Below, piece by piece: positions 1-64,000 of a stretch of 64,000 nt of DNA. The position numbers were made by a program, and so were the translations under genes. The notes under the pieces were generated by a model, which did not search any database, was not told where the DNA came from, and saw only the letters and a list, made by a program, of their open reading frames with translations. Each line of letters starts with the position of its first letter. Positions within the stretch are counted from its first letter, which is position 1. This stretch comes from Flavobacteriaceae bacterium (lineage in GTDB: Bacteria > Bacteroidota > Bacteroidia > Flavobacteriales > Flavobacteriaceae), in NCBI GenBank assembly GCA_002723075.1, contig PBNJ01000022.1, forward strand, positions 1-64,000, in the 5' to 3' direction.

Positions 1-513
1 AGAACTGAATTTGTAAATTCTTATGGCAACAACTCATCGTCAAGTTTAAATATGCTTGTTAATGATTATGTTTATTACTATGAAAAAGGTCTAAGAACAA
101 ATAAATTTGGTATACCCGCCGGTAGATGGGCATTAAAGCGCCCTCAAAATGTTGAAGCTTTCTATGCTAAAAATTTATCTAAAATTCTTGCTATCGAAGC
201 TCTTGAGGCTTGTAGTAATTTCTTTATCGGTAAAAGCAAGATTTCCAATAATATTGATGGTGATAGCTTTAAATCATACTTAGATTACCTAGAGGGTCAA
301 AATTTACTATCAAACTCCATTTTAGATGCTTTCAGGGATGCAAATACAAAAATGCAATTATTAGAGGATAATTTTTCAGAAATAGTCGAGAATGATAATT
401 TGAAACTTCTAGAAGTTTTTCAAGAATTACAAGAAGGAGTTATTCTGTTAAAAACTGATATGATTTCTATAATGGATATAAGCGTCGACTACATGGATGC
501 TGACGGTGACTAA
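1..513 (+). CDS. Imelysin family (peptidase M75-like) periplasmic protein, C-terminal part; 5' end lies outside the window
   Basis: Frame 1 is open from base 1 (RTEFVNSYGNNSSSSLNMLVNDYVYYYEKGLRTNKFGIPAGRW...). NDYVYYYEKGLR..KFGIPAGRW and the C-terminal ELQ..VILLKTDM..ISVDYMDADGD resemble the C-terminus of Bacteroidota imelysin proteins. Confidence 0.8.
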   Translation, partial: RTEFVNSYGNNSSSSLNMLVNDYVYYYEKGLRTNKFGIPAGRWALKRPQNVEAFYAKNLSKILAIEALEACSNFFIGKSKISNNIDGDSFKSYLDYLEGQNLLSNSILDAFRDANTKMQLLEDNFSEIVENDNLKLLEVFQELQEGVILLKTDMISIMDISVDYMDADGD

Positions 514-518
514 AGTTT

Positions 519-1889
519 ATGAACATAAATAGTTTAAACAATTACATAAACTCAAAAACTTCTCCTAGTCCTCTTGTAATATTTAGAATTGCATTCGGAT
601 TATTAATTTTTTTTAGTATTCTCCGCTTTTGGTCTAATGGATGGATTAAATCGCTTTATCTAGATCCAATATTTCATTTCTCATATTTGGGCTTTTCTTG
701 GGTCAAGCCTGTTGGAAACTATACATACTTAATCTTTATATTATGTATGTTGTCATCACTGGGTTTTGCATTGGGCTATAAGTATAAGTTATCCTCAATA
801 ATGCTTTTTTTGAGCTTTACATACATAGAGTTGATGGACAAAACGACATATCTTAATCATTATTATTTGATTAGCATATTGGCATTTATGTTGATTTTTT
901 TGCCAGCTGCCAACTATTTTTCCATCGATTCTTTTAAGAATAATAAGGATAAACTAATTCCGAGATGGAGTGTGGATTCAATTAAGGTAATGTTATGCAT
1001 AGTTTATTTCTATGCAGGTTTTGCAAAAATTAATTATGACTGGCTTATTCATGCTCAACCCTTAAAAATCTGGCTTCAAGGAAGTTATGACATTCCATTA
1101 ATTGGTGAATTATTACAAAAAAAATGGGTTCATTACACAATGAGTTGGGGGGGGATGTTATATGATTGTTTAATTCCTTTCCTGCTATTTATTAAACGGA
1201 CTAGATGGTTTGCATTTTTTTTAGTTGTAATTTTTCATGTACTGACTAAAGTTTTATTTCCTGCTATTGGAATGTTCCCTTACATAATGATTATTAGCTG
1301 CCTTATTTTCTTTAATTATTCATATCATGACCAAATCATTTTATTTCTAAGAAGGTTATTCGATAAGACCGGAATATATAAAGACCTTAAAGAAAAGATT
1401 GAGCAACCAAAAATTTTAAATCATAGTCGAAATTCACTGTACATAATTGCTGGATTTTTATTAATGCAAATTTTAATTCCACTACGTTATAAACTTTATC
1501 CAGGCGAACTGTTTTGGACAGAACAAGGCTATCGATTTTCATGGAGGGTAATGTTAGTTGAAAAAAGAGGTCATACTGATTTTAGAATTAAAAGCTCTGA
1601 TGACAATCAAGAGTTTTATGTTAACAATGAAGATTTTTTAACTCCTTTTCAAGAAAAACAAATGAGCTTTCAACCAGATTTTATTGTCGAATTTGCTCAA
1701 TTTTTAGGTGATTACTATTCAGAAAAAGGAATGAACAATGTTGAAGTTTATGTAGATGCTTTTGCAACACTTAATGGAAGAAAGAGTGAACGTTTAATTG
1801 ACCCTAAAACTAATTTATATGGAATTAAAAACTCCATTTTACACAAAGATTGGATTAATCCATATCCACATGAGATTATTAAATTATAG
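519..1889 (+). CDS. HTTM / vitamin K-dependent gamma-carboxylase (GGCX)-like integral membrane protein, full length
   Basis: 456 aa polytopic protein. LMDKTTYLNHYYLISILAFML, YFYAGFAKINYDWL, FHVLTKVLFPAIGMFPYIM and C-terminal EQGYRFSWRVMLVEKRGH / VYVDAFATLNGRKSERLIDP resemble successive GGCX segments. Confidence 0.85.
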   Translation: MNINSLNNYINSKTSPSPLVIFRIAFGLLIFFSILRFWSNGWIKSLYLDPIFHFSYLGFSWVKPVGNYTYLIFILCMLSSLGFALGYKYKLSSIMLFLSFTYIELMDKTTYLNHYYLISILAFMLIFLPAANYFSIDSFKNNKDKLIPRWSVDSIKVMLCIVYFYAGFAKINYDWLIHAQPLKIWLQGSYDIPLIGELLQKKWVHYTMSWGGMLYDCLIPFLLFIKRTRWFAFFLVVIFHVLTKVLFPAIGMFPYIMIISCLIFFNYSYHDQIILFLRRLFDKTGIYKDLKEKIEQPKILNHSRNSLYIIAGFLLMQILIPLRYKLYPGELFWTEQGYRFSWRVMLVEKRGHTDFRIKSSDDNQEFYVNNEDFLTPFQEKQMSFQPDFIVEFAQFLGDYYSEKGMNNVEVYVDAFATLNGRKSERLIDPKTNLYGIKNSILHKDWINPYPHEIIKL

Positions 1890-4296
1890 CAATAAACTAT
1901 TTTTCTTTCTTGTATCAGCAATTATAACTGCGCAAGAGCGTCAGCTTGACTTTTTCATTGTTGATAGTGTTTCAGAACTACCAATTGAAGGAGTTGAAGT
2001 TTATAATAGAAATCTTGGGTTAATTGAAATCTCAAATTCAGATGGAAAAGTAAGCGCATATATCGATAACATCGAGGATAATTTAACACTATTTTATTAT
2101 GGATATGATATTTTAGAAATCGAATCGTTATATCTTCAAGATGGAGCTGTTTTAAAATTAAAGCCAATAAATAAAATCTTAACTGAAGTTGAGGTTATCG
2201 CAAGAAACTCTAAAATATTTTCACTGAAAAGATTAAAAGATTACGAAGGAACTTCAATCAATTCAGGAAAAAAAAATGAGGTTATATTAATGGGTGAAAG
2301 TCTTGCTAATCTATCAACAAATAATGCAAGACAAATTTTTTCGCAAGTTCCTGGATTAAACATATTCCAAAATGATGATGCGGGCCTACAATTAAATATT
2401 GGTGGTAGGGGTTTAGACCCTAATAGAACTTCAAACTTTAATACACGTCAAAATGGATATGATATTAGTGCAGATGTTTTGGGTTATCCAGAAAGTTACT
2501 ACACCCCACCTTCAGAAGCACTAGATCGAATTGAAATTATAAGAGGTGCAGCATCGCTACAATATGGAACACAATTTGGGGGGCTAGTAAACTTTGTCTT
2601 TAAAAAACCTAAAAAGGAAAAAAAATTAAACTTTAAACTTAGAAATACTTTTGGAAGTTTTAATTTATTTACAAATTTCACTGAAGCCAGTGGGTCATTG
2701 GGGAATTTTAGCTATTATGCTTTTTATAATCAAAAACAAGGTCAAGGATTTAGACCAAACTCTGAATTTGAATCAGCAAATTCATATTTAAACATTTATT
2801 ATGATTTTAACTCCACTACCAATTTAGCTCTAGAACTAACCTATTTGAGTTATTTATCTCAACAAGCTGGAGGGCTTGACGATAAGATGTTCAAAGAGGA
2901 CCCATTACAAAGCATAAGGAGCAGAAATTGGTTCAATGTAGATTGGTTACTTTACAATATTAAACTTCTTAAGAAAATAAACGATAAAACAAATTTTTCT
3001 TTTCAATTCTTTGGTCTTGATGCAAGCAGAAAAGCAATCGGTTTTAGAGTCAACAGAGTTTCGCAGATAGATTCTAATGATGAGAGAGACCTAATAGTAG
3101 GAAATTTCAATAATTTCGGCTTTGAATCAAAACTTTTAAGGGAATATAGTTTCTTTAAAAAAAATGCTGTTTTTTTATTTGGTCTAAAATACTACAAATC
3201 AAATAATAGTTCTAATCAAGGGCCAGGATCTGCAGGGAAAGACCCTGATTTTAAATTTTACAATGATTTATATCCATATTACAATAACCAATCGAAATAT
3301 GATTATCCAAACACAAACTTCTCGTTTTTTGGAGAAAACATTTTTAAATTAAATGACCAGCTTTCTATTACGCCTGGGTTTAGATTTGAGTACATAAACA
3401 CAAAGAGTATTGGATCTTATAAACAAATTTTACTTGATGCTGCATTCAACGTAATATCAAATGAAAGTTTCAATGAAAACAGAACAAATAAACGCATTTT
3501 TCTATTATCAGGTATTGGTTTTAGTTATAAGTATAATTCATCACTAGAAATCTATTTAAATACGTCTCAAAATTACCGTTCTGTCACTTTTTCTGATATA
3601 AGCACTGTAAACCCTGCATATGCAATTGATCCAGACATCAACGACGAATCTGGCTTTACATTTGATATTGGCACTAGAGGAAATCTAAAGAATTTAATAA
3701 ATTACGACATTAGCGGTTTTGTAATAAACTATGATAACAGAATTGGGTTTATCCAAAAAGCATTGGAAGATGGCAATGTCAAAGCTTTTAGAACTAATAC
3801 TGGGCAAGCAATAATTTACGGAGTTGAGGGGATAGCTGACATCAATCTTAGAGATATTTTTTCTAATAAAAATCAGTATAACTTGAATCTATTTTCAAAC
3901 TTTTCATTATTAAACTCAGAGTATATAAGCTCAAATGAATCAGGTGTTGAAGGAAAAAAAGTTGAGTTTGTTCCTAATATAAATTTTAAAGCTGGTATAA
4001 AATTTGGATTTAAAAATTTTACAAGCTATTTACAATATTCTTATATTTCTGATCAATACTCAGACTCTTCAAATGCAATAGAATCTAATCTGAGTGGAGT
4101 GATTGGAAAGATACCAAACTACAATATAATGGACTTTTCTATGAACTGTAAATTAAACAAAGTAAAACTTGAATTAGGAGTAAATAATGTATTAAATAAA
4201 TCATATTTCACTCGCAGAGCGACAGCTTATCCGGGACCTGGAATTATTCCCTCTCCACCTAGAAACTACTATGTTACTATTCAATTTAACAACTAG
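1870..4296 (+). CDS. TonB-dependent outer-membrane receptor (FecA-like) with N-terminal carboxypeptidase-regulatory-like domain
   Basis: Signal peptide from the ATG at 1870 (MRLLNYSNKLFFFLVSAIITAQ), plug domain (RQIFSQVPGLNIFQND...LDRIEIIRGAASLQYGTQFGGLVNF), C-terminal beta-barrel ending in aromatic residues (NYYVTIQFNN). The track ORF start at 1798 lies deep inside the upstream gene, so 1870 is preferred. Confidence 0.88.
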   Translation: MRLLNYSNKLFFFLVSAIITAQERQLDFFIVDSVSELPIEGVEVYNRNLGLIEISNSDGKVSAYIDNIEDNLTLFYYGYDILEIESLYLQDGAVLKLKPINKILTEVEVIARNSKIFSLKRLKDYEGTSINSGKKNEVILMGESLANLSTNNARQIFSQVPGLNIFQNDDAGLQLNIGGRGLDPNRTSNFNTRQNGYDISADVLGYPESYYTPPSEALDRIEIIRGAASLQYGTQFGGLVNFVFKKPKKEKKLNFKLRNTFGSFNLFTNFTEASGSLGNFSYYAFYNQKQGQGFRPNSEFESANSYLNIYYDFNSTTNLALELTYLSYLSQQAGGLDDKMFKEDPLQSIRSRNWFNVDWLLYNIKLLKKINDKTNFSFQFFGLDASRKAIGFRVNRVSQIDSNDERDLIVGNFNNFGFESKLLREYSFFKKNAVFLFGLKYYKSNNSSNQGPGSAGKDPDFKFYNDLYPYYNNQSKYDYPNTNFSFFGENIFKLNDQLSITPGFRFEYINTKSIGSYKQILLDAAFNVISNESFNENRTNKRIFLLSGIGFSYKYNSSLEIYLNTSQNYRSVTFSDISTVNPAYAIDPDINDESGFTFDIGTRGNLKNLINYDISGFVINYDNRIGFIQKALEDGNVKAFRTNTGQAIIYGVEGIADINLRDIFSNKNQYNLNLFSNFSLLNSEYISSNESGVEGKKVEFVPNINFKAGIKFGFKNFTSYLQYSYISDQYSDSSNAIESNLSGVIGKIPNYNIMDFSMNCKLNKVKLELGVNNVLNKSYFTRRATAYPGPGIIPSPPRNYYVTIQFNN

Positions 4297-4312
4297 TATG
4301 CAAATTTAAATT

Positions 4313-4714
4313 ATGGATATAAGTGATGGAAATATTATCATAGTTTTTGATGGTTACTGCATATTGTGTGACAATTTTGTGAAATGGATCGCAAAAAAAG
4401 ATAAAGATTATAAAATACACTTTACAACATTCGATAGTATTTACATAAAGAAAAATTACTCCGAAATAAAGCTTAAAAATAGTGTGATTGTAATCGATTC
4501 AAAAGATAATTTATTTCAAAAATCCGAAGCCGTTATTCTTTGTTTAAAAACAATTGATTACAATAAAACTCTAATATCTGCTTTAAAAATTACACCTAAA
4601 ACAATTTTGGATATAGGGTACAGTTTGGTAGCTTTTTTCAGATATAAAATTTTTGGCAAAAAGAAAATATGTTCTTTACCTAACACTATAATTAGTGAAA
4701 GAATATTGAGCTAA
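4313..4714 (+). CDS. DCC family (DUF393) thiol-disulfide oxidoreductase-like protein
   Basis: FDGYCILCDNFVKWI matches the DGxCxLC signature of the DCC family; 133 aa. Confidence 0.8.
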   Translation: MDISDGNIIIVFDGYCILCDNFVKWIAKKDKDYKIHFTTFDSIYIKKNYSEIKLKNSVIVIDSKDNLFQKSEAVILCLKTIDYNKTLISALKITPKTILDIGYSLVAFFRYKIFGKKKICSLPNTIISERILS

Positions 4715-4958
4715 TGTATCATATATACTAGAAACACTATTCCGAAATATTAGTAGATAAGTCAAAATCGTTACAAGTGTATTTTTCATTAACTATCAAA
4801 CTATGAACTTCACACTTAAAATCAATATTTATGTTAGAACAGTTTACACAAGAGTTGCTTGCACTTAAATTTTCCATTTTAATAATTTGTATCAAATATA
4901 TTATTTTTTAAGTGTATTTTTCTTGTTATCAATAATTTACATTTAGAATAATTAAAAA

Positions 4959-5822
4959 TTATGAATATTTTGAAAATAATTTTTTTGTTTTATTAAATGC
5001 AGACTCAAAGCTTGTCATGCTAAGCCCTGTATCTATTCCTCTTTCGTTGAGAAATGTGATTACCTTCTCTGTTGGCATATTACCCACTAGGGCATCACTC
5101 GCCATTGGGCATCCGCCAAAACCATATATTGCCCCATCAAAGCGACGGCATCCAGCATCGAATGCAGCTTTGAGTTTTTCATATCCCTTGTTAGGGTGGG
5201 TATGAAAATGAGCCCCAAACTCGATAGAAGAAAAAGCTGGAATTAAAGTGGTATACAAAAAGCTAATATCCTCTGATGCTGCCTGGCCAACCGTATCGGA
5301 AAGTGAAATAATTTCGATTTCCATTTGTGCCAGCCGCTCTACCCATTGTGAAACAACCTCTACGCTCCAAGGGTCGCCATACGGATTCCCAAACCCCATG
5401 GAAAGATACAAGACGAGTGTCTTATTGGATTTATCCGTCAGTTCTTTAATTTGTTGAAGACTTTTTAATGATTCCGAAATTGTTTTGTGCGTATTTCGCA
5501 TTTGGAAATTTTCAGAAATCGAAAATGGGAATCCAATATACTCGATTTGTTCAAAGTTAAGTGCTGTTTCTGCTCCTCTCAAATTGGCAACAATTGCCAA
5601 TAGTTTGGTTTTGGTTTTTGACAAGTCAAGTTGATCAAGCACGTGAGCAGTATCTCGCATTTGTGGAACTGCTCTCGCAGAAACGAAGCTGCCAAAATCA
5701 AGAGAATGAAAACCAACTTGAAGCAAAAATTGAAGGTAATTCACCTTTTCAGTAGTTGGAATAAAAGATTGTATACCTTGCATTGCATCTCTGGGGCATT
5801 CGACGATTTTAGGAGTTACCAT
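4959..5822 (-). CDS. Hydroxymethylglutaryl-CoA lyase family protein
   Basis: TIM-barrel HMGL-like motifs: PRDAMQGIQSFIPTTEKVNYLQ, SLSDTVGQA, FGAHFHTHPNKG, DGAIYGFGGCPMA. Confidence 0.87.
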   Translation of the reverse strand: MVTPKIVECPRDAMQGIQSFIPTTEKVNYLQFLLQVGFHSLDFGSFVSARAVPQMRDTAHVLDQLDLSKTKTKLLAIVANLRGAETALNFEQIEYIGFPFSISENFQMRNTHKTISESLKSLQQIKELTDKSNKTLVLYLSMGFGNPYGDPWSVEVVSQWVERLAQMEIEIISLSDTVGQAASEDISFLYTTLIPAFSSIEFGAHFHTHPNKGYEKLKAAFDAGCRRFDGAIYGFGGCPMASDALVGNMPTEKVITFLNERGIDTGLSMTSFESAFNKTKKLFSKYS

Positions 5823-5915
5823 ATTTCAAATGTACAGAATTGTAGCGCAAAACCTCTTAGGTATTCGTTGGGATTTTATGTAATTTTACAGCTGAAAAAG
5901 AAAAATTAAAATCCG

Positions 5916-6668
5916 ATGGTAGAAACTACAACTCACCTGGATGAGTACCGTTCTGTATTAGTCAATCACCCATTGTATAACAAGATCGATTCGATAGACG
6001 CTATTCAGCGATTTATGGAAACCCATGTTTTTGCAGTATGGGACTTTATGTCATTGCTCAAGCGTTTACAACTCGAACTCACCTGTGCCTCTATTCCGTG
6101 GATCCCAGTTGGGAATCCCACTACTCGAAGACTGATCAACGAAATTGTATTTGGTGAAGAAAGTGACATAGATGAAAACGGTAAAGCTGTAAGTCACTTT
6201 GAACTCTACCTTCGAGCTATGGAAGATATTGGCGCAAACACGAGTGCTATTACCACTTTTATCAACCAACTACAGCAAGGTAAAAAATGGGGAAATGCGC
6301 TTGTCAACTCAGGAGCAAGCCAAGCCGCAATCCAGTTTGTTCGCCAAACCATGATCTGTGTTGAACAGGCACCTATTCATGTTGTTGCTGGTGTTTTTAC
6401 ATATGGACGTGAAGATTTAATCCCTGACATGTTTATTTCGATCGTGCGTGAACTCAGTGAAAAAGGACATTCAGGTGCACAAACCTTAGTGTATTATCTC
6501 GAGCGTCATATTGAGATCGATGGTGATGAGCATGGTCCAATGGCCCTACAAATGATTGATGAACTCTGCAACGGAGACCTTACCAAAAAGCAAGAGGCGG
6601 TTCATGCGGCAAAACAAGCCCTTGAAAGCAGAATTGAATTGTGGGATGCTATTGCCGACACACTTTAA
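5916..6668 (+). CDS. DUF3050 domain protein (heme-oxygenase-like fold)
   Basis: HPLYNKIDSIDAIQRFMETHVFAVWDFMSLLKRLQ and EIDGDEHGPMALQMIDELC are typical of DUF3050. Confidence 0.82.
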   Translation: MVETTTHLDEYRSVLVNHPLYNKIDSIDAIQRFMETHVFAVWDFMSLLKRLQLELTCASIPWIPVGNPTTRRLINEIVFGEESDIDENGKAVSHFELYLRAMEDIGANTSAITTFINQLQQGKKWGNALVNSGASQAAIQFVRQTMICVEQAPIHVVAGVFTYGREDLIPDMFISIVRELSEKGHSGAQTLVYYLERHIEIDGDEHGPMALQMIDELCNGDLTKKQEAVHAAKQALESRIELWDAIADTL

Positions 6669-6709
6669 TTTGATTTTAATACATTTATATATTCAAAATT
6701 GATGAAATC

Positions 6710-7747
6710 ATGAGGAATCTTTTCTATATATTCTTACTAGTGTTAATTTTTTCATGTGGCACTGAAGCTCAAAAAACTGTTGTTGATTATGCGGAAAGTA
6801 TTACTGAATCGGAACTAAAAACCCATTTATACACATACGCCTCCGACGAATTTATGGGTCGTGAAGCCGGTACGGAAGGAGAAGTTTTAGCCATCAATTT
6901 TTTGAAAGATTATTACGAATCTACTGGAGTTTCTGGCGGATCCAATGATAGTTCCTACTTCCAGGAAATGACAGTAATTGATAGAAGTGGAAATTCGATT
7001 GATAGCTACAACGTTCTTGCCTTTATTGAAGGATCTGATAAAGCAAATGAAGTATTGGTAATTACTTCACACCTCGATCATATCGGTGTAGAGGCGGACG
7101 GCCAAATTAATAACGGCGCTGATGATGACGGATCTGGAACGGTTGCAATGATGGAGATTGCAGAAGCATTTATTGAGGCCAAGGAAGATGGAAATGGTCC
7201 GAGGCGTTCGATTTTATTTTTACATGTTTCTGCTGAGGAAAAAGGGCTTTTAGGATCAAAATATTATACAGATAACCCCGTTTATCCATTGGCTAACACC
7301 GTTGCCAATTTGAATATTGATATGATTGGACGGGTGGATTCTTTACATATCAGTCAGCCCGATTACATTTATTTGATTGGTTCAGATATTTTGTCTGAAG
7401 ATTTGCATGATGTCTCAGAAAAGGCAAACAAAGAATATGTGGGGTTAGATATTGATTATCGCTACAACGACCCAACCACATTAGTCTACGAGTTTGGCAG
7501 ATGGCGAGAAAATAGATACTATTACAGATCTGATCACTATCATTTTATTAAAAACAATATCCCAGCAATATTCTATTTCAATGGAACTCACAAAGACTAC
7601 CATGCACCAACCGATACAGTGGAAAAAATCAATTACGCTTTACTTGAAAAACGGACTCGTTTGATATTTCATACCGCGTGGGAAATTGTCAACAGAGAGG
7701 AACGGCTATCGTTAAAAGAGGATAGTGAAATTTCAAATGATGACTAA
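6710..7747 (+). CDS. M28 family metallopeptidase (exported)
   Basis: Lipoprotein-like N-terminus (LIFSCGTE); zinc-site motifs SHLDHIG, NGADDDGSGT, SAEEKGLLGS, NIDMIGR. Confidence 0.88.
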   Translation: MRNLFYIFLLVLIFSCGTEAQKTVVDYAESITESELKTHLYTYASDEFMGREAGTEGEVLAINFLKDYYESTGVSGGSNDSSYFQEMTVIDRSGNSIDSYNVLAFIEGSDKANEVLVITSHLDHIGVEADGQINNGADDDGSGTVAMMEIAEAFIEAKEDGNGPRRSILFLHVSAEEKGLLGSKYYTDNPVYPLANTVANLNIDMIGRVDSLHISQPDYIYLIGSDILSEDLHDVSEKANKEYVGLDIDYRYNDPTTLVYEFGRWRENRYYYRSDHYHFIKNNIPAIFYFNGTHKDYHAPTDTVEKINYALLEKRTRLIFHTAWEIVNREERLSLKEDSEISNDD

Positions 7748-8306
7748 GTTGAAGGTTTTTACAATTGTTTTTGTATCATTAATTACTTGTTGGACAATGG
7801 GTCAGCGTTACGAATCACAACCCTACGAGGTTCTTCAAAATATAGATGACCTTGAAATTCGGTTTTACCCACCTGCTATGATGGCAAAAACAAAAGCAAA
7901 TACTGGTAATCCCTTTTCAACTCTTTTTCGCTATATCTCGGGTGATAATCAGAACAATGAGAAAATTGAAATGACAACACCTGTCTATATGTATCAAGAA
8001 GACGGAACCTCAGCAATGGAATTTGTTTTGCCGAATAAATACATGGAAAAGGACGCCCCTACTCCATCAGCAGCTAACGTGAAAATTTACGAGTCCAAAC
8101 CTGGCTATTATGCAGCAGTCCGTTATGGTGGATATAGCAATGCTTCCAAAGTGAAGATTCATACCGATCGATTGATGAAAGAGATTCAAAAGCACGATCT
8201 CAAATCGATATCCAACCCCGTTGTTTTATCATACGATAGCCCTTATAAAGTCATGAATCGACGCAATGAAATTTTAGTTGAAATTAGCTATGCAGACACG
8301 GACTAG
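7740..8306 (+). CDS. SOUL family heme-binding protein
   Basis: YEVLQNIDDLEIRFYPPAMMAKT ... SGDNQNNEKIEMTTPVYM ... YAAVRYGGYSN: SOUL domain pattern with signal peptide; overlaps the end of the M28 gene. Confidence 0.85.
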   Translation: MTKLKVFTIVFVSLITCWTMGQRYESQPYEVLQNIDDLEIRFYPPAMMAKTKANTGNPFSTLFRYISGDNQNNEKIEMTTPVYMYQEDGTSAMEFVLPNKYMEKDAPTPSAANVKIYESKPGYYAAVRYGGYSNASKVKIHTDRLMKEIQKHDLKSISNPVVLSYDSPYKVMNRRNEILVEISYADTD

Positions 8307-8328
8307 TTGCCTAGATATATTTTACACT

Positions 8329-9027
8329 CTAGTTCTCAAATCCCATCTCCCAAGTACCATAAATAAGGTTTGGAAATAGAATATATCGATCTGCAAACAT
8401 TTGCTGAAGCAAATTAACCCCTTCGATCCGAGATTCATTTGATTTCTTGTAAAAACGTTCATTAAAATCTGAAAGATTATCTCCTAAAAGTAGCAAGATA
8501 TTATAGCCTGAAAGCTGCTTTCGTCTCGATTCTTTATTTCCATCCTTGTCTCTTAGTAGCATAATCGTTTGATCATCAAAAGGAAAACCAGCCGAAATCA
8601 AATTCGCTTTTGTTGGCTCGTAATTTTCTACTCTTCTATTGGAAAGGTAAATGATTTCAATATTTTGGTCTTCCACATAGTTGAAAAAATCTAAAGCTCC
8701 AGGGATTGGTGTTGCTTCTTGTTTATTGACCCACTCCGACCATGTTTTTTGTGAAAACGACTCCCCTGTTTCAATCAGCATTTCATTGTAGGGAAGGTTA
8801 TTGAGTACTGTCTCGTCAATGTCAGCAATAATTGCAAGGGGCTCTTTAGAAGAATTAATTAGGGCTTTATCAATCTTAAGTTTGGCCATATTATACGCCT
8901 GTATACAAAGTGCGTAGTATTCTGCACTCATTTTCTGCCAGTACATCGAATGGTCTTTTCTAGAATTTGAATTGACACAACCGAGAGCGCAAATAGTTGT
9001 AAGAGCGATTAGAAATATTTTTTTCAT
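8329..9027 (-). CDS. 5'-nucleotidase, lipoprotein e(P4) family (class C acid phosphatase)
   Basis: Lipobox (ALGC), catalytic ADIDETVLNN motif, LSNRR, and LLGDNLSDF. Confidence 0.87.
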   Translation of the reverse strand: MKKIFLIALTTICALGCVNSNSRKDHSMYWQKMSAEYYALCIQAYNMAKLKIDKALINSSKEPLAIIADIDETVLNNLPYNEMLIETGESFSQKTWSEWVNKQEATPIPGALDFFNYVEDQNIEIIYLSNRRVENYEPTKANLISAGFPFDDQTIMLLRDKDGNKESRRKQLSGYNILLLLGDNLSDFNERFYKKSNESRIEGVNLLQQMFADRYILFPNLIYGTWEMGFEN

Positions 9028-9213
9028 CCGAATTGATAATCTACGAATTTAGAAAAATATAATCGGAATCGTTAACTAAATAGTTAAATCATAAATCATT
9101 TCTAAGTCAGAGCTATTGGAAATTGCAGTCTACATGCACATCTAATCTATCAAAGAGGATTAGAAGTGGCTGAATTTGAAGAAATTAATCTGTCCATGGT
9201 TTAAACGAATAAA

Positions 9214-9232
9214 CCTCGTAGTTTATACGAGG
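9214..9232. terminator. Perfect 7-bp stem hairpin, possible transcription terminator
   Basis: CCTCGTA-GTTTA-TACGAGG between the convergent-side end of 9268-9750 and upstream sequence; no strong T-tract. Confidence 0.35.
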
Positions 9233-9267
9233 CTTATGGATACTCTTAAGTTTAAAAATGTTTACGT

Positions 9268-9750
9268 CTATCGATTTGCTTTGGTGTTATACCAAAATGA
9301 TATTTTACCATCTTTATTAATTCGATACCATTCATTGTAATGTCCCCGATCCAATGTATCACCACTTTTTGTTGATGCAATTACATTAAAACCAGCATTT
9401 ACCCACTCATTTGTTTCCTCTGCATTATCATCTTTTACTGAGAAAGCCCAGTCAAATGTCCAAGAATACATTAATGAATCTGATTTTAGTGAATTTATAA
9501 ATTCCTCACGGCTATGTACTCTTCCATCTTCCCAGACAAATCGTGCAGAATCGCTAATATGCTCACGCATACCATCAAAGTCACCCTCTTTCCATAATTT
9601 GTCCATTGCAATTACAACATCTACGGAACTCTGACTTCCCATAGTAATAGCAAAATCTCTAGGTCCAAAACCATTGGATGTGGTTGATGTTACCTGCGAG
9701 CAAGAAACAATCAAAGACATCGCAAATAAAATTAAAATATATTTATTCAT
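9268..9750 (-). CDS. SnoaL/NTF2-like (DUF4440-type) lipoprotein
   Basis: Lipobox SLIVSCSQ; MDKLWKEGDFDGMREHISDSARFVWEDGRVHSREEF is typical of an NTF2-like fold. Confidence 0.65.
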   Translation of the reverse strand: MNKYILILFAMSLIVSCSQVTSTTSNGFGPRDFAITMGSQSSVDVVIAMDKLWKEGDFDGMREHISDSARFVWEDGRVHSREEFINSLKSDSLMYSWTFDWAFSVKDDNAEETNEWVNAGFNVIASTKSGDTLDRGHYNEWYRINKDGKISFWYNTKANR

Positions 9751-9786
9751 TGTTTATAAATTTTAAATAGCTATTGATCTACATGT

Positions 9787-10527
9787 TTAGTAATGGACTT
9801 TAATGTCTTCTTCATCAATCCAATTTGCTACATTATCATTTTGAATTGAATTCCAATCATCGTCACTGTCCCTTTTCTTATTTCTTTTTTCTAGACCCTT
9901 ATAATATGATGCCCTTGATTCATCCATCACAATCATTAAAAAATCAGCACCACGAATTCCGCCATATACTGGTGAATACATCAGCCTTACATAGTTATTC
10001 TTAAGTTTTTTGTCATTTTCAATACCAGCTTTTATTTGATTTTGAAATTTATCCCAATTACCATCACCATTTTGGATGTCCATTGTAATATTTCTTCTGA
10101 ATTTAAGCTTTGGCAGTTGTTCAGCAAGGTTCATTCCCTCTGGGATATAGCTTAATTCCTCCCAGTGATAAAAAACGTGCGTCATTAATCTCTCGGGGTT
10201 GACACTAGAAAAGTCCTGCCAATCATATTTCTTGTCCCAGTTTTGGAATGTTTTGCTTTGCCAACCTTCATCACCCCATTTATCCTCTTCTTTTTTTACC
10301 ATTTGCCCCATATCGTCAAAAGTTCGGCATAGGTAAACTTTATTCCCGTCGATAACTTCAAGAACAAAGGAATAAACTCCATTTTGTTCAGCTTCCAAAT
10401 CAGTCCAGTGGTTGAACATTTCGACCAATTTTTTAGGATTATCTGAAACCCATTCTTCAACCTCAACGACAGCAGGAACTTGTGCACTCAATGAGACTGT
10501 AAATAATATTAAAAATAGTTTTTTCAT
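9787..10527 (-). CDS. Exported hypothetical protein
   Basis: Clear signal peptide MKKLFLILFTVSLSAQ; 246 aa, no recognised family. Confidence 0.6.
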   Translation of the reverse strand: MKKLFLILFTVSLSAQVPAVVEVEEWVSDNPKKLVEMFNHWTDLEAEQNGVYSFVLEVIDGNKVYLCRTFDDMGQMVKKEEDKWGDEGWQSKTFQNWDKKYDWQDFSSVNPERLMTHVFYHWEELSYIPEGMNLAEQLPKLKFRRNITMDIQNGDGNWDKFQNQIKAGIENDKKLKNNYVRLMYSPVYGGIRGADFLMIVMDESRASYYKGLEKRNKKRDSDDDWNSIQNDNVANWIDEEDIKVHY

Positions 10528-10663
10528 TTGTTTGTTTTTATATCAGCTCTAAAATAAAAAAATAAATTTCTAATCATTAGTAAGAACAATAAGAAAATGT
10601 TAATATATTTTCAGTGAGGTTAATTGTAGCCCATACACCGATTAAATCTACTCTTAACAAAAA

Positions 10664-10689
10664 GGGGGTTAAGTTTTTTCTTAACTCCC
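10664..10689. terminator. Candidate intrinsic terminator hairpin
   Basis: GGGGGTTAAG-TTTTTT-CTTAACTCCC stem (10 bp with one G.U) flanked by an A-run and T-rich sequence. Confidence 0.45.
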
Positions 10690-10861
10690 TTATTTGTAAA
10701 TAGTTATACCCTTTAAATGTTGTACAATGGGGTAAAGCCTGATATTTAGAAAATCTATCCTCTGTTTTTATTCATCCAAGAACCGTATTGATTATATGTT
10801 AGAGTTATATCAGGAGAATTCATTGAAAAGAGTAAGTCTTTACATGTTAAGGCTTCTAAGA

Positions 10862-10891
10862 ATAAAACCCCTCGATTTCTCGAAGGGTTTT
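10862..10891 (-). terminator. Intrinsic terminator downstream of tRNA-His
   Basis: AAAACCCCTCGA-TTTC-TCGAAGGGTTTTT inverted repeat immediately 3' of the tRNA gene on the minus strand, giving a U-tract. Confidence 0.65.
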
Positions 10892-10897
10892 TGAAGG

Positions 10898-10971
10898 GTG
10901 GAAGACCGGTCTCGAACCGGCGACCTCTAGAACCACAATCTAGCGCTCTAACCAACTGAGCTACAACCACC
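10898..10971 (-). tRNA. tRNA-His (anticodon GTG)
   Basis: Minus strand GTGGTTG TA GCTC..GAGC G CTAGA TTGTGGT TCTAG AGGTC GCCGG TTCGAGA CCGGT CTTCCAC C; D, anticodon and T arms fold and a G-1 residue is available. Confidence 0.93.
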
Positions 10972-10982
10972 ATTTTCGCACG

Positions 10983-11014
10983 CAAATGTACGAGTTTTTG
11001 CTTTCTGACTCAAA
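10983..11014 (-). promoter_or_regulatory. Bacteroidota-type promoter for tRNA-His
   Basis: Minus strand TTTG (11014-11011) - 20 nt - TACATTTG (10990-10983), matching the TTTG / TAnnTTTG architecture, about 11 nt upstream of the tRNA. Confidence 0.65.
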
Positions 11015-11025
11015 AGAATTTTGTG

Positions 11026-11748
11026 CTATATCAAATCTGAAATCTGAGCAACGGCCAATTGGCGTTGAGTCGTGAAACCTTCTGCATAGCTAACACCAAT
11101 CATTCTCCCTAAATCCGCAGCTCTATTCTGAATGCTGTCCAAAAACTGCTGGCTGCTGATTGGGGTTTCTGGTTCATTCGATTTTTCATTATAGAATTGG
11201 GAACCAAAAGCAAGAATCGCTGCCATCTTTTTATCAATATATTCACTGATATCGACAACGAAATCACAAGGGTCATTGTTCCATTGCATGTAGTGATACA
11301 CCTGAGTAGGGCGCCATGGTTTTTGTGGCATACCATCTACAACAGTATCGATCTTACGAAGACCGCTTAAAAAACTGGCTTCATGAATAAGTAATGCTGC
11401 ACGTCCATGGTCAATGTGGCGATCCGTTTGCGCATTACAAAGGACCAACTTTGGTCTATATTTCCTAAGAATCTTAATGATCTCGAGTTGATTTGCTTCA
11501 TCGTTTTTAAAAAACCCGTCGCGGAAACCGAGATTTTCTCTCATGGACACACCCAATATGGATGCTGCTTGTTTTGCTTCTTTGTCTCTAATTTCAGCAG
11601 TGCCTCGTGTTCCAAGTTCGCCGCGAGTCAAATCAACAATCCCGACCTTTTTACCTAATGACACTTCCTTAGCAATCGTACCTCCACAGCTCAACTCCAC
11701 ATCATCGGGGTGTGCACCAAATGCCAATATGTCGAGTTGTTTTGCCAT
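11026..11748 (-). CDS. bshB1: Bacillithiol biosynthesis deacetylase BshB1 (PIG-L family)
   Basis: DILAFGAHPDDVELSCGGTIAKEVSLGKKVGIVDLTRGELGTRGT and DRHIDHGRAA motifs. Confidence 0.92.
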   Translation of the reverse strand: MAKQLDILAFGAHPDDVELSCGGTIAKEVSLGKKVGIVDLTRGELGTRGTAEIRDKEAKQAASILGVSMRENLGFRDGFFKNDEANQLEIIKILRKYRPKLVLCNAQTDRHIDHGRAALLIHEASFLSGLRKIDTVVDGMPQKPWRPTQVYHYMQWNNDPCDFVVDISEYIDKKMAAILAFGSQFYNEKSNEPETPISSQQFLDSIQNRAADLGRMIGVSYAEGFTTQRQLAVAQISDLI

Positions 11749-12299
11749 TAACTTTTAATCCAATCAATAATTTTGGGGTCGTCGGGTTGTGTTCGCGGTG
11801 AAATCACATCAACGAGTTGACCTTCTTCATCAATAAGATATTTTTGAAAATTCCAAGTGACTGATGAACTTTTGACTCCATTTTTATTTGCATCGGTTAA
11901 AAATGCATAAACAGGATGCTTTGATCTGCCTTTTACTGAAATCTTTTCCATAACTGGAAAACTAACCCCATAGTTTTTTTCACAAAATGCCTTAATTTCA
12001 GGGTTAGAGCCAGGTTCTTGCCACATAAAATTATTGGATGGGAAGGCAATAATTACAAAATTATTTCTTCCATACTTATCATATAAATTTTGAAGTTTTT
12101 TGTACTGCGATGTCAAACCACATTTTGAGGCCGTATTGACTACCATGACTTTCTTCCCCTTCAAAGTGTTAAAATGAAAAGGATTTCCGTCAATATCAGT
12201 AACAACAAACTGGTGGATACTACTTCTTAGCTGATCTGTTTGGGCATAAGCAGCAGAGGCGCCAAACAGTAAAGCCAGTATGATTTTTTCTGTCTTCAT
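11748..12299 (-). CDS. Glutathione peroxidase-family thiol peroxidase (exported)
   Basis: VVNTASKCGLTSQYKKLQNLYDKYG and VTWNFQKYLID motifs; start placed at MKTEKIILALLFGASAAYAQ. Confidence 0.88.
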   Translation of the reverse strand: MKTEKIILALLFGASAAYAQTDQLRSSIHQFVVTDIDGNPFHFNTLKGKKVMVVNTASKCGLTSQYKKLQNLYDKYGRNNFVIIAFPSNNFMWQEPGSNPEIKAFCEKNYGVSFPVMEKISVKGRSKHPVYAFLTDANKNGVKSSSVTWNFQKYLIDEEGQLVDVISPRTQPDDPKIIDWIKS

Positions 12300-12358
12300 C
12301 GTGCAATCTTTTTCCCCAAAGGTAAGTAAACTCAAAAAAATGATTAACGAAAATCTTT

Positions 12359-12646
12359 TTACACAATCTCAGCACTTAGGCCAGCATCAAGTAAACGTGT
12401 GCATTTCGGCTCTAATTCTTTATAAGTTCCAGACTTCACGGCACATTTACCGTTGTAGTGAACAATCATAGCACATTGTTCGGCTTGATGCGGTGTATGC
12501 TCACACACCGTAATCAGTGTTTTGATGACATGGTCAAAGGTGTTGACGTCATCATTGTACAAAATGATTTCATGTTCGCGTTCGGTTGCAACGAGAACGT
12601 CCTCATCTTGGCTTTCTTGTTCTTTATGTTGGTCAAATCGAATCAT
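12359..12646 (-). CDS. clpS: ATP-dependent Clp protease adaptor ClpS
   Basis: HEIILYNDDVNTFDHVIKTLITVCEHTPHQAEQCAMIVHYNGKCAVKSG; ATGA overlap with the prmA stop. Confidence 0.92.
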   Translation of the reverse strand: MIRFDQHKEQESQDEDVLVATEREHEIILYNDDVNTFDHVIKTLITVCEHTPHQAEQCAMIVHYNGKCAVKSGTYKELEPKCTRLLDAGLSAEIV

Positions 12647-13491
12647 CACAACCCTGAATATACGTATTTTGCGCAAACCCAATCATCAAGTTGGGTATTT
12701 GAATGAAAGGTTAAACCATTTGCTTTACACTCTTGAGTAATTGATAAAAGATCTGTTTGATAAAACCCACTTAACAATAATATTCCGTCCCTTTGAAGTC
12801 GTTTTGCGTAGTGTGGAATATGGCGAATCAGTGTATTGCGATTGATGTTGGCAAAAATCAAGTCAACGAATTCTGCAACTCTATCAATATCTCCTCTTAT
12901 CGCCTCAATGACGTGATGACATTGATTTTGTTCTGCGTTTTCCAGCGTATTCTCTACACACCATGGTTCAATATCAACTGCCAACACTGATTTTGCGCCG
13001 AGATGAGCAGCTAGTATTCCCAAAATTCCAGTACCACAACCCATATCGAGTACGCTCTTACCTTCTATACCAATCTCCAATACTTGCGTTATCATTAGCC
13101 GCGTGGTTTGATGGTGACCTGTTCCAAATGACATTTTCGGTTCGATGATCAGTTCATAAGGGGTGGTTTTTGGTGGATGAAAAGGAGCTCGAACCGTATA
13201 ATCTCCTACAACAATGGGATGAAATGAGGACTCCCAATGGGCATTCCAGTTTTGAAGAGGAATATTTTTGGTACAATATGAGACTTTATAAGCAGAAGGC
13301 ATGCGTGACAATGCCCGCTTTACATCTACAAAATCCCAATCTTCCTGTTTTACATAAGCGCGGAGACCATTTTCTGTCTCCAAAAAACTTTCAAACTGTT
13401 GTTCCGATAAGAGGGCAAGAAGAATATCCCTTCCTTCATCAGGAGGAGAAACATAAAAGTCAATCTCAATATAAATGTCATTAGAATCCAT
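12646..13491 (-). CDS. prmA: Ribosomal protein L11 methyltransferase
   Basis: IEPKMSFGTGHHQTTRLM, LDMGCGTGILGILAAHLGA, DLIFANINRN motifs. Confidence 0.93.
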   Translation of the reverse strand: MDSNDIYIEIDFYVSPPDEGRDILLALLSEQQFESFLETENGLRAYVKQEDWDFVDVKRALSRMPSAYKVSYCTKNIPLQNWNAHWESSFHPIVVGDYTVRAPFHPPKTTPYELIIEPKMSFGTGHHQTTRLMITQVLEIGIEGKSVLDMGCGTGILGILAAHLGAKSVLAVDIEPWCVENTLENAEQNQCHHVIEAIRGDIDRVAEFVDLIFANINRNTLIRHIPHYAKRLQRDGILLLSGFYQTDLLSITQECKANGLTFHSNTQLDDWVCAKYVYSGL

Positions 13492-14230
13492 TGACAATGG
13501 CTGCGAAGTCCTCAGCTTGAAGGGAAGCACCACCAATCAGTCCACCGTCCACATCAGCTTGTGCAAAAATTTCAGTTGCATTGGCTGGCTTTACGCTACC
13601 CCCATAAAGAATGGAAACACCATCTGCACAAGCGTAATCGTAGTGTTCACGTATCAGCGAGCGTATAAAAGCATGCATTTCTTGCGCCTGCTCAGGAGAT
13701 GCTGTTTCTCCAGTTCCAATTGCCCATACAGGTTCATACGCCAACACAATTTGTGGCCATTGTGTTGCGTCTAAATCAAATAAGGCAGTAGACAATTGTT
13801 GTTTGACAACATCGAAATGTGTGTCCGATTTACGCTCTTCAAGTTCTTCTCCAAAACAAAAAATAACACCCAAACCTGCTTCCAACGCAGCTTTTACTTT
13901 TTCTTTTAAAAGCTCATCGGTTTCACCAAAATAAGCACGACGCTCTGAATGGCCCAAAATTACATGCTCAACACCAATATCTTGGAGCATACCAGCTGAA
14001 ATTTCACCTGTATATGCACCGCTTGCTGATTGATGCATGTTTTGTGCAGCTATTCGAATCTCGCTTGATGTAGTAGATTTCACAGCAGCTGAAAGATTTA
14101 CATAAGTTGGAGCGATAAAAACCTCGACCTCACTATTTAAATCTTGTTGCTTAAGCTCATTGATAAGTTGAATCGTTTCCGATTCGGTTTTATTCATTTT
14201 CCAGTTTCCTGCAACGATTTGTTTTCTCAT
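13481..14230 (-). CDS. tpiA: Triosephosphate isomerase
   Basis: AGNWKMNKT, HVILGHSERRAYFGETDE, LAYEPVWAIGTGETAS, ILYGGSVKPANA, DGGLIGGASL. Confidence 0.97.
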   Translation of the reverse strand: MRKQIVAGNWKMNKTESETIQLINELKQQDLNSEVEVFIAPTYVNLSAAVKSTTSSEIRIAAQNMHQSASGAYTGEISAGMLQDIGVEHVILGHSERRAYFGETDELLKEKVKAALEAGLGVIFCFGEELEERKSDTHFDVVKQQLSTALFDLDATQWPQIVLAYEPVWAIGTGETASPEQAQEMHAFIRSLIREHYDYACADGVSILYGGSVKPANATEIFAQADVDGGLIGGASLQAEDFAAIVNGF

Positions 14231-14238
14231 AATTGAAT

Positions 14239-15297
14239 TTAGTTTAATTGTACTTTCGGATCAAGATAAGCGTAGAGTAAATCTACAACTTGGTTAATCA
14301 TGATAAATAAAAATGAAACGGTAAGCACCGACCCCATGAGGACTGGAACATCGAGAACATTTAGTGCATTCACAATTTCCTTACCAATTCCATTCCATCC
14401 AAAAATATATTCGACAAAAACCGCTCCTGCTAGCATGCTCGCAAACCATCCCGAAAGAGCTGTAATAACAGGATTCAAAGCATTTTTTAACATATGCTTC
14501 CAAATGATAACAGACATAGACAATCCTTTTGCGCGAGCGGTTTTGACATAGGCACGATTCCATTCATCCAATAAGGCATTTCTCATTAATTGAGTAACAA
14601 CAGCTAGCGGGCGAATGCCCAATACAAATGCAGGGAGAACAAGGTTTTTCCAAGCAATGTGATAGGATTCCCCCAAATCATCAAGAACATACAAACTTCC
14701 TGTCATATCAAGTGATGTATATTCGTGAAGTAAAAACCCAAAAATCCAAGCAACAAGAATCGCACTAAAAAAAGATGGTAAACTCATCCCCATCGTACTC
14801 ACCAATTGCAAAATGCGATCTATAGGGCTATGTACGAAGATGGCGGACAAGATTCCAAATAAAATTCCAAAACATATCGCAATCAATAGAGCAGCCATGG
14901 CGAGTATTGCAGTATTTGGAAGGGTATCTTGAATCACTTGGCTGACTTGAACACCACTCTTCTGAAATGATTCTCTTAAGTAAGGCCATTTCAAGACAAG
15001 TACTCTCTCCCCAAGATTGAAAATACTTGTGTAACTGTATTGATTCGTTGACAGGCCATTAAAATCATGAGTTTGAGGGTGAATCGAGATTGGACTCAAA
15101 TCATTCAAATAGCTAGTATACTGCTTGAATACTGGTTGATCAAAACCGAATTTTTTTTGAATCAATATGAGTTCTTCACTGTTTGCATTTTGCCCCAGCA
15201 TCATTTGGGCAGGATCACCAGGAAGAACACTAAATAAAAGGAAAACGATCGTGGCTACTCCCCAAAGTGTAATCAATACGGAAGAAATTCTTTTCAA
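14239..15297 (-). CDS. ABC transporter permease (DppB/OppB type)
   Basis: MKRISSVLITLWGVATIVFLLFSVLPGDPAQMMLGQNA; RTARAKGLS-type EAA loop (YVKTARAKGLSMSVIIWKHMLKNALNPVIT). Confidence 0.87.
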   Translation of the reverse strand: MKRISSVLITLWGVATIVFLLFSVLPGDPAQMMLGQNANSEELILIQKKFGFDQPVFKQYTSYLNDLSPISIHPQTHDFNGLSTNQYSYTSIFNLGERVLVLKWPYLRESFQKSGVQVSQVIQDTLPNTAILAMAALLIAICFGILFGILSAIFVHSPIDRILQLVSTMGMSLPSFFSAILVAWIFGFLLHEYTSLDMTGSLYVLDDLGESYHIAWKNLVLPAFVLGIRPLAVVTQLMRNALLDEWNRAYVKTARAKGLSMSVIIWKHMLKNALNPVITALSGWFASMLAGAVFVEYIFGWNGIGKEIVNALNVLDVPVLMGSVLTVSFLFIMINQVVDLLYAYLDPKVQLN

Positions 15298-15301
15298 AAA
15301 A

Positions 15302-15841
15302 TCATGAATTTTCTAAGTGTATGAGGGCAAAAATCGCGTAATTAATCATGTCTAGATAATTTGCCGCAAGACCTTCGCTCACTAATGTTTGTCCATTGTT
15401 GTCCTCAATCTGCTTAACACGAAGTAGTTTTTGAAGGATAAGATCGGTCAGTGAGCTCACCCGCATGTCGCGCCAGGCCTCTCCATAGTCATGGTTTTTA
15501 TTTTGCATTAAAGACTTTGCAATACCAATTTGAGTGCTGTAATGAGACAATACCGCTTCCGATGACATATCGGGCTGATCTGCTATCCCCTTTTCGATTT
15601 GAATCAAGGCCATCACGCAATAATTCACAATGCCAATAAACTCAGAAAACTGTCCTTCATCAATGCGTTGGGTTTTACTCTGCTGAAGGGTTCGTATTCG
15701 CTGAGCTTTAATAAAAATTTGATCCGTTAAAGACGACACACGAAGAATACGCCACGCACATCCGTAGTCGTGCATTTTTTTCTCAAATAAATCACTGCAT
15801 ATTTGCAATGCAGTATCATACTGCTGGTCTGTAGTCGCCAA
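15302..15841 (-). CDS. DUF1599 domain protein with two tandem copies of the domain
   Basis: Repeated HDYGCAWRILRVSSLTDQIFIKAQRIRTLQ and HDYGEAWRDMRVSSLTDLILQKLLRVKQIE. Confidence 0.85.
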   Translation of the reverse strand: MATTDQQYDTALQICSDLFEKKMHDYGCAWRILRVSSLTDQIFIKAQRIRTLQQSKTQRIDEGQFSEFIGIVNYCVMALIQIEKGIADQPDMSSEAVLSHYSTQIGIAKSLMQNKNHDYGEAWRDMRVSSLTDLILQKLLRVKQIEDNNGQTLVSEGLAANYLDMINYAIFALIHLENS

Positions 15842-15912
15842 GATGAAAAACTTTTGTGTAAATTTCGGTCAAATTTTTTAAAAAATCTATTCTTTCTCTA
15901 TTCATTTTTTGA

Positions 15913-16758
15913 ATGATTATTAACTGCAATTCCGTACCGATTGATCTGTCACAAGGCCATGTAATGGGGGTGCTTAATATCACCCCTGACTCTTTTTATG
16001 ATGGCGGAAAGTTTACAGAGATTGAGAAAGTTCTAACGCAGACAAAACGCATGCTAGATGAGGGGGCAACTTTTATCGATATTGGTGGGGCAAGCTCAAG
16101 ACCTGGCTCAAACCCAGTATCTCCCAAAGAAGAAATTGAGCGTGTAATACCTGCAATTTTAGCGATTTTAAAAAACTTCCCCAAAGCTATCATTTCGATA
16201 GACACAACCTCAAGTGTTGTTGCTGAGAAAGCTATTGAGTCTGGGGCTGCAGTTGTCAATGACATCTCAGCTGGAACCATCGACGAACAGATGCTAGAGA
16301 CCGTTGCGTCGCTTGGTGTACCCTATATTGCCATGCATATGCAAGGGACTCCAAAGACAATGCAAAACAACCCCACTTATCAAAATGTAGTGAGCGATGT
16401 ATTTATTGCTCTTGAACGGTTCTGTAATCGGGCAATACAATTGGGAATTCGGCAACTTATACTCGACCCAGGCTTTGGGTTTGGAAAATCGCTGTCCCAC
16501 AACTATCAGCTTTTAAACCAATTTGAGAAATTTCATTCACTCGGTTGTCCCCTTTTGGTTGGCGTGTCAAGAAAGTCGATGATTCAACAAATTGTAGATG
16601 TAGATGCCGAAAACGCTTTAAATGGCACAACCGTAATCCATACAATTGCTGTACAGAAAGGTGCCTCTATACTTCGTGTACATGACGTAAAAGAAGCCGT
16701 GCAAGTTTTTCAACTTGTGAATTATTTAAACCAACAGGAATCGACTCCAACAACCTAA
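15913..16758 (+). CDS. folP: Dihydropteroate synthase
   Basis: VMGVLNITPDSFYDGGKF, FIDIGGASSRPGS, SIDTTSSVVAEKAIESGAAVVNDISAG, ILDPGFGFGKS, LVGVSRKSMI. Confidence 0.96.
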   Translation: MIINCNSVPIDLSQGHVMGVLNITPDSFYDGGKFTEIEKVLTQTKRMLDEGATFIDIGGASSRPGSNPVSPKEEIERVIPAILAILKNFPKAIISIDTTSSVVAEKAIESGAAVVNDISAGTIDEQMLETVASLGVPYIAMHMQGTPKTMQNNPTYQNVVSDVFIALERFCNRAIQLGIRQLILDPGFGFGKSLSHNYQLLNQFEKFHSLGCPLLVGVSRKSMIQQIVDVDAENALNGTTVIHTIAVQKGASILRVHDVKEAVQVFQLVNYLNQQESTPTT

Positions 16759-16796
16759 GCTTGGTGAATTTTACTTAATTTTATAAAAAATTTCAT

Positions 16797-17582
16797 TTGA
16801 ATCCGCTCGATTTTCTACAAGTACGTATCATTGACATTCTCGACATCGTCCTTGTTGCCATACTGCTATACTACATTTACCGACTTGTAAAAGGTACTGC
16901 CGCTATTAACATCTTCACCGGAATTGTTATTGTGTATTTGATTTGGAAGCTCACAGATATTCTTCAAATGAATGTATTGAGTAATATTTTGGGTGGCTTT
17001 ATCAGTGTAGGGGTGTTTGCGCTCATTGTGGTTTTCCAACAAGAAATCCGAAAACTATTGCTTACAGTAGGGTCTACGAACTTGGCAAGCCCGAAAAATT
17101 TTAGACGGTATTGGAATATATTAACCAATAGTGAGCACAGTAATCATTCGGAAGCGAAAATAGTGGTGAATGCCTGTTCAGAACTGAGCGCACAAAACAT
17201 TGGGGCATTAATTGTTTTTGAACGCAACACCAGTCTTGATATGTTTAAAGAGTCCGGAGATCAAGTGAGTATGGATATTTCAACTCCTGTCATTGAAAGC
17301 ATTTTCTTCAAAGGAGGGCCATTGCACGATGGTGCTATTGTGATTGACGGAAATCGCATTGTGGCAACACGCGTGGCTTTACCAATAAGCGAACAGTCAG
17401 ATATCCCTGTGCGATACGGTCTCAGACACCGTGCAGCAGTTGGGGTTTCTGAAAAAACAGATGCGACTGTTCTCGTTGTTTCTGAGGAAACTGGAAAAAT
17501 TTCTTATATCAAAAATGGAGAGTTTGTATCCTTCACTAGCAATGACAACCTTATCGAAATAATCGAAGAAGATTTAAGCTAG
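16797..17582 (+). CDS. cdaA: Diadenylate cyclase CdaA (DisA_N domain), TTG start
   Basis: IIDILDIVLVAILLYYIYRLVKGT; catalytic GGPLHDGAIVI and RHRAAVG motifs; codon at 16797 is TTG. Confidence 0.93.
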   Translation: MNPLDFLQVRIIDILDIVLVAILLYYIYRLVKGTAAINIFTGIVIVYLIWKLTDILQMNVLSNILGGFISVGVFALIVVFQQEIRKLLLTVGSTNLASPKNFRRYWNILTNSEHSNHSEAKIVVNACSELSAQNIGALIVFERNTSLDMFKESGDQVSMDISTPVIESIFFKGGPLHDGAIVIDGNRIVATRVALPISEQSDIPVRYGLRHRAAVGVSEKTDATVLVVSEETGKISYIKNGEFVSFTSNDNLIEIIEEDLS

Positions 17583-19354
17583 ATGGACTCTTGCTTTTGA
17601 ATTAACTTCACATTATGCAGGTTTTGATAAAACCCACCATCGATTTGCAACAGTTTTTCATGGGATCCTATCTCAACAATTTTACCCTTATCCATTACAA
17701 TAATGCGATCAGCTTTTTGGACAGTCGCTAAACGGTGTGCGATTATGATTGCTGTTTTCCCCTCAGTCAATCGGTCTGTTGCAATCTGAATTAATTCCTC
17801 TGTTTCGCCATCAACAGATGAAGTGGCTTCATCCAAAACCAATATTGAGGGGTTGGACACATACGCCCTTAAAAAGGCAATGAGTTGTCGTTGACCGCCA
17901 GAAAGCATGGCGCCACGTTCTTTAACATCGTATTTAAGTTTGCCTGGAAGTTTTGAAATAAATTTATCAATCCCGATGTGCCTTGCAGCTTCCATCACCT
18001 GTTCCTCGCTGATCGATGAGTCCCACATGCTGATGTTGTTTTGAATCGTATCTGCAAACAAAAACACATCTTGAAGAACAACTGCAATTGCGTTTCTTAA
18101 CGACGAAAGCTTATAGGATTTGATGTTCTTATCATCAAGTTCTATACTTCCCTTATTTATATCATAAAATCGACTGAGTAGATTGATAATTGTTGATTTT
18201 CCAGCTCCAGTAGCACCGACTATGGCTATGGTTTCTCCATCATTCACATTAAAGGAAATGTCATTGATTACCGTCTCACCTTTTTTGTATGAAAACACAA
18301 CATTCTGAAATGAAATTTTTCCCTTCATGTCTTTGGTTTCGAGAAAACCATCATCGGGGATATGGCTATCCGTATCCATTAAGGCAAATACGCGCTGAAC
18401 CGCGACCATGCCCATTTGCAGGGTATTGAATTTATCTGCGATTTGTCGCAAGGGACGAAACAGCATTTGCGTGAGCTGAATAAACAAAAAGATCGAGCCC
18501 AAGGTAATTCCATTTTCTTGCGCAATGACGCTGAGACCTCCATACCAAACCAATAAGCCGATGGTTATCGAAGTAGAAAGTTCTGCTATTGGAAAGAAAA
18601 TGGAGTTATACCATACCGTTTTCAGCCAAGCTTTTTTATGCTTTTCATTGATCTCTTGAAAAGATTGGTACTCTTGATGCTCTCGAACAAAAAGTTGAAC
18701 GATATGCATCCCCGAAATTCTCTCCTGAATAAAAGTATTTAAATTGGCGACTTGCGTTCGCACCTCGTCAAATGCAAATTTCATTGCTTTTTGAAACTTT
18801 CGTGTGGCAAACAAAATCAAGGGGAGAACTGCAAAAACAATAAGAGAAAGTTTCCAACTCACACTCAACATAACACCAACTACGATTAACATTTTGAGCA
18901 GATCAGCAATAATCATAAACAGGCCCTGACTAAAAATGCTCGCAATGGTTTCGATGTCATTGACCGCGCGTGTAACCAATCTACCTACTGCTGACTTGTC
19001 GAAAAAGGTCATCCGAAAGCCAATCATTCTTCTGAATAGTTCTCTGCGGAGATCGTAAACGACTCGTTGTCCAAGCCAATTTGCATAATAAATAAACGAA
19101 AACTGAAAAAACACCTCCAAAAACAAAACCCCAGTCATGATGCCAATAAATATTAGCATACCGTCGTAGTCTTTTAACGTGATGTAGTCATCAACTGTTA
19201 TTTTTAACAAATACGGATTAAGGGTTGAAAAAACAGAGAGCAAAATCGCTGCAGTTAGAACAAAAATAAACGTAAACCTGTACGGACGGACATATCGCAT
19301 GAGTCTCTTGAAGAGTGACACATCTAAAATAGAACCGGTTACCTTAGAACTCAT
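17579..19354 (-). CDS. ABC transporter, fused TM + ATPase (MsbA/MdlB-like exporter)
   Basis: Walker A GATGAGKST, signature LSGGQRQL, Walker B ILVLDEATSSVD, with N-terminal TM domain. Confidence 0.92.
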   Translation of the reverse strand: MSSKVTGSILDVSLFKRLMRYVRPYRFTFIFVLTAAILLSVFSTLNPYLLKITVDDYITLKDYDGMLIFIGIMTGVLFLEVFFQFSFIYYANWLGQRVVYDLRRELFRRMIGFRMTFFDKSAVGRLVTRAVNDIETIASIFSQGLFMIIADLLKMLIVVGVMLSVSWKLSLIVFAVLPLILFATRKFQKAMKFAFDEVRTQVANLNTFIQERISGMHIVQLFVREHQEYQSFQEINEKHKKAWLKTVWYNSIFFPIAELSTSITIGLLVWYGGLSVIAQENGITLGSIFLFIQLTQMLFRPLRQIADKFNTLQMGMVAVQRVFALMDTDSHIPDDGFLETKDMKGKISFQNVVFSYKKGETVINDISFNVNDGETIAIVGATGAGKSTIINLLSRFYDINKGSIELDDKNIKSYKLSSLRNAIAVVLQDVFLFADTIQNNISMWDSSISEEQVMEAARHIGIDKFISKLPGKLKYDVKERGAMLSGGQRQLIAFLRAYVSNPSILVLDEATSSVDGETEELIQIATDRLTEGKTAIIIAHRLATVQKADRIIVMDKGKIVEIGSHEKLLQIDGGFYQNLHNVKLIQKQESI

Positions 19355-20094
19355 ATCGCAAATATATGCTTTGGATAACTTACTTTTTCTAGGTAAAGCC
19401 CGTGGGCTGGAACAGAGTAACCCGCTTGACTCCGATCACGGCTTGCAAGTATAGCTTTAAAATCTGATATACTGATTTTTCTCAAACCAACCGCTATGAG
19501 CGTACCCACAATAGCCCGAACCATATTTCTCAAAAACCGATTTGCCTGTATAAAGAAAACCAATTCACTTCCATCTTGTTGCCAGTGCGCATGTTGAATA
19601 TCACATATATACGTTTTGACGTCTGTTTTTGACTTTGAAAAACACTTAAAATCCTTATGATCAATTAAAATTTTGGCTGCTTGATTCATCAATTCGACAT
19701 CTATGGGCTTGGCAAAATGATAGGAACGTTTTTGCAAAAAGGGATTTTTTTGTGTGGTAAGGTTGTAACGATAACTCCTGCTAACCGCATCAAAGCGTGC
19801 GTGAGCATCTTGAGTGACAGGGATAATATTGCGGACTGCAATTTCTTTCGGAAGGAGCTTGTTGAGGCGAAACGTCAAGTCTTTATCGACATGATCATCA
19901 ATGTCAACATGAGCAAACAATTGATGGGCATGAACCCCTGCGTCGGTCCGACCAGCACCAACAATACTGAGCGGTTTTCGAAATAAAATTGACAAGGCAT
20001 CTTCCAAACATGACTGCACGCTATCGCCCGCAGGCTGTCGTTGCCAACCAACAAAGGGTGTGCCATCGTAAGATAGTTCTATAAAATAACGCAA
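19351..20094 (-). CDS. truA: tRNA pseudouridine(38-40) synthase TruA
   Basis: ELSYDGTPFVGWQRQPAGDSVQ, GAGRTDAGVHAHQ, FLRNMVRAIVGTLI. Confidence 0.95.
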   Translation of the reverse strand: MRYFIELSYDGTPFVGWQRQPAGDSVQSCLEDALSILFRKPLSIVGAGRTDAGVHAHQLFAHVDIDDHVDKDLTFRLNKLLPKEIAVRNIIPVTQDAHARFDAVSRSYRYNLTTQKNPFLQKRSYHFAKPIDVELMNQAAKILIDHKDFKCFSKSKTDVKTYICDIQHAHWQQDGSELVFFIQANRFLRNMVRAIVGTLIAVGLRKISISDFKAILASRDRSQAGYSVPAHGLYLEKVSYPKHIFAI

Positions 20095-20152
20095 GGAGTA
20101 CTATTTTTGTTCGACAAAGATATTGTTTCTATTTCCACTGCTTTCATCACAA

Positions 20153-20677
20153 ATGAAAAAAATACTTTTACTTTCCGACACACATGGCTACATCGACGAC
20201 CATATAATGGAGTATGTGAATGAGTCAGATGAGGTTTGGCATGCTGGTGATGTTGGGTCAATTGATGTAACAGACAAAATATCTAAAATTAAGCTCCTTC
20301 GTGCTGTGTATGGAAATATTGATGGTGCAGAGCTAAGAACAAGCTTTCCAAAAGATTTGGTATTTACATGCGAAGGTGTCAAAGTATTTATGACTCATAT
20401 TGGTGGAAGGCCCGGGCGTTACGCAAAGGGAATAGGTCAACAAATTAAGTCTGTGAAGCCGAAACTTTTTATTTGTGGACACTCTCACATATTAAAAATT
20501 CAGTTTGACAAAACCCATCAAGTCTTATTTATCAATCCTGGAGCCATGGGAAAACACGGATTTCATAAGGTTCGAACAATGGTACGTTTTGAACTTTCTA
20601 AAGGAGAGATAACAAATATGGAAGTCGTTGAAGTGAAGCGCAAATCCTCAACGAAGACGATCAGCAGATCGAATTAA
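20153..20677 (+). CDS. YfcE/MJ0936-type metallophosphoesterase
   Basis: LLLSDTHGYIDD, WHAGDVGS, VYGNID, MTHIGGRPG, ICGHSHI. Confidence 0.9.
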   Translation: MKKILLLSDTHGYIDDHIMEYVNESDEVWHAGDVGSIDVTDKISKIKLLRAVYGNIDGAELRTSFPKDLVFTCEGVKVFMTHIGGRPGRYAKGIGQQIKSVKPKLFICGHSHILKIQFDKTHQVLFINPGAMGKHGFHKVRTMVRFELSKGEITNMEVVEVKRKSSTKTISRSN

Positions 20678-21052
20678 ATCTTCATCGCGCTTTATGGCTT
20701 TGTTGGCAAGGGAGACAAAAATGATGGTATGAATCGCAACAATGCTAACCAAAAGCTGGTGAGTTTCATTGCTATCGATATAAAAATAGCCGATACATTG
20801 ATTGAGCAATACGCCGAGTGTAATCAGTAAAAGAATTCGATTCGTTACAAATTGCCGCTTTCTGTTCCGAAATTGAAAAATATTCCAAAAGGGAACAATA
20901 ATAAGTAAGAGGTTGGAGATGAGTAACATATAAGATTCATCAACTTCAACAGAAACACCAGAATACAACAAACGATCGGGAAGGAAAATATATCCCGCCA
21001 ACTGAACGAGAGATACAAATAATAGAAAGATGGTTTGAATTCGCTGTAACAC
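20648..21052 (-). CDS. DUF4293 family membrane protein
   Basis: MLQRIQTIFLLFVSLVQLAGYIFLP plus four TM segments; typical of the Bacteroidota DUF4293 family, which lies next to rho. Confidence 0.82.
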   Translation of the reverse strand: MLQRIQTIFLLFVSLVQLAGYIFLPDRLLYSGVSVEVDESYMLLISNLLLIIVPFWNIFQFRNRKRQFVTNRILLLITLGVLLNQCIGYFYIDSNETHQLLVSIVAIHTIIFVSLANKAIKRDEDLIRSADRLR

Positions 21053-21085
21053 CGATAAAGTTTTAGTAAAAGTAAAAAATAGTTG

Positions 21086-21093
21086 TATATTTG
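21086..21093 (+). promoter_or_regulatory. Candidate -7 element (TATATTTG) for rho
   Basis: Exact TAnnTTTG match 65 nt upstream of the preferred rho start; -33 element weak. Confidence 0.4.
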
Positions 21094-21157
21094 TAAAGCA
21101 ATTGGAACAACTTCATTCCAACTTTCACTTCCATATTATTTATTTTTCATCTACATA

Positions 21158-22636
21158 ATGTTAGAAATCGCTGAATTAAAATCAAAAAAGCTTCCTGAGC
21201 TACAAGAAATTGCAAAAAACTTAGGTATTAAGGGGATTGCAGGACAAAAGAAAATAGATCTTGCCTACAGTATTATTGATCACATTGCGAGTCAACCTGA
21301 AGTTAAAAAGGAAAAACAGGTCGATTCCGAATCAAAAGAAGCGCCTAAAAAAGAAACCCCAAAAAAAACACAAAATGGCAAGTTAAAAACTGATAAAAAA
21401 CATCCAAATCAAAATGATAAACATCAGCAAGCCGACGAAAAAAACAAGGCGCAACACAACAAAAAAGTAGACAGCCACAACAAAGACACTCGAAATAAAT
21501 ATCGCCAACCTGATTATGAGTTCGAAGGAATTATTGAAAGTGAAGGGGTATTGGAAATGATGCCTGAAAGTTATGGATTTTTGCGATCTTCAGATTACAA
21601 CTACCTATCATCACCAGATGATATTTATGTATCTCAGTCGCAAGTCCGGCTGTTTGGCTTAAAAACTGGTGATACGGTTCTTGGTCATGTTCGACCCCCA
21701 AAAGAGGGAGAGAAATATTTTCCGTTGATTAAGGTAAGTACCATAAATGGGCTAAGCCCAAATGTAGTTCGTGATCGGGTTTCTTTCGAGCACTTGACAC
21801 CATTGTTTCCCAATGAAAAATTCAATATTGCCGAAAAGCAGAGCACGATATCTACTCGAATCATAGACTTGTTTTCCCCGATCGGAAAAGGGCAACGTGG
21901 AATGATTGTTTCGCAACCCAAAACAGGTAAGACCATGTTACTTAAGGACGTTGCCAATGCCATTGCAGCAAATCACCCAGAAGTATACCAAATCATCCTT
22001 TTGATAGATGAGAGACCAGAAGAGGTAACGGATATGCAGCGCAACGTAAAAGGAGAAGTCGTTGCTTCTACTTTTGACGAGCCAGCTGACAGGCACGTAA
22101 AGGTTGCAAACATCGTTCTTGAAAAGGCAAAAAGATTAGTGGAATGTGGCCACGATGTGGTGATACTGCTCGATTCAATTACTCGCTTAGCACGTGCGTA
22201 CAACACGGTTCAACCTGCTTCGGGAAAAATTTTAAGTGGTGGAGTTGATGCCAATGCATTACACAAACCAAAACGTTTCTTTGGAGCTGCGAGAAACATC
22301 GAAAATGGTGGGTCGTTATCAATCATTGCTACTGCATTGACAGAAACTGGCTCCAAAATGGATGAAGTTATTTTTGAAGAATTTAAAGGGACAGGTAACA
22401 TGGAACTACAGCTTGATCGCAGAATCTCAAATCGAAGAATTTTCCCAGCAATTGATTTGGTTTCTTCAAGTACGCGTAGAGATGATATGCTCCTCGATGA
22501 AAACACCGTTCAAAGAATGTGGGTGATGAGAAAATACCTTGCAGACATGAATCCCGTTGAGGCGATGGAGTTTATTGAAGATCGAATCAAGAGGACGCTT
22601 AATAATGAAGAATTTTTAATTTCAATGAATAATTAA
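21158..22636 (+). CDS. rho: Transcription termination factor Rho with long lysine-rich N-terminal extension
   Basis: [28 protein letters not shown] (Rho_N), [19 protein letters not shown]-type Walker [75 protein letters not shown]. Confidence 0.97.
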
Positions 22637-22654
22637 CAATACGAGAAAAAAAAA

Positions 22655-22682
22655 GGGCTTCCGATGGAAGCCCTTTTTTTTT
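22655..22682. terminator. Strong bidirectional intrinsic terminator between convergent rho and rpsT
   Basis: A-run, GGGCTTCC-GAT-GGAAGCCC perfect 8-bp stem, then T-run. Confidence 0.85.
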
Positions 22683-22696
22683 GGTCTTAACATAAC

Positions 22697-22948
22697 TTAC
22701 AAAGAAGCTACGTGCTTAGTTACTTTCGATTTTATGTTAGCTGCTTTGTTCGCATGAATAATATTGCGTTTAGCAAGCTTATCGATCTTAGAAATTAAAG
22801 AAGGGAGTGCTTTGGTAGCAGCTTTCTTAGTTTTGATTTCCTGAAAATCTCTCAACGCATTACGCATCGTTTTGTGTTGCAGACGGTTGCGAAGGCGTTT
22901 TGTTTCGTCAGAGCGTATGTTTTTTAAAGCGGACTTATGGTTAGCCAT
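22697..22948 (-). CDS. rpsT: 30S ribosomal protein S20
   Basis: MANHKSALKNIRSDETKRLRNRLQHKTMRNALRDF ... IHANKAANIKSKVTKHVASL. Confidence 0.96.
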   Translation of the reverse strand: MANHKSALKNIRSDETKRLRNRLQHKTMRNALRDFQEIKTKKAATKALPSLISKIDKLAKRNIIHANKAANIKSKVTKHVASL

Positions 22949-22964
22949 AGTGTTTTATATTTTG

Positions 22965-23036
22965 TAGCCCGTAGGGGAATCGAACCCCTCTTACCAGGAT
23001 GAAAACCTGGCGTCCTAGCCGATAGACGAACGGGCC
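22965..23036 (-). tRNA. tRNA-Glu (anticodon TTC)
   Basis: Minus strand GGCCCGTTCGTCTATCGGCTAGGACGCCAGGTTTTCATCCTGGTAAGAGGGGTTCGATTCCCCTACGGGCT folds as a cloverleaf with a TTC anticodon. Confidence 0.96.
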
Positions 23037-23052
23037 TTTTTATTTCAGGTGG

Positions 23053-23082
23053 CAAATTTAATTGAAAAAAATGATAATGCAA
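23053..23082 (-). promoter_or_regulatory. Bacteroidota-type promoter for tRNA-Glu
   Basis: Minus strand TTG - 19 nt - TAAATTTG, ending 17 nt before the tRNA 5' end. Confidence 0.55.
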
Positions 23083-23292
23083 TTAATTTTAATGCGTTTT
23101 ATATGAAAACAATAAATAAAGGCGTTTTGAGTATGTTCATTAATTTATCTACATTTACAAAAATCACCCAATATACCTAAAGATAAGTAGTGACATCCAA
23201 ACCGTGAGTAAAACAACTATTTTGAAAAACAAAAATGGGTTAAGGTTGAACTATACAGATTTGGTGGAAATTTTCGAACAAACAATTCAGAT

Positions 23293-24771
23293 CTAATACG
23301 CTTTTGCAAAAAGCACACGCTGACTTGAAGGGTTACCAGAATAAATACATTTACCTTCCTCCTTCTCAGTGTCAATGGGAATACAGCGAATGGTCGCCTT
23401 AGTTTCTTGTTTGATTTTCATTTCTGTTTCTTCGGTTCCATCCCAATGAGCAGAAATGAATCCCCTTTTGGAGTCTAATACCTTTTTAAAGTCCGTGTAA
23501 GAATCACAAACCGTGATATGACTATCGCGAAACGCGAGAGCACGATCAAACAAATTACTTTGAATTTCGGAAAGAAGGTTTTTAACATGTGAAGCTAAAT
23601 CATCTTGAGGAATAAAAGACTTAGTCAAATTGTCTCGGCGAGCTAGCTCAACTGTCCCTTTTTCAATGTCTTTTGGTCCGATTCCCAAACGAATGGGAAC
23701 ACCCTTAAGCTCATAATCATTGAATTTATAGCCTGGGGTGTGCGTATCTCGATCATCCAAATTAACGCGGATACCTGCTGCATTTAAATCCTCATACAGT
23801 TTTTTGGCATGATTCAATACTTCATTTTTTTGCCCATCTCCTTTGTAAATCGGCACGATAACCACCTGCAATGGAGCGAGGTTGGGCGGAAGCACTAAAC
23901 CTTTGTCATCGCTATGGGTCATTATCAAAGCACCCATCAATCGCGTAGATACACCCCACGAAGTTGCCCATACGTAATCTAATCCGCCTTCTTTGTTTGC
24001 AAATTTTACGTCAAATGCTTTGGCGAAATTTTGGCCCAAAAAGTGAGCCGTTCCCGCTTGTAAAGCTTTCCCGTCTTGCATAAGTGCTTCAATACAATAG
24101 GTTTCGATTGCACCTGCGAAACGCTCACTCTCGGATTTGGTTCCTTGAATCACTGGAATCCCCATAAAATCCTCAACAAACTTTGCATAGATTTGGTTCA
24201 TTTGAATGGTTTCAGCAACTGCCTCCTGCTTAGTTGCATGTGCTGTATGACCCTCTTGCCACAAAAATTCAGCGGTGCGCAAAAACAAACGCGTCCTCAT
24301 TTCCCAACGAACAACGTTGGCCCACTGATTCAGAAGAATCGGTAGATCTCTGTAAGACTGAATCCAATTTTTATAAGTGTTCCAAATGATTGCCTCACTT
24401 GTAGGCCTTACAATAAGTTCTTCTTCTAACTTGGCATTGGGGTCAACACGAAGTTTTCCCGAATTGTCAGGGTCGTTTTCCAAGCGATAGTGGGTAACTA
24501 TTGCACATTCTTTCGCAAAGCCCTCTGCATTTTTTTCTTCAGCTTCAAACAGACTTTTCGGCACAAATAAAGGAAAATATGCATTGGAGTGCCCCGAGTC
24601 TTTAAACATCTTGTCCAATTCGCTCTGCATACGCTCCCATATCGCATAGCCGTAGGGTTTGATCACCATACATCCGCGGACAGCTGAGTTTTCTGCTAAA
24701 TCTGCTCGAACAACAAGATCGTTATACCACTTTGAATAATCTTGACTACGTGTTGTTAAATTTTGCCCCAT
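23293..24771 (-). CDS. proS: Prolyl-tRNA synthetase (archaeal/eukaryotic-like class)
   Basis: [86 protein letters not shown]. Confidence 0.96.
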
Positions 24772-24853
24772 TTTTAGTTTGGCATAGAATTTGAAATGTT
24801 ACTTTTAGCAAAGCTAATTAAATTTGAGTACTTTAACCCGCAATCATGTCATT

Positions 24854-25831
24854 ATGAAAACACAATTTTCTTACTCCCCGTTTTTTTTGTTGCCTTTGTT
24901 TGCTATCTTGTTTCTCATTACGAGTTGCGGATCTTTCAGTCCTGTTGGATACTACAATGACGGTATTTATGGCGATATACCTCCCCCTGAAAAACAATAT
25001 AATAACAAAACTGATGGTAAGTACTACAAAAAGTATTTTGGAGATAAGGCAAAAGAATTAGCAGATAACAACCGTGACATGGAAGTAGACTCGCTTTCCA
25101 AACCCACGCAAAACAATCGAGACATAGACAATATCAACATCAATGTATATGGATATGGATCACACGGGTTTTATCATGACTATAATTACCACTGGAAAGA
25201 TTATTACTATCGACCTTGGTGGAGACATTATCGATATCGTCCTTGGCATTCTTGGTCGTATTACTACGAGCCTTATTATTACGGATGGTCACACTACAGC
25301 CCTTATTATAGATATTATCCTTACTCCTATTATGGATACAACCCTTACTATCATTATTACGGATCGAGCTACTACACCAATCCAAACCAGTATGTGGCAA
25401 GTAGTGGGCGGCGAGGCGCTCCAGTAAGGGCAACTTCCAACATGAGAAGCAATTCTACAAATTCATTGAGCGGGGATTCTTACCAAATTCAACGACGTTT
25501 TGCTAATGGTACTATCAATACGGTAAACTACAATGTTGGACGTCGTACATCAAGCAACGCATCGACTTCGGCAGTTAAAGAAAGTGGACGAAATGATGGG
25601 TCTAATTTTATGACACGGGATTACTCAAGTAAGCGAAACTATCGGTCTAGCTCGAATTTCAAAAATATCTCTAGTTCAAACAATTCATATCAAAATAGAC
25701 AATCAAGATCCTCAAATAATAATTTCAATACATCTAGGTCAAGCAATCGCTCCTACAACTATGGAAACTCCAGGAGCTCGAGGAGTTCAAGTGGCTCGTC
25801 GTCTAGATCATCTAGTAGTGGCAGAAGATAA
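24854..25831 (+). CDS. Low-complexity lipoprotein: Tyr/His/Trp-rich centre and Ser/Asn/Arg-rich C-terminus
   Basis: Lipobox LFLITSCGSF; centre YYRPWWRHYRYRPWHSWSYYYEPYYYGWSHYSPYYRYYPYSYYGYNPYYHYYGSSYY; tail SSRSSSGSSSRSSSSGRR. Confidence 0.75.
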   Translation: MKTQFSYSPFFLLPLFAILFLITSCGSFSPVGYYNDGIYGDIPPPEKQYNNKTDGKYYKKYFGDKAKELADNNRDMEVDSLSKPTQNNRDIDNININVYGYGSHGFYHDYNYHWKDYYYRPWWRHYRYRPWHSWSYYYEPYYYGWSHYSPYYRYYPYSYYGYNPYYHYYGSSYYTNPNQYVASSGRRGAPVRATSNMRSNSTNSLSGDSYQIQRRFANGTINTVNYNVGRRTSSNASTSAVKESGRNDGSNFMTRDYSSKRNYRSSSNFKNISSSNNSYQNRQSRSSNNNFNTSRSSNRSYNYGNSRSSRSSSGSSSRSSSSGRR

Positions 25832-25836
25832 CATCA

Positions 25837-27381
25837 ATGACTAATCCTTTGTTTATGAAACCGCATTTACTTCCATTTTTGATTCCTTTTTTGAGTTTAT
25901 GGACATTGACAGCTCAAAACTTAGATCTGGTGCGTGTCATCACTCAGGAAAATATCAGCGGAAACGCCCGCTATGAGGCCATGTCTGGGGCGTTTGGTGC
26001 CTTGGGTGGCAATCTTTCTGCGATTCATATCAATCCTGCAGCGAGTGCCGTATTCATCGCCAATCAGTTTGGCTTGAGCACATCGGCACAATCAACCACA
26101 AACAACACTTCATATTTTGGCACTTCTACTCCCACTGAAAACCGAAATAGCGGACTCAATCAGATTGGTGGTGTATTGATTCTGAAAAACAACAACAAAG
26201 ACATGGGATGGAAAAAAGTTGCCTTTGGATTTAACGCTCAGATGCAAAGCTCCTACAACAATACGATTCAAATCAACGGCACAAATACTGAAAATGGACT
26301 GGATACTTATTTTCTGGATTATGCCGCTGGAAAAAATGGGGGTACCTTTGGTTTGAATGATGGGGAAACAGTACGAGATGTTTATCAATTTTTTGGAAAA
26401 TCTGCTGGTTATGGATTTGAATATCAACAAGCATTTCTTGGTTACCAAGGGTATATTTTTGATTACTTGGAGGACGATAATCTGTTTCTTTCCAATGCGA
26501 TTTATTCTTCCGTTCAACACAATCATAAAATTCAGACAAGTGGAGACAAGTGGGATATGGCATTTACAATTTCGGGTCAATACAATGATTGGCTATACCT
26601 TGGAGCAAACATAAATTTTTCTGGCATCGAATATCGCCAAATCAGTTCAACAACAGAAAGTGGGTATGACTTGAACTCTCCCATGCGTGAAATCTATTTT
26701 CAAAACAATCTCTATACCTATGGTGGTGGCGTCTCTTTACAATTTGGTGTCATTGCCACACCAAACAAAAACGTTCGATTGGGAGCCAGCTTTAAGTCGC
26801 CGACTTGGTATTCTTTGAAAGATGAGTTTTCACAGTATTTGGAAACACAATCAAATGATGCCGAAGGAAACTCATTTAACGATGTGATTGATTTGACCAA
26901 TATCGTGAATGTTTACGAAGATTATACCATCAAAACACCAAGTGAACTGCGCGGAAGTTTGGCGTATATTTTTGGCACAAGTGGGTTGGTCTCATTTGAT
27001 TACATCGTAAAGAGCTATCAAAACACGCACATTGGACCCAACGATAATGATGTGTTTATTGCTCTTAATGATCAAATCGATCAAAGCTGGACTTCAACAT
27101 CGAGCTACCGAATCGGAGGTGAATATCGACAAGGTGGTGTAAGTCTTCGCGCTGGATACCATCTTGAAGAATCACCATACAGCAATGCGAGCATCATAGA
27201 AGATCGCTCGGGATATTCTTTCGGAATCGGATTTAATTTCAAGTCGAGCGTAATCAATTTATCTGTGCTGAACAGCGAGCAAAATCGAAGCCATCAACTC
27301 TATGACACTGGACTTGTTGATCGAGCGAGCAATGCCATCGATTTACAGCAATTTACCGTGAGCTGGAACCTAAAGTTTTAG
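25837..27381 (+). CDS. Outer-membrane beta-barrel transport protein (OmpP1/FadL/TodX family)
   Basis: Signal peptide, then ARYEAMSGAFGALGGNLSAIHINPAASAVFIANQFGLS typical of Bacteroidota OmpP1/FadL-type proteins; C-terminal aromatic LQQFTVSWNLKF. Confidence 0.82.
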   Translation: MTNPLFMKPHLLPFLIPFLSLWTLTAQNLDLVRVITQENISGNARYEAMSGAFGALGGNLSAIHINPAASAVFIANQFGLSTSAQSTTNNTSYFGTSTPTENRNSGLNQIGGVLILKNNNKDMGWKKVAFGFNAQMQSSYNNTIQINGTNTENGLDTYFLDYAAGKNGGTFGLNDGETVRDVYQFFGKSAGYGFEYQQAFLGYQGYIFDYLEDDNLFLSNAIYSSVQHNHKIQTSGDKWDMAFTISGQYNDWLYLGANINFSGIEYRQISSTTESGYDLNSPMREIYFQNNLYTYGGGVSLQFGVIATPNKNVRLGASFKSPTWYSLKDEFSQYLETQSNDAEGNSFNDVIDLTNIVNVYEDYTIKTPSELRGSLAYIFGTSGLVSFDYIVKSYQNTHIGPNDNDVFIALNDQIDQSWTSTSSYRIGGEYRQGGVSLRAGYHLEESPYSNASIIEDRSGYSFGIGFNFKSSVINLSVLNSEQNRSHQLYDTGLVDRASNAIDLQQFTVSWNLKF

Positions 27382-27435
27382 CAGAAACAAAACCTTGTCA
27401 ACGTAATTTTATAAATAAGTATCTTTGTGTTCTAT

Positions 27436-28128
27436 ATGGATGCAATGAAATTTGACAAGTTACTTGAAGAAACCTTTCACGACTTTGACGCAAACGACCA
27501 CCAAAGTAGTTCGGCAGAGACTCCTTTACGTACAGATGCCTTTGATTTATCCGATGATGAAAAAATCTCTCGTATTGAAAATGATGTCGCCAACATCTTG
27601 GAAACTTTGGGAATGGATATGTCCGATGACAGTCTGAAAGGAACACCAAAGCGAGTGGCAAAAATGTTTGTTCAAGAGATCTTTGGAGGCCTACATCCCA
27701 AACGCTCCCCAAAGCTTTCCACTTTTGACAACAAGTATAAGTATGGACATATGCTGGTAGAGAAAAACATTACACTCTATTCGACTTGTGAACATCATTT
27801 ATTACCCATCGTGGGAAAAGCGCATGTCGCTTATATTTCCAATGGTACTGTGATCGGATTATCCAAAATGAATCGTATCGTCGATTACTTTGCCAAAAGA
27901 CCTCAAGTCCAAGAGCGTCTAACTCGTCAAGTTGTACATATGCTACAGTCTGCCCTGGAAACCAAAGATGTCGCTTGTGTCATCGACGCAAAGCACTTGT
28001 GTGTTAATTCGAGAGGAATTCGCGACGTAGATTGCAGTACAATTACTGCCGAATTTGGTGGTGCATTTAATAAGCCAGAAGTTAAAAAAGAATTTTTAGA
28101 ATATCTACGGCTAGAAACTGCATTCTAA
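27436..28128 (+). CDS. folE: GTP cyclohydrolase I
   Basis: GTPKRVAKMFVQEIFGGLHP, STCEHHLLPIVGKAHVAYIS, GLSKMNRIVDYFAKRPQVQERLT. The track start (GTG at 27427) lies in a TATCTTTG -7-like element, so a later ATG (27436 or 27448) is likelier. Confidence 0.94.
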   Translation: MDAMKFDKLLEETFHDFDANDHQSSSAETPLRTDAFDLSDDEKISRIENDVANILETLGMDMSDDSLKGTPKRVAKMFVQEIFGGLHPKRSPKLSTFDNKYKYGHMLVEKNITLYSTCEHHLLPIVGKAHVAYISNGTVIGLSKMNRIVDYFAKRPQVQERLTRQVVHMLQSALETKDVACVIDAKHLCVNSRGIRDVDCSTITAEFGGAFNKPEVKKEFLEYLRLETAF

Positions 28129-28134
28129 ACGATC

Positions 28135-29616
28135 ATGAAATCCATTGCTGAACAACGTATTCTAGTATATAACTCGCTAAGCGGAACCAAAGAAGAATTT
28201 AAACCCCTTAACGGGAATATGGTTGGGATGTATGTTTGTGGACCAACCGTCTATAACAATGTTCACCTTGGAAATTGCAGAACCTTTATCTCATTTGACA
28301 TCATCTTTAGGTATTTGAAACACTTGGGTTATAAAGTGAGATATGTACGTAACATCACTGATGCTGGTCATTTAGAAAATGATGCAGACGAAGGAGAAGA
28401 TCGCATCACAAAAAAAGCGAGGATCGAAGAGATTGAGCCTATGGAAGTGGTTCAGAAATACACAGTTGATTTTCACCGAACGCTTGCCAAATTCAATACG
28501 CTGCCCCCGAGTATTGAACCAACGGCTACTGGACATATTGTTGAACAGATCGAGTTGGCCAAACAGATTTTGGAATCTGGTTTTGCTTACGAGGTCAATG
28601 GCTCCGTTTATTTTGATGTGTTGAAATTCAACGAAAGTTCAGCATACGGAAAACTCAGTGGACGAAAGCTTAAGGATATGATCCACAATACCCGCGAAAC
28701 AAGTGGACAAAGCGAAAAGCGAAATCCACAAGACTTTGCATTATGGAAAAAAGCACAACCCGAGCACATTATGCGATGGCCTTCGCCATGGGGCGATGGT
28801 TTTCCAGGTTGGCATTTGGAGTGTACGGCGATGAGTACCAAGTATTTGGGTAAAAAATTTGATATCCACGGTGGTGGCATGGATCTAAAATTCCCTCATC
28901 ACGAATGCGAAATCGCACAGGGCGAAGCCGTTTCCAATTGTTCTCCCGCCAATTATTGGGTGCATGCAAATATGCTTACTTTAAATGGTAAAAAAATGGC
29001 AAAAAGTACAGGAAACAATATTTTGCCTAATGAAATCTTTACCGGTGAGAATGACATCATGGAGCGTCCTTTCTCCCCAACTGTCACGCGGTTTTTTATG
29101 CTTCAGGCACATTATCGTTCTGTTCTCGATTTTAGTAATGACGCCATGCTCGCTTCTGAAAAGGGCTTTTCTAAATTGATGCAAGCACTTTCCCTTTTGG
29201 ATTCAATCAACACTGACACGGAAACGACTGGATTTGATGTTACAAAATGGAAACAAAAGTGCTACGATGCAATGAACGACGACTTTAACACTCCTATCCT
29301 AATTGCTACCCTATTCGATGCGGCTAAATTTGCACAAAATGTGAATGATGGAAGAGAAAGTATTACCAAAGAAGATCTAAATACCCTTCAGTCAACATTT
29401 CATAGCTTTATTCATGACGTACTTGGCTTATCTAAAGAAGTTCAGGGAGTTGATCATTACCTAGAAGACGCTTTACATCTTCTGATAGAATTGCGAAATG
29501 ATGCTCGAAAAAGAAAGGACTTCGTTACCTCTGATAAAATTCGTGATGAACTCTCCAAAGCTGGAATTATATTAAAAGATGGCTCACATGAAACCACTTT
29601 TACTCTAAGACAGTGA
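28135..29616 (+). CDS. cysS: Cysteinyl-tRNA synthetase
   Basis: [62 protein letters not shown] (KMSKS-like). Confidence 0.97.
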
Positions 29617-29834
29617 AAAGGCTTTTGATTTTTCCATTTTTGGTTTGTATTAAAATATATCAAACTGCGATCTCCCCTTTTTTTCCAGCAACATGTCGGT
29701 TCCATCCAAGTTGTTCTCATTATGCAGCAAAATCACTTCAAAAACATGGATTATGCAAAGGACTCAACTTATCCATCAAACGCATCGCAAAATGTCATCC
29801 TTGGGGTGGAAAAGGCTATGACCCTGTACCCTAA
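29613..29834 (+). CDS. yidD: Membrane protein insertion efficiency factor YidD
   Basis: [31 protein letters not shown] ... [16 protein letters not shown] start overlaps the cysS TGA. Confidence 0.95.
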
Positions 29835-29875
29835 TCGATCAACATCAAAATAGTATATTTACAAAAATTCCAATT

Positions 29876-30709
29876 ATGATTTTATACAAGTTCGAATGGG
29901 CACCTAGTGAAACCATTTTCAAAATCGGATCGTTTGGTCTTCATTACTACAGCTTGATGTTTGTGATTGCATTTGCCGTTGGCTTCTACATGATGCGAAA
30001 ATTTTATCGCCATGAAAAAGTTTCTGAAGAATACCTCGAACCTTTGTTTGTCTTTACCATTGTTGGCACACTTCTAGGAGCACGTCTAGGCGAGGTGTTT
30101 TTTTACAATTGGGATTATTATCAAAATAATTTGGCCGAAATTCTTTTACCAATAAAAGTAACTGCTGATGGGGTAGAATTTACTGGTTATCGAGGACTGG
30201 CAAGTCATGGGGCTGCCATTGGGATTATCACCTCTCTCTATATATATCAAAGAAAATACACCTACAAGCCTTTACTTTGGATTTTGGATCGTTTGGGTAT
30301 TACCGTAGCATTTGCTGGAATTTTTATTCGTATTGGAAACTTTTTTAACTCTGAGATTGTTGGGCTATACAGCAACAGTGATTTTGGAGTTGTTTTCCTA
30401 AATAGAGGTGAAGTATTACCAAGACACCCTGTGCAACTTTACGAATCTTTTGGTTATCTTGTTGTATTTCTAATTCTCCGTCACCTCTATTGGAATACCC
30501 ATCGAAAAGATCAGACTGGCTATCTATTCGGCGCCTTTTTTGTCTTACTATTTGGTGTGAGATTCATCGCAGAATTTGTCAAAGAAAGTCAAGGGGGGTT
30601 TGAAACATCACTTGGAATTCTATCGACTGGTCAATGGTTGAGTATACCTCTTATTCTTATCGGATTATTTCTCATCCGAAGAGCGCAGTCTAAGATCAGA
30701 TCCGTTTAG
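29876..30709 (+). CDS. lgt: Prolipoprotein diacylglyceryl transferase
   Basis: IVGTLLGARLGEVFFYNWDYY, GYRGLASHGAAIGI, RIGNFFNSEIVG, RHPVQLYESFGY, RFIAEFVKE. Confidence 0.96.
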   Translation: MILYKFEWAPSETIFKIGSFGLHYYSLMFVIAFAVGFYMMRKFYRHEKVSEEYLEPLFVFTIVGTLLGARLGEVFFYNWDYYQNNLAEILLPIKVTADGVEFTGYRGLASHGAAIGIITSLYIYQRKYTYKPLLWILDRLGITVAFAGIFIRIGNFFNSEIVGLYSNSDFGVVFLNRGEVLPRHPVQLYESFGYLVVFLILRHLYWNTHRKDQTGYLFGAFFVLLFGVRFIAEFVKESQGGFETSLGILSTGQWLSIPLILIGLFLIRRAQSKIRSV

Positions 30710-33654
30710 TCTTCCTTTTTTTCTTCGAGGGATTTGTTACGGAGTGTGTCGAACATAATTGGTGTTGCGATAAACATCGAAGAATAGGTACCGACAACTA
30801 CACCAACAATTAAGGCAAACATAAATCCACGAATTGCCTCACCACCAAAAAGAAAAATAGCAAGTAACACGACTAGTGTAGTCAACGAGGTGTTTAATGT
30901 TCGGCTCAAGGTGCTGTTCAATGCACCATTAACCGTTCGATTATACGGCCAACTACTATGTGCTTTTGCATATTCACGAATTCGGTCAAATACAACCACG
31001 GTATCATTTAGAGAGTACCCAATTACAGTCAGTATTGCAGCGATAAAGGCTTGATTAATTTCCATATTAAATGGCATAAACGTGTAGGTCAAAGAGAATA
31101 TCCCCAACACTAACAATACGTCATGGAATACGGCAGCAACAGCACCAAGAGAAAATTGCCACTTTCTGAAACGCAATAAAATGTATAAAAATACCACGAT
31201 TAGTGAACCGAATACAGCCAAAAAGGAATTGTTTTTGATGTCATCGGCAATTGTTGGTCCAACTTTAATAGATGACATAATTCCAATTTGTTTTTCTTCA
31301 CTCGTAGTTATAAAGCTGTCATAATCCGTACCATCAGGAAGATAGGTTTGTAATGCGCCGTACATCAACTGTTGAATTTCATCATCTACGGCAGCACCTT
31401 CAACATCGACTTTATAATTTGTCGTGATTTTTAGCTGGTTGTCGTTACCAAAGATTTTCGCTTCAGCGTTTCCTAGGACAGCAACGAGGTCGGACTGCAC
31501 TTCAGCTGAGTTGATGGCCTTGTCAAATCGTACTGTATACGATCTACCACCTACAAAATCTACACCTTGGTTGAGACCATTGGTAAACAAAGATGTCAAT
31601 GCTACAATGATAAGTAAACCTGAAAGGATGTAGGAGAATTTTCGTTTTGCCAGGAAAGTGATTGTCAAATTTCGGAACAAATTTTTGGTTACAGTCGTAG
31701 AGAAATGCAGTGCTCTCTTTTTTCCAACTCTAGAGTCCACAAGAATCCTTGTAATAAAGATCGCAGTGAACAAAGAAGTGGCGATACCAATCAAAAGGGT
31801 TGTTGCAAATCCTTTAATCGGACCAGTTCCAAATAAGAATAAAATTAATGCAGTTAAACCAGTTGTAATATTAGCATCTAAGATGGATGAAAGAGCATTT
31901 TGAAATCCATCAGAAACGGACAGCTTTAGTCCTTTTTCTCGTGTGAGCTCTTCTCGGATTCTCTCAAATATCAGCACGTTAGCATCAACAGACATTCCAA
32001 TAGTCAAAACAATACCTGCGATCCCTGGCAAAGTCAGTACAGCTCCTAAGCCAGCAAGGATACCAAAAATTAAAATAAGATTTAAAGTCAGAGCGATATC
32101 TGCATAAAGTCCCGCGCGACCGTAATAAAACATCATCCATACCAAAACGAGGAGCAGCGCAATTACAAACGAGTTGATTCCACTTTCAATGGCTTCAGCC
32201 CCTAAAGATGGACCGATGATTTCAGATTGAATAATTTCAGCAGCAGCTGGAAGTTTACCCGCACGCAACACATTCGCCAAATCAGTAGCTTCATTAACTG
32301 TAAACTGACCAGAGATTTCTGAACGCCCACCAGAGATGGCGCCTTTAGAAACACCTGGGGCAGAGTACACCAAGTTATCGAGAACAATGGCGATGTTTCC
32401 ATTTTCACGAAAAGCTTTACCAGTCATTTCCTCCCAAATACGAGCTCCTTTTGCATTCATTTGCATACTAACTGCTGGTGAGTTGAATTGATCATAAGTA
32501 CTTCGCGCATCAACAATCACACTACCCCCTAAAGGAGGGGTATTTGATCGATTGGATCGAATGGCATACAAGTCGATGAGCTCAGAGTTCTGATCGGTTT
32601 TGCTCCATAAAAACTTTGTGAATCTAAGTTCGGCTGGCAATAAGTTTCTAACTTCTGATCGTTGAAGGTAGCTATCAAAAGTAACTTTGTCTTTTTCCGC
32701 AATGCGAACAAGAACAGGTCCAGGAAAATCGATATCGACAACAAGGTCAAAAATTGGATTTTGAACAACAGAAACCGAGTCTTGTTGTGCCTCAATATCA
32801 GCCAACAAATCATCAATTTCTGAATTATCACCTTGTGGTTCTTCTGATGCTTCTTGTGCAACAGTTTGCTTTAAAAGCTCATTTGCTTGAAATAAGAACG
32901 AGGTTAGCTTATCTTTTGATTCGGTCTCCCAAAATTCAAGTTGAGCCGTACTTTGCAATAAATTTTTGACACGTTCAATATCTCGAGCTCCAGGAAGTTC
33001 AACTAAAATACGCCCTGAATTTCCAAGTCGTTGGATATTTGGTTGGGTCACACCAAATTTATCAATACGCTTTCTAAGAACTTCAAAAGCAGAAACAATA
33101 GACTCGTCGATTTTAGTACGAAGAATTGGTTTTACCTCGTCATCAGTCATGTCGATTTGAATATCGTCACTCAAGGTGCGATTCGCAAAGATGCTTGGGC
33201 TTGCAAGGTTTTGATCTCCTTTAAGAGATTCAAACGCTATAAAAAAGCTTTCAATATAGCTTTCGTCCGATGACTTTTGAAGTTCATCAGCTTGCGCAAG
33301 CGACTGATTGAATAACGGGCTTCGTGTGTTTTCAGCTAGACCTTTCAGAATGTCTTTTACAGAAATTTGTAGGATCACATTGATTCCCCCCTTTAAGTCA
33401 AGACCTTTATTGAGTTCTCTGATCTTAGCATTGGAGTATCCAAAATGCTGATCTGTCGAAACAGAGTCGAGATACCGACGCTCTGTTGCATTAAGCACGT
33501 CAAAGTAGTTTGAGGTGTTTTCATCGACTTTTTCCAAAGCATAGGCACGAGCGTTGTCTTCAGTTCGATTGACAATAAATGTGAAAGAGAGCTGGTAAAC
33601 ACTTACCAACACAAATAACACGGCGAATAATTTAACCAGTCCGTTATTTTGCAT
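30706..33654 (-). CDS. secDF: Fused protein translocase subunit SecDF
   Basis: LDLKGGINVILQ (SecD), GMSVDANVLIFERIREE, then SecF part FVGGRSYTVRF ... GYSLNDTVVVFDRIRE; 982 aa single ORF. Confidence 0.97.
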   Translation of the reverse strand: MQNNGLVKLFAVLFVLVSVYQLSFTFIVNRTEDNARAYALEKVDENTSNYFDVLNATERRYLDSVSTDQHFGYSNAKIRELNKGLDLKGGINVILQISVKDILKGLAENTRSPLFNQSLAQADELQKSSDESYIESFFIAFESLKGDQNLASPSIFANRTLSDDIQIDMTDDEVKPILRTKIDESIVSAFEVLRKRIDKFGVTQPNIQRLGNSGRILVELPGARDIERVKNLLQSTAQLEFWETESKDKLTSFLFQANELLKQTVAQEASEEPQGDNSEIDDLLADIEAQQDSVSVVQNPIFDLVVDIDFPGPVLVRIAEKDKVTFDSYLQRSEVRNLLPAELRFTKFLWSKTDQNSELIDLYAIRSNRSNTPPLGGSVIVDARSTYDQFNSPAVSMQMNAKGARIWEEMTGKAFRENGNIAIVLDNLVYSAPGVSKGAISGGRSEISGQFTVNEATDLANVLRAGKLPAAAEIIQSEIIGPSLGAEAIESGINSFVIALLLVLVWMMFYYGRAGLYADIALTLNLILIFGILAGLGAVLTLPGIAGIVLTIGMSVDANVLIFERIREELTREKGLKLSVSDGFQNALSSILDANITTGLTALILFLFGTGPIKGFATTLLIGIATSLFTAIFITRILVDSRVGKKRALHFSTTVTKNLFRNLTITFLAKRKFSYILSGLLIIVALTSLFTNGLNQGVDFVGGRSYTVRFDKAINSAEVQSDLVAVLGNAEAKIFGNDNQLKITTNYKVDVEGAAVDDEIQQLMYGALQTYLPDGTDYDSFITTSEEKQIGIMSSIKVGPTIADDIKNNSFLAVFGSLIVVFLYILLRFRKWQFSLGAVAAVFHDVLLVLGIFSLTYTFMPFNMEINQAFIAAILTVIGYSLNDTVVVFDRIREYAKAHSSWPYNRTVNGALNSTLSRTLNTSLTTLVVLLAIFLFGGEAIRGFMFALIVGVVVGTYSSMFIATPIMFDTLRNKSLEEKKED

Positions 33655-33722
33655 GATCGTTTGTTTTATTCAAAAAGCAAGCAAATATAGTGCTTACTTC
33701 TGATACATGTATAATTGATTGT

Positions 33723-34658
33723 TTACTTGAGAATTCCAGAAAGTGCTTCATTCATCGTCCGCACAGCTGAGGCACTTTTTTCAAAGCTTGCTGACTCCTT
33801 ATCATTTAAGTTTAAGTCCATGATTTTTTCCCAGCCATTTTTACCGATAATTGTTGGAACACCAATACAGATATCCGACTGATTGTATTCCCCGTCGAGC
33901 ATCACAGAGCAGGGAATAATTCGTTTTTGATCGTGTAAAATGCTATTGACAAGATAAGCAACTGAGGCACCGGGAGCATACCATGCCGAAGTGCCAAGTA
34001 ATTTGGTCAAAGTTGCTCCCCCAACCATTGTTGCAGCAGCGACCTCTTCTAGTTTTTCAGCACTGAGAATCGTTGAAATCGGAATTCCATTGTAAGTGGC
34101 AAGGCGAGTTAGCGGGATCATAGCCGTGTCTCCGTGACCGCCAATTACCATTCCGTGAATGTCATTGGCAGGTTTCTCTAAGGCCAGGGACAGATAAGTT
34201 TTAAAACGACTGCTGTCAAGGGCTCCCCCCATACCAATCACTTTATTTTTCGGCAAGCCAGTAGCTTTGAGCGTCAAATAAGTCATGGTATCCATTGGAT
34301 TTGAGACAACAATGATTACGGTATTAGGTGAATGTACCAGAACTTGGTCGGCGACACTTTTTACAATACCTGCATTGATTCCTATGAGCTCTTCCCGCGT
34401 CATTCCTGGCTTGCGAGGCACGCCTGAGGTGATGACTACGACATCGCTATTTGCTGTTTTTGCATAATCCGAGGTGGTACCAACAATTGTGGTGTTGAAT
34501 CCTAGGGTAGTGGCTGTTTGCATCATATCCAGGGCCTTCCCTTCTGCAAATCCCTCTTTGATGTCGAGCAAAACAACCTCACTTGCCATGCCTTGATAGG
34601 CAATTGCATCTGCACAAGTGGCACCTACGTTACCAGCGCCAACAATGGTTACTTTCAT
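33723..34658 (-). CDS. mdh: Malate dehydrogenase
   Basis: VTIVGAGNVGATCADAIA, TSGVPRKPGMTREELIGIN, VVSNPMDTMTYL, VIGGHGDTAMIPL. Confidence 0.96.
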   Translation of the reverse strand: MKVTIVGAGNVGATCADAIAYQGMASEVVLLDIKEGFAEGKALDMMQTATTLGFNTTIVGTTSDYAKTANSDVVVITSGVPRKPGMTREELIGINAGIVKSVADQVLVHSPNTVIIVVSNPMDTMTYLTLKATGLPKNKVIGMGGALDSSRFKTYLSLALEKPANDIHGMVIGGHGDTAMIPLTRLATYNGIPISTILSAEKLEEVAAATMVGGATLTKLLGTSAWYAPGASVAYLVNSILHDQKRIIPCSVMLDGEYNQSDICIGVPTIIGKNGWEKIMDLNLNDKESASFEKSASAVRTMNEALSGILK

Positions 34659-34700
34659 TTTTATTTATGTATGGGTTATTGTTATGTCTTTGTTATTTTC

Positions 34701-36653
<1,953 letters not shown>

Positions 36654-36761
36654 TTAACTAAATCACAATCTATCAAAGATACTTTTTATTGAGGAAAATT
36701 CACCGATAAAGCACCCCCTAAAAACGTCAAGTTATTAACAATAATGTGTGAAGAAAAGGGG

Positions 36762-38423
36762 TTAGTATGCATCATTGTGAACCGCTCCAATTGCGCGTCC
36801 GGAGGGCTCATTCATATTTTGAAAAGAGGTGTCCCAAGCGAGGGCTGTTGGTGTGCTACAAGCAACAGATGGGACAGAGGGTACGGTCAAAGCCGCAGTG
36901 TCGGATGGGAAGTGCTCTTCAAAAATTGATCGATAATAGTATTCTTCTTTGGTTCTTGGAGGTTGCGTTGGAAAACGGTGATGTACAACTTCCATATCGG
37001 TATCGCTCACTTCTCTTTCAACGACTTCTTTTAAGCTATCAATCCAATTATACCCTACCCCATCACTGAATTGCTCTTTTTGACGCCAGGCAACGCTCTC
37101 TGGTAAATATTGCTCAAAAGCTTTTCGAAGCACCCATTTCTCCATGCGTTCGGGGGTAATCATTTTGTCTTTTGGATTGATTCGCATCGCTACATCTAAA
37201 AAATCTTTATCTAAAAATGGAACTCGACCCTCAATTCCCCAAGCTGCTAAAGATTTGTTTGCGCGTAAACAGTCATATTGATACAATTTATCGAGCTTGC
37301 GAACGGTCTCGTCATGAAATTCTTTGGCATCAGGCGCTTTGTGAAAATACAAATAGCCACCAAACACCTCGTCCGCACCCTCACCTGAAAGCACCATCTT
37401 TATGCCCATAGACTTGATTACTCTCGCCAATAAGTACATGGGTGTTGATGCCCGTACTGTCGTGATGTCGTAGGTCTCCAAATGATAAATAACGTCTCGT
37501 ATGGCGTCTAGTCCTTCTTGGACGGTAAAGGTCACTTCATGATGAACCGTACCGATATGTTTGGCTACCTTTTGGGCAGCTGCCAAGTCTGGCGAACCTT
37601 CTAAGCCAACAGAAAAGGAGTGCAATTGAGGCCACCATGCATCATTCTCATCGTCTGACTCAACTCGCTTTTTTGCAAACTTTTTAGCCAATGCAGAGGT
37701 GATTGATGAATCCAAACCACCAGAAAGAAGAACGCCGTAAGGAACATCACTCATCAACTGACGATGAACTGCATCTTCTAATGCTTGCTGTAGTTCATCA
37801 ATGTTTGTGCTATTGTTTTTCACAACCCCATAGTCTCGCCAATCCCGATTATACCATTTTGTCAACTCCCCTATGGTGCTATCATAATAATGTCCAGGGG
37901 GAAAGACTTCGATTTTTGTACAATAACCCTCAAGGGATTTAAGCTCAGAAGCAAAATAAAGTGTTCCATTGGCATCCCAACCAATATAAAGCGGAATAAT
38001 CCCCATATGGTCACGAGCAGCAAAAAAGGTGTTTTGAACTGCATCATAGAGAACAAAAGCAAAAATCCCGTTCAGCTCATCAACAAAATTGACTCCTTTG
38101 TCTTGGTAAAGTGCAAGTATCACTTCGCAATCAGAACCGGTTTGATATGCAAAATCGGATGTTTGTTTGCGTAATTCTCTATGATTGTAGATCTCCCCGT
38201 TTGCGGCTAAAACAAGCTGCTTGTCCTCACTGTACAAGGGTTGTTTTCCAGAAGCAGGGTCAACAATAGCGAGGCGTTCGTGAGCCAATATTGCATGTTT
38301 AGCAACATGAATACCACTCCAATCAGGACCACGATGCCGAATCTGTTTAGACATAGACAATAATTGGGGACGTAGCTCCTCAACTACTATCTTTTTATTG
38401 TAAGCGCATACAATACCACACAT
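36762..38423 (-). CDS. asnB: Asparagine synthase B (glutamine-hydrolysing)
   Basis: MCGIVCAYNKK N-terminal nucleophile, RHRGPDWSGI, LLSGGLDSSITSALAKK, VLSGEGADEVFGGYLYFHKAP. Confidence 0.97.
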   Translation of the reverse strand: MCGIVCAYNKKIVVEELRPQLLSMSKQIRHRGPDWSGIHVAKHAILAHERLAIVDPASGKQPLYSEDKQLVLAANGEIYNHRELRKQTSDFAYQTGSDCEVILALYQDKGVNFVDELNGIFAFVLYDAVQNTFFAARDHMGIIPLYIGWDANGTLYFASELKSLEGYCTKIEVFPPGHYYDSTIGELTKWYNRDWRDYGVVKNNSTNIDELQQALEDAVHRQLMSDVPYGVLLSGGLDSSITSALAKKFAKKRVESDDENDAWWPQLHSFSVGLEGSPDLAAAQKVAKHIGTVHHEVTFTVQEGLDAIRDVIYHLETYDITTVRASTPMYLLARVIKSMGIKMVLSGEGADEVFGGYLYFHKAPDAKEFHDETVRKLDKLYQYDCLRANKSLAAWGIEGRVPFLDKDFLDVAMRINPKDKMITPERMEKWVLRKAFEQYLPESVAWRQKEQFSDGVGYNWIDSLKEVVEREVSDTDMEVVHHRFPTQPPRTKEEYYYRSIFEEHFPSDTAALTVPSVPSVACSTPTALAWDTSFQNMNEPSGRAIGAVHNDAY

Positions 38424-38602
38424 ATTAAATTTTTTTACAAAGATATATTTTGCATGTATAATTAAAAGACAAACTTGTTTTTTTATAACTATTTTATATT
38501 AATAACTAATTTTTAATATAAATTTTATATATTATGAATAAAAATTAAGTGAAAAAGTTTAAGATTGTTTGTGTGATAGTTTTTAATTTAGGGGGCTAAA
38601 TC

Positions 38603-39277
38603 ATGGATAAACATATTATTTCGTTTGAGGGCGCAACAATCTCACAAGACAAAAAAGTTGTGCTTCGTGAGGTTTCATTTTCATTAGTTGAGGGTGATTT
38701 TGTTTATCTCATCGGCAGAACAGGAACTGGAAAAAGTAGCCTTCTGAAGACACTATATGGTGATTTAAAGCTTCGAGAAGGAAAAGGGAAAGTTGTTGAT
38801 TGTGAGTTGTTAAAATTGCGAGAGCGGCACATCCCAGATTTACGGCGCCAACTCGGTGTGGTTTTTCAGGACTTTCAACTTCTTCCTGACCGAAGCGTAG
38901 AAAAAAACCTCGACTTTGTTTTACGAGCGACGGGTTGGAAATCAGCTGACAAACGAAAAGACCGCATAACCGAAGTGTTAGGAGCTGTTGGGCTTGAAGA
39001 CAAGCTCAAGTTTTTTCCGCATGAACTTTCAGGTGGAGAGCAGCAACGAATTGCGATTTCACGCGCACTTCTCAATAAGCCAAAGCTAATCCTCGCGGAT
39101 GAGCCAACGGGAAATTTAGATCCAATTACGAGTGAAGAAGTGATGAAACTCCTTCACGAAATCAACCAACAGGGAACAACGATTTTGATGGCGACGCATG
39201 ATTTTGGGTTGATATCCAAATTTCCAAAAAGAACCCTGATGTGTGAAGACCAACTGGTTGTTGAGGTAAAAAAGTAA
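38603..39277 (+). CDS. ftsE: Cell-division ABC transporter ATP-binding protein FtsE-like
   Basis: Walker [63 protein letters not shown]. Confidence 0.82.
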
Positions 39278-39279
39278 AT

Positions 39280-40374
39280 TTAAACTTTTTCAATTAAAGA
39301 TTTCCATTCAGCAGCAATTTTGTCCATAGATAGATGGGCAACTGAATTCTTTGCATTTGCACGAAGTTTATTGTAAAGCTCAGAATCTTCAATCATACGA
39401 TTCAAGGAATCAGTCATTTTACCTTTATCATTAGCTTTGACGAGTAATCCGTTTTTTTCATGCTGGATAATCTCTCTTGGACCTGTAGGACAATCATATG
39501 AAACAACTGGAGTGCCACATGCCAAAGACTCTATCAATACCATGGGAAAGCCTTCTAACTCACTTGTCATAATCAAAAATTCTGCTTTTTTGAAATACAC
39601 ATATGGATTAGCAACAAAACCCATAAAATGTATTTTTTTTGAATTATTTAGAGTCCTAGCATAAGTCTCCAAGCTTTGCTTTAATTTACCTTGACCTAAA
39701 AAAATGAGATGAATGTTGTTTTTGTGGAGTATAGAGTTTTCATAACATTCTAATGCATGATCAAATTGCTTGACATAATCATCCATTCGTCCAACACATA
39801 AAACGTATTTATCTTTGAATGAATGATTACTATTTTTGACTCTATCGCTAATATTGAAGTCAAAACCATTGTAAATTGTTTGTGTGTTATTTAACCCTAA
39901 TAAATTTAATTTATTTTCAATATCGTTAGAAACGCTAATAACCTTAGTTAATTTTTTATATATGTGTCTAAATAGTATTCTAGGTCGAGGGAAATAGATT
40001 TCCAAATCTGATCTATGGCAGACGAAAAACTTTTTGGCTTTTATTTTGTAAATAAAAAGGTGTATTAATAATTCACGTATTGGACTTCTTCTCGCCCTTG
40101 AATCAATAATTGTATGGGGAGATAAACGCTTAATTAATATACTCCATCTAAAAAAGGCTGAAATGGTTTGAAATGGAAGAAAAGGTGATCCTTTTACAAG
40201 TCCAAGTGAAATATGGTTTCCACTATAATTATAATCAACATCATCATAAGCTGTTATAATAGTTACTTTATATCCAGTTGATGAAAGAAATTTTGACATG
40301 TCTGCCATAACCCTTTCAGCACCTCCCCTTCCTAGAGACGGGCCTACTAACAAAATATGTTTTTTGGTAAACAA
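39280..40374 (-). CDS. Glycosyltransferase family 4
   Basis: GPSLGRGGAERVMADMSKFL, LCVGRMDDYVKQFDHAL, GFPMVLIESLACGTPVVSYDCPTGPREIIQ. Confidence 0.9.
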   Translation of the reverse strand: MFTKKHILLVGPSLGRGGAERVMADMSKFLSSTGYKVTIITAYDDVDYNYSGNHISLGLVKGSPFLPFQTISAFFRWSILIKRLSPHTIIDSRARRSPIRELLIHLFIYKIKAKKFFVCHRSDLEIYFPRPRILFRHIYKKLTKVISVSNDIENKLNLLGLNNTQTIYNGFDFNISDRVKNSNHSFKDKYVLCVGRMDDYVKQFDHALECYENSILHKNNIHLIFLGQGKLKQSLETYARTLNNSKKIHFMGFVANPYVYFKKAEFLIMTSELEGFPMVLIESLACGTPVVSYDCPTGPREIIQHEKNGLLVKANDKGKMTDSLNRMIEDSELYNKLRANAKNSVAHLSMDKIAAEWKSLIEKV

Positions 40375-40443
40375 CTGTGTGGTTTTAAAATCCTTTTAAA
40401 CTTAAAAATAAATACAACACTAACTTTAACTAATTTTGGAGCT

Positions 40444-41352
40444 ATGGTCAAACTTTCGGTTCATATTTTAACATATAACTCAGAGGCGTTTATTTCAAGG
40501 TGTCTAAGTTCAATAATTGAGCAAAAAACCAACTTTCCATACGAAATCGTAATTGGTGATGATGCATCTACAGACAAAACAGTTGACATTATCAATTCAT
40601 ATACAAACATACTAGATAAAATAAAATTAAAAATTCATGACAGTAATTTGGGGGTGTTAAATAATTTTATTGACACGCTACAAAGATGTAACGGCAAATA
40701 CATCTTTGATATTGCTGGCGACGATTGGTTGTCAGACCCCTATGCGCTTCAAACCTTAGTGAATGAACTGGATCAAAACCCAACTTTTGGTTTTGTCGAT
40801 AGTGGGTTTGACTGTTACTACCAACGATCTGGCAAAATCAAATCATTTGTCAATAAAAACATCGTAACATCAGCGAAAGAAGAGTATATCAATAGGCACA
40901 AAATTTTTGGTACAAGTTTTATGGGGTGCTGTTACAGGAAATCTTCAATTGAAAAATATGTGGACTTTGACGAGTACAGAAATCAACAAATTGATTTTGA
41001 AGATTACCCAATTTTGACAGATTTAATGATGAATTCTGACTTTGGGCTGATCCCAAAAGCATTAAGCGTATATCGCAAACACAGGGATTCTCACTCTCAC
41101 AAAGCAGATTCTTATTTAAAAGTCAAATTATATTTTGCAGAAAAGTACAACTACTCCAAAACCGAGGTAACAAAAATCCATCAAGTCCATGACGAACACA
41201 TGCTTCACAACGCCAGTTTGACTAGTAACAAAAAATCTGGGCGCAAACATTATAAACCCTTGCGCAGACCTATCCTACGTAATTTCGTGTATTTTGTATC
41301 AAGCCAAAGTCACGTCGCAAGAAAATTCTTTACTCTTTTTCGAAAAATCTAA
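40444..41352 (+). CDS. Glycosyltransferase family 2
   Basis: SVHILTYNSEAFISRCLSSIIEQKTNFPYEIVIGDDASTDKTVDII ... IAGDDWLSDP. Confidence 0.9.
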   Translation: MVKLSVHILTYNSEAFISRCLSSIIEQKTNFPYEIVIGDDASTDKTVDIINSYTNILDKIKLKIHDSNLGVLNNFIDTLQRCNGKYIFDIAGDDWLSDPYALQTLVNELDQNPTFGFVDSGFDCYYQRSGKIKSFVNKNIVTSAKEEYINRHKIFGTSFMGCCYRKSSIEKYVDFDEYRNQQIDFEDYPILTDLMMNSDFGLIPKALSVYRKHRDSHSHKADSYLKVKLYFAEKYNYSKTEVTKIHQVHDEHMLHNASLTSNKKSGRKHYKPLRRPILRNFVYFVSSQSHVARKFFTLFRKI

Positions 41353-42601
41353 AATGCTTTCCGAAGTAAATCACCACCCACAACAAATACAAGAAATAGG
41401 TCCCTGCAAAAGCCATAGACGCTCCAACGACTCCGTATAGTTCTACAAGAAATACGCTCAGACCAAAAAATACAAGGCCTGAAATCAACTCTGATAAAAC
41501 AAAGACTGTTGTTAGTTTTTTGGCAATCATAATAAATGAAAAGGTAAACGAAAGCAGTTTTAAAAACGTGCCCAACAACTCCCATTTCAACAGAAATATT
41601 GTTTCTAGAAAACTCGATGCGTATAACAATGGAATGACATCATTACCAAACCAAAAGATTAGCAACATCGCAGGGAAAGCCACGACAAATAAAAATTTAA
41701 CACCCCAAAAAACAACTTTCAACATTTCCTGTCCTGTATTGGCTTCAACGAGTTTTGGTAAATAATACAAGGATATTGATGAAATTGCCAAACCGCTTAT
41801 AAAGAGTGATAATCTACTATACCCCTCCCAATAAGAAGCAAGTTCAACCCCTGAATGTTCAACAAGCAAGCTTCGAATGACAATTAATAAAGATGGGAAA
41901 ACCATGGCCGCAACAGCTGACATCAATGTAAAAGACAGTACAGGCTTAAATACAAACAGGCGAAAAGGTTTGCCAAAAAGCATCTGACCAAAATGCCATG
42001 ATTTACGAATATGAAACCAATAGGTCAAAAGCATGATCACACTTGGAACAAACACGCTCAAAACCAGCCCGAGCTTATTTGTATAATAAATCAAAGCAGT
42101 AGAGACCCCCAAAGTCAACAGAGCAGAAATCAAAGTTGATTGCACGATGATTTTATACGATTTCAAGCCATGAAAAAAGGATTGCATCAGGGTATGAAAA
42201 ACAAAGCAGAGCAAACTCAACACAATCCCCCCTGTAAGCCAAGGAATAAGATTACGATCGTTTTCACCGAGCTGTAAAAGATTCAAGATTTGGTCATATA
42301 GAATAAAATAAAGAGCAGTGGAAATAAAAAATCCAACGAGCATAAGTGATAAGCATGCCTGTAAAATAAATGTTTGACGGTCTTTATATTCTCCTGAAAG
42401 GTACTTCACCGCACCTTCATATACCCCTGCCCCGCTGATTTGTTGTAGAATCGTGAATACACTTTTTAAATTTCCTACAAATAACAAAGCAGGAGAACCT
42501 AAAAACACAACAATCATTTTATTGATAACAAGTGAAGAAATGGCTTTGACAAACTGCGCAATCCCGTTTAGAACTGTGTAAAACGTCCCTTTTGAAATCA
42601 T
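41330..42601 (-). CDS. O-antigen translocase / Wzx-type polysaccharide flippase
   Basis: MISKGTFYTVLNGIAQFVKAISSLVINKMIVVFLGSPALLFVGNLKSVFTILQQISGAGVYEGAVKYLSG plus multiple TM helices. Confidence 0.85.
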   Translation of the reverse strand: MISKGTFYTVLNGIAQFVKAISSLVINKMIVVFLGSPALLFVGNLKSVFTILQQISGAGVYEGAVKYLSGEYKDRQTFILQACLSLMLVGFFISTALYFILYDQILNLLQLGENDRNLIPWLTGGIVLSLLCFVFHTLMQSFFHGLKSYKIIVQSTLISALLTLGVSTALIYYTNKLGLVLSVFVPSVIMLLTYWFHIRKSWHFGQMLFGKPFRLFVFKPVLSFTLMSAVAAMVFPSLLIVIRSLLVEHSGVELASYWEGYSRLSLFISGLAISSISLYYLPKLVEANTGQEMLKVVFWGVKFLFVVAFPAMLLIFWFGNDVIPLLYASSFLETIFLLKWELLGTFLKLLSFTFSFIMIAKKLTTVFVLSELISGLVFFGLSVFLVELYGVVGASMAFAGTYFLYLLWVVIYFGKHFRFFEKE

Positions 42602-43605
42602 CAGTTCATCAGCTTTTCGAGAATGGAATAATTTGCGATGTTGATCTTATAAAAATCATGGGTCAGGGCGCTCCCTCCAAAACTCTCTTTCCAATAACTC
42701 AATGTATGATTAAGCACTCGACCATTGTCCTCGTTGGAGTGACCAAAACTAAAATAGTCAAATTCACTGCTCTTCTTTTGAATAATATGAGCAAATAGTG
42801 CAGAAAGTGCATCCGTAGATTTCCCATAAGGGGTTGCAGAAATATATTGTGCCAAAGATGTTTTTCTGGTGTTGAACAAGGTTGTTCCGCCTAGGATTTT
42901 ATCTCCTTCATAAATATCGTATTGTTTGATATGATCTGGAAATGTATCTTTTAAGAACTGAATTTCTTGAAGAGAATGGACGGGTGTACCCCCATGGCTA
43001 ATCTGCAAATTGGGAATTAGGACCTCATTCCAAAAGGGTTCCATATTGTCTGTTTCATGGATTTGAAAATCGTATGAATTAGCCGATTTAATTTTTCGCT
43101 TTCGATTTTCATTGGGTTTAAAGGAAGATGGCCGTAAACAAATCGCAGCGTCTCTGCGATATAGTTCCGCTTGGACAACAAACAAAGCATATTGAATTTC
43201 TTCCGATGGCTGTAGGTGATAAAGAGCTGGGGTTTGCTTGATGATGAGATTTAAAAATCCTTTGTCGGCATAGTATTTCAATAGTACTGCAAAAGCAGCC
43301 AAAGCATCACTGAGCTTTATTTGTTTTGGCAACACCAATCCCCCATAACTCAAACCTTGATGAGAATAAATTGTATGTCCATCACTGTTGGCCGGAAAAA
43401 CGGCAATAAGCTTTTCGTTCTTGTAAACCAACAGTGAAGCATCTGTAAAACGGTCGCCATGATAAGCGATAAATTTACGCGTGAGCATAAAAGTTCCATT
43501 TTTGGATCTTTCTACAAAATCATCCCAAGCTTTACTAAGGGAATCCGTACATCGCTCAATTTTATATCCTCTCATGAACTGAACAGAAAACGTAAAATTA
43601 CTCAA
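42601..43605 (-). CDS. GNAT/FemAB-like acyltransferase
   Basis: ERSKNGTFMLTRKFIAYHGDRFTDASLLVYKNEKLIAVFPAN and GDKILGGTTLFNT..SLAQYISATPYGK; adjacent to the flippase (shared TGA/ATG junction). Confidence 0.7.
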   Translation of the reverse strand: MSNFTFSVQFMRGYKIERCTDSLSKAWDDFVERSKNGTFMLTRKFIAYHGDRFTDASLLVYKNEKLIAVFPANSDGHTIYSHQGLSYGGLVLPKQIKLSDALAAFAVLLKYYADKGFLNLIIKQTPALYHLQPSEEIQYALFVVQAELYRRDAAICLRPSSFKPNENRKRKIKSANSYDFQIHETDNMEPFWNEVLIPNLQISHGGTPVHSLQEIQFLKDTFPDHIKQYDIYEGDKILGGTTLFNTRKTSLAQYISATPYGKSTDALSALFAHIIQKKSSEFDYFSFGHSNEDNGRVLNHTLSYWKESFGGSALTHDFYKINIANYSILEKLMN

Positions 43606-43609
43606 TAAA

Positions 43610-45421
43610 TTACCCGAATTGTTTTTCCTGTCGTTTGCGCACGTTTTCGTCGAGGTAGATTTTACGCAATCGTTGGGAGTTTGGGGTCACCTCCACATAC
43701 TCATCTTTTTGAATATACTCCAATGCCTCTTCTAAGCTAAACTGAATTGGCGGTGCGAGCTTGACTTTATCATCAGATCCCGCAGCACGTACATTGGATA
43801 GTTTTTTGGTTTTGGTCACATTGACAACCAAATCATCCGCTCGCGAATTTTCACCAATTACCTGTCCCGTATAAATTTCTTCTCCAGGGTGAATGAAAAA
43901 TTTACCGCGGTCTTGCAATTTGTCCAAGGAATAAGGGATAGCTGTTCCCTTCTCCATCGAAATCAAAGAGCCATTGATTCTCCCTTGAATCTCCCCTTTG
44001 AAGGGTTCGAATGCAGTAAATCGGTGATTCATAATAGCCTCTCCCGCTGTCGCGGTGAGAAGTTGGTTTCGCAAGCCAATAATTCCGCGTGATGGGATCT
44101 TGAATGAGCAAATCATTCGTCCTCCTTTTGGCTCCATCGCTACGATCTCACCTTTTCGTGTAGTAACCATTTCAACTGCTTTACCAGAAACCTCCTCTGG
44201 CAAATCAATAGTAAGTTCTTCTACAGGTTCGTACTTTTTTCCATCAATCTCTTTGACGATGACTTGTGGCTGCCCGATTTGGAGCTCATACCCCTCTCTC
44301 CGCATGGTTTCGATTAGCACGGACAAATGCAACACCCCACGTCCATATACGATAAACTTGTCAGCTGTTTCGGTTTCTTCCAAACGCATGGCAAGGTTCC
44401 GTTCGAGTTCTCTCTCCAAGCGGTCTTTGATATGACGAGACGTTACAAATTTTCCTTCTTTTCCAAAAAAGGGCGAATCATTGATGGTGAACAACATACT
44501 CATCGTGGGCTCATCAATCGCAATGGTTGGCAGTCCTTCGGGAGATTCGATATCCGCAACAGTATCACCGATTTCAAAATCATCTAAACCGACAATGGCG
44601 CACAAGTCTCCCGCACCTACTTCTTCTACCTTTTTTCTTCCTAGTCCGTCAAAAACGAGTAATTCTTTGATTTTGGACTTCACGATTGAACCATCCCTTT
44701 TGACTAATGAAACTGCATCAGATGCTTTTAGCACACCTCGTTGCAATCGACCAATGGCAATCCGACCTGTGAATGAAGAATAATCCAATGAGGTGATCAG
44801 CATTTGTTTGGTTCCGTCTTCTACTTTTGGGGAAGGGATATGTTTGATGACAGCATCCAGTAAGGGTTCAACCGAATCTGTTTGGACTTGATAATCCTCC
44901 GACATCCAGTTGTGTTTTGCTGATCCGTATAAGACTGGAAAATCAAGTTGCCATTCTTCTGCACCGAGCTCAAACATCAAGTCAAAAACCGCTTCATATA
45001 CCTCTTCAGGAGTGCAGTTTTCTTTATCGACTTTATTGATAACGACTATGGGTTTTAGCTTTAGACCAATTGCTTTTTGCAAAACAAAGCGAGTTTGAGG
45101 CATGGGTCCCTCAAAGGCATCAACCAACAACAAAACACCATCAGCCATGTTAAGAACACGCTCAACTTCGCCGCCAAAATCGGCGTGACCAGGCGTATCA
45201 ATAATATTGATTTTATTGCCCTTATACGGAACAGAAACGTTTTTTGAGAGTATCGTAATGCCTCGTTCACGTTCCAAGTCATTGTTGTCGAGAATCAGCT
45301 CGCCCTTAGATTCATTTTCACGAAAAAGTTGGCAGTGATGAAGAATTTTATCAACCAAAGTTGTCTTACCATGGTCTACGTGCGCAATAATTGCAATGTT
45401 TCGGATGTTTTTCATTTCCAA
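43610..45421 (-). CDS. typA: Translational GTPase TypA/BipA
   Basis: NIAIIAHVDHGKTTLVDKIL, GITILSKNVSVPYKGNKINIIDTPGHADFGGEVERVLNMADGVLLLVDAFEGPMPQTRFVL. Confidence 0.97.
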   Translation of the reverse strand: MEMKNIRNIAIIAHVDHGKTTLVDKILHHCQLFRENESKGELILDNNDLERERGITILSKNVSVPYKGNKINIIDTPGHADFGGEVERVLNMADGVLLLVDAFEGPMPQTRFVLQKAIGLKLKPIVVINKVDKENCTPEEVYEAVFDLMFELGAEEWQLDFPVLYGSAKHNWMSEDYQVQTDSVEPLLDAVIKHIPSPKVEDGTKQMLITSLDYSSFTGRIAIGRLQRGVLKASDAVSLVKRDGSIVKSKIKELLVFDGLGRKKVEEVGAGDLCAIVGLDDFEIGDTVADIESPEGLPTIAIDEPTMSMLFTINDSPFFGKEGKFVTSRHIKDRLERELERNLAMRLEETETADKFIVYGRGVLHLSVLIETMRREGYELQIGQPQVIVKEIDGKKYEPVEELTIDLPEEVSGKAVEMVTTRKGEIVAMEPKGGRMICSFKIPSRGIIGLRNQLLTATAGEAIMNHRFTAFEPFKGEIQGRINGSLISMEKGTAIPYSLDKLQDRGKFFIHPGEEIYTGQVIGENSRADDLVVNVTKTKKLSNVRAAGSDDKVKLAPPIQFSLEEALEYIQKDEYVEVTPNSQRLRKIYLDENVRKRQEKQFG

Positions 45422-45500
45422 TTTTATCGGCGCAAATGTACATTTTTTACGGCGAGTTCGTTGATTTCTTAAGCAAATCCTAAATCAGTATTTTTACATC

Positions 45501-46310
45501 ATGAAATCATTTCAAGATTGTCTATCAACCTCTAACTCCTTTTTCCTTCTTGCTGGCCCTTGTGCGATTGAGGGAGAGGAAATGGCGATGCGAATCGCAG
45601 AGCATATGGTTAAGATCACAGAGCAACTTGGAATTCCTTTTGTATTTAAAGGGAGCTTTAAGAAAGCAAATCGCAGTCGTTTGGACAGTTTTATAGGCAT
45701 TGGAGATGAAAAAGCATTAAAAATTCTACAAAAAGTAGGTGTTGAATTCGGAGTTCCAACAGTTACCGATATTCACGAAGCCGATGATGCTGTAAAAGCA
45801 GCTGAATTTGTAGATGTCCTTCAAATCCCTGCCTTTTTGGTTCGTCAAACAGATTTGATCGTCGCCGCTGCGAAAACAGGAAAATACATCAACTTAAAAA
45901 AAGGACAGTTTATGAGTCCTGAAAGCATGCAACACGCAGTTGTGAAAGTAACTGATTCTTCTAATGAAAACGTCTGGATTACTGATCGCGGAACCATGTT
46001 TGGATATCAGGACTTGGTGGTTGACTTTCGTGGGATTCCTGTGATGAAAGCTTTCGCACCTACGATTTTGGATGTGACTCATTCATTGCAACAGCCCAAT
46101 CAGGTAAGCGGTGTGACAGGTGGACGCCCTGAAATGATTGAAACAATGGCACGAGCAGGGATTGCAGCTGGTGTTGATGGTCTGTTTATGGAAACTCATT
46201 TTGATACAAAACATGCAAAGAGTGATAGCGGAAATATGCTTCCGTTGGAACTCATGGAAGGTCTTTTAACACGACTTCACAAGCTTTACCAAGCTACTAC
46301 CGCATTGTAA
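45501..46310 (+). CDS. kdsA: 3-deoxy-8-phosphooctulonate synthase (KDO-8-P synthase)
   Basis: LLAGPCAIEGEEMAMRIAEHM, FKGSFKKANRSRLDSFIGIGDEKAL, DVLQIPAFLVRQTDLIVAAAKTG, FMETHFDTKHAKSDSGNMLPL. Confidence 0.96.
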   Translation: MKSFQDCLSTSNSFFLLAGPCAIEGEEMAMRIAEHMVKITEQLGIPFVFKGSFKKANRSRLDSFIGIGDEKALKILQKVGVEFGVPTVTDIHEADDAVKAAEFVDVLQIPAFLVRQTDLIVAAAKTGKYINLKKGQFMSPESMQHAVVKVTDSSNENVWITDRGTMFGYQDLVVDFRGIPVMKAFAPTILDVTHSLQQPNQVSGVTGGRPEMIETMARAGIAAGVDGLFMETHFDTKHAKSDSGNMLPLELMEGLLTRLHKLYQATTAL

Positions 46311-46332
46311 TTCATCTTCAGCTGAAAAATGT

Positions 46333-46340
46333 TATTTTTG
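46333..46340 (+). promoter_or_regulatory. Candidate -7 element (TATTTTTG) for ssrA
   Basis: Exact TAnnTTTG match about 40 nt upstream of the mature tmRNA 5' end; -33 not convincing. Confidence 0.35.
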
Positions 46341-46379
46341 CAATGCTCTACTTTTTGAGAAAGTTCATTGAAACACATC

Positions 46380-46779
46380 GGGGTCGACTGGTATTGACAG
46401 CGAGATAGATGTGACGGTAAGCAAGTCGAGCGCTGGACTACAGCTCGTAAATCTCATAGTACCACCATTTTAAATGGCGAGAATAACTACGCTCTTGCAG
46501 CCTAATCGACTGAATTATAGTAAGTCCAGGCCTTTGTCCCACTAGGTGGGAAGGTAAGATGTCTTGGTGCGGCCCTTGTTGACGGCAACACAATTCAAGG
46601 CACCATTAAAGTCAACATAGAAATCTTGGTGCTTCGACAGGATTTTAAATCAAAGAAGATAAGGTATGGATAGGCGGTTTTCGGTCAGTCTATATTCGAA
46701 AATTAAACGAAAACTAAACTTGTAGAAAGCAGTTGTGTCACTTGTTTGGACGAGGGTTCGATTCCCTCCGACTCCACCA
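46380..46779 (+). ncRNA. ssrA: tmRNA (one-piece), tag peptide GENNYALAA
   Basis: 5' GGGGTCGACTGG..., 3' GGTTCGATTCCCTCCGACTCCACCA; acceptor GGGGTCG/CGACTCC includes G3.U70. Tag ORF GGC GAG AAT AAC TAC GCT CTT GCA GCC TAA at 46476-46505. Confidence 0.97.
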
Positions 46780-46828
46780 AACCGGACAAACTCATATTTT
46801 TTGAGATTTGTCCTTTATCAACAATAAA

Positions 46829-48175
46829 TTAATAGATAAATACCTTCCACAATTTATAGCCACCAACAACGAGAGTTAAGCCTATAACTCCCTGAAGTAG
46901 TGTTGCAAATGTGTGGGTTCGATAGGCTTCTCGTACACTCATACCGCTCATCTGTGTGACAACCCAAAAATATGAATCGTTTGCATGAGAAACTGTCATA
47001 GATCCAACACCTAATGACAGAATAGCCCATACTTTACCCATTTCACTATCTAATCCCAACATGGGTAAAATAGGTAAGATGATGGAAGAAGAAGTAATAA
47101 TGGCAATTGTTGATGACCCTTGCGCAGTTTTAAGTAATGCGGCGATACAAAATGGAATTAAAATTCCAAGTTCGGTCAATGAAGAAAACCGCATAATATG
47201 ATCTTCCATTTGAATCGTTTGAATAATCGTAGCAAGTGCACCTCCCATGGAAGTTATCATAATAATTGGAAAGGCTTGAATCGTACCTCTTCGGAGAACA
47301 TCATACAAAAAAGTATTATGATTTTTAGGTTTCAATCTAAAAGAGAAGATAGCGCCGATAGCAAGTGCAATTGTAGGAGACGTTAACCACTTTAAGGCTG
47401 ATGTTAATCTCAGTTCTTGGTTGAGCTGTAGGGTAAACGCTCCAGAAACCATGAGAATAATTGGTAAAAGAATTGGCATCAATGTTTTGTATAAGTTGAA
47501 ATTATCACTATTCATTTGAACGGTTTGCTTCTCAAGTGAGGATACCTTTGGAGATAGTAAAGAACCCTCCCTTATGATGATATAATATCCGTACAAGCTG
47601 CCAATAAAAACTAAAATAAATGCCAAAATACCGCCAGCAATTACGAGGTAAAAAAGGTTAGTGACTTCCAGGTTAGCAGCGGCTACTAAGGGTCCAGGAG
47701 TCGGAGGAACCAGAACATGTGGAGCAAAAAGACCTGTTGATAGTGCAACAGTTAAACCCTTTAAGGAGACTTTAGATTGTTGAGAAATCGACTTGTTTAG
47801 TTGTGATAGTATAATAAAAGCAGCATCACAAAAAACAGGGATTGAAACCAAATACCCAATCACACCAACACCAAATGGCATTGGCAAGCGGCCTAGAAAA
47901 AACAAAATTCGCTTTGCTAAATAAACAGATCCCGAAGACAATTCAAGTGATGCACCAATCATTGTTCCAAAAAAGATAAGCAACCCAACGCCACTAAAAA
48001 TTTTCCAAAACCCTGTCAGTAAATACTCTACTGTAGTTGAAGAGTCATAACCGAGTGCCATAGCCATACAAATTGAAGCCAGAAACAATACCCAAAAAGG
48101 ATGAAGTTTTGTATAGCTTACCAAAATGATTAAGCAAACTATGACCAAGAATATGACTCCAACTGATGTAAACAA
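46829..48175 (-). CDS. GntP family gluconate/organic acid:H+ symporter
   Basis: About 12 TM segments; FAPHVLVPPTPGPLVAAANLEVTN, ALLKTAQGSSTIAIITSSSI, SVGANDSYFW-like motif (GSMTVSHANDSYFWVVTQMSGM). Confidence 0.88.
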   Translation of the reverse strand: MFTSVGVIFLVIVCLIILVSYTKLHPFWVLFLASICMAMALGYDSSTTVEYLLTGFWKIFSGVGLLIFFGTMIGASLELSSGSVYLAKRILFFLGRLPMPFGVGVIGYLVSIPVFCDAAFIILSQLNKSISQQSKVSLKGLTVALSTGLFAPHVLVPPTPGPLVAAANLEVTNLFYLVIAGGILAFILVFIGSLYGYYIIIREGSLLSPKVSSLEKQTVQMNSDNFNLYKTLMPILLPIILMVSGAFTLQLNQELRLTSALKWLTSPTIALAIGAIFSFRLKPKNHNTFLYDVLRRGTIQAFPIIMITSMGGALATIIQTIQMEDHIMRFSSLTELGILIPFCIAALLKTAQGSSTIAIITSSSIILPILPMLGLDSEMGKVWAILSLGVGSMTVSHANDSYFWVVTQMSGMSVREAYRTHTFATLLQGVIGLTLVVGGYKLWKVFIY

Positions 48176-48178
48176 ATC

Positions 48179-49303
48179 CTAAATTTTAAAAGTGCTAAAG
48201 ATTTCCACTAGCTTCATTTCGAGCAATTCTGCGGCTCGATCCATGGCCTCATCTATGCTCATGTTATCTTTTTTAGTTTGAAAAATTTGTAAGCTCGGAA
48301 ATTCAGTCAAATGCTTTTCCATCGCTTGTCCTGCCACAATATAAGTTAATACCTTATGTTTTTGGGCGATTTTTGCAATTCGATAGGGCAGTTTTCCGTG
48401 CATGCTCTGTTGATCAAAGCAGCCTTCACCTGTAAGCACTAGATCAGCTTTCTGGATTGCTGTCTCTAGATCAGTTATTTTTGAAAGTATATCGAAACCA
48501 TTCTCAATCTTTGAACCAAAAAAAGCATGCAATCCTGCCGATACACCTCCAGCAGCTCCCCCACTAACAAGAGGAAAAACATTACAATTCAATTCGTTGA
48601 TGAATAAAGTTCCAAAATGTTTGCTTCCATCCTCAAGTTTTTGAATTGTTTCATCATCTGCTCCCTTTTGTGCTGCATAAGTATAAGCAGCGCCTTTGGG
48701 ACCAGCTAAAGGATTTGTAACATCGCATGCGACAACCCAATTTGCCTGTTTTGCCAATGGGCTGAGTTGACTAATGTCAATTGATGCAATTGATGTTAAA
48801 TTTCCTCCGCATGGCTGAATTTCTCGTTTGTTGTGATTCAATAACCTTCCGCCCAAAGCAGTAAAAATACCGGCTCCCATATCATGAGTACTGCTTCCGC
48901 CGATTCCTAAGTAAATATTCTCACAACCCTTGTTAAGTGCATCTTTGATTTGTAGACCTGTACCTAAGGTAGATGTCACAAGTGGATTGCGTTCACTGGC
49001 ATGAAGTTGGGTAAGACCAGAAGATTGTGAGAGTTCAATCCAGGCACTATTACCATTTTCAAACAAAAAATATGGGGCATTAATTTTTTTTCCAATGGCA
49101 TTTACAGTTTGACAGTTAATGATTTGACCAGAAATCGAGTCATTTAAAACATCTAATGCTCCTTCTCCACCGTCTGAAAAAGGGAAAAGGGTACAAGTGG
49201 CTTTTGGAATAATGGACTGAAGAACACCATACATGACCTTAGCCACTTCTCGAGCACTTAGGCTCCCTTTAAAAGAGTCCGGAATGACTAGAACATGCAT
49301 CAT
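48179..49303 (-). CDS. Glycerate kinase (GarK/GlxK family)
   Basis: MHVLVIPDSFKGSLSAREVAKVM, PFSDGGEGALDVL, IYLGIGGSSTHDMGAGIFTALGGRLL, CDVTNPLAGPKGAAYTYAAQKGAD, SGGAAGGVSAGLHAFFGS. Confidence 0.95.
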   Translation of the reverse strand: MMHVLVIPDSFKGSLSAREVAKVMYGVLQSIIPKATCTLFPFSDGGEGALDVLNDSISGQIINCQTVNAIGKKINAPYFLFENGNSAWIELSQSSGLTQLHASERNPLVTSTLGTGLQIKDALNKGCENIYLGIGGSSTHDMGAGIFTALGGRLLNHNKREIQPCGGNLTSIASIDISQLSPLAKQANWVVACDVTNPLAGPKGAAYTYAAQKGADDETIQKLEDGSKHFGTLFINELNCNVFPLVSGGAAGGVSAGLHAFFGSKIENGFDILSKITDLETAIQKADLVLTGEGCFDQQSMHGKLPYRIAKIAQKHKVLTYIVAGQAMEKHLTEFPSLQIFQTKKDNMSIDEAMDRAAELLEMKLVEIFSTFKI

Positions 49304-49386
49304 CCATTATTTAGTAAGCTAAAGATAAAAAAATTAACATCCTGATCTTTAAGTCAAAAATCCTCGAACAAGAATTTCTGTTTAAT

Positions 49387-50928
49387 TTAGTGAAAGATGA
49401 CATGTAAGGCTATCAGGCTAAATACAAGAGCCCAACCTAAATTTTCAATTTTTTTATTGGCTGGAAAACATAAAGAATTAAAAGAGTTTAGCCGACCCTT
49501 ACTCGCAAAAATTGCAATAATAAATCCAGTTATAATTACAAGAAAAGCTCTGACAAAATAATTTAATTCTGGAAAAAAAAGATGCAGAAAAATATTTGTT
49601 GGAAAAGTGATGACAAACGCAATTAAAACTGCTTTTTCGTTGGGTTTAATCAGCATGACAGCACTACATATCAAGACAACTATGCCACAATTAATATAGT
49701 ACCGCAAGTTGTTTAGTGTATGTGTAAATGCAGAGCTCGGCGAATTGAATTTAACATCAAGTAAAATCAATCCTGTCAAGATTGCGGTAAACAAGGCAAA
49801 CAAAATTGCCTTTCGCCCTGCTTGGATTTTATCTCGGTCTGATGCCCCTCTATGGATATATTTGGCATATATATCTGTAGACCATAATGTTGCTAATGAA
49901 TTAAATGTTGAATCAACAGTACTCATCAAAGATGCAAATAGTCCACATAAAATGACTCCTTTAACACCAACAGGCAGATAGGTTGATACAAGATATGGAA
50001 AAGCCATATCTGGTTCAGTTAGTGAATCACCCAAAAGTCCATAAAGAGCAATACCAGGTATGACTATGATTATCGCCATAAAATATTTTAAGCATCCACC
50101 TGCAAGCAATCCAATTTGAGCGTGACGAATATTTTTGGCTGCAAGAGCACGCTGCATAACCGTTTGATTTGCACACCAATAGTTGATGTTCAAAAAGAAC
50201 AAACCAAATAAATGAGTCCATGGCAAGGTTGGGTGATCGATCGGCAAGTGTAAATGCATCATTTCTGGTGTTTTGACATAGAGTTGCTGCCAACCCCCGA
50301 GATGATGAACAGCTGTCAAACACACGATGATACCGCCAATTAACAATACACTGAATTGAATAAGATCGGTTTTAACCACAGCACTCAACCCGCCAAAATA
50401 GGTGTATATCGCAGAAAATATTCCCAAAAGGAAAATTAAAATTCCAATCCGAACTACACGATTTGGATGTATAAAGTAAAGTTCATGTTCAAATACCAAA
50501 TCAGCGGCATATGCACCCCAAAATAATGCAGCTCCAAGCGTAATTGTGGCAAAAAGAGAGATGTTCGCAAGTGAATAAAATAAGGCAATACGCTCCCCTA
50601 ACTTTTTGGAGATAAATTCTGTGATTGTAGTGATTTTTTCTCTCAAAAACATCGGAGCAAAAATGAAAGCGCCAAGCAAAATGCCTTGCATAGCATTGAT
50701 TTCAAGGTTTGCTTGTGCCAGTCCGTACAAATATGCAGAGCCCATCATCCCTAAAAACTGATAGCCTTGAATATTTGTGGCTATGGTAGACAAGGCAACT
50801 GAGTACCAACGCAAGCTACGAGAGCTTAAAAAGTAAGCATCTGCAGAGCTATTCGCACTTACTTTAGATTGCAAAGCAATCACCATGATCAGTAAAAAAT
50901 AAATAATTACTATTATAAAGTCGATCAT
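49387..50928 (-). CDS. Sodium:solute symporter (SSS) family transporter
   Basis: SSRSLRWYSVALSTIATNIQGYQFLGMMGSAY; NYWCANQTVMQRALAAKN; FASLMSTVDSTFNSLATLWSTDIY. Confidence 0.92.
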   Translation of the reverse strand: MIDFIIVIIYFLLIMVIALQSKVSANSSADAYFLSSRSLRWYSVALSTIATNIQGYQFLGMMGSAYLYGLAQANLEINAMQGILLGAFIFAPMFLREKITTITEFISKKLGERIALFYSLANISLFATITLGAALFWGAYAADLVFEHELYFIHPNRVVRIGILIFLLGIFSAIYTYFGGLSAVVKTDLIQFSVLLIGGIIVCLTAVHHLGGWQQLYVKTPEMMHLHLPIDHPTLPWTHLFGLFFLNINYWCANQTVMQRALAAKNIRHAQIGLLAGGCLKYFMAIIIVIPGIALYGLLGDSLTEPDMAFPYLVSTYLPVGVKGVILCGLFASLMSTVDSTFNSLATLWSTDIYAKYIHRGASDRDKIQAGRKAILFALFTAILTGLILLDVKFNSPSSAFTHTLNNLRYYINCGIVVLICSAVMLIKPNEKAVLIAFVITFPTNIFLHLFFPELNYFVRAFLVIITGFIIAIFASKGRLNSFNSLCFPANKKIENLGWALVFSLIALHVIFH

Positions 50929-50931
50929 AAA

Positions 50932-52080
50932 TCAAGATCGTTTAGCTGTACCTAGCGGAGTTGAGGGGGTATTGATTGGAACTCTTCCAAAAAATTTTGG
51001 AAGTGAAACCGACCGTATTCGTGGAAGTACATATTTTGCAAAGAGAGTGCATTCTTGTTCATGTGGATAACCTGAAAAAATAAAAGATCGAATTCCCATT
51101 TCCATATATCTTTCAATTTTTGAAACTACTTGATCAGGATCTCCTACTATTGCAGCTCCACAACCAGAGCGAGCCAACCCAATTCCAGTCCATAAATTGG
51201 GTTCAACATAGTGATTATCGTCTGCTTCCTCGCGAAGTTTTGCCTGTCTGAATACACCCAAAGAACTAGCATCTTGAGCTCGATTTCGTATGGATGTTCC
51301 AAATTTTAAATCTAGTTTTGAAAGTAAACTCCCAGCGTAGGCACGGGCTTCTTTTTCAGTTTCTCGAACAATCACATGAACTCGTAAACCGAAAACAACA
51401 CTTCTATCATAATCAGATGCTTTTTGCGTCATATTGCTCATCAAAACTTGCAGTTTTTTTTCTGTTTCTGGCCACATCAAGTACACATCACAATGTTCAG
51501 CACATAAATCAACTCCATGCTCAGAATATCCTCCAAAATAAAGTAACGGCCCCCCGTTTTGCTGGTAAGGTTTTACTGGATCCGTTGGTAGATTTAGTTT
51601 ATAGTATTTTCCATGAAAATCGATACTATCCTTCATCCACGCTTGCTTTAGGATTTGTATAACTTCTCTTGATCTTGCATATCGTTCTTTTGAAGAAAGT
51701 ATATTTCCGGGTAAATCTGATGAAATTATGTTTATTGTTAGGCGTCCCCTGAGCATATGATCCAATGTAGCAATAGTTCTTGCTAACATCGGAGGGTGTA
51801 CTTCTCCACAACGAACAGCAGCTAGAAAATTGATTTGTTGTGTAATATTAGCCATTCCAGCAATAAAAGAAAGGGTGTCTTGGCCAACTTGATAAGATGA
51901 GGGGCAAAGTACATTTCGGTAACCCAAGGAGTCAGCTCTCTTTACTATGTTAGATGTATTTTCCCAACTGCTTTTAAACAAAGGGTTTCTATTGCCTAAA
52001 TAGTCGTCGTCTCCATCACAGAGTGGAGCGAACCAAGCTATTTCAGCTCCATTAATTTTTTGATTTAAATTATTTATCAA
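50932..52080 (-). CDS. LLM-class flavin-dependent monooxygenase, alkanesulfonate monooxygenase (SsuD)-like
   Basis: INFLAAVRCGEVHPPMLARTIATLDHMLRGRLTINIISSDLPG, VFGLRVHVIVRETEKEARAYA, EPNLWTGIGLARSGCGAAIVGDPDQVVSKIERYMEMGIRSFIFSGYPHEQE parallel SsuD segment by segment. Confidence 0.88.
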   Translation of the reverse strand: MINNLNQKINGAEIAWFAPLCDGDDDYLGNRNPLFKSSWENTSNIVKRADSLGYRNVLCPSSYQVGQDTLSFIAGMANITQQINFLAAVRCGEVHPPMLARTIATLDHMLRGRLTINIISSDLPGNILSSKERYARSREVIQILKQAWMKDSIDFHGKYYKLNLPTDPVKPYQQNGGPLLYFGGYSEHGVDLCAEHCDVYLMWPETEKKLQVLMSNMTQKASDYDRSVVFGLRVHVIVRETEKEARAYAGSLLSKLDLKFGTSIRNRAQDASSLGVFRQAKLREEADDNHYVEPNLWTGIGLARSGCGAAIVGDPDQVVSKIERYMEMGIRSFIFSGYPHEQECTLFAKYVLPRIRSVSLPKFFGRVPINTPSTPLGTAKRS

Positions 52081-52333
52081 TGAATAATTCTAGTAAAAAT
52101 TTTATTTCCTTATGGTTCATAAAAGTAAACTTTTATGAAGAATTTAATTCATTGTTTTTAAAATTGTTTCGAGATGCTTTTTAAAATTTTAAATAAATCT
52201 AGAATAGAAGAGTTATTTTAACTCCCCTATCCCACAAATTATTTCTGGGAATAATATTTATTCTTGGGTATAACTTTTTAGCAAACAGTTAAAGCCTGCA
52301 CGAAATAATTCTATTTCTTAGGGGTTATTTTAT

Positions 52334-55300
52334 TTATTTTTTTTGAAATTTAATGGAAGAGCTTGTTGTGTTATCAGTTAGCCTTAATACATACATTCCA
52401 CTGTTTAGGAATTGAAGATCTATTTTAAATTGATCTTTGATCATTGTATTCTTTGAAAAATACACAAGTCTACCCTGGAAATCATAAATCTTAATTTGTG
52501 CTTCGAAAGTTTTATTTGTAAGAATAGTTAGTTCTGACTCTACTGGATTAGGAAAAACTTCAAATTCGAACTGATTTAGTCTAGAACTTGACAATGATAA
52601 TGGTTCTAAATCAGCAACCCACAAACCTCTACCGTATGTTGCTGCATAAAGTTTATTTAAGGACGGATTAATTTCAAGCTCAGTTATTCTAACATTTGGT
52701 AAATTATTGCTAACGGAAGACCAAGTATCTCTACTAGATGAATAATTATAAAACACCCCATAGTTCATTCCTAAAACTAAATTATTCCCATGAAAGGTAA
52801 TTGCAGAAGCTGAAAAATCTGGTAAGTCATTGTTCAAAATTTCCCAAGTATTCCCCCCATCTTGTGAATGAATAACTTTGTTTGTTCCAGAAACAGCAGC
52901 AGCAATATGTTTTTCGTCCTCGGGGTGAATTGCAATAGCGTTTATGTTTCCGGTTAAATCTGGTAGTGAAATTTCTACCCAATCACTCTGTCCCTGATTT
53001 TCAGTTTTATACATCAGATCATTGACAGATATATAAATCGTTTGGTTATTACTTGGAGCGATAGACATTACGTCAATGTTTGAGGAGAAGGTTTGTGAAA
53101 TTTTTATCCATCCCTCCAGATTAGTATTTGAAAAAACCTCGTCGTAGGCCACATATATTTTATCTGAAACCTCAGGGTCTTGTTCAAAAGGAACGATCCA
53201 ATTTGCACCATTTTCAGAACCTGCCTTATCTAAGGGTGGGTTAATGTACTGATATGTTTGTCCCGCATTATTTGTTCGATAAAGGCTTCCAAATTGAGAT
53301 GTTCCATAAATCTTGTTAGAATCATCTTTGTCAATAAATGTTTCCATTCCGTCTGCACCCAACCAATCGCTCCATACACCATTATTTAAAACTGAGGTGC
53401 CATTGTCCTGCGAGCCCCCTGTTATCATTTCTTGATTTCCCTTTGAAACCCCAATTTTATAAAATTGTCTGATTGATAGACCAGTTGAGAGATCCTCATA
53501 ATAATTAGATGAGATAGTATTGGGTTGACTGGCTTTAAAAACTCCCCCATCAGAACCTACAAATAAATTGCCATCTATAAATTCAGTGATATCAATGTCA
53601 GCATGACAGTATCCAATATTTTGATTGAGAGCATTTGCAGGAACCCATTGAGAACTTATTTGGAAATTATTTCCACCATCATTTGACAACCATGACAAAA
53701 TACCACTCATGTAGATAATATTTTCGTTGTCAGGGTTTATCGTTATGTCCATGTCTCTAGGCGCTTGTCCACTGTCGTCATCAGCTGTTGAGGAATAACC
53801 AAAATAATTATTATCCCCGTGATCAATTTTCGCAAAAGAATTCGCTGCGTTTTCTGAAGAATATAATCCCCCAAACCTTCCATTTTTTTCTTCCAAAACA
53901 TAAACCTTGTTAGAGTTAGCATTTGAAACGCCAATCATTTTAGCTCCAGTAGAAAAATTACCCGCCAATAGTAATTCTAATTGCTCAAAACCTTCTTCAA
54001 AAAAAACAGTATTTGAATTATTATCATGAATTAAAACTTCATCAAGTGTAATCCCACGACCGAAATATGATTTTGCCTGGAAAGCTATTTGGAAAGTCGT
54101 ACTATTACTAAACAAACTCGATAAATCAAATGAGTAAGAAGACCAATCCTCAGCTACCTGAGTGATTAGCTCTCCGAGTTGCCAATTTTCTGACTCGCTT
54201 GTTTTCCAATACCAACTCAATTCGTCAGTATCACCCTCCCAGTTCGCATTTGAATATTGAAAAGATAAAATAGGATTGATCGCTGAACTCAGATCTATTG
54301 CTTTACTTATCAGTAAAGCATGGTCTCGATTAAAATTTCCACTAAAATAATATGCTAGACCCGTACCAGCGTAGGGTGTAACACTTCCATTTTGATTTTC
54401 GTTACTATAGATCCATTTATTATTTCCCTGTATAATGTCTTGCGTCCATGTAGAATTCTCAATGGTTAAATCAGGCTCGCCTCTAATTTCAAATGTTATG
54501 CCATTATCAATAGACTTAAAAAACGAGTTTCCAGTAGCATATACTACAGAGGGATCTCCTGGTTTAAACTCAATATCAAATCCATTTGTGCAATCAGAAT
54601 GAATCCTTGACCAGTTTTGACCAGAATCTTCAGATCTAAAAATCCCATAATTTTCAACTGTCGCATACATTACGTTCGTAGTCGTTGGGTGAATGAGAAT
54701 TTTATTCACTCTGTGATAGGACGAATTTCCCAACAAACTAGCTTGATTAATCAATGTCCAAGTTGAACCAGCATCTACTGACTTGTATATTCTTCCCTCA
54801 TTACTTCCCCAATAAAAAATATTTGAATCATCTGGACTTATTGCTAAAGACCAGACATCAATATTTGATAGATTATCAGTTAATGAATTCCAATTGTTTC
54901 CTGAATCATTCGTTTTCCAAATTCCACCAGTTGGACTTCCGACAATAAAATTATCCGTGTCATTGAATGCAAGGGAAGTAATTCTCCCAACTCCAGGATT
55001 CCATCCTTGGGAATTTGAATCATTGTAATAATCTGGACCTAAATTGGTCCAGGTAATCGTTTGCTGACTTGGCTGTGGGTCTTTAAAATTTGTTTTATAA
55101 TTATACTGATGAAGAGCATTGACATAATTGCGATTTGAGATAACTCCTCCCTTTTCGTCCGCATCAATTTTGGCAAAATATAACCATCTCTGAAAAAACT
55201 TGTTTTCTTTATCACTTTTTACTTTTTTGAGATACTCATTAGCTCTTTCTTCAATAACTTTTACATTACTCTCTTCAATGATTAGTTTTTCAATAAATCC

Positions 55301-55354
55301 TTGAGCATTAATATCAGTAAATATCAATAAACAAATTAAAGGAAAGTACCTCAT
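52334..55354 (-). CDS. Secreted BNR/sortilin-type beta-propeller protein with T9SS type A C-terminal sorting domain
   Basis: GSPTGGIWKTNDSGNNWNSLTDNLSNIDVWSLAISPDD, IYKSVDAGSTW repeats; C-terminus FEVFPNPVESELTILTNKTFEAQIKIYDFQGRLVYF...LNSGMYVLRLTDN...SIKFQKK. Confidence 0.9.
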   Translation of the reverse strand: MRYFPLICLLIFTDINAQGFIEKLIIEESNVKVIEERANEYLKKVKSDKENKFFQRWLYFAKIDADEKGGVISNRNYVNALHQYNYKTNFKDPQPSQQTITWTNLGPDYYNDSNSQGWNPGVGRITSLAFNDTDNFIVGSPTGGIWKTNDSGNNWNSLTDNLSNIDVWSLAISPDDSNIFYWGSNEGRIYKSVDAGSTWTLINQASLLGNSSYHRVNKILIHPTTTNVMYATVENYGIFRSEDSGQNWSRIHSDCTNGFDIEFKPGDPSVVYATGNSFFKSIDNGITFEIRGEPDLTIENSTWTQDIIQGNNKWIYSNENQNGSVTPYAGTGLAYYFSGNFNRDHALLISKAIDLSSAINPILSFQYSNANWEGDTDELSWYWKTSESENWQLGELITQVAEDWSSYSFDLSSLFSNSTTFQIAFQAKSYFGRGITLDEVLIHDNNSNTVFFEEGFEQLELLLAGNFSTGAKMIGVSNANSNKVYVLEEKNGRFGGLYSSENAANSFAKIDHGDNNYFGYSSTADDDSGQAPRDMDITINPDNENIIYMSGILSWLSNDGGNNFQISSQWVPANALNQNIGYCHADIDITEFIDGNLFVGSDGGVFKASQPNTISSNYYEDLSTGLSIRQFYKIGVSKGNQEMITGGSQDNGTSVLNNGVWSDWLGADGMETFIDKDDSNKIYGTSQFGSLYRTNNAGQTYQYINPPLDKAGSENGANWIVPFEQDPEVSDKIYVAYDEVFSNTNLEGWIKISQTFSSNIDVMSIAPSNNQTIYISVNDLMYKTENQGQSDWVEISLPDLTGNINAIAIHPEDEKHIAAAVSGTNKVIHSQDGGNTWEILNNDLPDFSASAITFHGNNLVLGMNYGVFYNYSSSRDTWSSVSNNLPNVRITELEINPSLNKLYAATYGRGLWVADLEPLSLSSSRLNQFEFEVFPNPVESELTILTNKTFEAQIKIYDFQGRLVYFSKNTMIKDQFKIDLQFLNSGMYVLRLTDNTTSSSIKFQKK

Positions 55355-55402
55355 GTTTTTTATTTTATTGTTTGAACAATAAACAAATTTATAATAAATC
55401 CA

Positions 55403-56710
55403 TCAATCCAATATCGGCGTCTGACTGACTAACTGCATATCTGGAAGGTTTGAGATATCGTACTGATATAAGTCGGTATCGCCCACGATCAAAGCATTTG
55501 GATAATCAATAATTACATCATAGGCAAACTGTATTAGGGTGCTATTTACGATGTTTGGTTTTGTAGGAGTACTCACATCAACAATTTTGATGCCTGCTGT
55601 TCCATCACAGATAATGAGGTGATCGTCATAAATCCCCAAACCGTGAGGGTTAAACATATCTTTTCTAGAAATTAAGGAGAGATTTTGAGGGTCTTGAATG
55701 TCAATAATTTGAAGCTCATTGACGTCCGTAAAGCAGTTGGTCCCTCCCCGCAGCGTCACATAGGCATAATTAATGTCTGCCACAACAGGATCACAGCTTC
55801 TCATATGTTCAATTCGGTTGATATAGTCAGGGTCAGCAGCATCTGAAACGTCATACACAAGCATACCATTGACTGAGCCTACAAACAACAAGTCATTCAA
55901 TTGAAATAAGGTTTCGGCCTGGGTTTGGGTATTTTTTTTGATCCATGGGCTTGGCTTGTAATCGCTTCCGATTTGAAATAAAACCAACTCATTCAAATTA
56001 ATCGTATACAAATAGCCATTAATCGGCAAAAACCGCGTCATAGATCCCGCTGTGCTTGTTTGCTGGACGCCATCTATATTTCCATCTTCAGAGGTAAGTG
56101 CTAAGTCTGGTATCGCACCATCATTATAATAACGATAGTCGTACAAACTACGTTTTTCACGTATAGTTTCAGTTTGCCAATCCACAACAATTCCCTTGGT
56201 TTTATCGGGATATTCACGATATTCAACATATGAGTTGGGCTCTTCCCAAATCTCAAAGGGAAAGTTCCAAAAGGCATCGTAATCAAATACATTTTCTATT
56301 GTGTAGCTCTCTTTAAACTTCGGAGATAATACATCGCGGATATCAAACACTGCCAAAGAAGAAAACATATCGACATAAAGATGATCATCGATAATAGCAA
56401 GGTCCAAATTTCCAGGGATAGATAGGAACGAAAGGTTTATCGGATTTGAAGAATCTGTATGATCAACGATATGAATTCCTTTCATCGGTTCATTGACTAA
56501 TACATAATTTTCATAAGTTATAATTTTACCCAAAGAAGTCTGTTCTTTGGGTGCTTCAACAACCACTTGCTCTGCAACCGAAGATGCCGTTTCATAGACA
56601 GGTGTAACGTAGGTCACGTCCACCCATTCTTTGTTCGTGGTATTGATGCTGTCCCACTCACATGAAGCGGTAAAGAAAATAGCAATTAAAAATAAAAGCT
56701 GTGGCTTCAT
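55403..56710 (-). CDS. LVIVD-repeat beta-propeller lipoprotein
   Basis: Repeated GIHIVDHTDSSNP, LAVFDIRDVLSPK, MLVYDVSDAADPD, LQIIDIQDPQN, IKIVDVSTPTKPN; lipobox-like FFTASCEW. Confidence 0.85.
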   Translation of the reverse strand: MKPQLLFLIAIFFTASCEWDSINTTNKEWVDVTYVTPVYETASSVAEQVVVEAPKEQTSLGKIITYENYVLVNEPMKGIHIVDHTDSSNPINLSFLSIPGNLDLAIIDDHLYVDMFSSLAVFDIRDVLSPKFKESYTIENVFDYDAFWNFPFEIWEEPNSYVEYREYPDKTKGIVVDWQTETIREKRSLYDYRYYNDGAIPDLALTSEDGNIDGVQQTSTAGSMTRFLPINGYLYTINLNELVLFQIGSDYKPSPWIKKNTQTQAETLFQLNDLLFVGSVNGMLVYDVSDAADPDYINRIEHMRSCDPVVADINYAYVTLRGGTNCFTDVNELQIIDIQDPQNLSLISRKDMFNPHGLGIYDDHLIICDGTAGIKIVDVSTPTKPNIVNSTLIQFAYDVIIDYPNALIVGDTDLYQYDISNLPDMQLVSQTPILD

Positions 56711-56770
56711 CAGATCTTCGGTTTACAAAATTTTATCAAATACCATGCCGCAACACCTGCAATAAATGTG

Positions 56771-58783
56771 TTATTCTGGGTAGACTTCGCGTAAATGATA
56801 GGCGTTAATCAATTTCTCAACCAAGACTTTTTTGATACGTTCAATTTCACGCAAACTGATGTCTGCCTCAGCAAATTGATTTTCCTCCGCTTGTTCTTCA
56901 ATAATTTTTTCCACGAAGTTTGCGATTCCCTCTGCTGTGGGTTCTTGTAAACTTTTTGATGCTGCCTCAACACTATCTGCCATCATCAAAATTGCAGTTT
57001 CTTTGGAATATGGCTTTGGCCCAGGATAGCAAAACAAAGCTTTATCTATGTTTTCATCTTCTTTTTTCGCCTTATGGTAAAAATAACGTGTAGGTGAGGT
57101 CCCATGATGAGTGCGGATAAAATCAACAACACGGTCTGGCAAATTATTTTTCTTGGCAATTTCAATACCTTCCGTGACATGATTCAAAATTAGGCGACTA
57201 CTCTCAAACGGATCAAGCTCGTGGTGAGGATTATAATTGGTGGATTGATTTTCACTAAAATACAATGGGTTATTCATTTTTCCAATGTCATGATATAGGG
57301 CCCCGACTCGAACAAGTAAGGCATTTGCATCAACCTCATTAGCAGCCGCCTCAGCTATATTTGCAACCTGCAATGAGTGATGAAATGTGCCCGGCGCCTG
57401 CTCTGAAAGAGTTCGAAGTAATTTCGAATTGGTATCTGAAAGCTCTAGAAGGGATAAATCAGAAACTAGCCCAAAAATCTTCTCAAACACATAAACCAAA
57501 GGGTGTACAAACAGTATTCCCAATCCGTTGATCAATAAAAATCCAAGATGATCCAACGACACGGTGGATAAGTTTGCTTCGTATATTAAATGAAAAGACA
57601 CATAAGTAATTACATAAGAAGCAACAATAAGTACTACAACAACAAAGAGGTTAGCACGCTTATATAAATCCGTGACTGATAAGGTTGCAATTGCGCCAGC
57701 TACGAGCTGCATAAACAAAAAGGAGAAGTCACTCGGAACCATAAAGCCAATGAGCAACAAGCCCATTAAGAACACAAAGAAGGCTAAACGTGTATCAAAA
57801 AAGGTTTTGAGTAGCAATGGAACAATACATAGTGGCACTACATACACAAAGTTGATGTTGTTCGCCATGGCCAGTTTGATAGATGCCACCATAATTAAAA
57901 TTGTAGAAAACACAAATACCAGCTTGGTATTATTTTCATACACCAATGGGCGATAGCGCCATAGAAACAAAAAAATGAGAAAAATAATTAGAGATACAAG
58001 AATAGAGTATCCGATCACGATTGACTGTTCGCTTGACGCCCACAAGTCATTTAGGTATTCAACTTTTAAGGAGCTTAAGATTTGATATCGCCTTTGATCG
58101 ACCACCTCCCCTTGCGCAATGATGCGCTCTCCTTCGGCAACCACCCCGCGAGTAGGAAGAATAAGTGACAGTGATTCTTCTAACTTTTGTCTTGTTAGGA
58201 TAGAGTCAAGCACAAGGTTTGATTCAATATATTCGTTCAAAATCAACCGATTAGAGGCATTAGCGATAACACTATCCAAAAGAGGACTTTGATTTGAAAA
58301 TGGAAGAGAATCATTTATTTTCAAATCTGAAAATATAAGTTTTTGTGCGCTGTTGTCTTTAACGAGTAAAATTGGCTTTGCGCTTTGCACAGCAAACGAA
58401 GCATCGACTAGCCCAGGTGTGTAGAGACTAGTCAGGTATCGATCCCATGCCCGTAGCAAAACCGATGAAGAAATCGGAGTTCCCTGTTGTCGAATCCACT
58501 TTCTCGTTCGTTCAAAAGATCGTTGTTCAGCCAAAGTGTCTCTTGTAAAGATAAGCGGGCTTTCTTGCTCTATCGCAAGACGTTCATTAGTAAGCTCTTC
58601 CCCAGATTTAGCAATTGGGAAATCAAAAGGAGCGAGAAGTGTTTCGTATGGCCAGGGCTTTCCCGTTTGGAAACTGTACTTAAACCCTCCACTTCGTGGA
58701 AATAGATAAACCAAACAGACGGTCGTGATCAAAAAAAGGATGATCTTATAAATAAACGACTGGTGTTTGTAGAAAAATTGCAT
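56771..58783 (-). CDS. 7TM-HD (7TMR-HDED + HDIG) phosphohydrolase, PgpH-like c-di-AMP phosphodiesterase
   Basis: 7 TM segments then EQAPGTFHHSLQVANIAEAAANEV, RVGALYHDIGKM, RTHHGTSPTRYF; start at MQFFYKHQSF. Confidence 0.88.
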   Translation of the reverse strand: MQFFYKHQSFIYKIILFLITTVCLVYLFPRSGGFKYSFQTGKPWPYETLLAPFDFPIAKSGEELTNERLAIEQESPLIFTRDTLAEQRSFERTRKWIRQQGTPISSSVLLRAWDRYLTSLYTPGLVDASFAVQSAKPILLVKDNSAQKLIFSDLKINDSLPFSNQSPLLDSVIANASNRLILNEYIESNLVLDSILTRQKLEESLSLILPTRGVVAEGERIIAQGEVVDQRRYQILSSLKVEYLNDLWASSEQSIVIGYSILVSLIIFLIFLFLWRYRPLVYENNTKLVFVFSTILIMVASIKLAMANNINFVYVVPLCIVPLLLKTFFDTRLAFFVFLMGLLLIGFMVPSDFSFLFMQLVAGAIATLSVTDLYKRANLFVVVVLIVASYVITYVSFHLIYEANLSTVSLDHLGFLLINGLGILFVHPLVYVFEKIFGLVSDLSLLELSDTNSKLLRTLSEQAPGTFHHSLQVANIAEAAANEVDANALLVRVGALYHDIGKMNNPLYFSENQSTNYNPHHELDPFESSRLILNHVTEGIEIAKKNNLPDRVVDFIRTHHGTSPTRYFYHKAKKEDENIDKALFCYPGPKPYSKETAILMMADSVEAASKSLQEPTAEGIANFVEKIIEEQAEENQFAEADISLREIERIKKVLVEKLINAYHLREVYPE

Positions 58784-58863
58784 AGCTGTCTTGTCTGTCA
58801 AAAATACGTTTTCTCCTTTTCTTTCGCCAATCGATTCCAATTTGTTTGTATTTTTGGCATATG

Positions 58864-59610
58864 CAATATGGAATTTGCCCACTGAGTATTGTCCCTTTAC
58901 GGGCTGAACCAAAAAATACTAGCGAACAAACTTCACAACTGCTCTACGGAGAATTTTTTACTATTCTGGACCTTCAAAAATCGTGGTCAAAAATTCAGAA
59001 TGAAGGGGATGGATATGAAGGTTGGATCAACAACAAGCACTTTCAGTTTATTGATAAAAGCATCTTTCAAAAACTCCAAGCTACCAAAAAGAAATATGCA
59101 GTAGAGTTGGTTGACTTCATTTGGAAAGATGACGTTATCCTCTTCCCCACCCCGATAGGAAGTTTGGTGAGTTCAGCCCAAAACCTAGGGCATAGGTTTG
59201 AGGGAAAAGAGCTGGTTGAAACCAAATCAAAAAATAAGCTTGTAAGTACAGCACTTCATTATCTGAACAGCCCTTATCTATGGGGTGGCAAATCACCTTT
59301 TGGTATTGATTGTTCTGGTTTTGTCCAATGTGTATATCAACTCCACGGAATCCAGCTACCACGAGATGCCTATCTTCAAGCTACGCATGGTGAAACCCTT
59401 GGGTTTATTGACGAAAGTGAACCCGGAGATCTGGCATTTTTTGATGATCAAGAAGGGAAAATCACCCATGTCGGGATCATAATGCCTGATTACCATATTA
59501 TTCATGCATTTGGGCAAGTGAGAATCGATCGTTTAGATCAAACTGGCATTTTCAACAACTCACTCAATACGCACACACACAAACTTCGAGTGATAAAAAA
59601 AATCTTGTAG
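58864..59610 (+). CDS. C40 family (NlpC/P60) peptidase with N-terminal SH3-like domain
   Basis: SPFGIDCSGFVQCVYQLHGIQLPRDAYLQATHGE, GDLAFFDDQEGKITHVGIIM: Cys/His catalytic motifs. Confidence 0.92.
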   Translation, partial: QYGICPLSIVPLRAEPKNTSEQTSQLLYGEFFTILDLQKSWSKIQNEGDGYEGWINNKHFQFIDKSIFQKLQATKKKYAVELVDFIWKDDVILFPTPIGSLVSSAQNLGHRFEGKELVETKSKNKLVSTALHYLNSPYLWGGKSPFGIDCSGFVQCVYQLHGIQLPRDAYLQATHGETLGFIDESEPGDLAFFDDQEGKITHVGIIMPDYHIIHAFGQVRIDRLDQTGIFNNSLNTHTHKLRVIKKIL

Positions 59611-59626
59611 AAAAAATGAACAGAAG

Positions 59627-60883
59627 CTATTGACCTAGGGCTTCGAGCTTTTCTTTCATCTTTTTAAAGTTAGCAGCATCGCCAATCGTGCCAAAAATAT
59701 TTTTTAGTGTAGTCAATGCTTCAACATTTGAAGGATCGATCTCAGTAAGGTTTTCTAATACTGGGACAGCTTCTAAAAACAACCCTTCCCTTTGTTTCTG
59801 CAATTGTTCGTATTTGATGTTATCGGCGCGTGAATTCCCCAACGAGTTCATTTTATCAACCATTTCAGGTTCACCGTCCAAAATCAATGCTGCCAAGTTG
59901 AGGTATGATGCAGCATATGATGGATCTAATTCGATAGCACTCTCGTAATACGAGCGGGCTTTAGCTCGATCACCTTGTTCAGCGGTTATCACACCAAGAT
60001 TGAAGTAAAGAATGTGATTGTTTGGATCTTTTTCGATTGCCTCTTTCATCAAATCAGCAAACTTTTGCTTGTCACCCAATTGAATGTATAAGTTTGCCTC
60101 TGTAAGAATCAGACCAACGTCTAAAGGATTTACTGCGCGAGCATCTTTAATTGCCCCGATCGCCAAATCATTTCGTTTTTGCTGAACATAGATCAGTGCA
60201 ATGTTTTTGATGATTTCTGGAAGTTTAGATTCTGTCATTTCCGTTCTAAAATTCGAATACTCTTTCAATTTTTTGAAAAGAACATAATTTTCCGCAGACA
60301 ACTCCACCTCTTCACCTGTTTCGTTTTCGGTTGCATAAAACTTTTCGACAGAACCCGTATAATCCAAATCTCTAAGTTCTTGGTAATAACCAAGAGCTCG
60401 ATCATAATCACCTCCATTTACCGCACTAGAAGCAGCATAATACAAATAATCTAAATTTTTCTCTTTGTCAATATTATAAACCAAAATTAACAGGTCTGCA
60501 GCCTCGGTAAAATTCTCATTCTGATTTTCCTGAATTGCTTTGTTAATCGCTTCTACACTAAGATCGTTCATCAATTTGTCGATCTCAACCGTGTGTTTAG
60601 AAGATCCGTTTTCGGTTTCGAGTTGTCGAGCAGAATCAAAAGCAGCAAAAGAGGCTTTAAAATCTTTTTGACCACCATAGATTTTACCAGCTAAAAACTG
60701 ATATTGCGCTTGATATTTAAGTTCTGAATCTTGTACAACTGGTTGCAAAGACAACAACTGATTCAAAGCAGTATCATAATCTTGACTCTCAACGAGTTTA
60801 ACTACTGCTTTAAGTTCTTTTTTTTGTCCATAAACGGAGAGAGAAAGAATTAAAATAAATGGAATAAAGGTTTTCTTAAACAT
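59627..60883 (-). CDS. Exported tetratricopeptide-repeat protein
   Basis: MFKKTFIPFILILSLSVYGQ signal peptide; TPR units such as NHILYFNLGVITAEQGDRAKARSYYESAIELDPSYAASYLNLAALI. Confidence 0.9.
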   Translation of the reverse strand: MFKKTFIPFILILSLSVYGQKKELKAVVKLVESQDYDTALNQLLSLQPVVQDSELKYQAQYQFLAGKIYGGQKDFKASFAAFDSARQLETENGSSKHTVEIDKLMNDLSVEAINKAIQENQNENFTEAADLLILVYNIDKEKNLDYLYYAASSAVNGGDYDRALGYYQELRDLDYTGSVEKFYATENETGEEVELSAENYVLFKKLKEYSNFRTEMTESKLPEIIKNIALIYVQQKRNDLAIGAIKDARAVNPLDVGLILTEANLYIQLGDKQKFADLMKEAIEKDPNNHILYFNLGVITAEQGDRAKARSYYESAIELDPSYAASYLNLAALILDGEPEMVDKMNSLGNSRADNIKYEQLQKQREGLFLEAVPVLENLTEIDPSNVEALTTLKNIFGTIGDAANFKKMKEKLEALGQ

Positions 60884-60907
60884 GGTATTTCGTTTGTTGG
60901 TTAATCT

Positions 60908-63412
60908 TTAAGATTCATTTTCAGTTTCAGTTGTCATATCGACCTCAATATCTTCAACGTCTTCAATATCTTCATCATCTTTCAGCACTTTTGCAACAGC
61001 AGCGATCGTGTCATCATTGCGAAGGTTAATCAGGCGGACCCCTTGGGTTGCTCTACCCATGACTCTAAGGCTTTCGACCTCCATACGAATGGCAATACCT
61101 GATCGGTTGATGATCATCAAGTCGTCGCTGTCTGAAACATTTTTGATCGAGACAAGACTTCCAGTTTTATCAGTTATGGAAATGGTCTTGACTCCTTTTC
61201 CTCCACGATTGGTCATACGGTAGTCCTCTAATTTAGAACGCTTTCCATAACCATTCTCGGAAACAACAAGTATATCGGAATCCATATCATTAACAGAAAC
61301 CATGCCGATTACCTCATCTGCATCATTTGCCAATCGGATACCACGCACACCTGAAGCGTTACGACCCATGGGTCTAGTTTTGTTTTCTTCGAAGCGAATC
61401 GCCTTTCCAGACTTTACCGCCAGAACAACTTGTGACTGACCTGTCGTGAGTTTAGCTTCCAACAAAACATCTCCATCCTTGATCGTTATGGCATTAATTC
61501 CATTTGATCGGGGTCTTGAGTATTGCTCAAGAGAAGTTTTTTTCACTTGACCCTTTTTTGTCGCCATGATGACAAAGTGAGAATTAATGTACTCCTCATC
61601 TTTTAAGTCCTGCGTGCATATAAATGCCATAACCTTATCGTCCTGTTCAATATTGATCAAGTTTTGAATGGCACGGCCTTTTGATGTTTTAGATCCTTCT
61701 GGGATCTCAAAAACGCGAAGCCAAAAACATCTCCCTTTTTGGGTAAAAAACAACATATATTGGTGATTGGTACCAACAAATAAATGTTCTAAAAAGTCCT
61801 CATTTCTTGTCGTTGATGCTTTTTGACCTACACCTCCACGGTTTTGTGTTTTGTACTCTGCCAAAGGAGTCCGTTTAACGTAGCCCGCATGAGAAATGGT
61901 AATCACAACCTTTTCATCTGGAATCATATCCTCAATACGGAAAGACCCACCAACAAAGTTGATTTCTGATCGGCGATCATCACCATATTTTTCAACAACT
62001 TGATTGGTTTCTGTTTTGATGATAACCATACGGCGATCTTTGTTGTCAAGAATATCCTTCAAATCTTCAATCGTGGATAACAGCTCGTCATATTCTGCAC
62101 GTAATTTGTCTTGTTCGAGCCCTGTCAACTGGCGTAAGCGCATTTCAACAATAGCTTTGGCTTGAACTTCAGAAAGACTAAATCTTGCGATTAACTTTTG
62201 TCGGGCTTCTTCTGCATTGGTTGACGATTTGATCAATGCGATGACCTCATCAATATTATCAGAAGCGATAATCATCCCTTGCAGGATATGTGCTCTTTCT
62301 TCGGCTTTTTTGAGTTCAAAAGTTGTTCGGCGTACAACAACTTCATGACGGTGGTCAATAAAATGTCCGATGAGTTGCTTGAGGTTCAACAATTCCGGAC
62401 GCCCATTTACCAATGCAATATTGTTGACGCTAAAAGAAGATTGTAAAGAGGTGTACTTGTACAACATATTGAGAACAATATTGGGCACAGCGTCTCTTTT
62501 GAGGATGTAAACGATTCTCATCCCTTTTCGGTCAGACTCATCACGAATGTTTGAAATCCCATCGATTTTTTTGTCGTTAACGAGCTCGGCAGTTTTTCGA
62601 ATCATCTCAGCTTTATTAACTTGGTAGGGGATTTCTGTCACAATAATACACTCACGACCATCAACCTCTTGAATATCTGCTTTAGCTCGAAGGACTACAC
62701 GACCTCTTCCAGTATGGAATGCTTCCTTGACACCTTCGTATCCATAGATAATTCCGCCAGTTGGGAAATCAGGAGCTTTTACATGAGTCATCAACTCGTC
62801 AATTGTGATTTCAGGGTTATCGATTTGTGCAATAATCCCTTCAGCTACTTCGCTAAGATTGTGTGGCGGCATGTTGGTTGCCATACCTACAGCAATTCCA
62901 GATGCACCATTGATGAGCAGGTTAGGTACTCTGGTTGGAAGAACCGTTGGCTCCTTTAGGGTGTCATCGAAGTTGAGCTGATGATCGACAGTATCTTTGT
63001 CAATATCAGCGAGCATTTCCTCCGAAATTTTTTGCATACGTGCCTCGGTATATCGCATGGCTGCTGGACTATCCCCATCAATTGAGCCAAAGTTACCCTG
63101 GCCATCAACCATCAGGTAACGCAAGCTCCAAGACTGAGCCATACGAACCATAGTGTCATAAACCGAGCTATCGCCATGTGGGTGATATTTTCCCAGTACT
63201 TCTCCAACGATACGTGCAGATTTTTTGTAGGAACTACTCGAACGTACACCTAAATCGTGCATACCATACAAAACACGGCGGTGAACAGGCTTCATTCCAT
63301 CACGAACATCTGGTAGAGCACGTGATACGATGACAGACATTGAATAATCAATGTATGACGATTTCATTTCATCCTCAATGTTGATTGGGATTAGCTTATC
63401 TTCGGTGGACAT
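60908..63412 (-). CDS. gyrA: DNA gyrase subunit A
   Basis: [98 protein letters not shown]. Confidence 0.98.
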
Positions 63413-63630
63413 AAAATACTATGTAATTTTTTAAGTTTTTAAGGTAACGCTAATGTACTGATTCGTCAGGTATTTACTGTTTGATAATTTGATGTTTTTA
63501 AACAAATTTATTAACACATTATTTAAAAAAATCACTCAATTTTTATTCTTTTTTTCATTGGATTTATATATTTTTTTTGTTGATTAGCATAACAATGACT
63601 TCCTTGTGAAGTCAAAAAAGAAAATTTAAT

Positions 63631-64000
63631 ATGGATGATAACTTTTCTCCACGTGTAAAAGACGTGATTAGCTACAGTAAGGAAGAGGCACTTCGACTAG
63701 GCCATGACTTTATTGGTACCGAGCATCTAATGCTTGGCATATTACGTGATGGAAGTGGTAAAGCCATCTCTATTTTAAGTGCTTTGGAAATAGATTTAGA
63801 TTATTTGAGACGAAAGGTTGAGATATTGAGTCCTCCCAATTCCTCACCGGATCAAATGGCGAATAGCAAGAAGAATTTGCACTTGACTCGCCAAGCCGAA
63901 CGTGCCTTAAAAACAACTTTCCTAGAAGCTAAGCTTTTTCAGAACCCATCCATCAATACGGCGCATTTACTCTTGTGTATTCTCCGAAATGAAAACGATC
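63631..64000 (+). CDS. clpC: ATP-dependent Clp protease ATP-binding subunit ClpC, N-terminal part (truncated by window end)
   Basis: MDDNFSPRVKDVISYSKEEALRLGHDFIGTEHLMLGILRDGSGKAISILSAL ... INTAHLLLCILRNEND: Clp N-domain. Confidence 0.9.
   Translation, partial: MDDNFSPRVKDVISYSKEEALRLGHDFIGTEHLMLGILRDGSGKAISILSALEIDLDYLRRKVEILSPPNSSPDQMANSKKNLHLTRQAERALKTTFLEAKLFQNPSINTAHLLLCILRNEND

What the first reader, a model, noticed from the sequence alone, without database searches (positions are those of the whole stretch)
519..1889. Full-length bacterial homologue of vitamin K-dependent gamma-carboxylase (GGCX), apparently keeping the catalytic lysine
Seen: besides the N-terminal HTTM part, homology to animal GGCX seems to run to the C-terminus (EQGYRFSWRVMLVEKRGHTDFRI ... 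VYVDAFATLNGRKSERLIDPKTN). The segment YFYAGFAKINYDWL aligns by eye with the GGCX segment holding catalytic Lys218, placing K170 (codon 1026-1028) at that position. FHVLTKVLFPAIGMFPYIM also matches a GGCX block. Most bacterial HTTM proteins are described only as a membrane domain. A catalytically competent carboxylase would imply Glu-to-Gla modification or another quinone-dependent carboxylation in this bacterium.
Basis: partly seen in the sequence, partly recalled or inferred. Interest (0 to 1): 0.72.

Follow-up and report, generated by a model that had tools for sequence, protein, structure and literature searches.

The report
GGCX-like enzyme in iron-uptake operon
A marine bacterium carries a true relative of the human vitamin K-dependent carboxylase that makes clotting factors, with its catalytic core intact, as one gene of a conserved bacterial iron-uptake operon; what it modifies there is unknown and now directly testable.

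Summary
ORF 519-1889 is a 456-aa homologue of human GGCX (phmmer 1.3e-45; HTTM plus the lumenal domain; AF2 pLDDT 90.9, TM-score about 0.8 only to GGCX). K170 falls on Lys218 and is invariant in all bacterial homologues compared, with N113-H114 (N159-H160), W175, F239 and F253. Two corrections. It is not full length: similarity stops at human residue 504 of 758, so half the propeptide clamp and the Arch are missing, and the Glu-binding segment differs (L394G, D400R, K217A). And the K/NH/W/FH signature also occurs in HTTM-only proteins, so K170 does not prove carboxylation. The new result is context: the enzyme is gene 3 of a conserved operon, DUF4856 lipoprotein - IPPA-type imelysin - GGCX - FecA-like TonB receptor, found across Bacteroidota and Balneolota, sometimes beside a ferric (FutA) ABC transporter. 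In 248 genomes, 46 of 64 GGCX loci have the imelysin next door; these form one clade. No VKOR is linked, menA is present, and the partners carry no Gla-type Glu cluster. Best reading: a menaquinol-dependent GGCX-type enzyme serving iron acquisition, probably modifying the co-encoded imelysin/DUF4856 lipoproteins. Whether it makes Gla is open.

The parts
1..513 (+). C-terminal part of an imelysin-like (IPPA/PA4372-type) lipoprotein; the contig begins inside the gene; ends in the C-terminal motif YMDADGD
   Evidence: Same cluster as the intact imelysins of related loci; intact neighbour in L022 hits Peptidase_M75 PF09375 1.7e-24; window is G000:C22:1-64000, so position 1 is the contig end.
519..1889 (+). 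GGCX-like enzyme: HTTM domain plus VKGC lumenal domain, 456 aa
855..860 (+). codons of N113-H114 = human N159-H160 (Glu-binding / transition-state residues)
   Evidence: Alignment, invariant; roles from PMC12589487.
1026..1028 (+). codon of K170 = human catalytic base Lys218 (K217 is A169)
   Evidence: role of K218 from PMC12589487 and PMC9146348.
1041..1043 (+). codon of W175 = human W223 of the naphthoquinone pocket
   Evidence: 82/82.
1233..1238 (+). codons of F239-H240 = human F286-H287 (F286 lines the naphthoquinone pocket)
   Evidence: 82/82.
1870..4296 (+). TonB-dependent outer-membrane receptor, FecA-like; start codon overlaps the end of the GGCX gene by 20 nt
   Evidence: PF00593 and PF07715; best PDB match FecA 4.3e-21; overlaps of 20-23 nt are the rule in related loci.
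4313..4714 (+). DCC1-like (DUF393) thiol-disulfide oxidoreductase with CxxC, facultative last gene
   Evidence: PF04134 5.1e-16; same cluster in 7 of 69 related loci, next to the operon in 6.

Best explanation
The protein is a bacterial GGCX homologue that keeps the whole catalytic core (quinone pocket, Lys base, Asn-His of the Glu pocket, first part of the lumenal domain) but not the animal propeptide clamp. It is the third gene of a conserved iron-acquisition operon (DUF4856 lipoprotein, IPPA-type imelysin lipoprotein, GGCX, FecA-like TonB receptor). SHOWN by computation: homology, fold, active-site residues, operon conservation, one-clade origin, iron context, menaquinone synthesis gene. 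INFERRED: it sits in the inner membrane with the active site facing the periplasm; K170 deprotonates menaquinol, O2 adds, and the strong base so formed acts on an acceptor of the same operon, most likely the always-present imelysin lipoprotein (second choice DUF4856) during export, the modified lipoprotein then binding iron beside the TonB receptor. Gamma-carboxylation of a Glu is the likeliest modification but is not shown.
For: GGCX homology and fold. K218, N159, H160, W223, F286 and F299 invariant and F294, G259 nearly so. Operon: all four genes in 59 of 69 loci; nine of the other ten are on contigs that end near the operon. Census of 248 Bacteroidota genomes: 46 of 64 GGCX places have an imelysin on the same strand within 5 kb, 34 of these also DUF4856; 35 of 38 DUF4856 genes are next to GGCX. 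The operon GGCXs form one clade, support 100/99, which includes Persicobacter with ICMP - di-haem peroxidase - IPPA imelysin - GGCX, the classic imelysin iron locus (context in PMC3143127). Iron: FecA-like receptor, FutA ferric-binding protein encoded beside the operon in several loci, FEA1-related lipoprotein resemblance of DUF4856, weak. Own genome has menA.
Against: No experiment. The Glu-interaction segment differs from human (L394G, D400R, H404 not kept) and R436 is Q. Human residues 505-758 are absent. Conserved Glu residues of the partners are few, not clustered, and most also occur in homologues away from GGCX. The K/NH/W/FH signature occurs in HTTM-only proteins. No VKOR in the genome held, and VKOR is not enriched in operon genomes, 9/46 against 59/247 overall. 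A second GGCX clade lies between ribF and serS, without imelysin.
Confidence: 0.45

Rival explanations
1. Menaquinol epoxidase or oxygenase without protein carboxylation: the Lys-initiated quinol plus O2 reaction runs, but its product (epoxide, strong base, or reduced oxygen) serves something else, as was reported for the Leptospira homologue.
For: Quinone pocket and Lys base kept while the Glu-interaction segment, K217 and the propeptide exosite are changed or absent. Partners lack Gla-type Glu clusters. From memory, not retrieved here: Rishavy et al. 2005 reported epoxidase without carboxylase activity for Leptospira VKC, with divergence in the Glu-interaction region.
Against: N159 and H160, which hold the substrate Glu in human GGCX, are invariant and Y395 is mostly kept in the operon clade. 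Near-obligatory pairing with the same lipoproteins suggests a protein substrate. No VKOR for recycling.
Confidence: 0.27
2. It modifies or reduces something else in iron uptake: for example it passes menaquinol electrons to ferric iron held by imelysin/DUF4856, or modifies the TonB receptor or a small iron chelator.
For: Iron operon; the receptor gene overlaps the GGCX gene.
Against: No haem- or metal-binding motif was noted in the enzyme; the conserved residues are those of the GGCX reaction; no siderophore-synthesis gene was noted among the recurrent neighbours.
Confidence: 0.13
3. Non-catalytic role: a membrane scaffold or quinone-level sensor that kept the residues for quinone binding only.
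For: HTTM-only proteins share the signature.
Against: Invariance of the base K218 and of N159-H160 over sequences that differ by up to about 70%.
Confidence: 0.05
4. Full vitamin K-type cycle as in animals, with propeptide-bearing Gla proteins and VKOR recycling.
For: Homology of the core only.
Against: PBD-2 and Arch absent; no VKOR in the genome held and no co-occurrence in the phylum; no Gla-domain-like Glu cluster in operon partners.
Confidence: 0.03

Closest known systems
Human gamma-glutamyl carboxylase GGCX (PDB 9bvq, 9l6r, 9wf3 and others)
   Same: Fold of TM and first lumenal part (TMq mostly 0.78-0.83); K218, N159, H160, W223, F286, F294, F299, S398, W399, Y395 kept in the window protein.
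   Different: No counterpart of residues 505-758; K217A, D400R, L394G, M401V, N158L, R436Q; no C99-C450 disulfide.
Bacterial HTTM/VKGC proteins annotated by NCBI as 'HTTM domain-containing protein' (for example Paracoccus WP_271073465.1, carrying the GO term peptidyl-glutamic acid carboxylation)
   Same: Homologous over nearly the whole length with the same signature residues.
   Different: Those annotated examples (Paracoccus, Bernardetia plasmids) lie outside the imelysin operon and in other branches of the tree.
Leptospira VKD carboxylase orthologue (Rishavy et al. 2005, from memory)
   Same: Bacterial GGCX homologue with quinone epoxidase activity reported.
   Different: Sequence and context could not be fetched here, so relation to the operon clade is untested.
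Efe-like imelysin iron loci (P. aeruginosa PA4370-PA4373; Xu et al. 2011, PMC3143127)
   Same: Imelysin without the GxHxxE histidine and an iron context; Persicobacter links both layouts in one locus.
   Different: The layouts described in the passages read have an EfeB-like peroxidase and no GGCX; that paper's text has no match for HTTM, carboxylase or vitamin.
HTTM proteins of linaridin clusters (PMC9927463)
   Same: HTTM domain tied to maturation of peptides.
   Different: No VKGC lumenal domain or iron context is described there; mechanism unknown there as well.

Membership tests
GGCX homology family (HTTM + VKGC lumenal domain) | HTTM transmembrane domain | tested here: met
   PF05090 2.8e-75
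GGCX homology family (HTTM + VKGC lumenal domain) | VKGC lumenal domain | tested here: met
   PF22777 3.5e-52, positions 5-151 of 152
GGCX homology family (HTTM + VKGC lumenal domain) | GGCX fold | tested here: met
   Only GGCX entries match significantly, best E 4.6e-24
[quoted passage not shown]
   K170, 82/82 and 102/102 homologues
[quoted passage not shown]
   N113, H114, Y338; Y395 becomes H in the other bacterial clades
[quoted passage not shown]
   All kept except M401 to V344 (list from PMC12589487)
[quoted passage not shown]
   L394G, D400R, H404V; YRFSWRVM instead of YGYSWDMM
[quoted passage not shown]
   Alignment ends at human 504 of 758; PBD-2 residues lie beyond it
[quoted passage not shown]
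   No PF07884 in the genome held, 84.7% complete; no enrichment in operon genomes
[quoted passage not shown]
   menA 8.9e-71
[quoted passage not shown]
   No clusters in operon partners, but single-site modification is not excluded and other proteins were not surveyed
[quoted passage not shown]
   Needs enzyme assay
Imelysin iron-uptake locus | Imelysin-like lipoprotein in the operon | tested here: met
   PF09375 in related loci; window holds its C-terminal part
Imelysin iron-uptake locus | EfeB-like di-haem peroxidase in the operon | tested here: inconclusive
   Recurrent operon genes are DUF4856, imelysin, GGCX and receptor, but unclustered neighbours were not all scanned; a di-haem peroxidase is present in the Persicobacter variant

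The most novel reading that the evidence does not exclude
Bacteroidota make gamma-carboxyglutamate: a dedicated GGCX carboxylates specific Glu residues of surface imelysin and/or DUF4856 lipoproteins with menaquinol, O2 and CO2, creating iron-binding sites for TonB-dependent uptake, with no VKOR. This would be the first natural Gla system in bacteria known to me and would put a non-clotting, metal-acquisition use beside the animal one.
Probability: 0.2. Interest if true: 0.88.

Novelty: new variant of a known kind. Interest (0 to 1): 0.62.

Why it matters
Bacterial GGCX-like proteins have been known from sequence for two decades (Schultz 2004; Leptospira 2005, from memory) with no role established that I know of. 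A strictly conserved four-gene iron operon gives this large clade a pathway, two candidate substrates and a growth phenotype to test, and gives a smaller enzyme core for studying the GGCX reaction without the propeptide clamp. It makes the question 'does Gla exist in bacteria' directly testable by mass spectrometry on named proteins.

Tried and rejected
(1) Idea that the C-terminal DxDGD motif of the imelysins is a tag for the enzyme: rejected, because imelysins of the same type far from any GGCX also end in DGD (L164-L166). (2) Search for Gla-domain-like Glu clusters in the partners: none above background in imelysin or DUF4856; TonB receptors slightly above. (3) Linked VKOR: none. (4) Glu conserved only in GGCX-linked partners: E342/H338 of DUF4856 and E228/E252 of imelysin are invariant or nearly so in linked forms but mostly kept in the few unlinked ones too (three of each kind), so no usable signal. 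(5) Solved fold for DUF4856: confident model (pLDDT 90.9) but no significant PDB match. (6) Leptospira homologue for comparison: could not be fetched. (8) Literature linking HTTM with imelysin, or naming DUF4856: none in the held library.

Full report
OBSERVATION. The ORF at 519-1889 (+) is intact, 456 aa. It hits HTTM (PF05090, 2.8e-75) and the Vitamin K-dependent gamma-carboxylase lumenal domain (PF22777, 3.5e-52). phmmer against the PDB finds only human GGCX, E=1.3e-45, query 8-448 against human 53-504 of 758; a profile of 41 homologues gives 1.9e-85. An AlphaFold2 model from that alignment has pLDDT 90.9 and pTM 0.90, and GGCX entries are its only significant Foldseek matches, best E 4.6e-24, TM-score by query length mostly 0.78-0.83. 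This is far beyond chance.

ACTIVE SITE. I numbered the human residues from the printed alignment and checked them against the roles given for the cryo-EM structures in PMC12589487. K170 aligns to the base Lys218 without a gap; N113-H114 to N159-H160; W175 to W223; F239, F247, F253 to F286, F294, F299; Y338 to Y395; S341-W342 to S398-W399. In 82 bacterial homologues K218, N159, H160, W223, F286, H287, F299 and W399 are invariant; in a wider set of 102 bacterial sequences H287 has one exception and the others none. Differences are equally consistent: K217 to A (82/82), L394 to G (82/82), D400 to R (80/82), N158 to L (72/82), R436 to Q (65/82), M401 to V (71/82), and the C99/C450 disulfide is absent. 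In human GGCX K217 couples the TM domain to the propeptide-binding domain, so its loss fits the absence here of residues 505-758, where PBD-2 and the Arch lie.

A CAUTION ON THE LYSINE. HTTM proteins of the same bacterial family without a detectable lumenal domain keep the Lys in TM5 (3 of 3 that aligned), and two of them also keep the Asn-His pair, the Trp and the Phe-His motif. So the Lys signature marks the HTTM quinol site in general. It supports GGCX-type quinol chemistry; it does not by itself show Glu carboxylation.

OPERON. Clustering of all ORFs in 69 related loci gives a constant order: DUF4856 lipoprotein, imelysin lipoprotein, GGCX, TonB receptor. All four are found in 59 loci; nine of the other ten are on contigs that end near the operon. 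GGCX and receptor reading frames usually overlap by 20-23 nt, in the window by 20 nt (1870-1889). Families: DUF4856 PF16148 and Peptidase_M75; receptor nearest to FecA in the PDB. The window's contig starts inside the imelysin gene, so DUF4856 is not visible here but is in the closely related locus L022 (GGCX 92% identical).

CENSUS. In 248 Bacteroidota genomes, 56 besides the window's own have GGCX at 64 places: 34 with imelysin and DUF4856 adjacent, 12 with imelysin only, 18 with neither; 35 of 38 DUF4856 genes lie next to GGCX; imelysin and GGCX co-occur with Fisher p about 3e-34, not corrected for kinship. 'Adjacent' means the same strand and contig within 5 kb. The imelysin-only group often has a divergent DUF4856-like lipoprotein in that place. 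A maximum-likelihood tree puts all operon GGCXs in one clade (100/99) holding Flavobacteriaceae, Saprospiraceae, Chitinophagaceae, Cytophagaceae, Reichenbachiellaceae and Balneolaceae; one member of that clade (L170) has lost the imelysin neighbour. About half of the remaining places belong to a second clade between ribF and serS.

IRON. The operon imelysins lack the GxHxxE motif and end in DGD, like imelysins that lie beside a GxHxxE imelysin away from GGCX; I call this the IPPA type after Xu et al. 2011 (PMC3143127). In Persicobacter the order is GxHxxE imelysin, di-haem peroxidase (PF06537), IPPA-type imelysin, GGCX, which joins this operon to the published imelysin iron locus. A ferric-binding protein (FutA-like, 8.8e-90 to its PDB relatives) is encoded beside the operon in several loci. 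DUF4856 resembles FEA1-related lipoprotein weakly. In both lipoproteins about two thirds have two or more acidic residues just after the lipobox Cys, as in known Bacteroidota surface-export signals (from my own knowledge).

COFACTOR AND RECYCLING. The genome has menA but no VKOR (genome 84.7% complete). VKOR is not enriched in operon genomes, 9 of 46 against 59 of 247. A DCC1-like thiol oxidoreductase (4313-4714) ends the operon here but in few relatives. A replacement for VKOR is conceivable, not shown.

SUBSTRATE. Imelysin is the most constant partner. No Glu-rich stretch of Gla-domain density occurs in imelysins (0 of 69) and in only about 1 of 64 DUF4856 proteins; receptors 11% against 4.6% background. 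Conserved single Glu residues exist (imelysin E228, E252; DUF4856 E174, E226, E342, numbering of L053) but are mostly kept in homologues away from GGCX. So the substrate assignment rests on operon pairing only.

HORIZONTAL GAIN. In the window the operon is 25-31% GC against 39% for the rest; in nearly all other loci operon and flanks agree, while L022 shows the same dip. Of 13 genus members only the window's genome and G002 have a match. In other members the slot between IMPDH and HMG-CoA lyase holds a different three-gene module (G003, G012), and in G001 a FecA-like receptor plus FutA-like protein lies beside HMG-CoA lyase. These genomes are incomplete, so absence in some is uncertain.

NOVELTY. 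Bacterial GGCX homologues are known and annotated (NCBI GO term; HTTM reviewed in PMC5343777). No paper in the held library links HTTM with imelysin or names DUF4856; subscription journals are largely missing from it. I file the protein as a member of the GGCX homology family, not as a proven carboxylase, and rate the iron-operon clade a new variant of a known kind.

Noticed in passing
1-4714: The operon island has 25-31% GC against 39% elsewhere in the window, and the slot between IMPDH and HMG-CoA lyase holds other gene modules in genus mates, including a FecA-like receptor with FutA-like protein in G001: a variable slot for uptake modules, likely gained horizontally.
   Followed up: partly
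L179:4907-5632 and L180:4720-5436: Directly upstream of GGCX genes of another clade lies a very acidic, Glu-rich DUF4382-like lipoprotein ending in a run of ten or more Asp: a possible substrate for that clade.
   Followed up: no
L167, L168, L169, L171-L174, L183: A second GGCX-like clade in Flavobacteriaceae sits between ribF and serS, with H in place of Y395 and the motif HRLSWRMM; function unknown.
   Followed up: partly
L022:5668-6828: DUF4856 gives a confident model (pLDDT 90.9) with no significant match to any solved structure; conserved motifs EHkWDE and HxxSEGxGF look like a metal site.
   Followed up: partly
imelysins of L022-L090 and L164-L166: Imelysins of this type end exactly in D/S-x-D-G-D at the C-terminus, inside and outside GGCX operons; meaning unknown.
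   Followed up: partly
L091:7491-7880 and window 4313-4714: DCC1/DUF393 thiol oxidoreductases lie beside GGCX-like genes in unrelated branches (Paracoccus and this genus); possible redox partner.
   Followed up: no
L032:11769-15552 (-): Two further imelysin-cluster genes lie close to the operon in Winogradskyella endarachnes, on the opposite strand.
   Followed up: no
46380-46779: tmRNA gene; tRNAs at 10897-10970 and 22965-23036 on the minus strand.
   Followed up: no

Follow-up and report, generated by a model that had tools for sequence, protein, structure and literature searches.

What does a four-gene cassette in a small marine bacterium with a flavobacterial-type genome allow its host to eat? 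In the window, the whole 64,000-nucleotide stretch of DNA analyzed here, genes for a flavin-dependent monooxygenase, a symporter, a glycerate kinase, and a GntP-family permease follow one another on the minus strand with gaps of 3, 83, and 3 nucleotides, a layout that was noted in the original prediction and that the ORF coordinates confirm. That prediction read the cassette as a single route from a three-carbon (C3) sulfonate to glycerate. We propose, with a probability of roughly 0.6, that it consists of two joined two-gene nutrient modules, one for sulfosugar desulfonation and one for D-glycerate use, and is not a new C3-sulfonate route. The features are as follows:

50932..52080, minus strand: LLM-class flavin-dependent monooxygenase, SmoC-like, 382 aa; candidate sulfoquinovose/hexose-sulfonate monooxygenase
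49387..50928, minus strand: SSS-family symporter of the SGLT/vSGLT branch, 513 aa; candidate Na+-coupled sulfosugar importer
48179..49303, minus strand: glycerate kinase of the GarK/GlxK type (TIGR00045), 374 aa; second module
46829..48175, minus strand: GntP-family permease, 448 aa; candidate D-glycerate importer with a GrtP-like role by analogy with grtP-garK; second module
52200..52234, minus strand: 16-pair hairpin, a possible terminator, lying between the monooxygenase gene and the secreted-protein gene upstream of it
46380..46779, plus strand: tmRNA gene, adjoining the variable site that holds the cassette

Profile searches assign the four proteins to Bac_luciferase (PF00296), SSF (PF00474), Gly_kinase (PF02595), and GntP_permease (PF02447), all far above cut-off. 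The short intergenic gaps suggest that the genes are co-transcribed. A search for promoters and terminators within the four genes found nothing convincing, and a consensus promoter pattern for Bacteroidota gave 7 matches versus 4.87 expected, none of them in the cassette. The hairpin upstream of the monooxygenase gene, if it is a terminator, could separate the cassette as a unit of its own; it is weak evidence for one because the terminator-like sites in the region (4) are about as many as expected by chance (4.2).

The monooxygenase is 58.4-58.6% identical over 373-374 residues to PDB entries 7olf and 7oh2, which we take to be the sulfoquinovose monooxygenases SmoC, and 35.3-37.1% identical to SsuD/MsuD. 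(The PDB titles of 7oh2, 7olf, and 7bby read alkanesulfonate monooxygenase, methanesulfonate sulfonatase, and aryl-alcohol dehydrogenase.) The description “SsuD-like” therefore stands as a superfamily label and falls as an assignment to SsuD, given a score of 267.6 bits against a cut-off of 518.2 for the SsuD model TIGR03565. With SsuD/MsuD the protein shares its family and the sulfonate-binding motif, defined as W195/R225/R296 in SsuD/MsuD numbering in the accessible part of PMC8234197. The alignment shows this motif intact (W203, R233, and R304), so the enzyme is probably of the C-S-cleaving type of flavin monooxygenase, as had been predicted. In place of the SsuD/MsuD loop RGG(A/S)G it keeps the SmoC-type loop RSGCG, which contains C307, and, unlike in SsuD/MsuD systems, neither an ABC importer nor SsuE adjoins it. 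We reject an alkanesulfonate (SsuD/MsuD) assignment on the basis of sequence identity, the score against the model, and the loop. At the 48 diagnostic columns where the SQ-type set differs from SsuD/MsuD, the window protein is SQ-like in 32, Ssu-like in 9, and of another kind in 7; judged by these columns, the motif, and the 58% identity to 7olf/7oh2, the protein would belong with the SmoC-type sulfoquinovose monooxygenases.

A phylogenetic tree splits SsuD/MsuD from all SmoC-type sequences, including that of the window, with support of 100/100. Two sequences of about 25% identity (L008 and G019) had been removed beforehand, and the protein of locus L006 was never included, its gene being split across three reading frames. 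Inside the SmoC-type group 6 of 19 inner branches are open and the Novosphingobium sequence forms a long branch; since the branching order is not settled, we claim no direction of transfer. At position 302 the window enzyme has Leu, where the SmoC-type sequences and most Bacteroidota sequences have Arg. This Leu is common only to the window, loci L003, L004, and L006, and SsuD/MsuD, and therefore the substrate may have drifted.

The best matches of the symporter are vSGLT and SGLT1/2 (E-values of 8e-50 to 1e-40), with the next SSS type at 4e-20. Its residues N52, Q57, E76, N247, Y250, and K281 align with vSGLT N64, Q69, E88, N260, Y263, and K294. Of the galactose contacts of vSGLT (Q69, E88, S91, N260, K294, and Q428), four of six are kept (Q69, E88, N260, and K294), Q428 is Asn, and S91 is Ala or Asn depending on the alignment. 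The eight sequences of the near clade, window included, have one contact pattern except for Ala or Ser at position 91, and the unlinked paralogs in the genus depart from it at several of these sites. The symporter thus appears to belong to the SGLT (hexose) branch, and sulfosugar import is a candidate role; to our knowledge, SGLT-type Na+ symporters have not been described as sulfosugar transporters.

Comparison with related loci separates the two modules. The analysis sampled 395 Bacteroidota genomes. In all seven close Bacteroidota loci the symporter follows the monooxygenase, which supports the earlier view of a transporter as its partner. An aldo/keto reductase (AKR) gene lies beside the monooxygenase in three of them (L005, L007, and L048), its product being 36-43% identical to the Ruegeria AKR, and one of the seven has an adjacent iron alcohol dehydrogenase (Fe-ADH). 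No AKR is linked in L003, L004, or L006. GH29 and GH95 genes (alpha-L-fucosidase families) occur near L003 and L004. Neither glycerate kinase nor GntP was found in the locus DNA examined for any of the seven, and the whole cassette was not found in 12 congeners, so the suggested search for the same four-gene neighborhood in relatives came back negative. Because the seven loci all pair monooxygenase with symporter and glycerate genes were found in none, we regard these two genes as the core unit.

The glycerate kinase had probably been named correctly: it scores 366.9 bits with TIGR00045 (cut-off 168.45) and matches PDB entries 3cwc (E = 4.7e-75) and 1to6 (E = 6.7e-48). A GntP-family permease adjoins it at 3 nucleotides, as in the Shewanella grtP-garK operon, in which a grtP mutant loses growth on D-glycerate (accessible text of PMC2996990). 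By analogy, the pair resembles this D-glycerate uptake module. In the window the kinase gene precedes the permease gene and the pair is joined to a sulfonate module, and the likeness of the permease to grtP lies in the gene pairing, with no SdaR-type regulator recognized by eye among the window ORFs. Elsewhere in Bacteroidota, 2 of 29 GntP loci have an adjacent glycerate kinase, both without a monooxygenase in the locus DNA examined.

The sulfosugar module is most similar to sulfo-SMO (sulfo-ASMO) of Agrobacterium, Novosphingobium, and the Roseobacter clade, which pairs SmoC/SquD with SmoB/SquF. Members of that system are 51-61% identical to the window monooxygenase and share its intact sulfonate site. 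For instance, the Rhizobium SL42 protein, which adjoins 7olf in the tree, is encoded in a cluster with a Gfo/Idh protein, GntR, AKR, flavin reductase, and TRAP genes, and the Ruegeria cluster is alike. The Ruegeria Gfo/Idh protein matches 8qc2/8qc3, NAD+-dependent sulfoquinovosidases that are near-universal in Roseobacter sulfo-SMO clusters (PMC10755693). The window differs in its Bacteroidota host, in an SGLT-like SSS importer where known sulfo-SMO systems have ABC or TRAP importers, and in that no gene for a reductase, a flavin reductase, or a sulfoquinovosidase was recognized with the cassette. A sulfo-SMO cluster is recognized, in the accessible part of PMC13372026, by SmoB and SmoC inside a 10-ORF window. 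Genome-wide matches to PF01613 (flavin reductase) and PF00248 (AKR) fall on contigs C8, C12, and C16 only, the window being on C22. For these two families, then, the earlier statement that the window holds no flavin reductase or semialdehyde reductase is right, and without an AKR on C22 we do not class the cassette as a sulfo-SMO gene cluster.

Candidate partners are encoded elsewhere in the host genome, which is 84.67% complete. There are two AKRs, on C12 and C16, and one has as its best PDB match 7bby, presumably SmoB. The C16 AKR shares just 41% identity with the AKR linked to the monooxygenase in locus L007 and 34% with its Ruegeria counterpart; the sugar cluster that surrounds it is differently composed, and it is also present in congener G012, where the monooxygenase was not found. 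The one PF01613 protein, on C8, is 35% identical over 150 residues to its Ruegeria counterpart and is a flavin reductase by family. We infer that the C16 AKR and the C8 flavin reductase may act in trans. The genome contains no recognizable GH31 and no GH188-like gene lies near the cassette; therefore only free sugar would be usable. No Moco sulfite oxidase was found in the genome.

Based on these data, the most plausible reading is that monooxygenase and symporter open a pathway of the sulfo-SMO kind that acts on a six-carbon sulfosugar. The SGLT-like symporter would bring in the free sugar, in all likelihood sulfoquinovose, together with Na+. Using O2 and FMNH2 supplied by a flavin reductase encoded elsewhere, the monooxygenase would break the bond between C6 and sulfur, releasing sulfite and leaving 6-dehydroglucose for reduction to glucose by an AKR, also encoded elsewhere. 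In the second module, GntP would import D-glycerate and the kinase would convert it to 2-phosphoglycerate, which enters lower glycolysis.

From one genome of the genus to the next, the DNA past the 3' end of the tmRNA gene varies. To either side of the cassette lie genes typical of the genus, arranged as in congener G002, so the contig is not chimeric at this point. The monooxygenase, the kinase, and the permease were each found in a single one of the 13 genus genomes, that of the host, and the symporter is represented in the others by paralogs of at most 36% identity. The best explanation is that the cassette is cargo of the variable site beside tmRNA. Duplicates of the tmRNA 3' end that might mark an attachment site were sought, and none of at least 14 bases exists within the window; 12-base matches look like chance, and one is part of a tRNA-Glu gene.

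In the C3 route of the original prediction, sulfolactate or dihydroxypropanesulfonate (DHPS) would be cleaved to tartronate semialdehyde or glyceraldehyde, a further enzyme would yield glycerate for the kinase, and the SSS or GntP protein would import the C3 compound. Same-strand order, short gaps, and the shared restriction of the genes to one genome of the genus are in its favor. Its standing is lowered by presumed SmoC-type enzymes as nearest relatives of the monooxygenase, by the hexose-type symporter, by the lack of glycerate genes in the DNA examined for seven close loci, and by the fact that kinase and GntP already have a role of their own in D-glycerate uptake. Nor was an enzyme recognized in the window that would complete the conversion to glycerate. 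A C3 substrate, and with it a single pathway through all four genes, now seems very improbable. A single pathway could also start from a glycerate-linked sulfosugar (a sulfoquinovosyl-glycerate-like glycoside), its sugar going to the monooxygenase and its glycerate to the kinase. The four genes do co-occur here, and Novosphingobium L014, where alpha-glucosidase, AKR, and monooxygenase genes lie with those for glycerol-3-phosphate dehydrogenase and glycerol kinase, is a precedent for an aglycone kinase beside the monooxygenase. Yet the cassette has no glycosidase, the lack of GH31 extends to the genome, and a dedicated GntP favors free glycerate. We know of no such glycoside as a nutrient and rate this reading lowest of all.

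A hexose sulfonate different from sulfoquinovose, such as sulfofucose or some other 6-sulfo-hexose, is a less remote but still unlikely substrate for the sub-clade of the window, L003, L004, and L006. All four share Leu302 in place of the Arg of SmoC-type sequences, the other three loci have no linked AKR, and fucosidase-family genes accompany two of them. However, a single loop position is thin evidence, the remaining sulfonate site is SmoC-like, and the glycoside hydrolase genes, of which the window cassette has none, may be unrelated neighbors.

Photosynthetic organisms produce sulfoquinovose, a six-carbon sulfosugar of plants and algae, in very large quantities. The monooxygenase route for its use is placed mainly in alpha- and beta-Proteobacteria in the accessible text of two reviews, to which a 2026 genome survey, in its accessible part, adds Actinomycetota and Spirochaetota. 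Our search for this route in Bacteroidota, mostly of the open literature, found no report, although one may be published. We tentatively suggest, at somewhat less than even odds, that Bacteroidota have an undescribed, minimal two-gene form of oxidative sulfosugar desulfonation, in which an SGLT-type symporter and a SmoC-like monooxygenase draw on a reductase that is either encoded alongside them (AKR or Fe-ADH) or supplied in trans, are exchanged at sites like tmRNA, and may have shifted in substrate in the window sub-clade. If such a form with a Na+-coupled sugar symporter exists, major degraders of marine organic matter would join this step of the sulfur cycle, and surveys that accept only loci with SmoB and SmoC in the same ten-gene span would overlook the version in the window.

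The window carries four minus-strand genes whose families, by Pfam and NCBIfam, are a luciferase-like monooxygenase, an SSS symporter, a glycerate kinase and a GntP permease:

46829-52080, minus strand, four-gene cassette with gaps of 3, 83 and 3 nt

ORFs and both family databases bear out the coordinates, strand, gaps and families of the original prediction. On our best reading, the cassette joins a SmoC-like candidate sulfosugar monooxygenase and a hexose-type symporter to a D-glycerate module, is cargo at a variable tmRNA site, and in its working resembles the first step of sulfo-SMO, the monooxygenase route for sulfoquinovose (SQ).

The best solved relatives of the monooxygenase are 7oh2 (E 1.7e-149, 58.6% identity) and 7olf (1.2e-148, 58.4%), taken here as SmoC, the sulfoquinovose monooxygenase, from Rhizobium and Agrobacterium; the alkanesulfonate monooxygenases MsuD (1.5e-66, 37.1%) and SsuD (7e-59, 35.3%) are far weaker matches. 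The content of two clusters independently supports the SmoC identity of these chains. The Rhizobium SL42 monooxygenase, which adjoins 7olf in the tree, shares its cluster with a Gfo/Idh protein, GntR, an aldo/keto reductase (AKR), a flavin reductase and a TRAP transporter, and a Ruegeria homolog sits in a cluster of the same kind, whose AKR matches 7bby (E 5e-122), presumably SmoB. For the Gfo/Idh protein of Ruegeria the matches are 8qc2 and 8qc3, described in one study as NAD+-dependent sulfoquinovosidases, a kind of enzyme near-universal in Roseobacter sulfo-SMO clusters (PMC10755693). The sulfonate-binding motif given for MsuD in another report (W195, R225, R296, A/S299; PMC8234197) corresponds to W203, R233, R304 and C307 in the window protein, Cys at the last position being common to both SmoC-type chains. 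Over 48 diagnostic columns, at which five SQ-type rows agree on one residue and SsuD and MsuD agree on another, the window monooxygenase is SQ-like at 32, Ssu-like at 9 and neither at 7; all 14 other SmoC-type Bacteroidota rows have 26-34 SQ-like columns, so the test places the family and not sulfoquinovose specifically. L302 is a counter-signal: the SmoC rows and most of the Bacteroidota rows have Arg at this position and four rows have Lys, with Leu only in the window, L003, L004, SsuD, MsuD and, from a broken frame, L006 (L-numbers are compared loci).

Among solved structures, Vibrio vSGLT and human SGLT1/2 lie nearest to the symporter, with a large drop after them. It keeps Q69, E88, N260 and K294 of what we take to be the six galactose contacts of vSGLT, and has Asn at Q428 and A or N, depending on alignment, at S91. 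All seven symporters that accompany close monooxygenases share this pattern, and genus paralogs depart from it.

Monooxygenase relatives at E<=1e-60 occur in 7 of 395 sampled genomes of the phylum, the window's own counted. In each of the seven close loci (~65-75% identity; L003-L007, L048, L049) the monooxygenase gene is followed by a symporter gene, and glycerate kinase or GntP is found in none of them (L003 has <800 bases upstream). An AKR adjoins the pair in three (L005, L007, L048); in L049 an iron-containing alcohol dehydrogenase (7337-8827) directly precedes it, a possible stand-in for the AKR. A published account defines sulfo-SMO clusters by the presence of SmoB and SmoC in a span of ten genes (PMC13372026); on that definition the window does not qualify. 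SmoB-type and SmoC-type genes adjoin in the three relatives with an AKR. In L006 (Cryomorphaceae MED-G11) the monooxygenase (9995-11150) lies in three frames beside an intact symporter, and is a decaying gene or a product of sequence errors.

The kinase belongs to the GarK/GlxK type. The Shewanella grtP-garK operon comprises a GntP-family permease and a glycerate kinase, and a grtP mutant could no longer grow on D-glycerate (PMC2996990); Haemophilus HI0091 and HI0092 are the same two gene types (PMC3938079). Glycerate kinase adjoins GntP in two (L064, L092) of 29 GntP loci from the phylum sample, which include L083, without a readable GntP ORF; the L064 permease is the closest to the window's (46%). 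The monooxygenase is absent from both 4-kb loci and from a 14-kb stretch around L064, and thus the kinase-GntP pair stands alone elsewhere. The original prediction had read all four genes as one candidate C3-sulfonate route, from sulfolactate or dihydroxypropanesulfonate to glycerate. Given the SmoC matches, the SGLT-like symporter and these separate neighbourhoods, we judge that route unlikely and favour a SmoC-like candidate sulfosugar monooxygenase joined to a D-glycerate module.

Within the genus, the monooxygenase, kinase and permease were each found in 1 of 13 genomes, and the symporter elsewhere only as paralogs with at most 36% identity. Because the congeners are 58-86% complete, absence from any single one is weak and the joint pattern stronger. 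The cassette is flanked by:

45501-46310, kdsA-like gene, found in 11 of 13 genomes of the genus
46380-46779, tmRNA, following the kdsA-like gene wherever the contig extends that far
52334-55354, secreted protein with sortilin-type repeats and a Por_Secre_tail sorting domain

Five congener loci each carry different DNA past the tmRNA: a serine recombinase and large genes (L058), a TonB receptor (L059, genome G002) and, labelled by eye, sugar catabolism with a TRAP-type transporter (L060), carbohydrate-active-enzyme-like genes (L061) and other genes (L063). Since gene order on the far side (55403-64000) is also kept in G002, we conclude that the cassette lies in a variable site and that the contig is sound. 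The secreted protein, without a match in the five loci, may belong to the same variable segment. The site is probably a genus-wide integration hotspot; the window's version showed no recognisable integrase and no attachment repeat. In L058 the serine recombinase adjoins the tmRNA.

The host genome (1.69 Mb, 84.67% complete; window on contig C22) has two AKRs, on contigs C12 and C16, and one PF01613 flavin reductase, on C8; GH31 and a Moco sulfite oxidase were not found in it. The C16 AKR, also present in congener G012, shares 41% identity with the L007-linked AKR and best matches 7bby (2.3e-53), with YdhF-type chains almost equal; it is only a candidate partner reductase.

Among eight more distant loci (~51-56% identity; L011, L012, L013, L050-L054), three have a symporter of a different SSS type, four an amino-acid permease adjacent to the gene or close to it (two annotated, two by eye) and two (L012, L051) a sulfite dehydrogenase-type gene, the last fitting sulfite release by the monooxygenase family. 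The homologs in L012 (8950-10116) and L052 (9147-10313) have Phe at the second sulfonate-binding Arg, next to an amidohydrolase, SusC/SusD-like genes and an amino-acid permease, with the sulfite dehydrogenase in L012 too; they perhaps act on a different sulfur compound. GH29 and GH95 fucosidase-family genes lie near the monooxygenase-symporter pair in L003 (3540-5345 and 9135-11489), the same gene types lie near it in L004, and the Emticicia plasmid locus (L011) has a GH95 gene (9811-12417).
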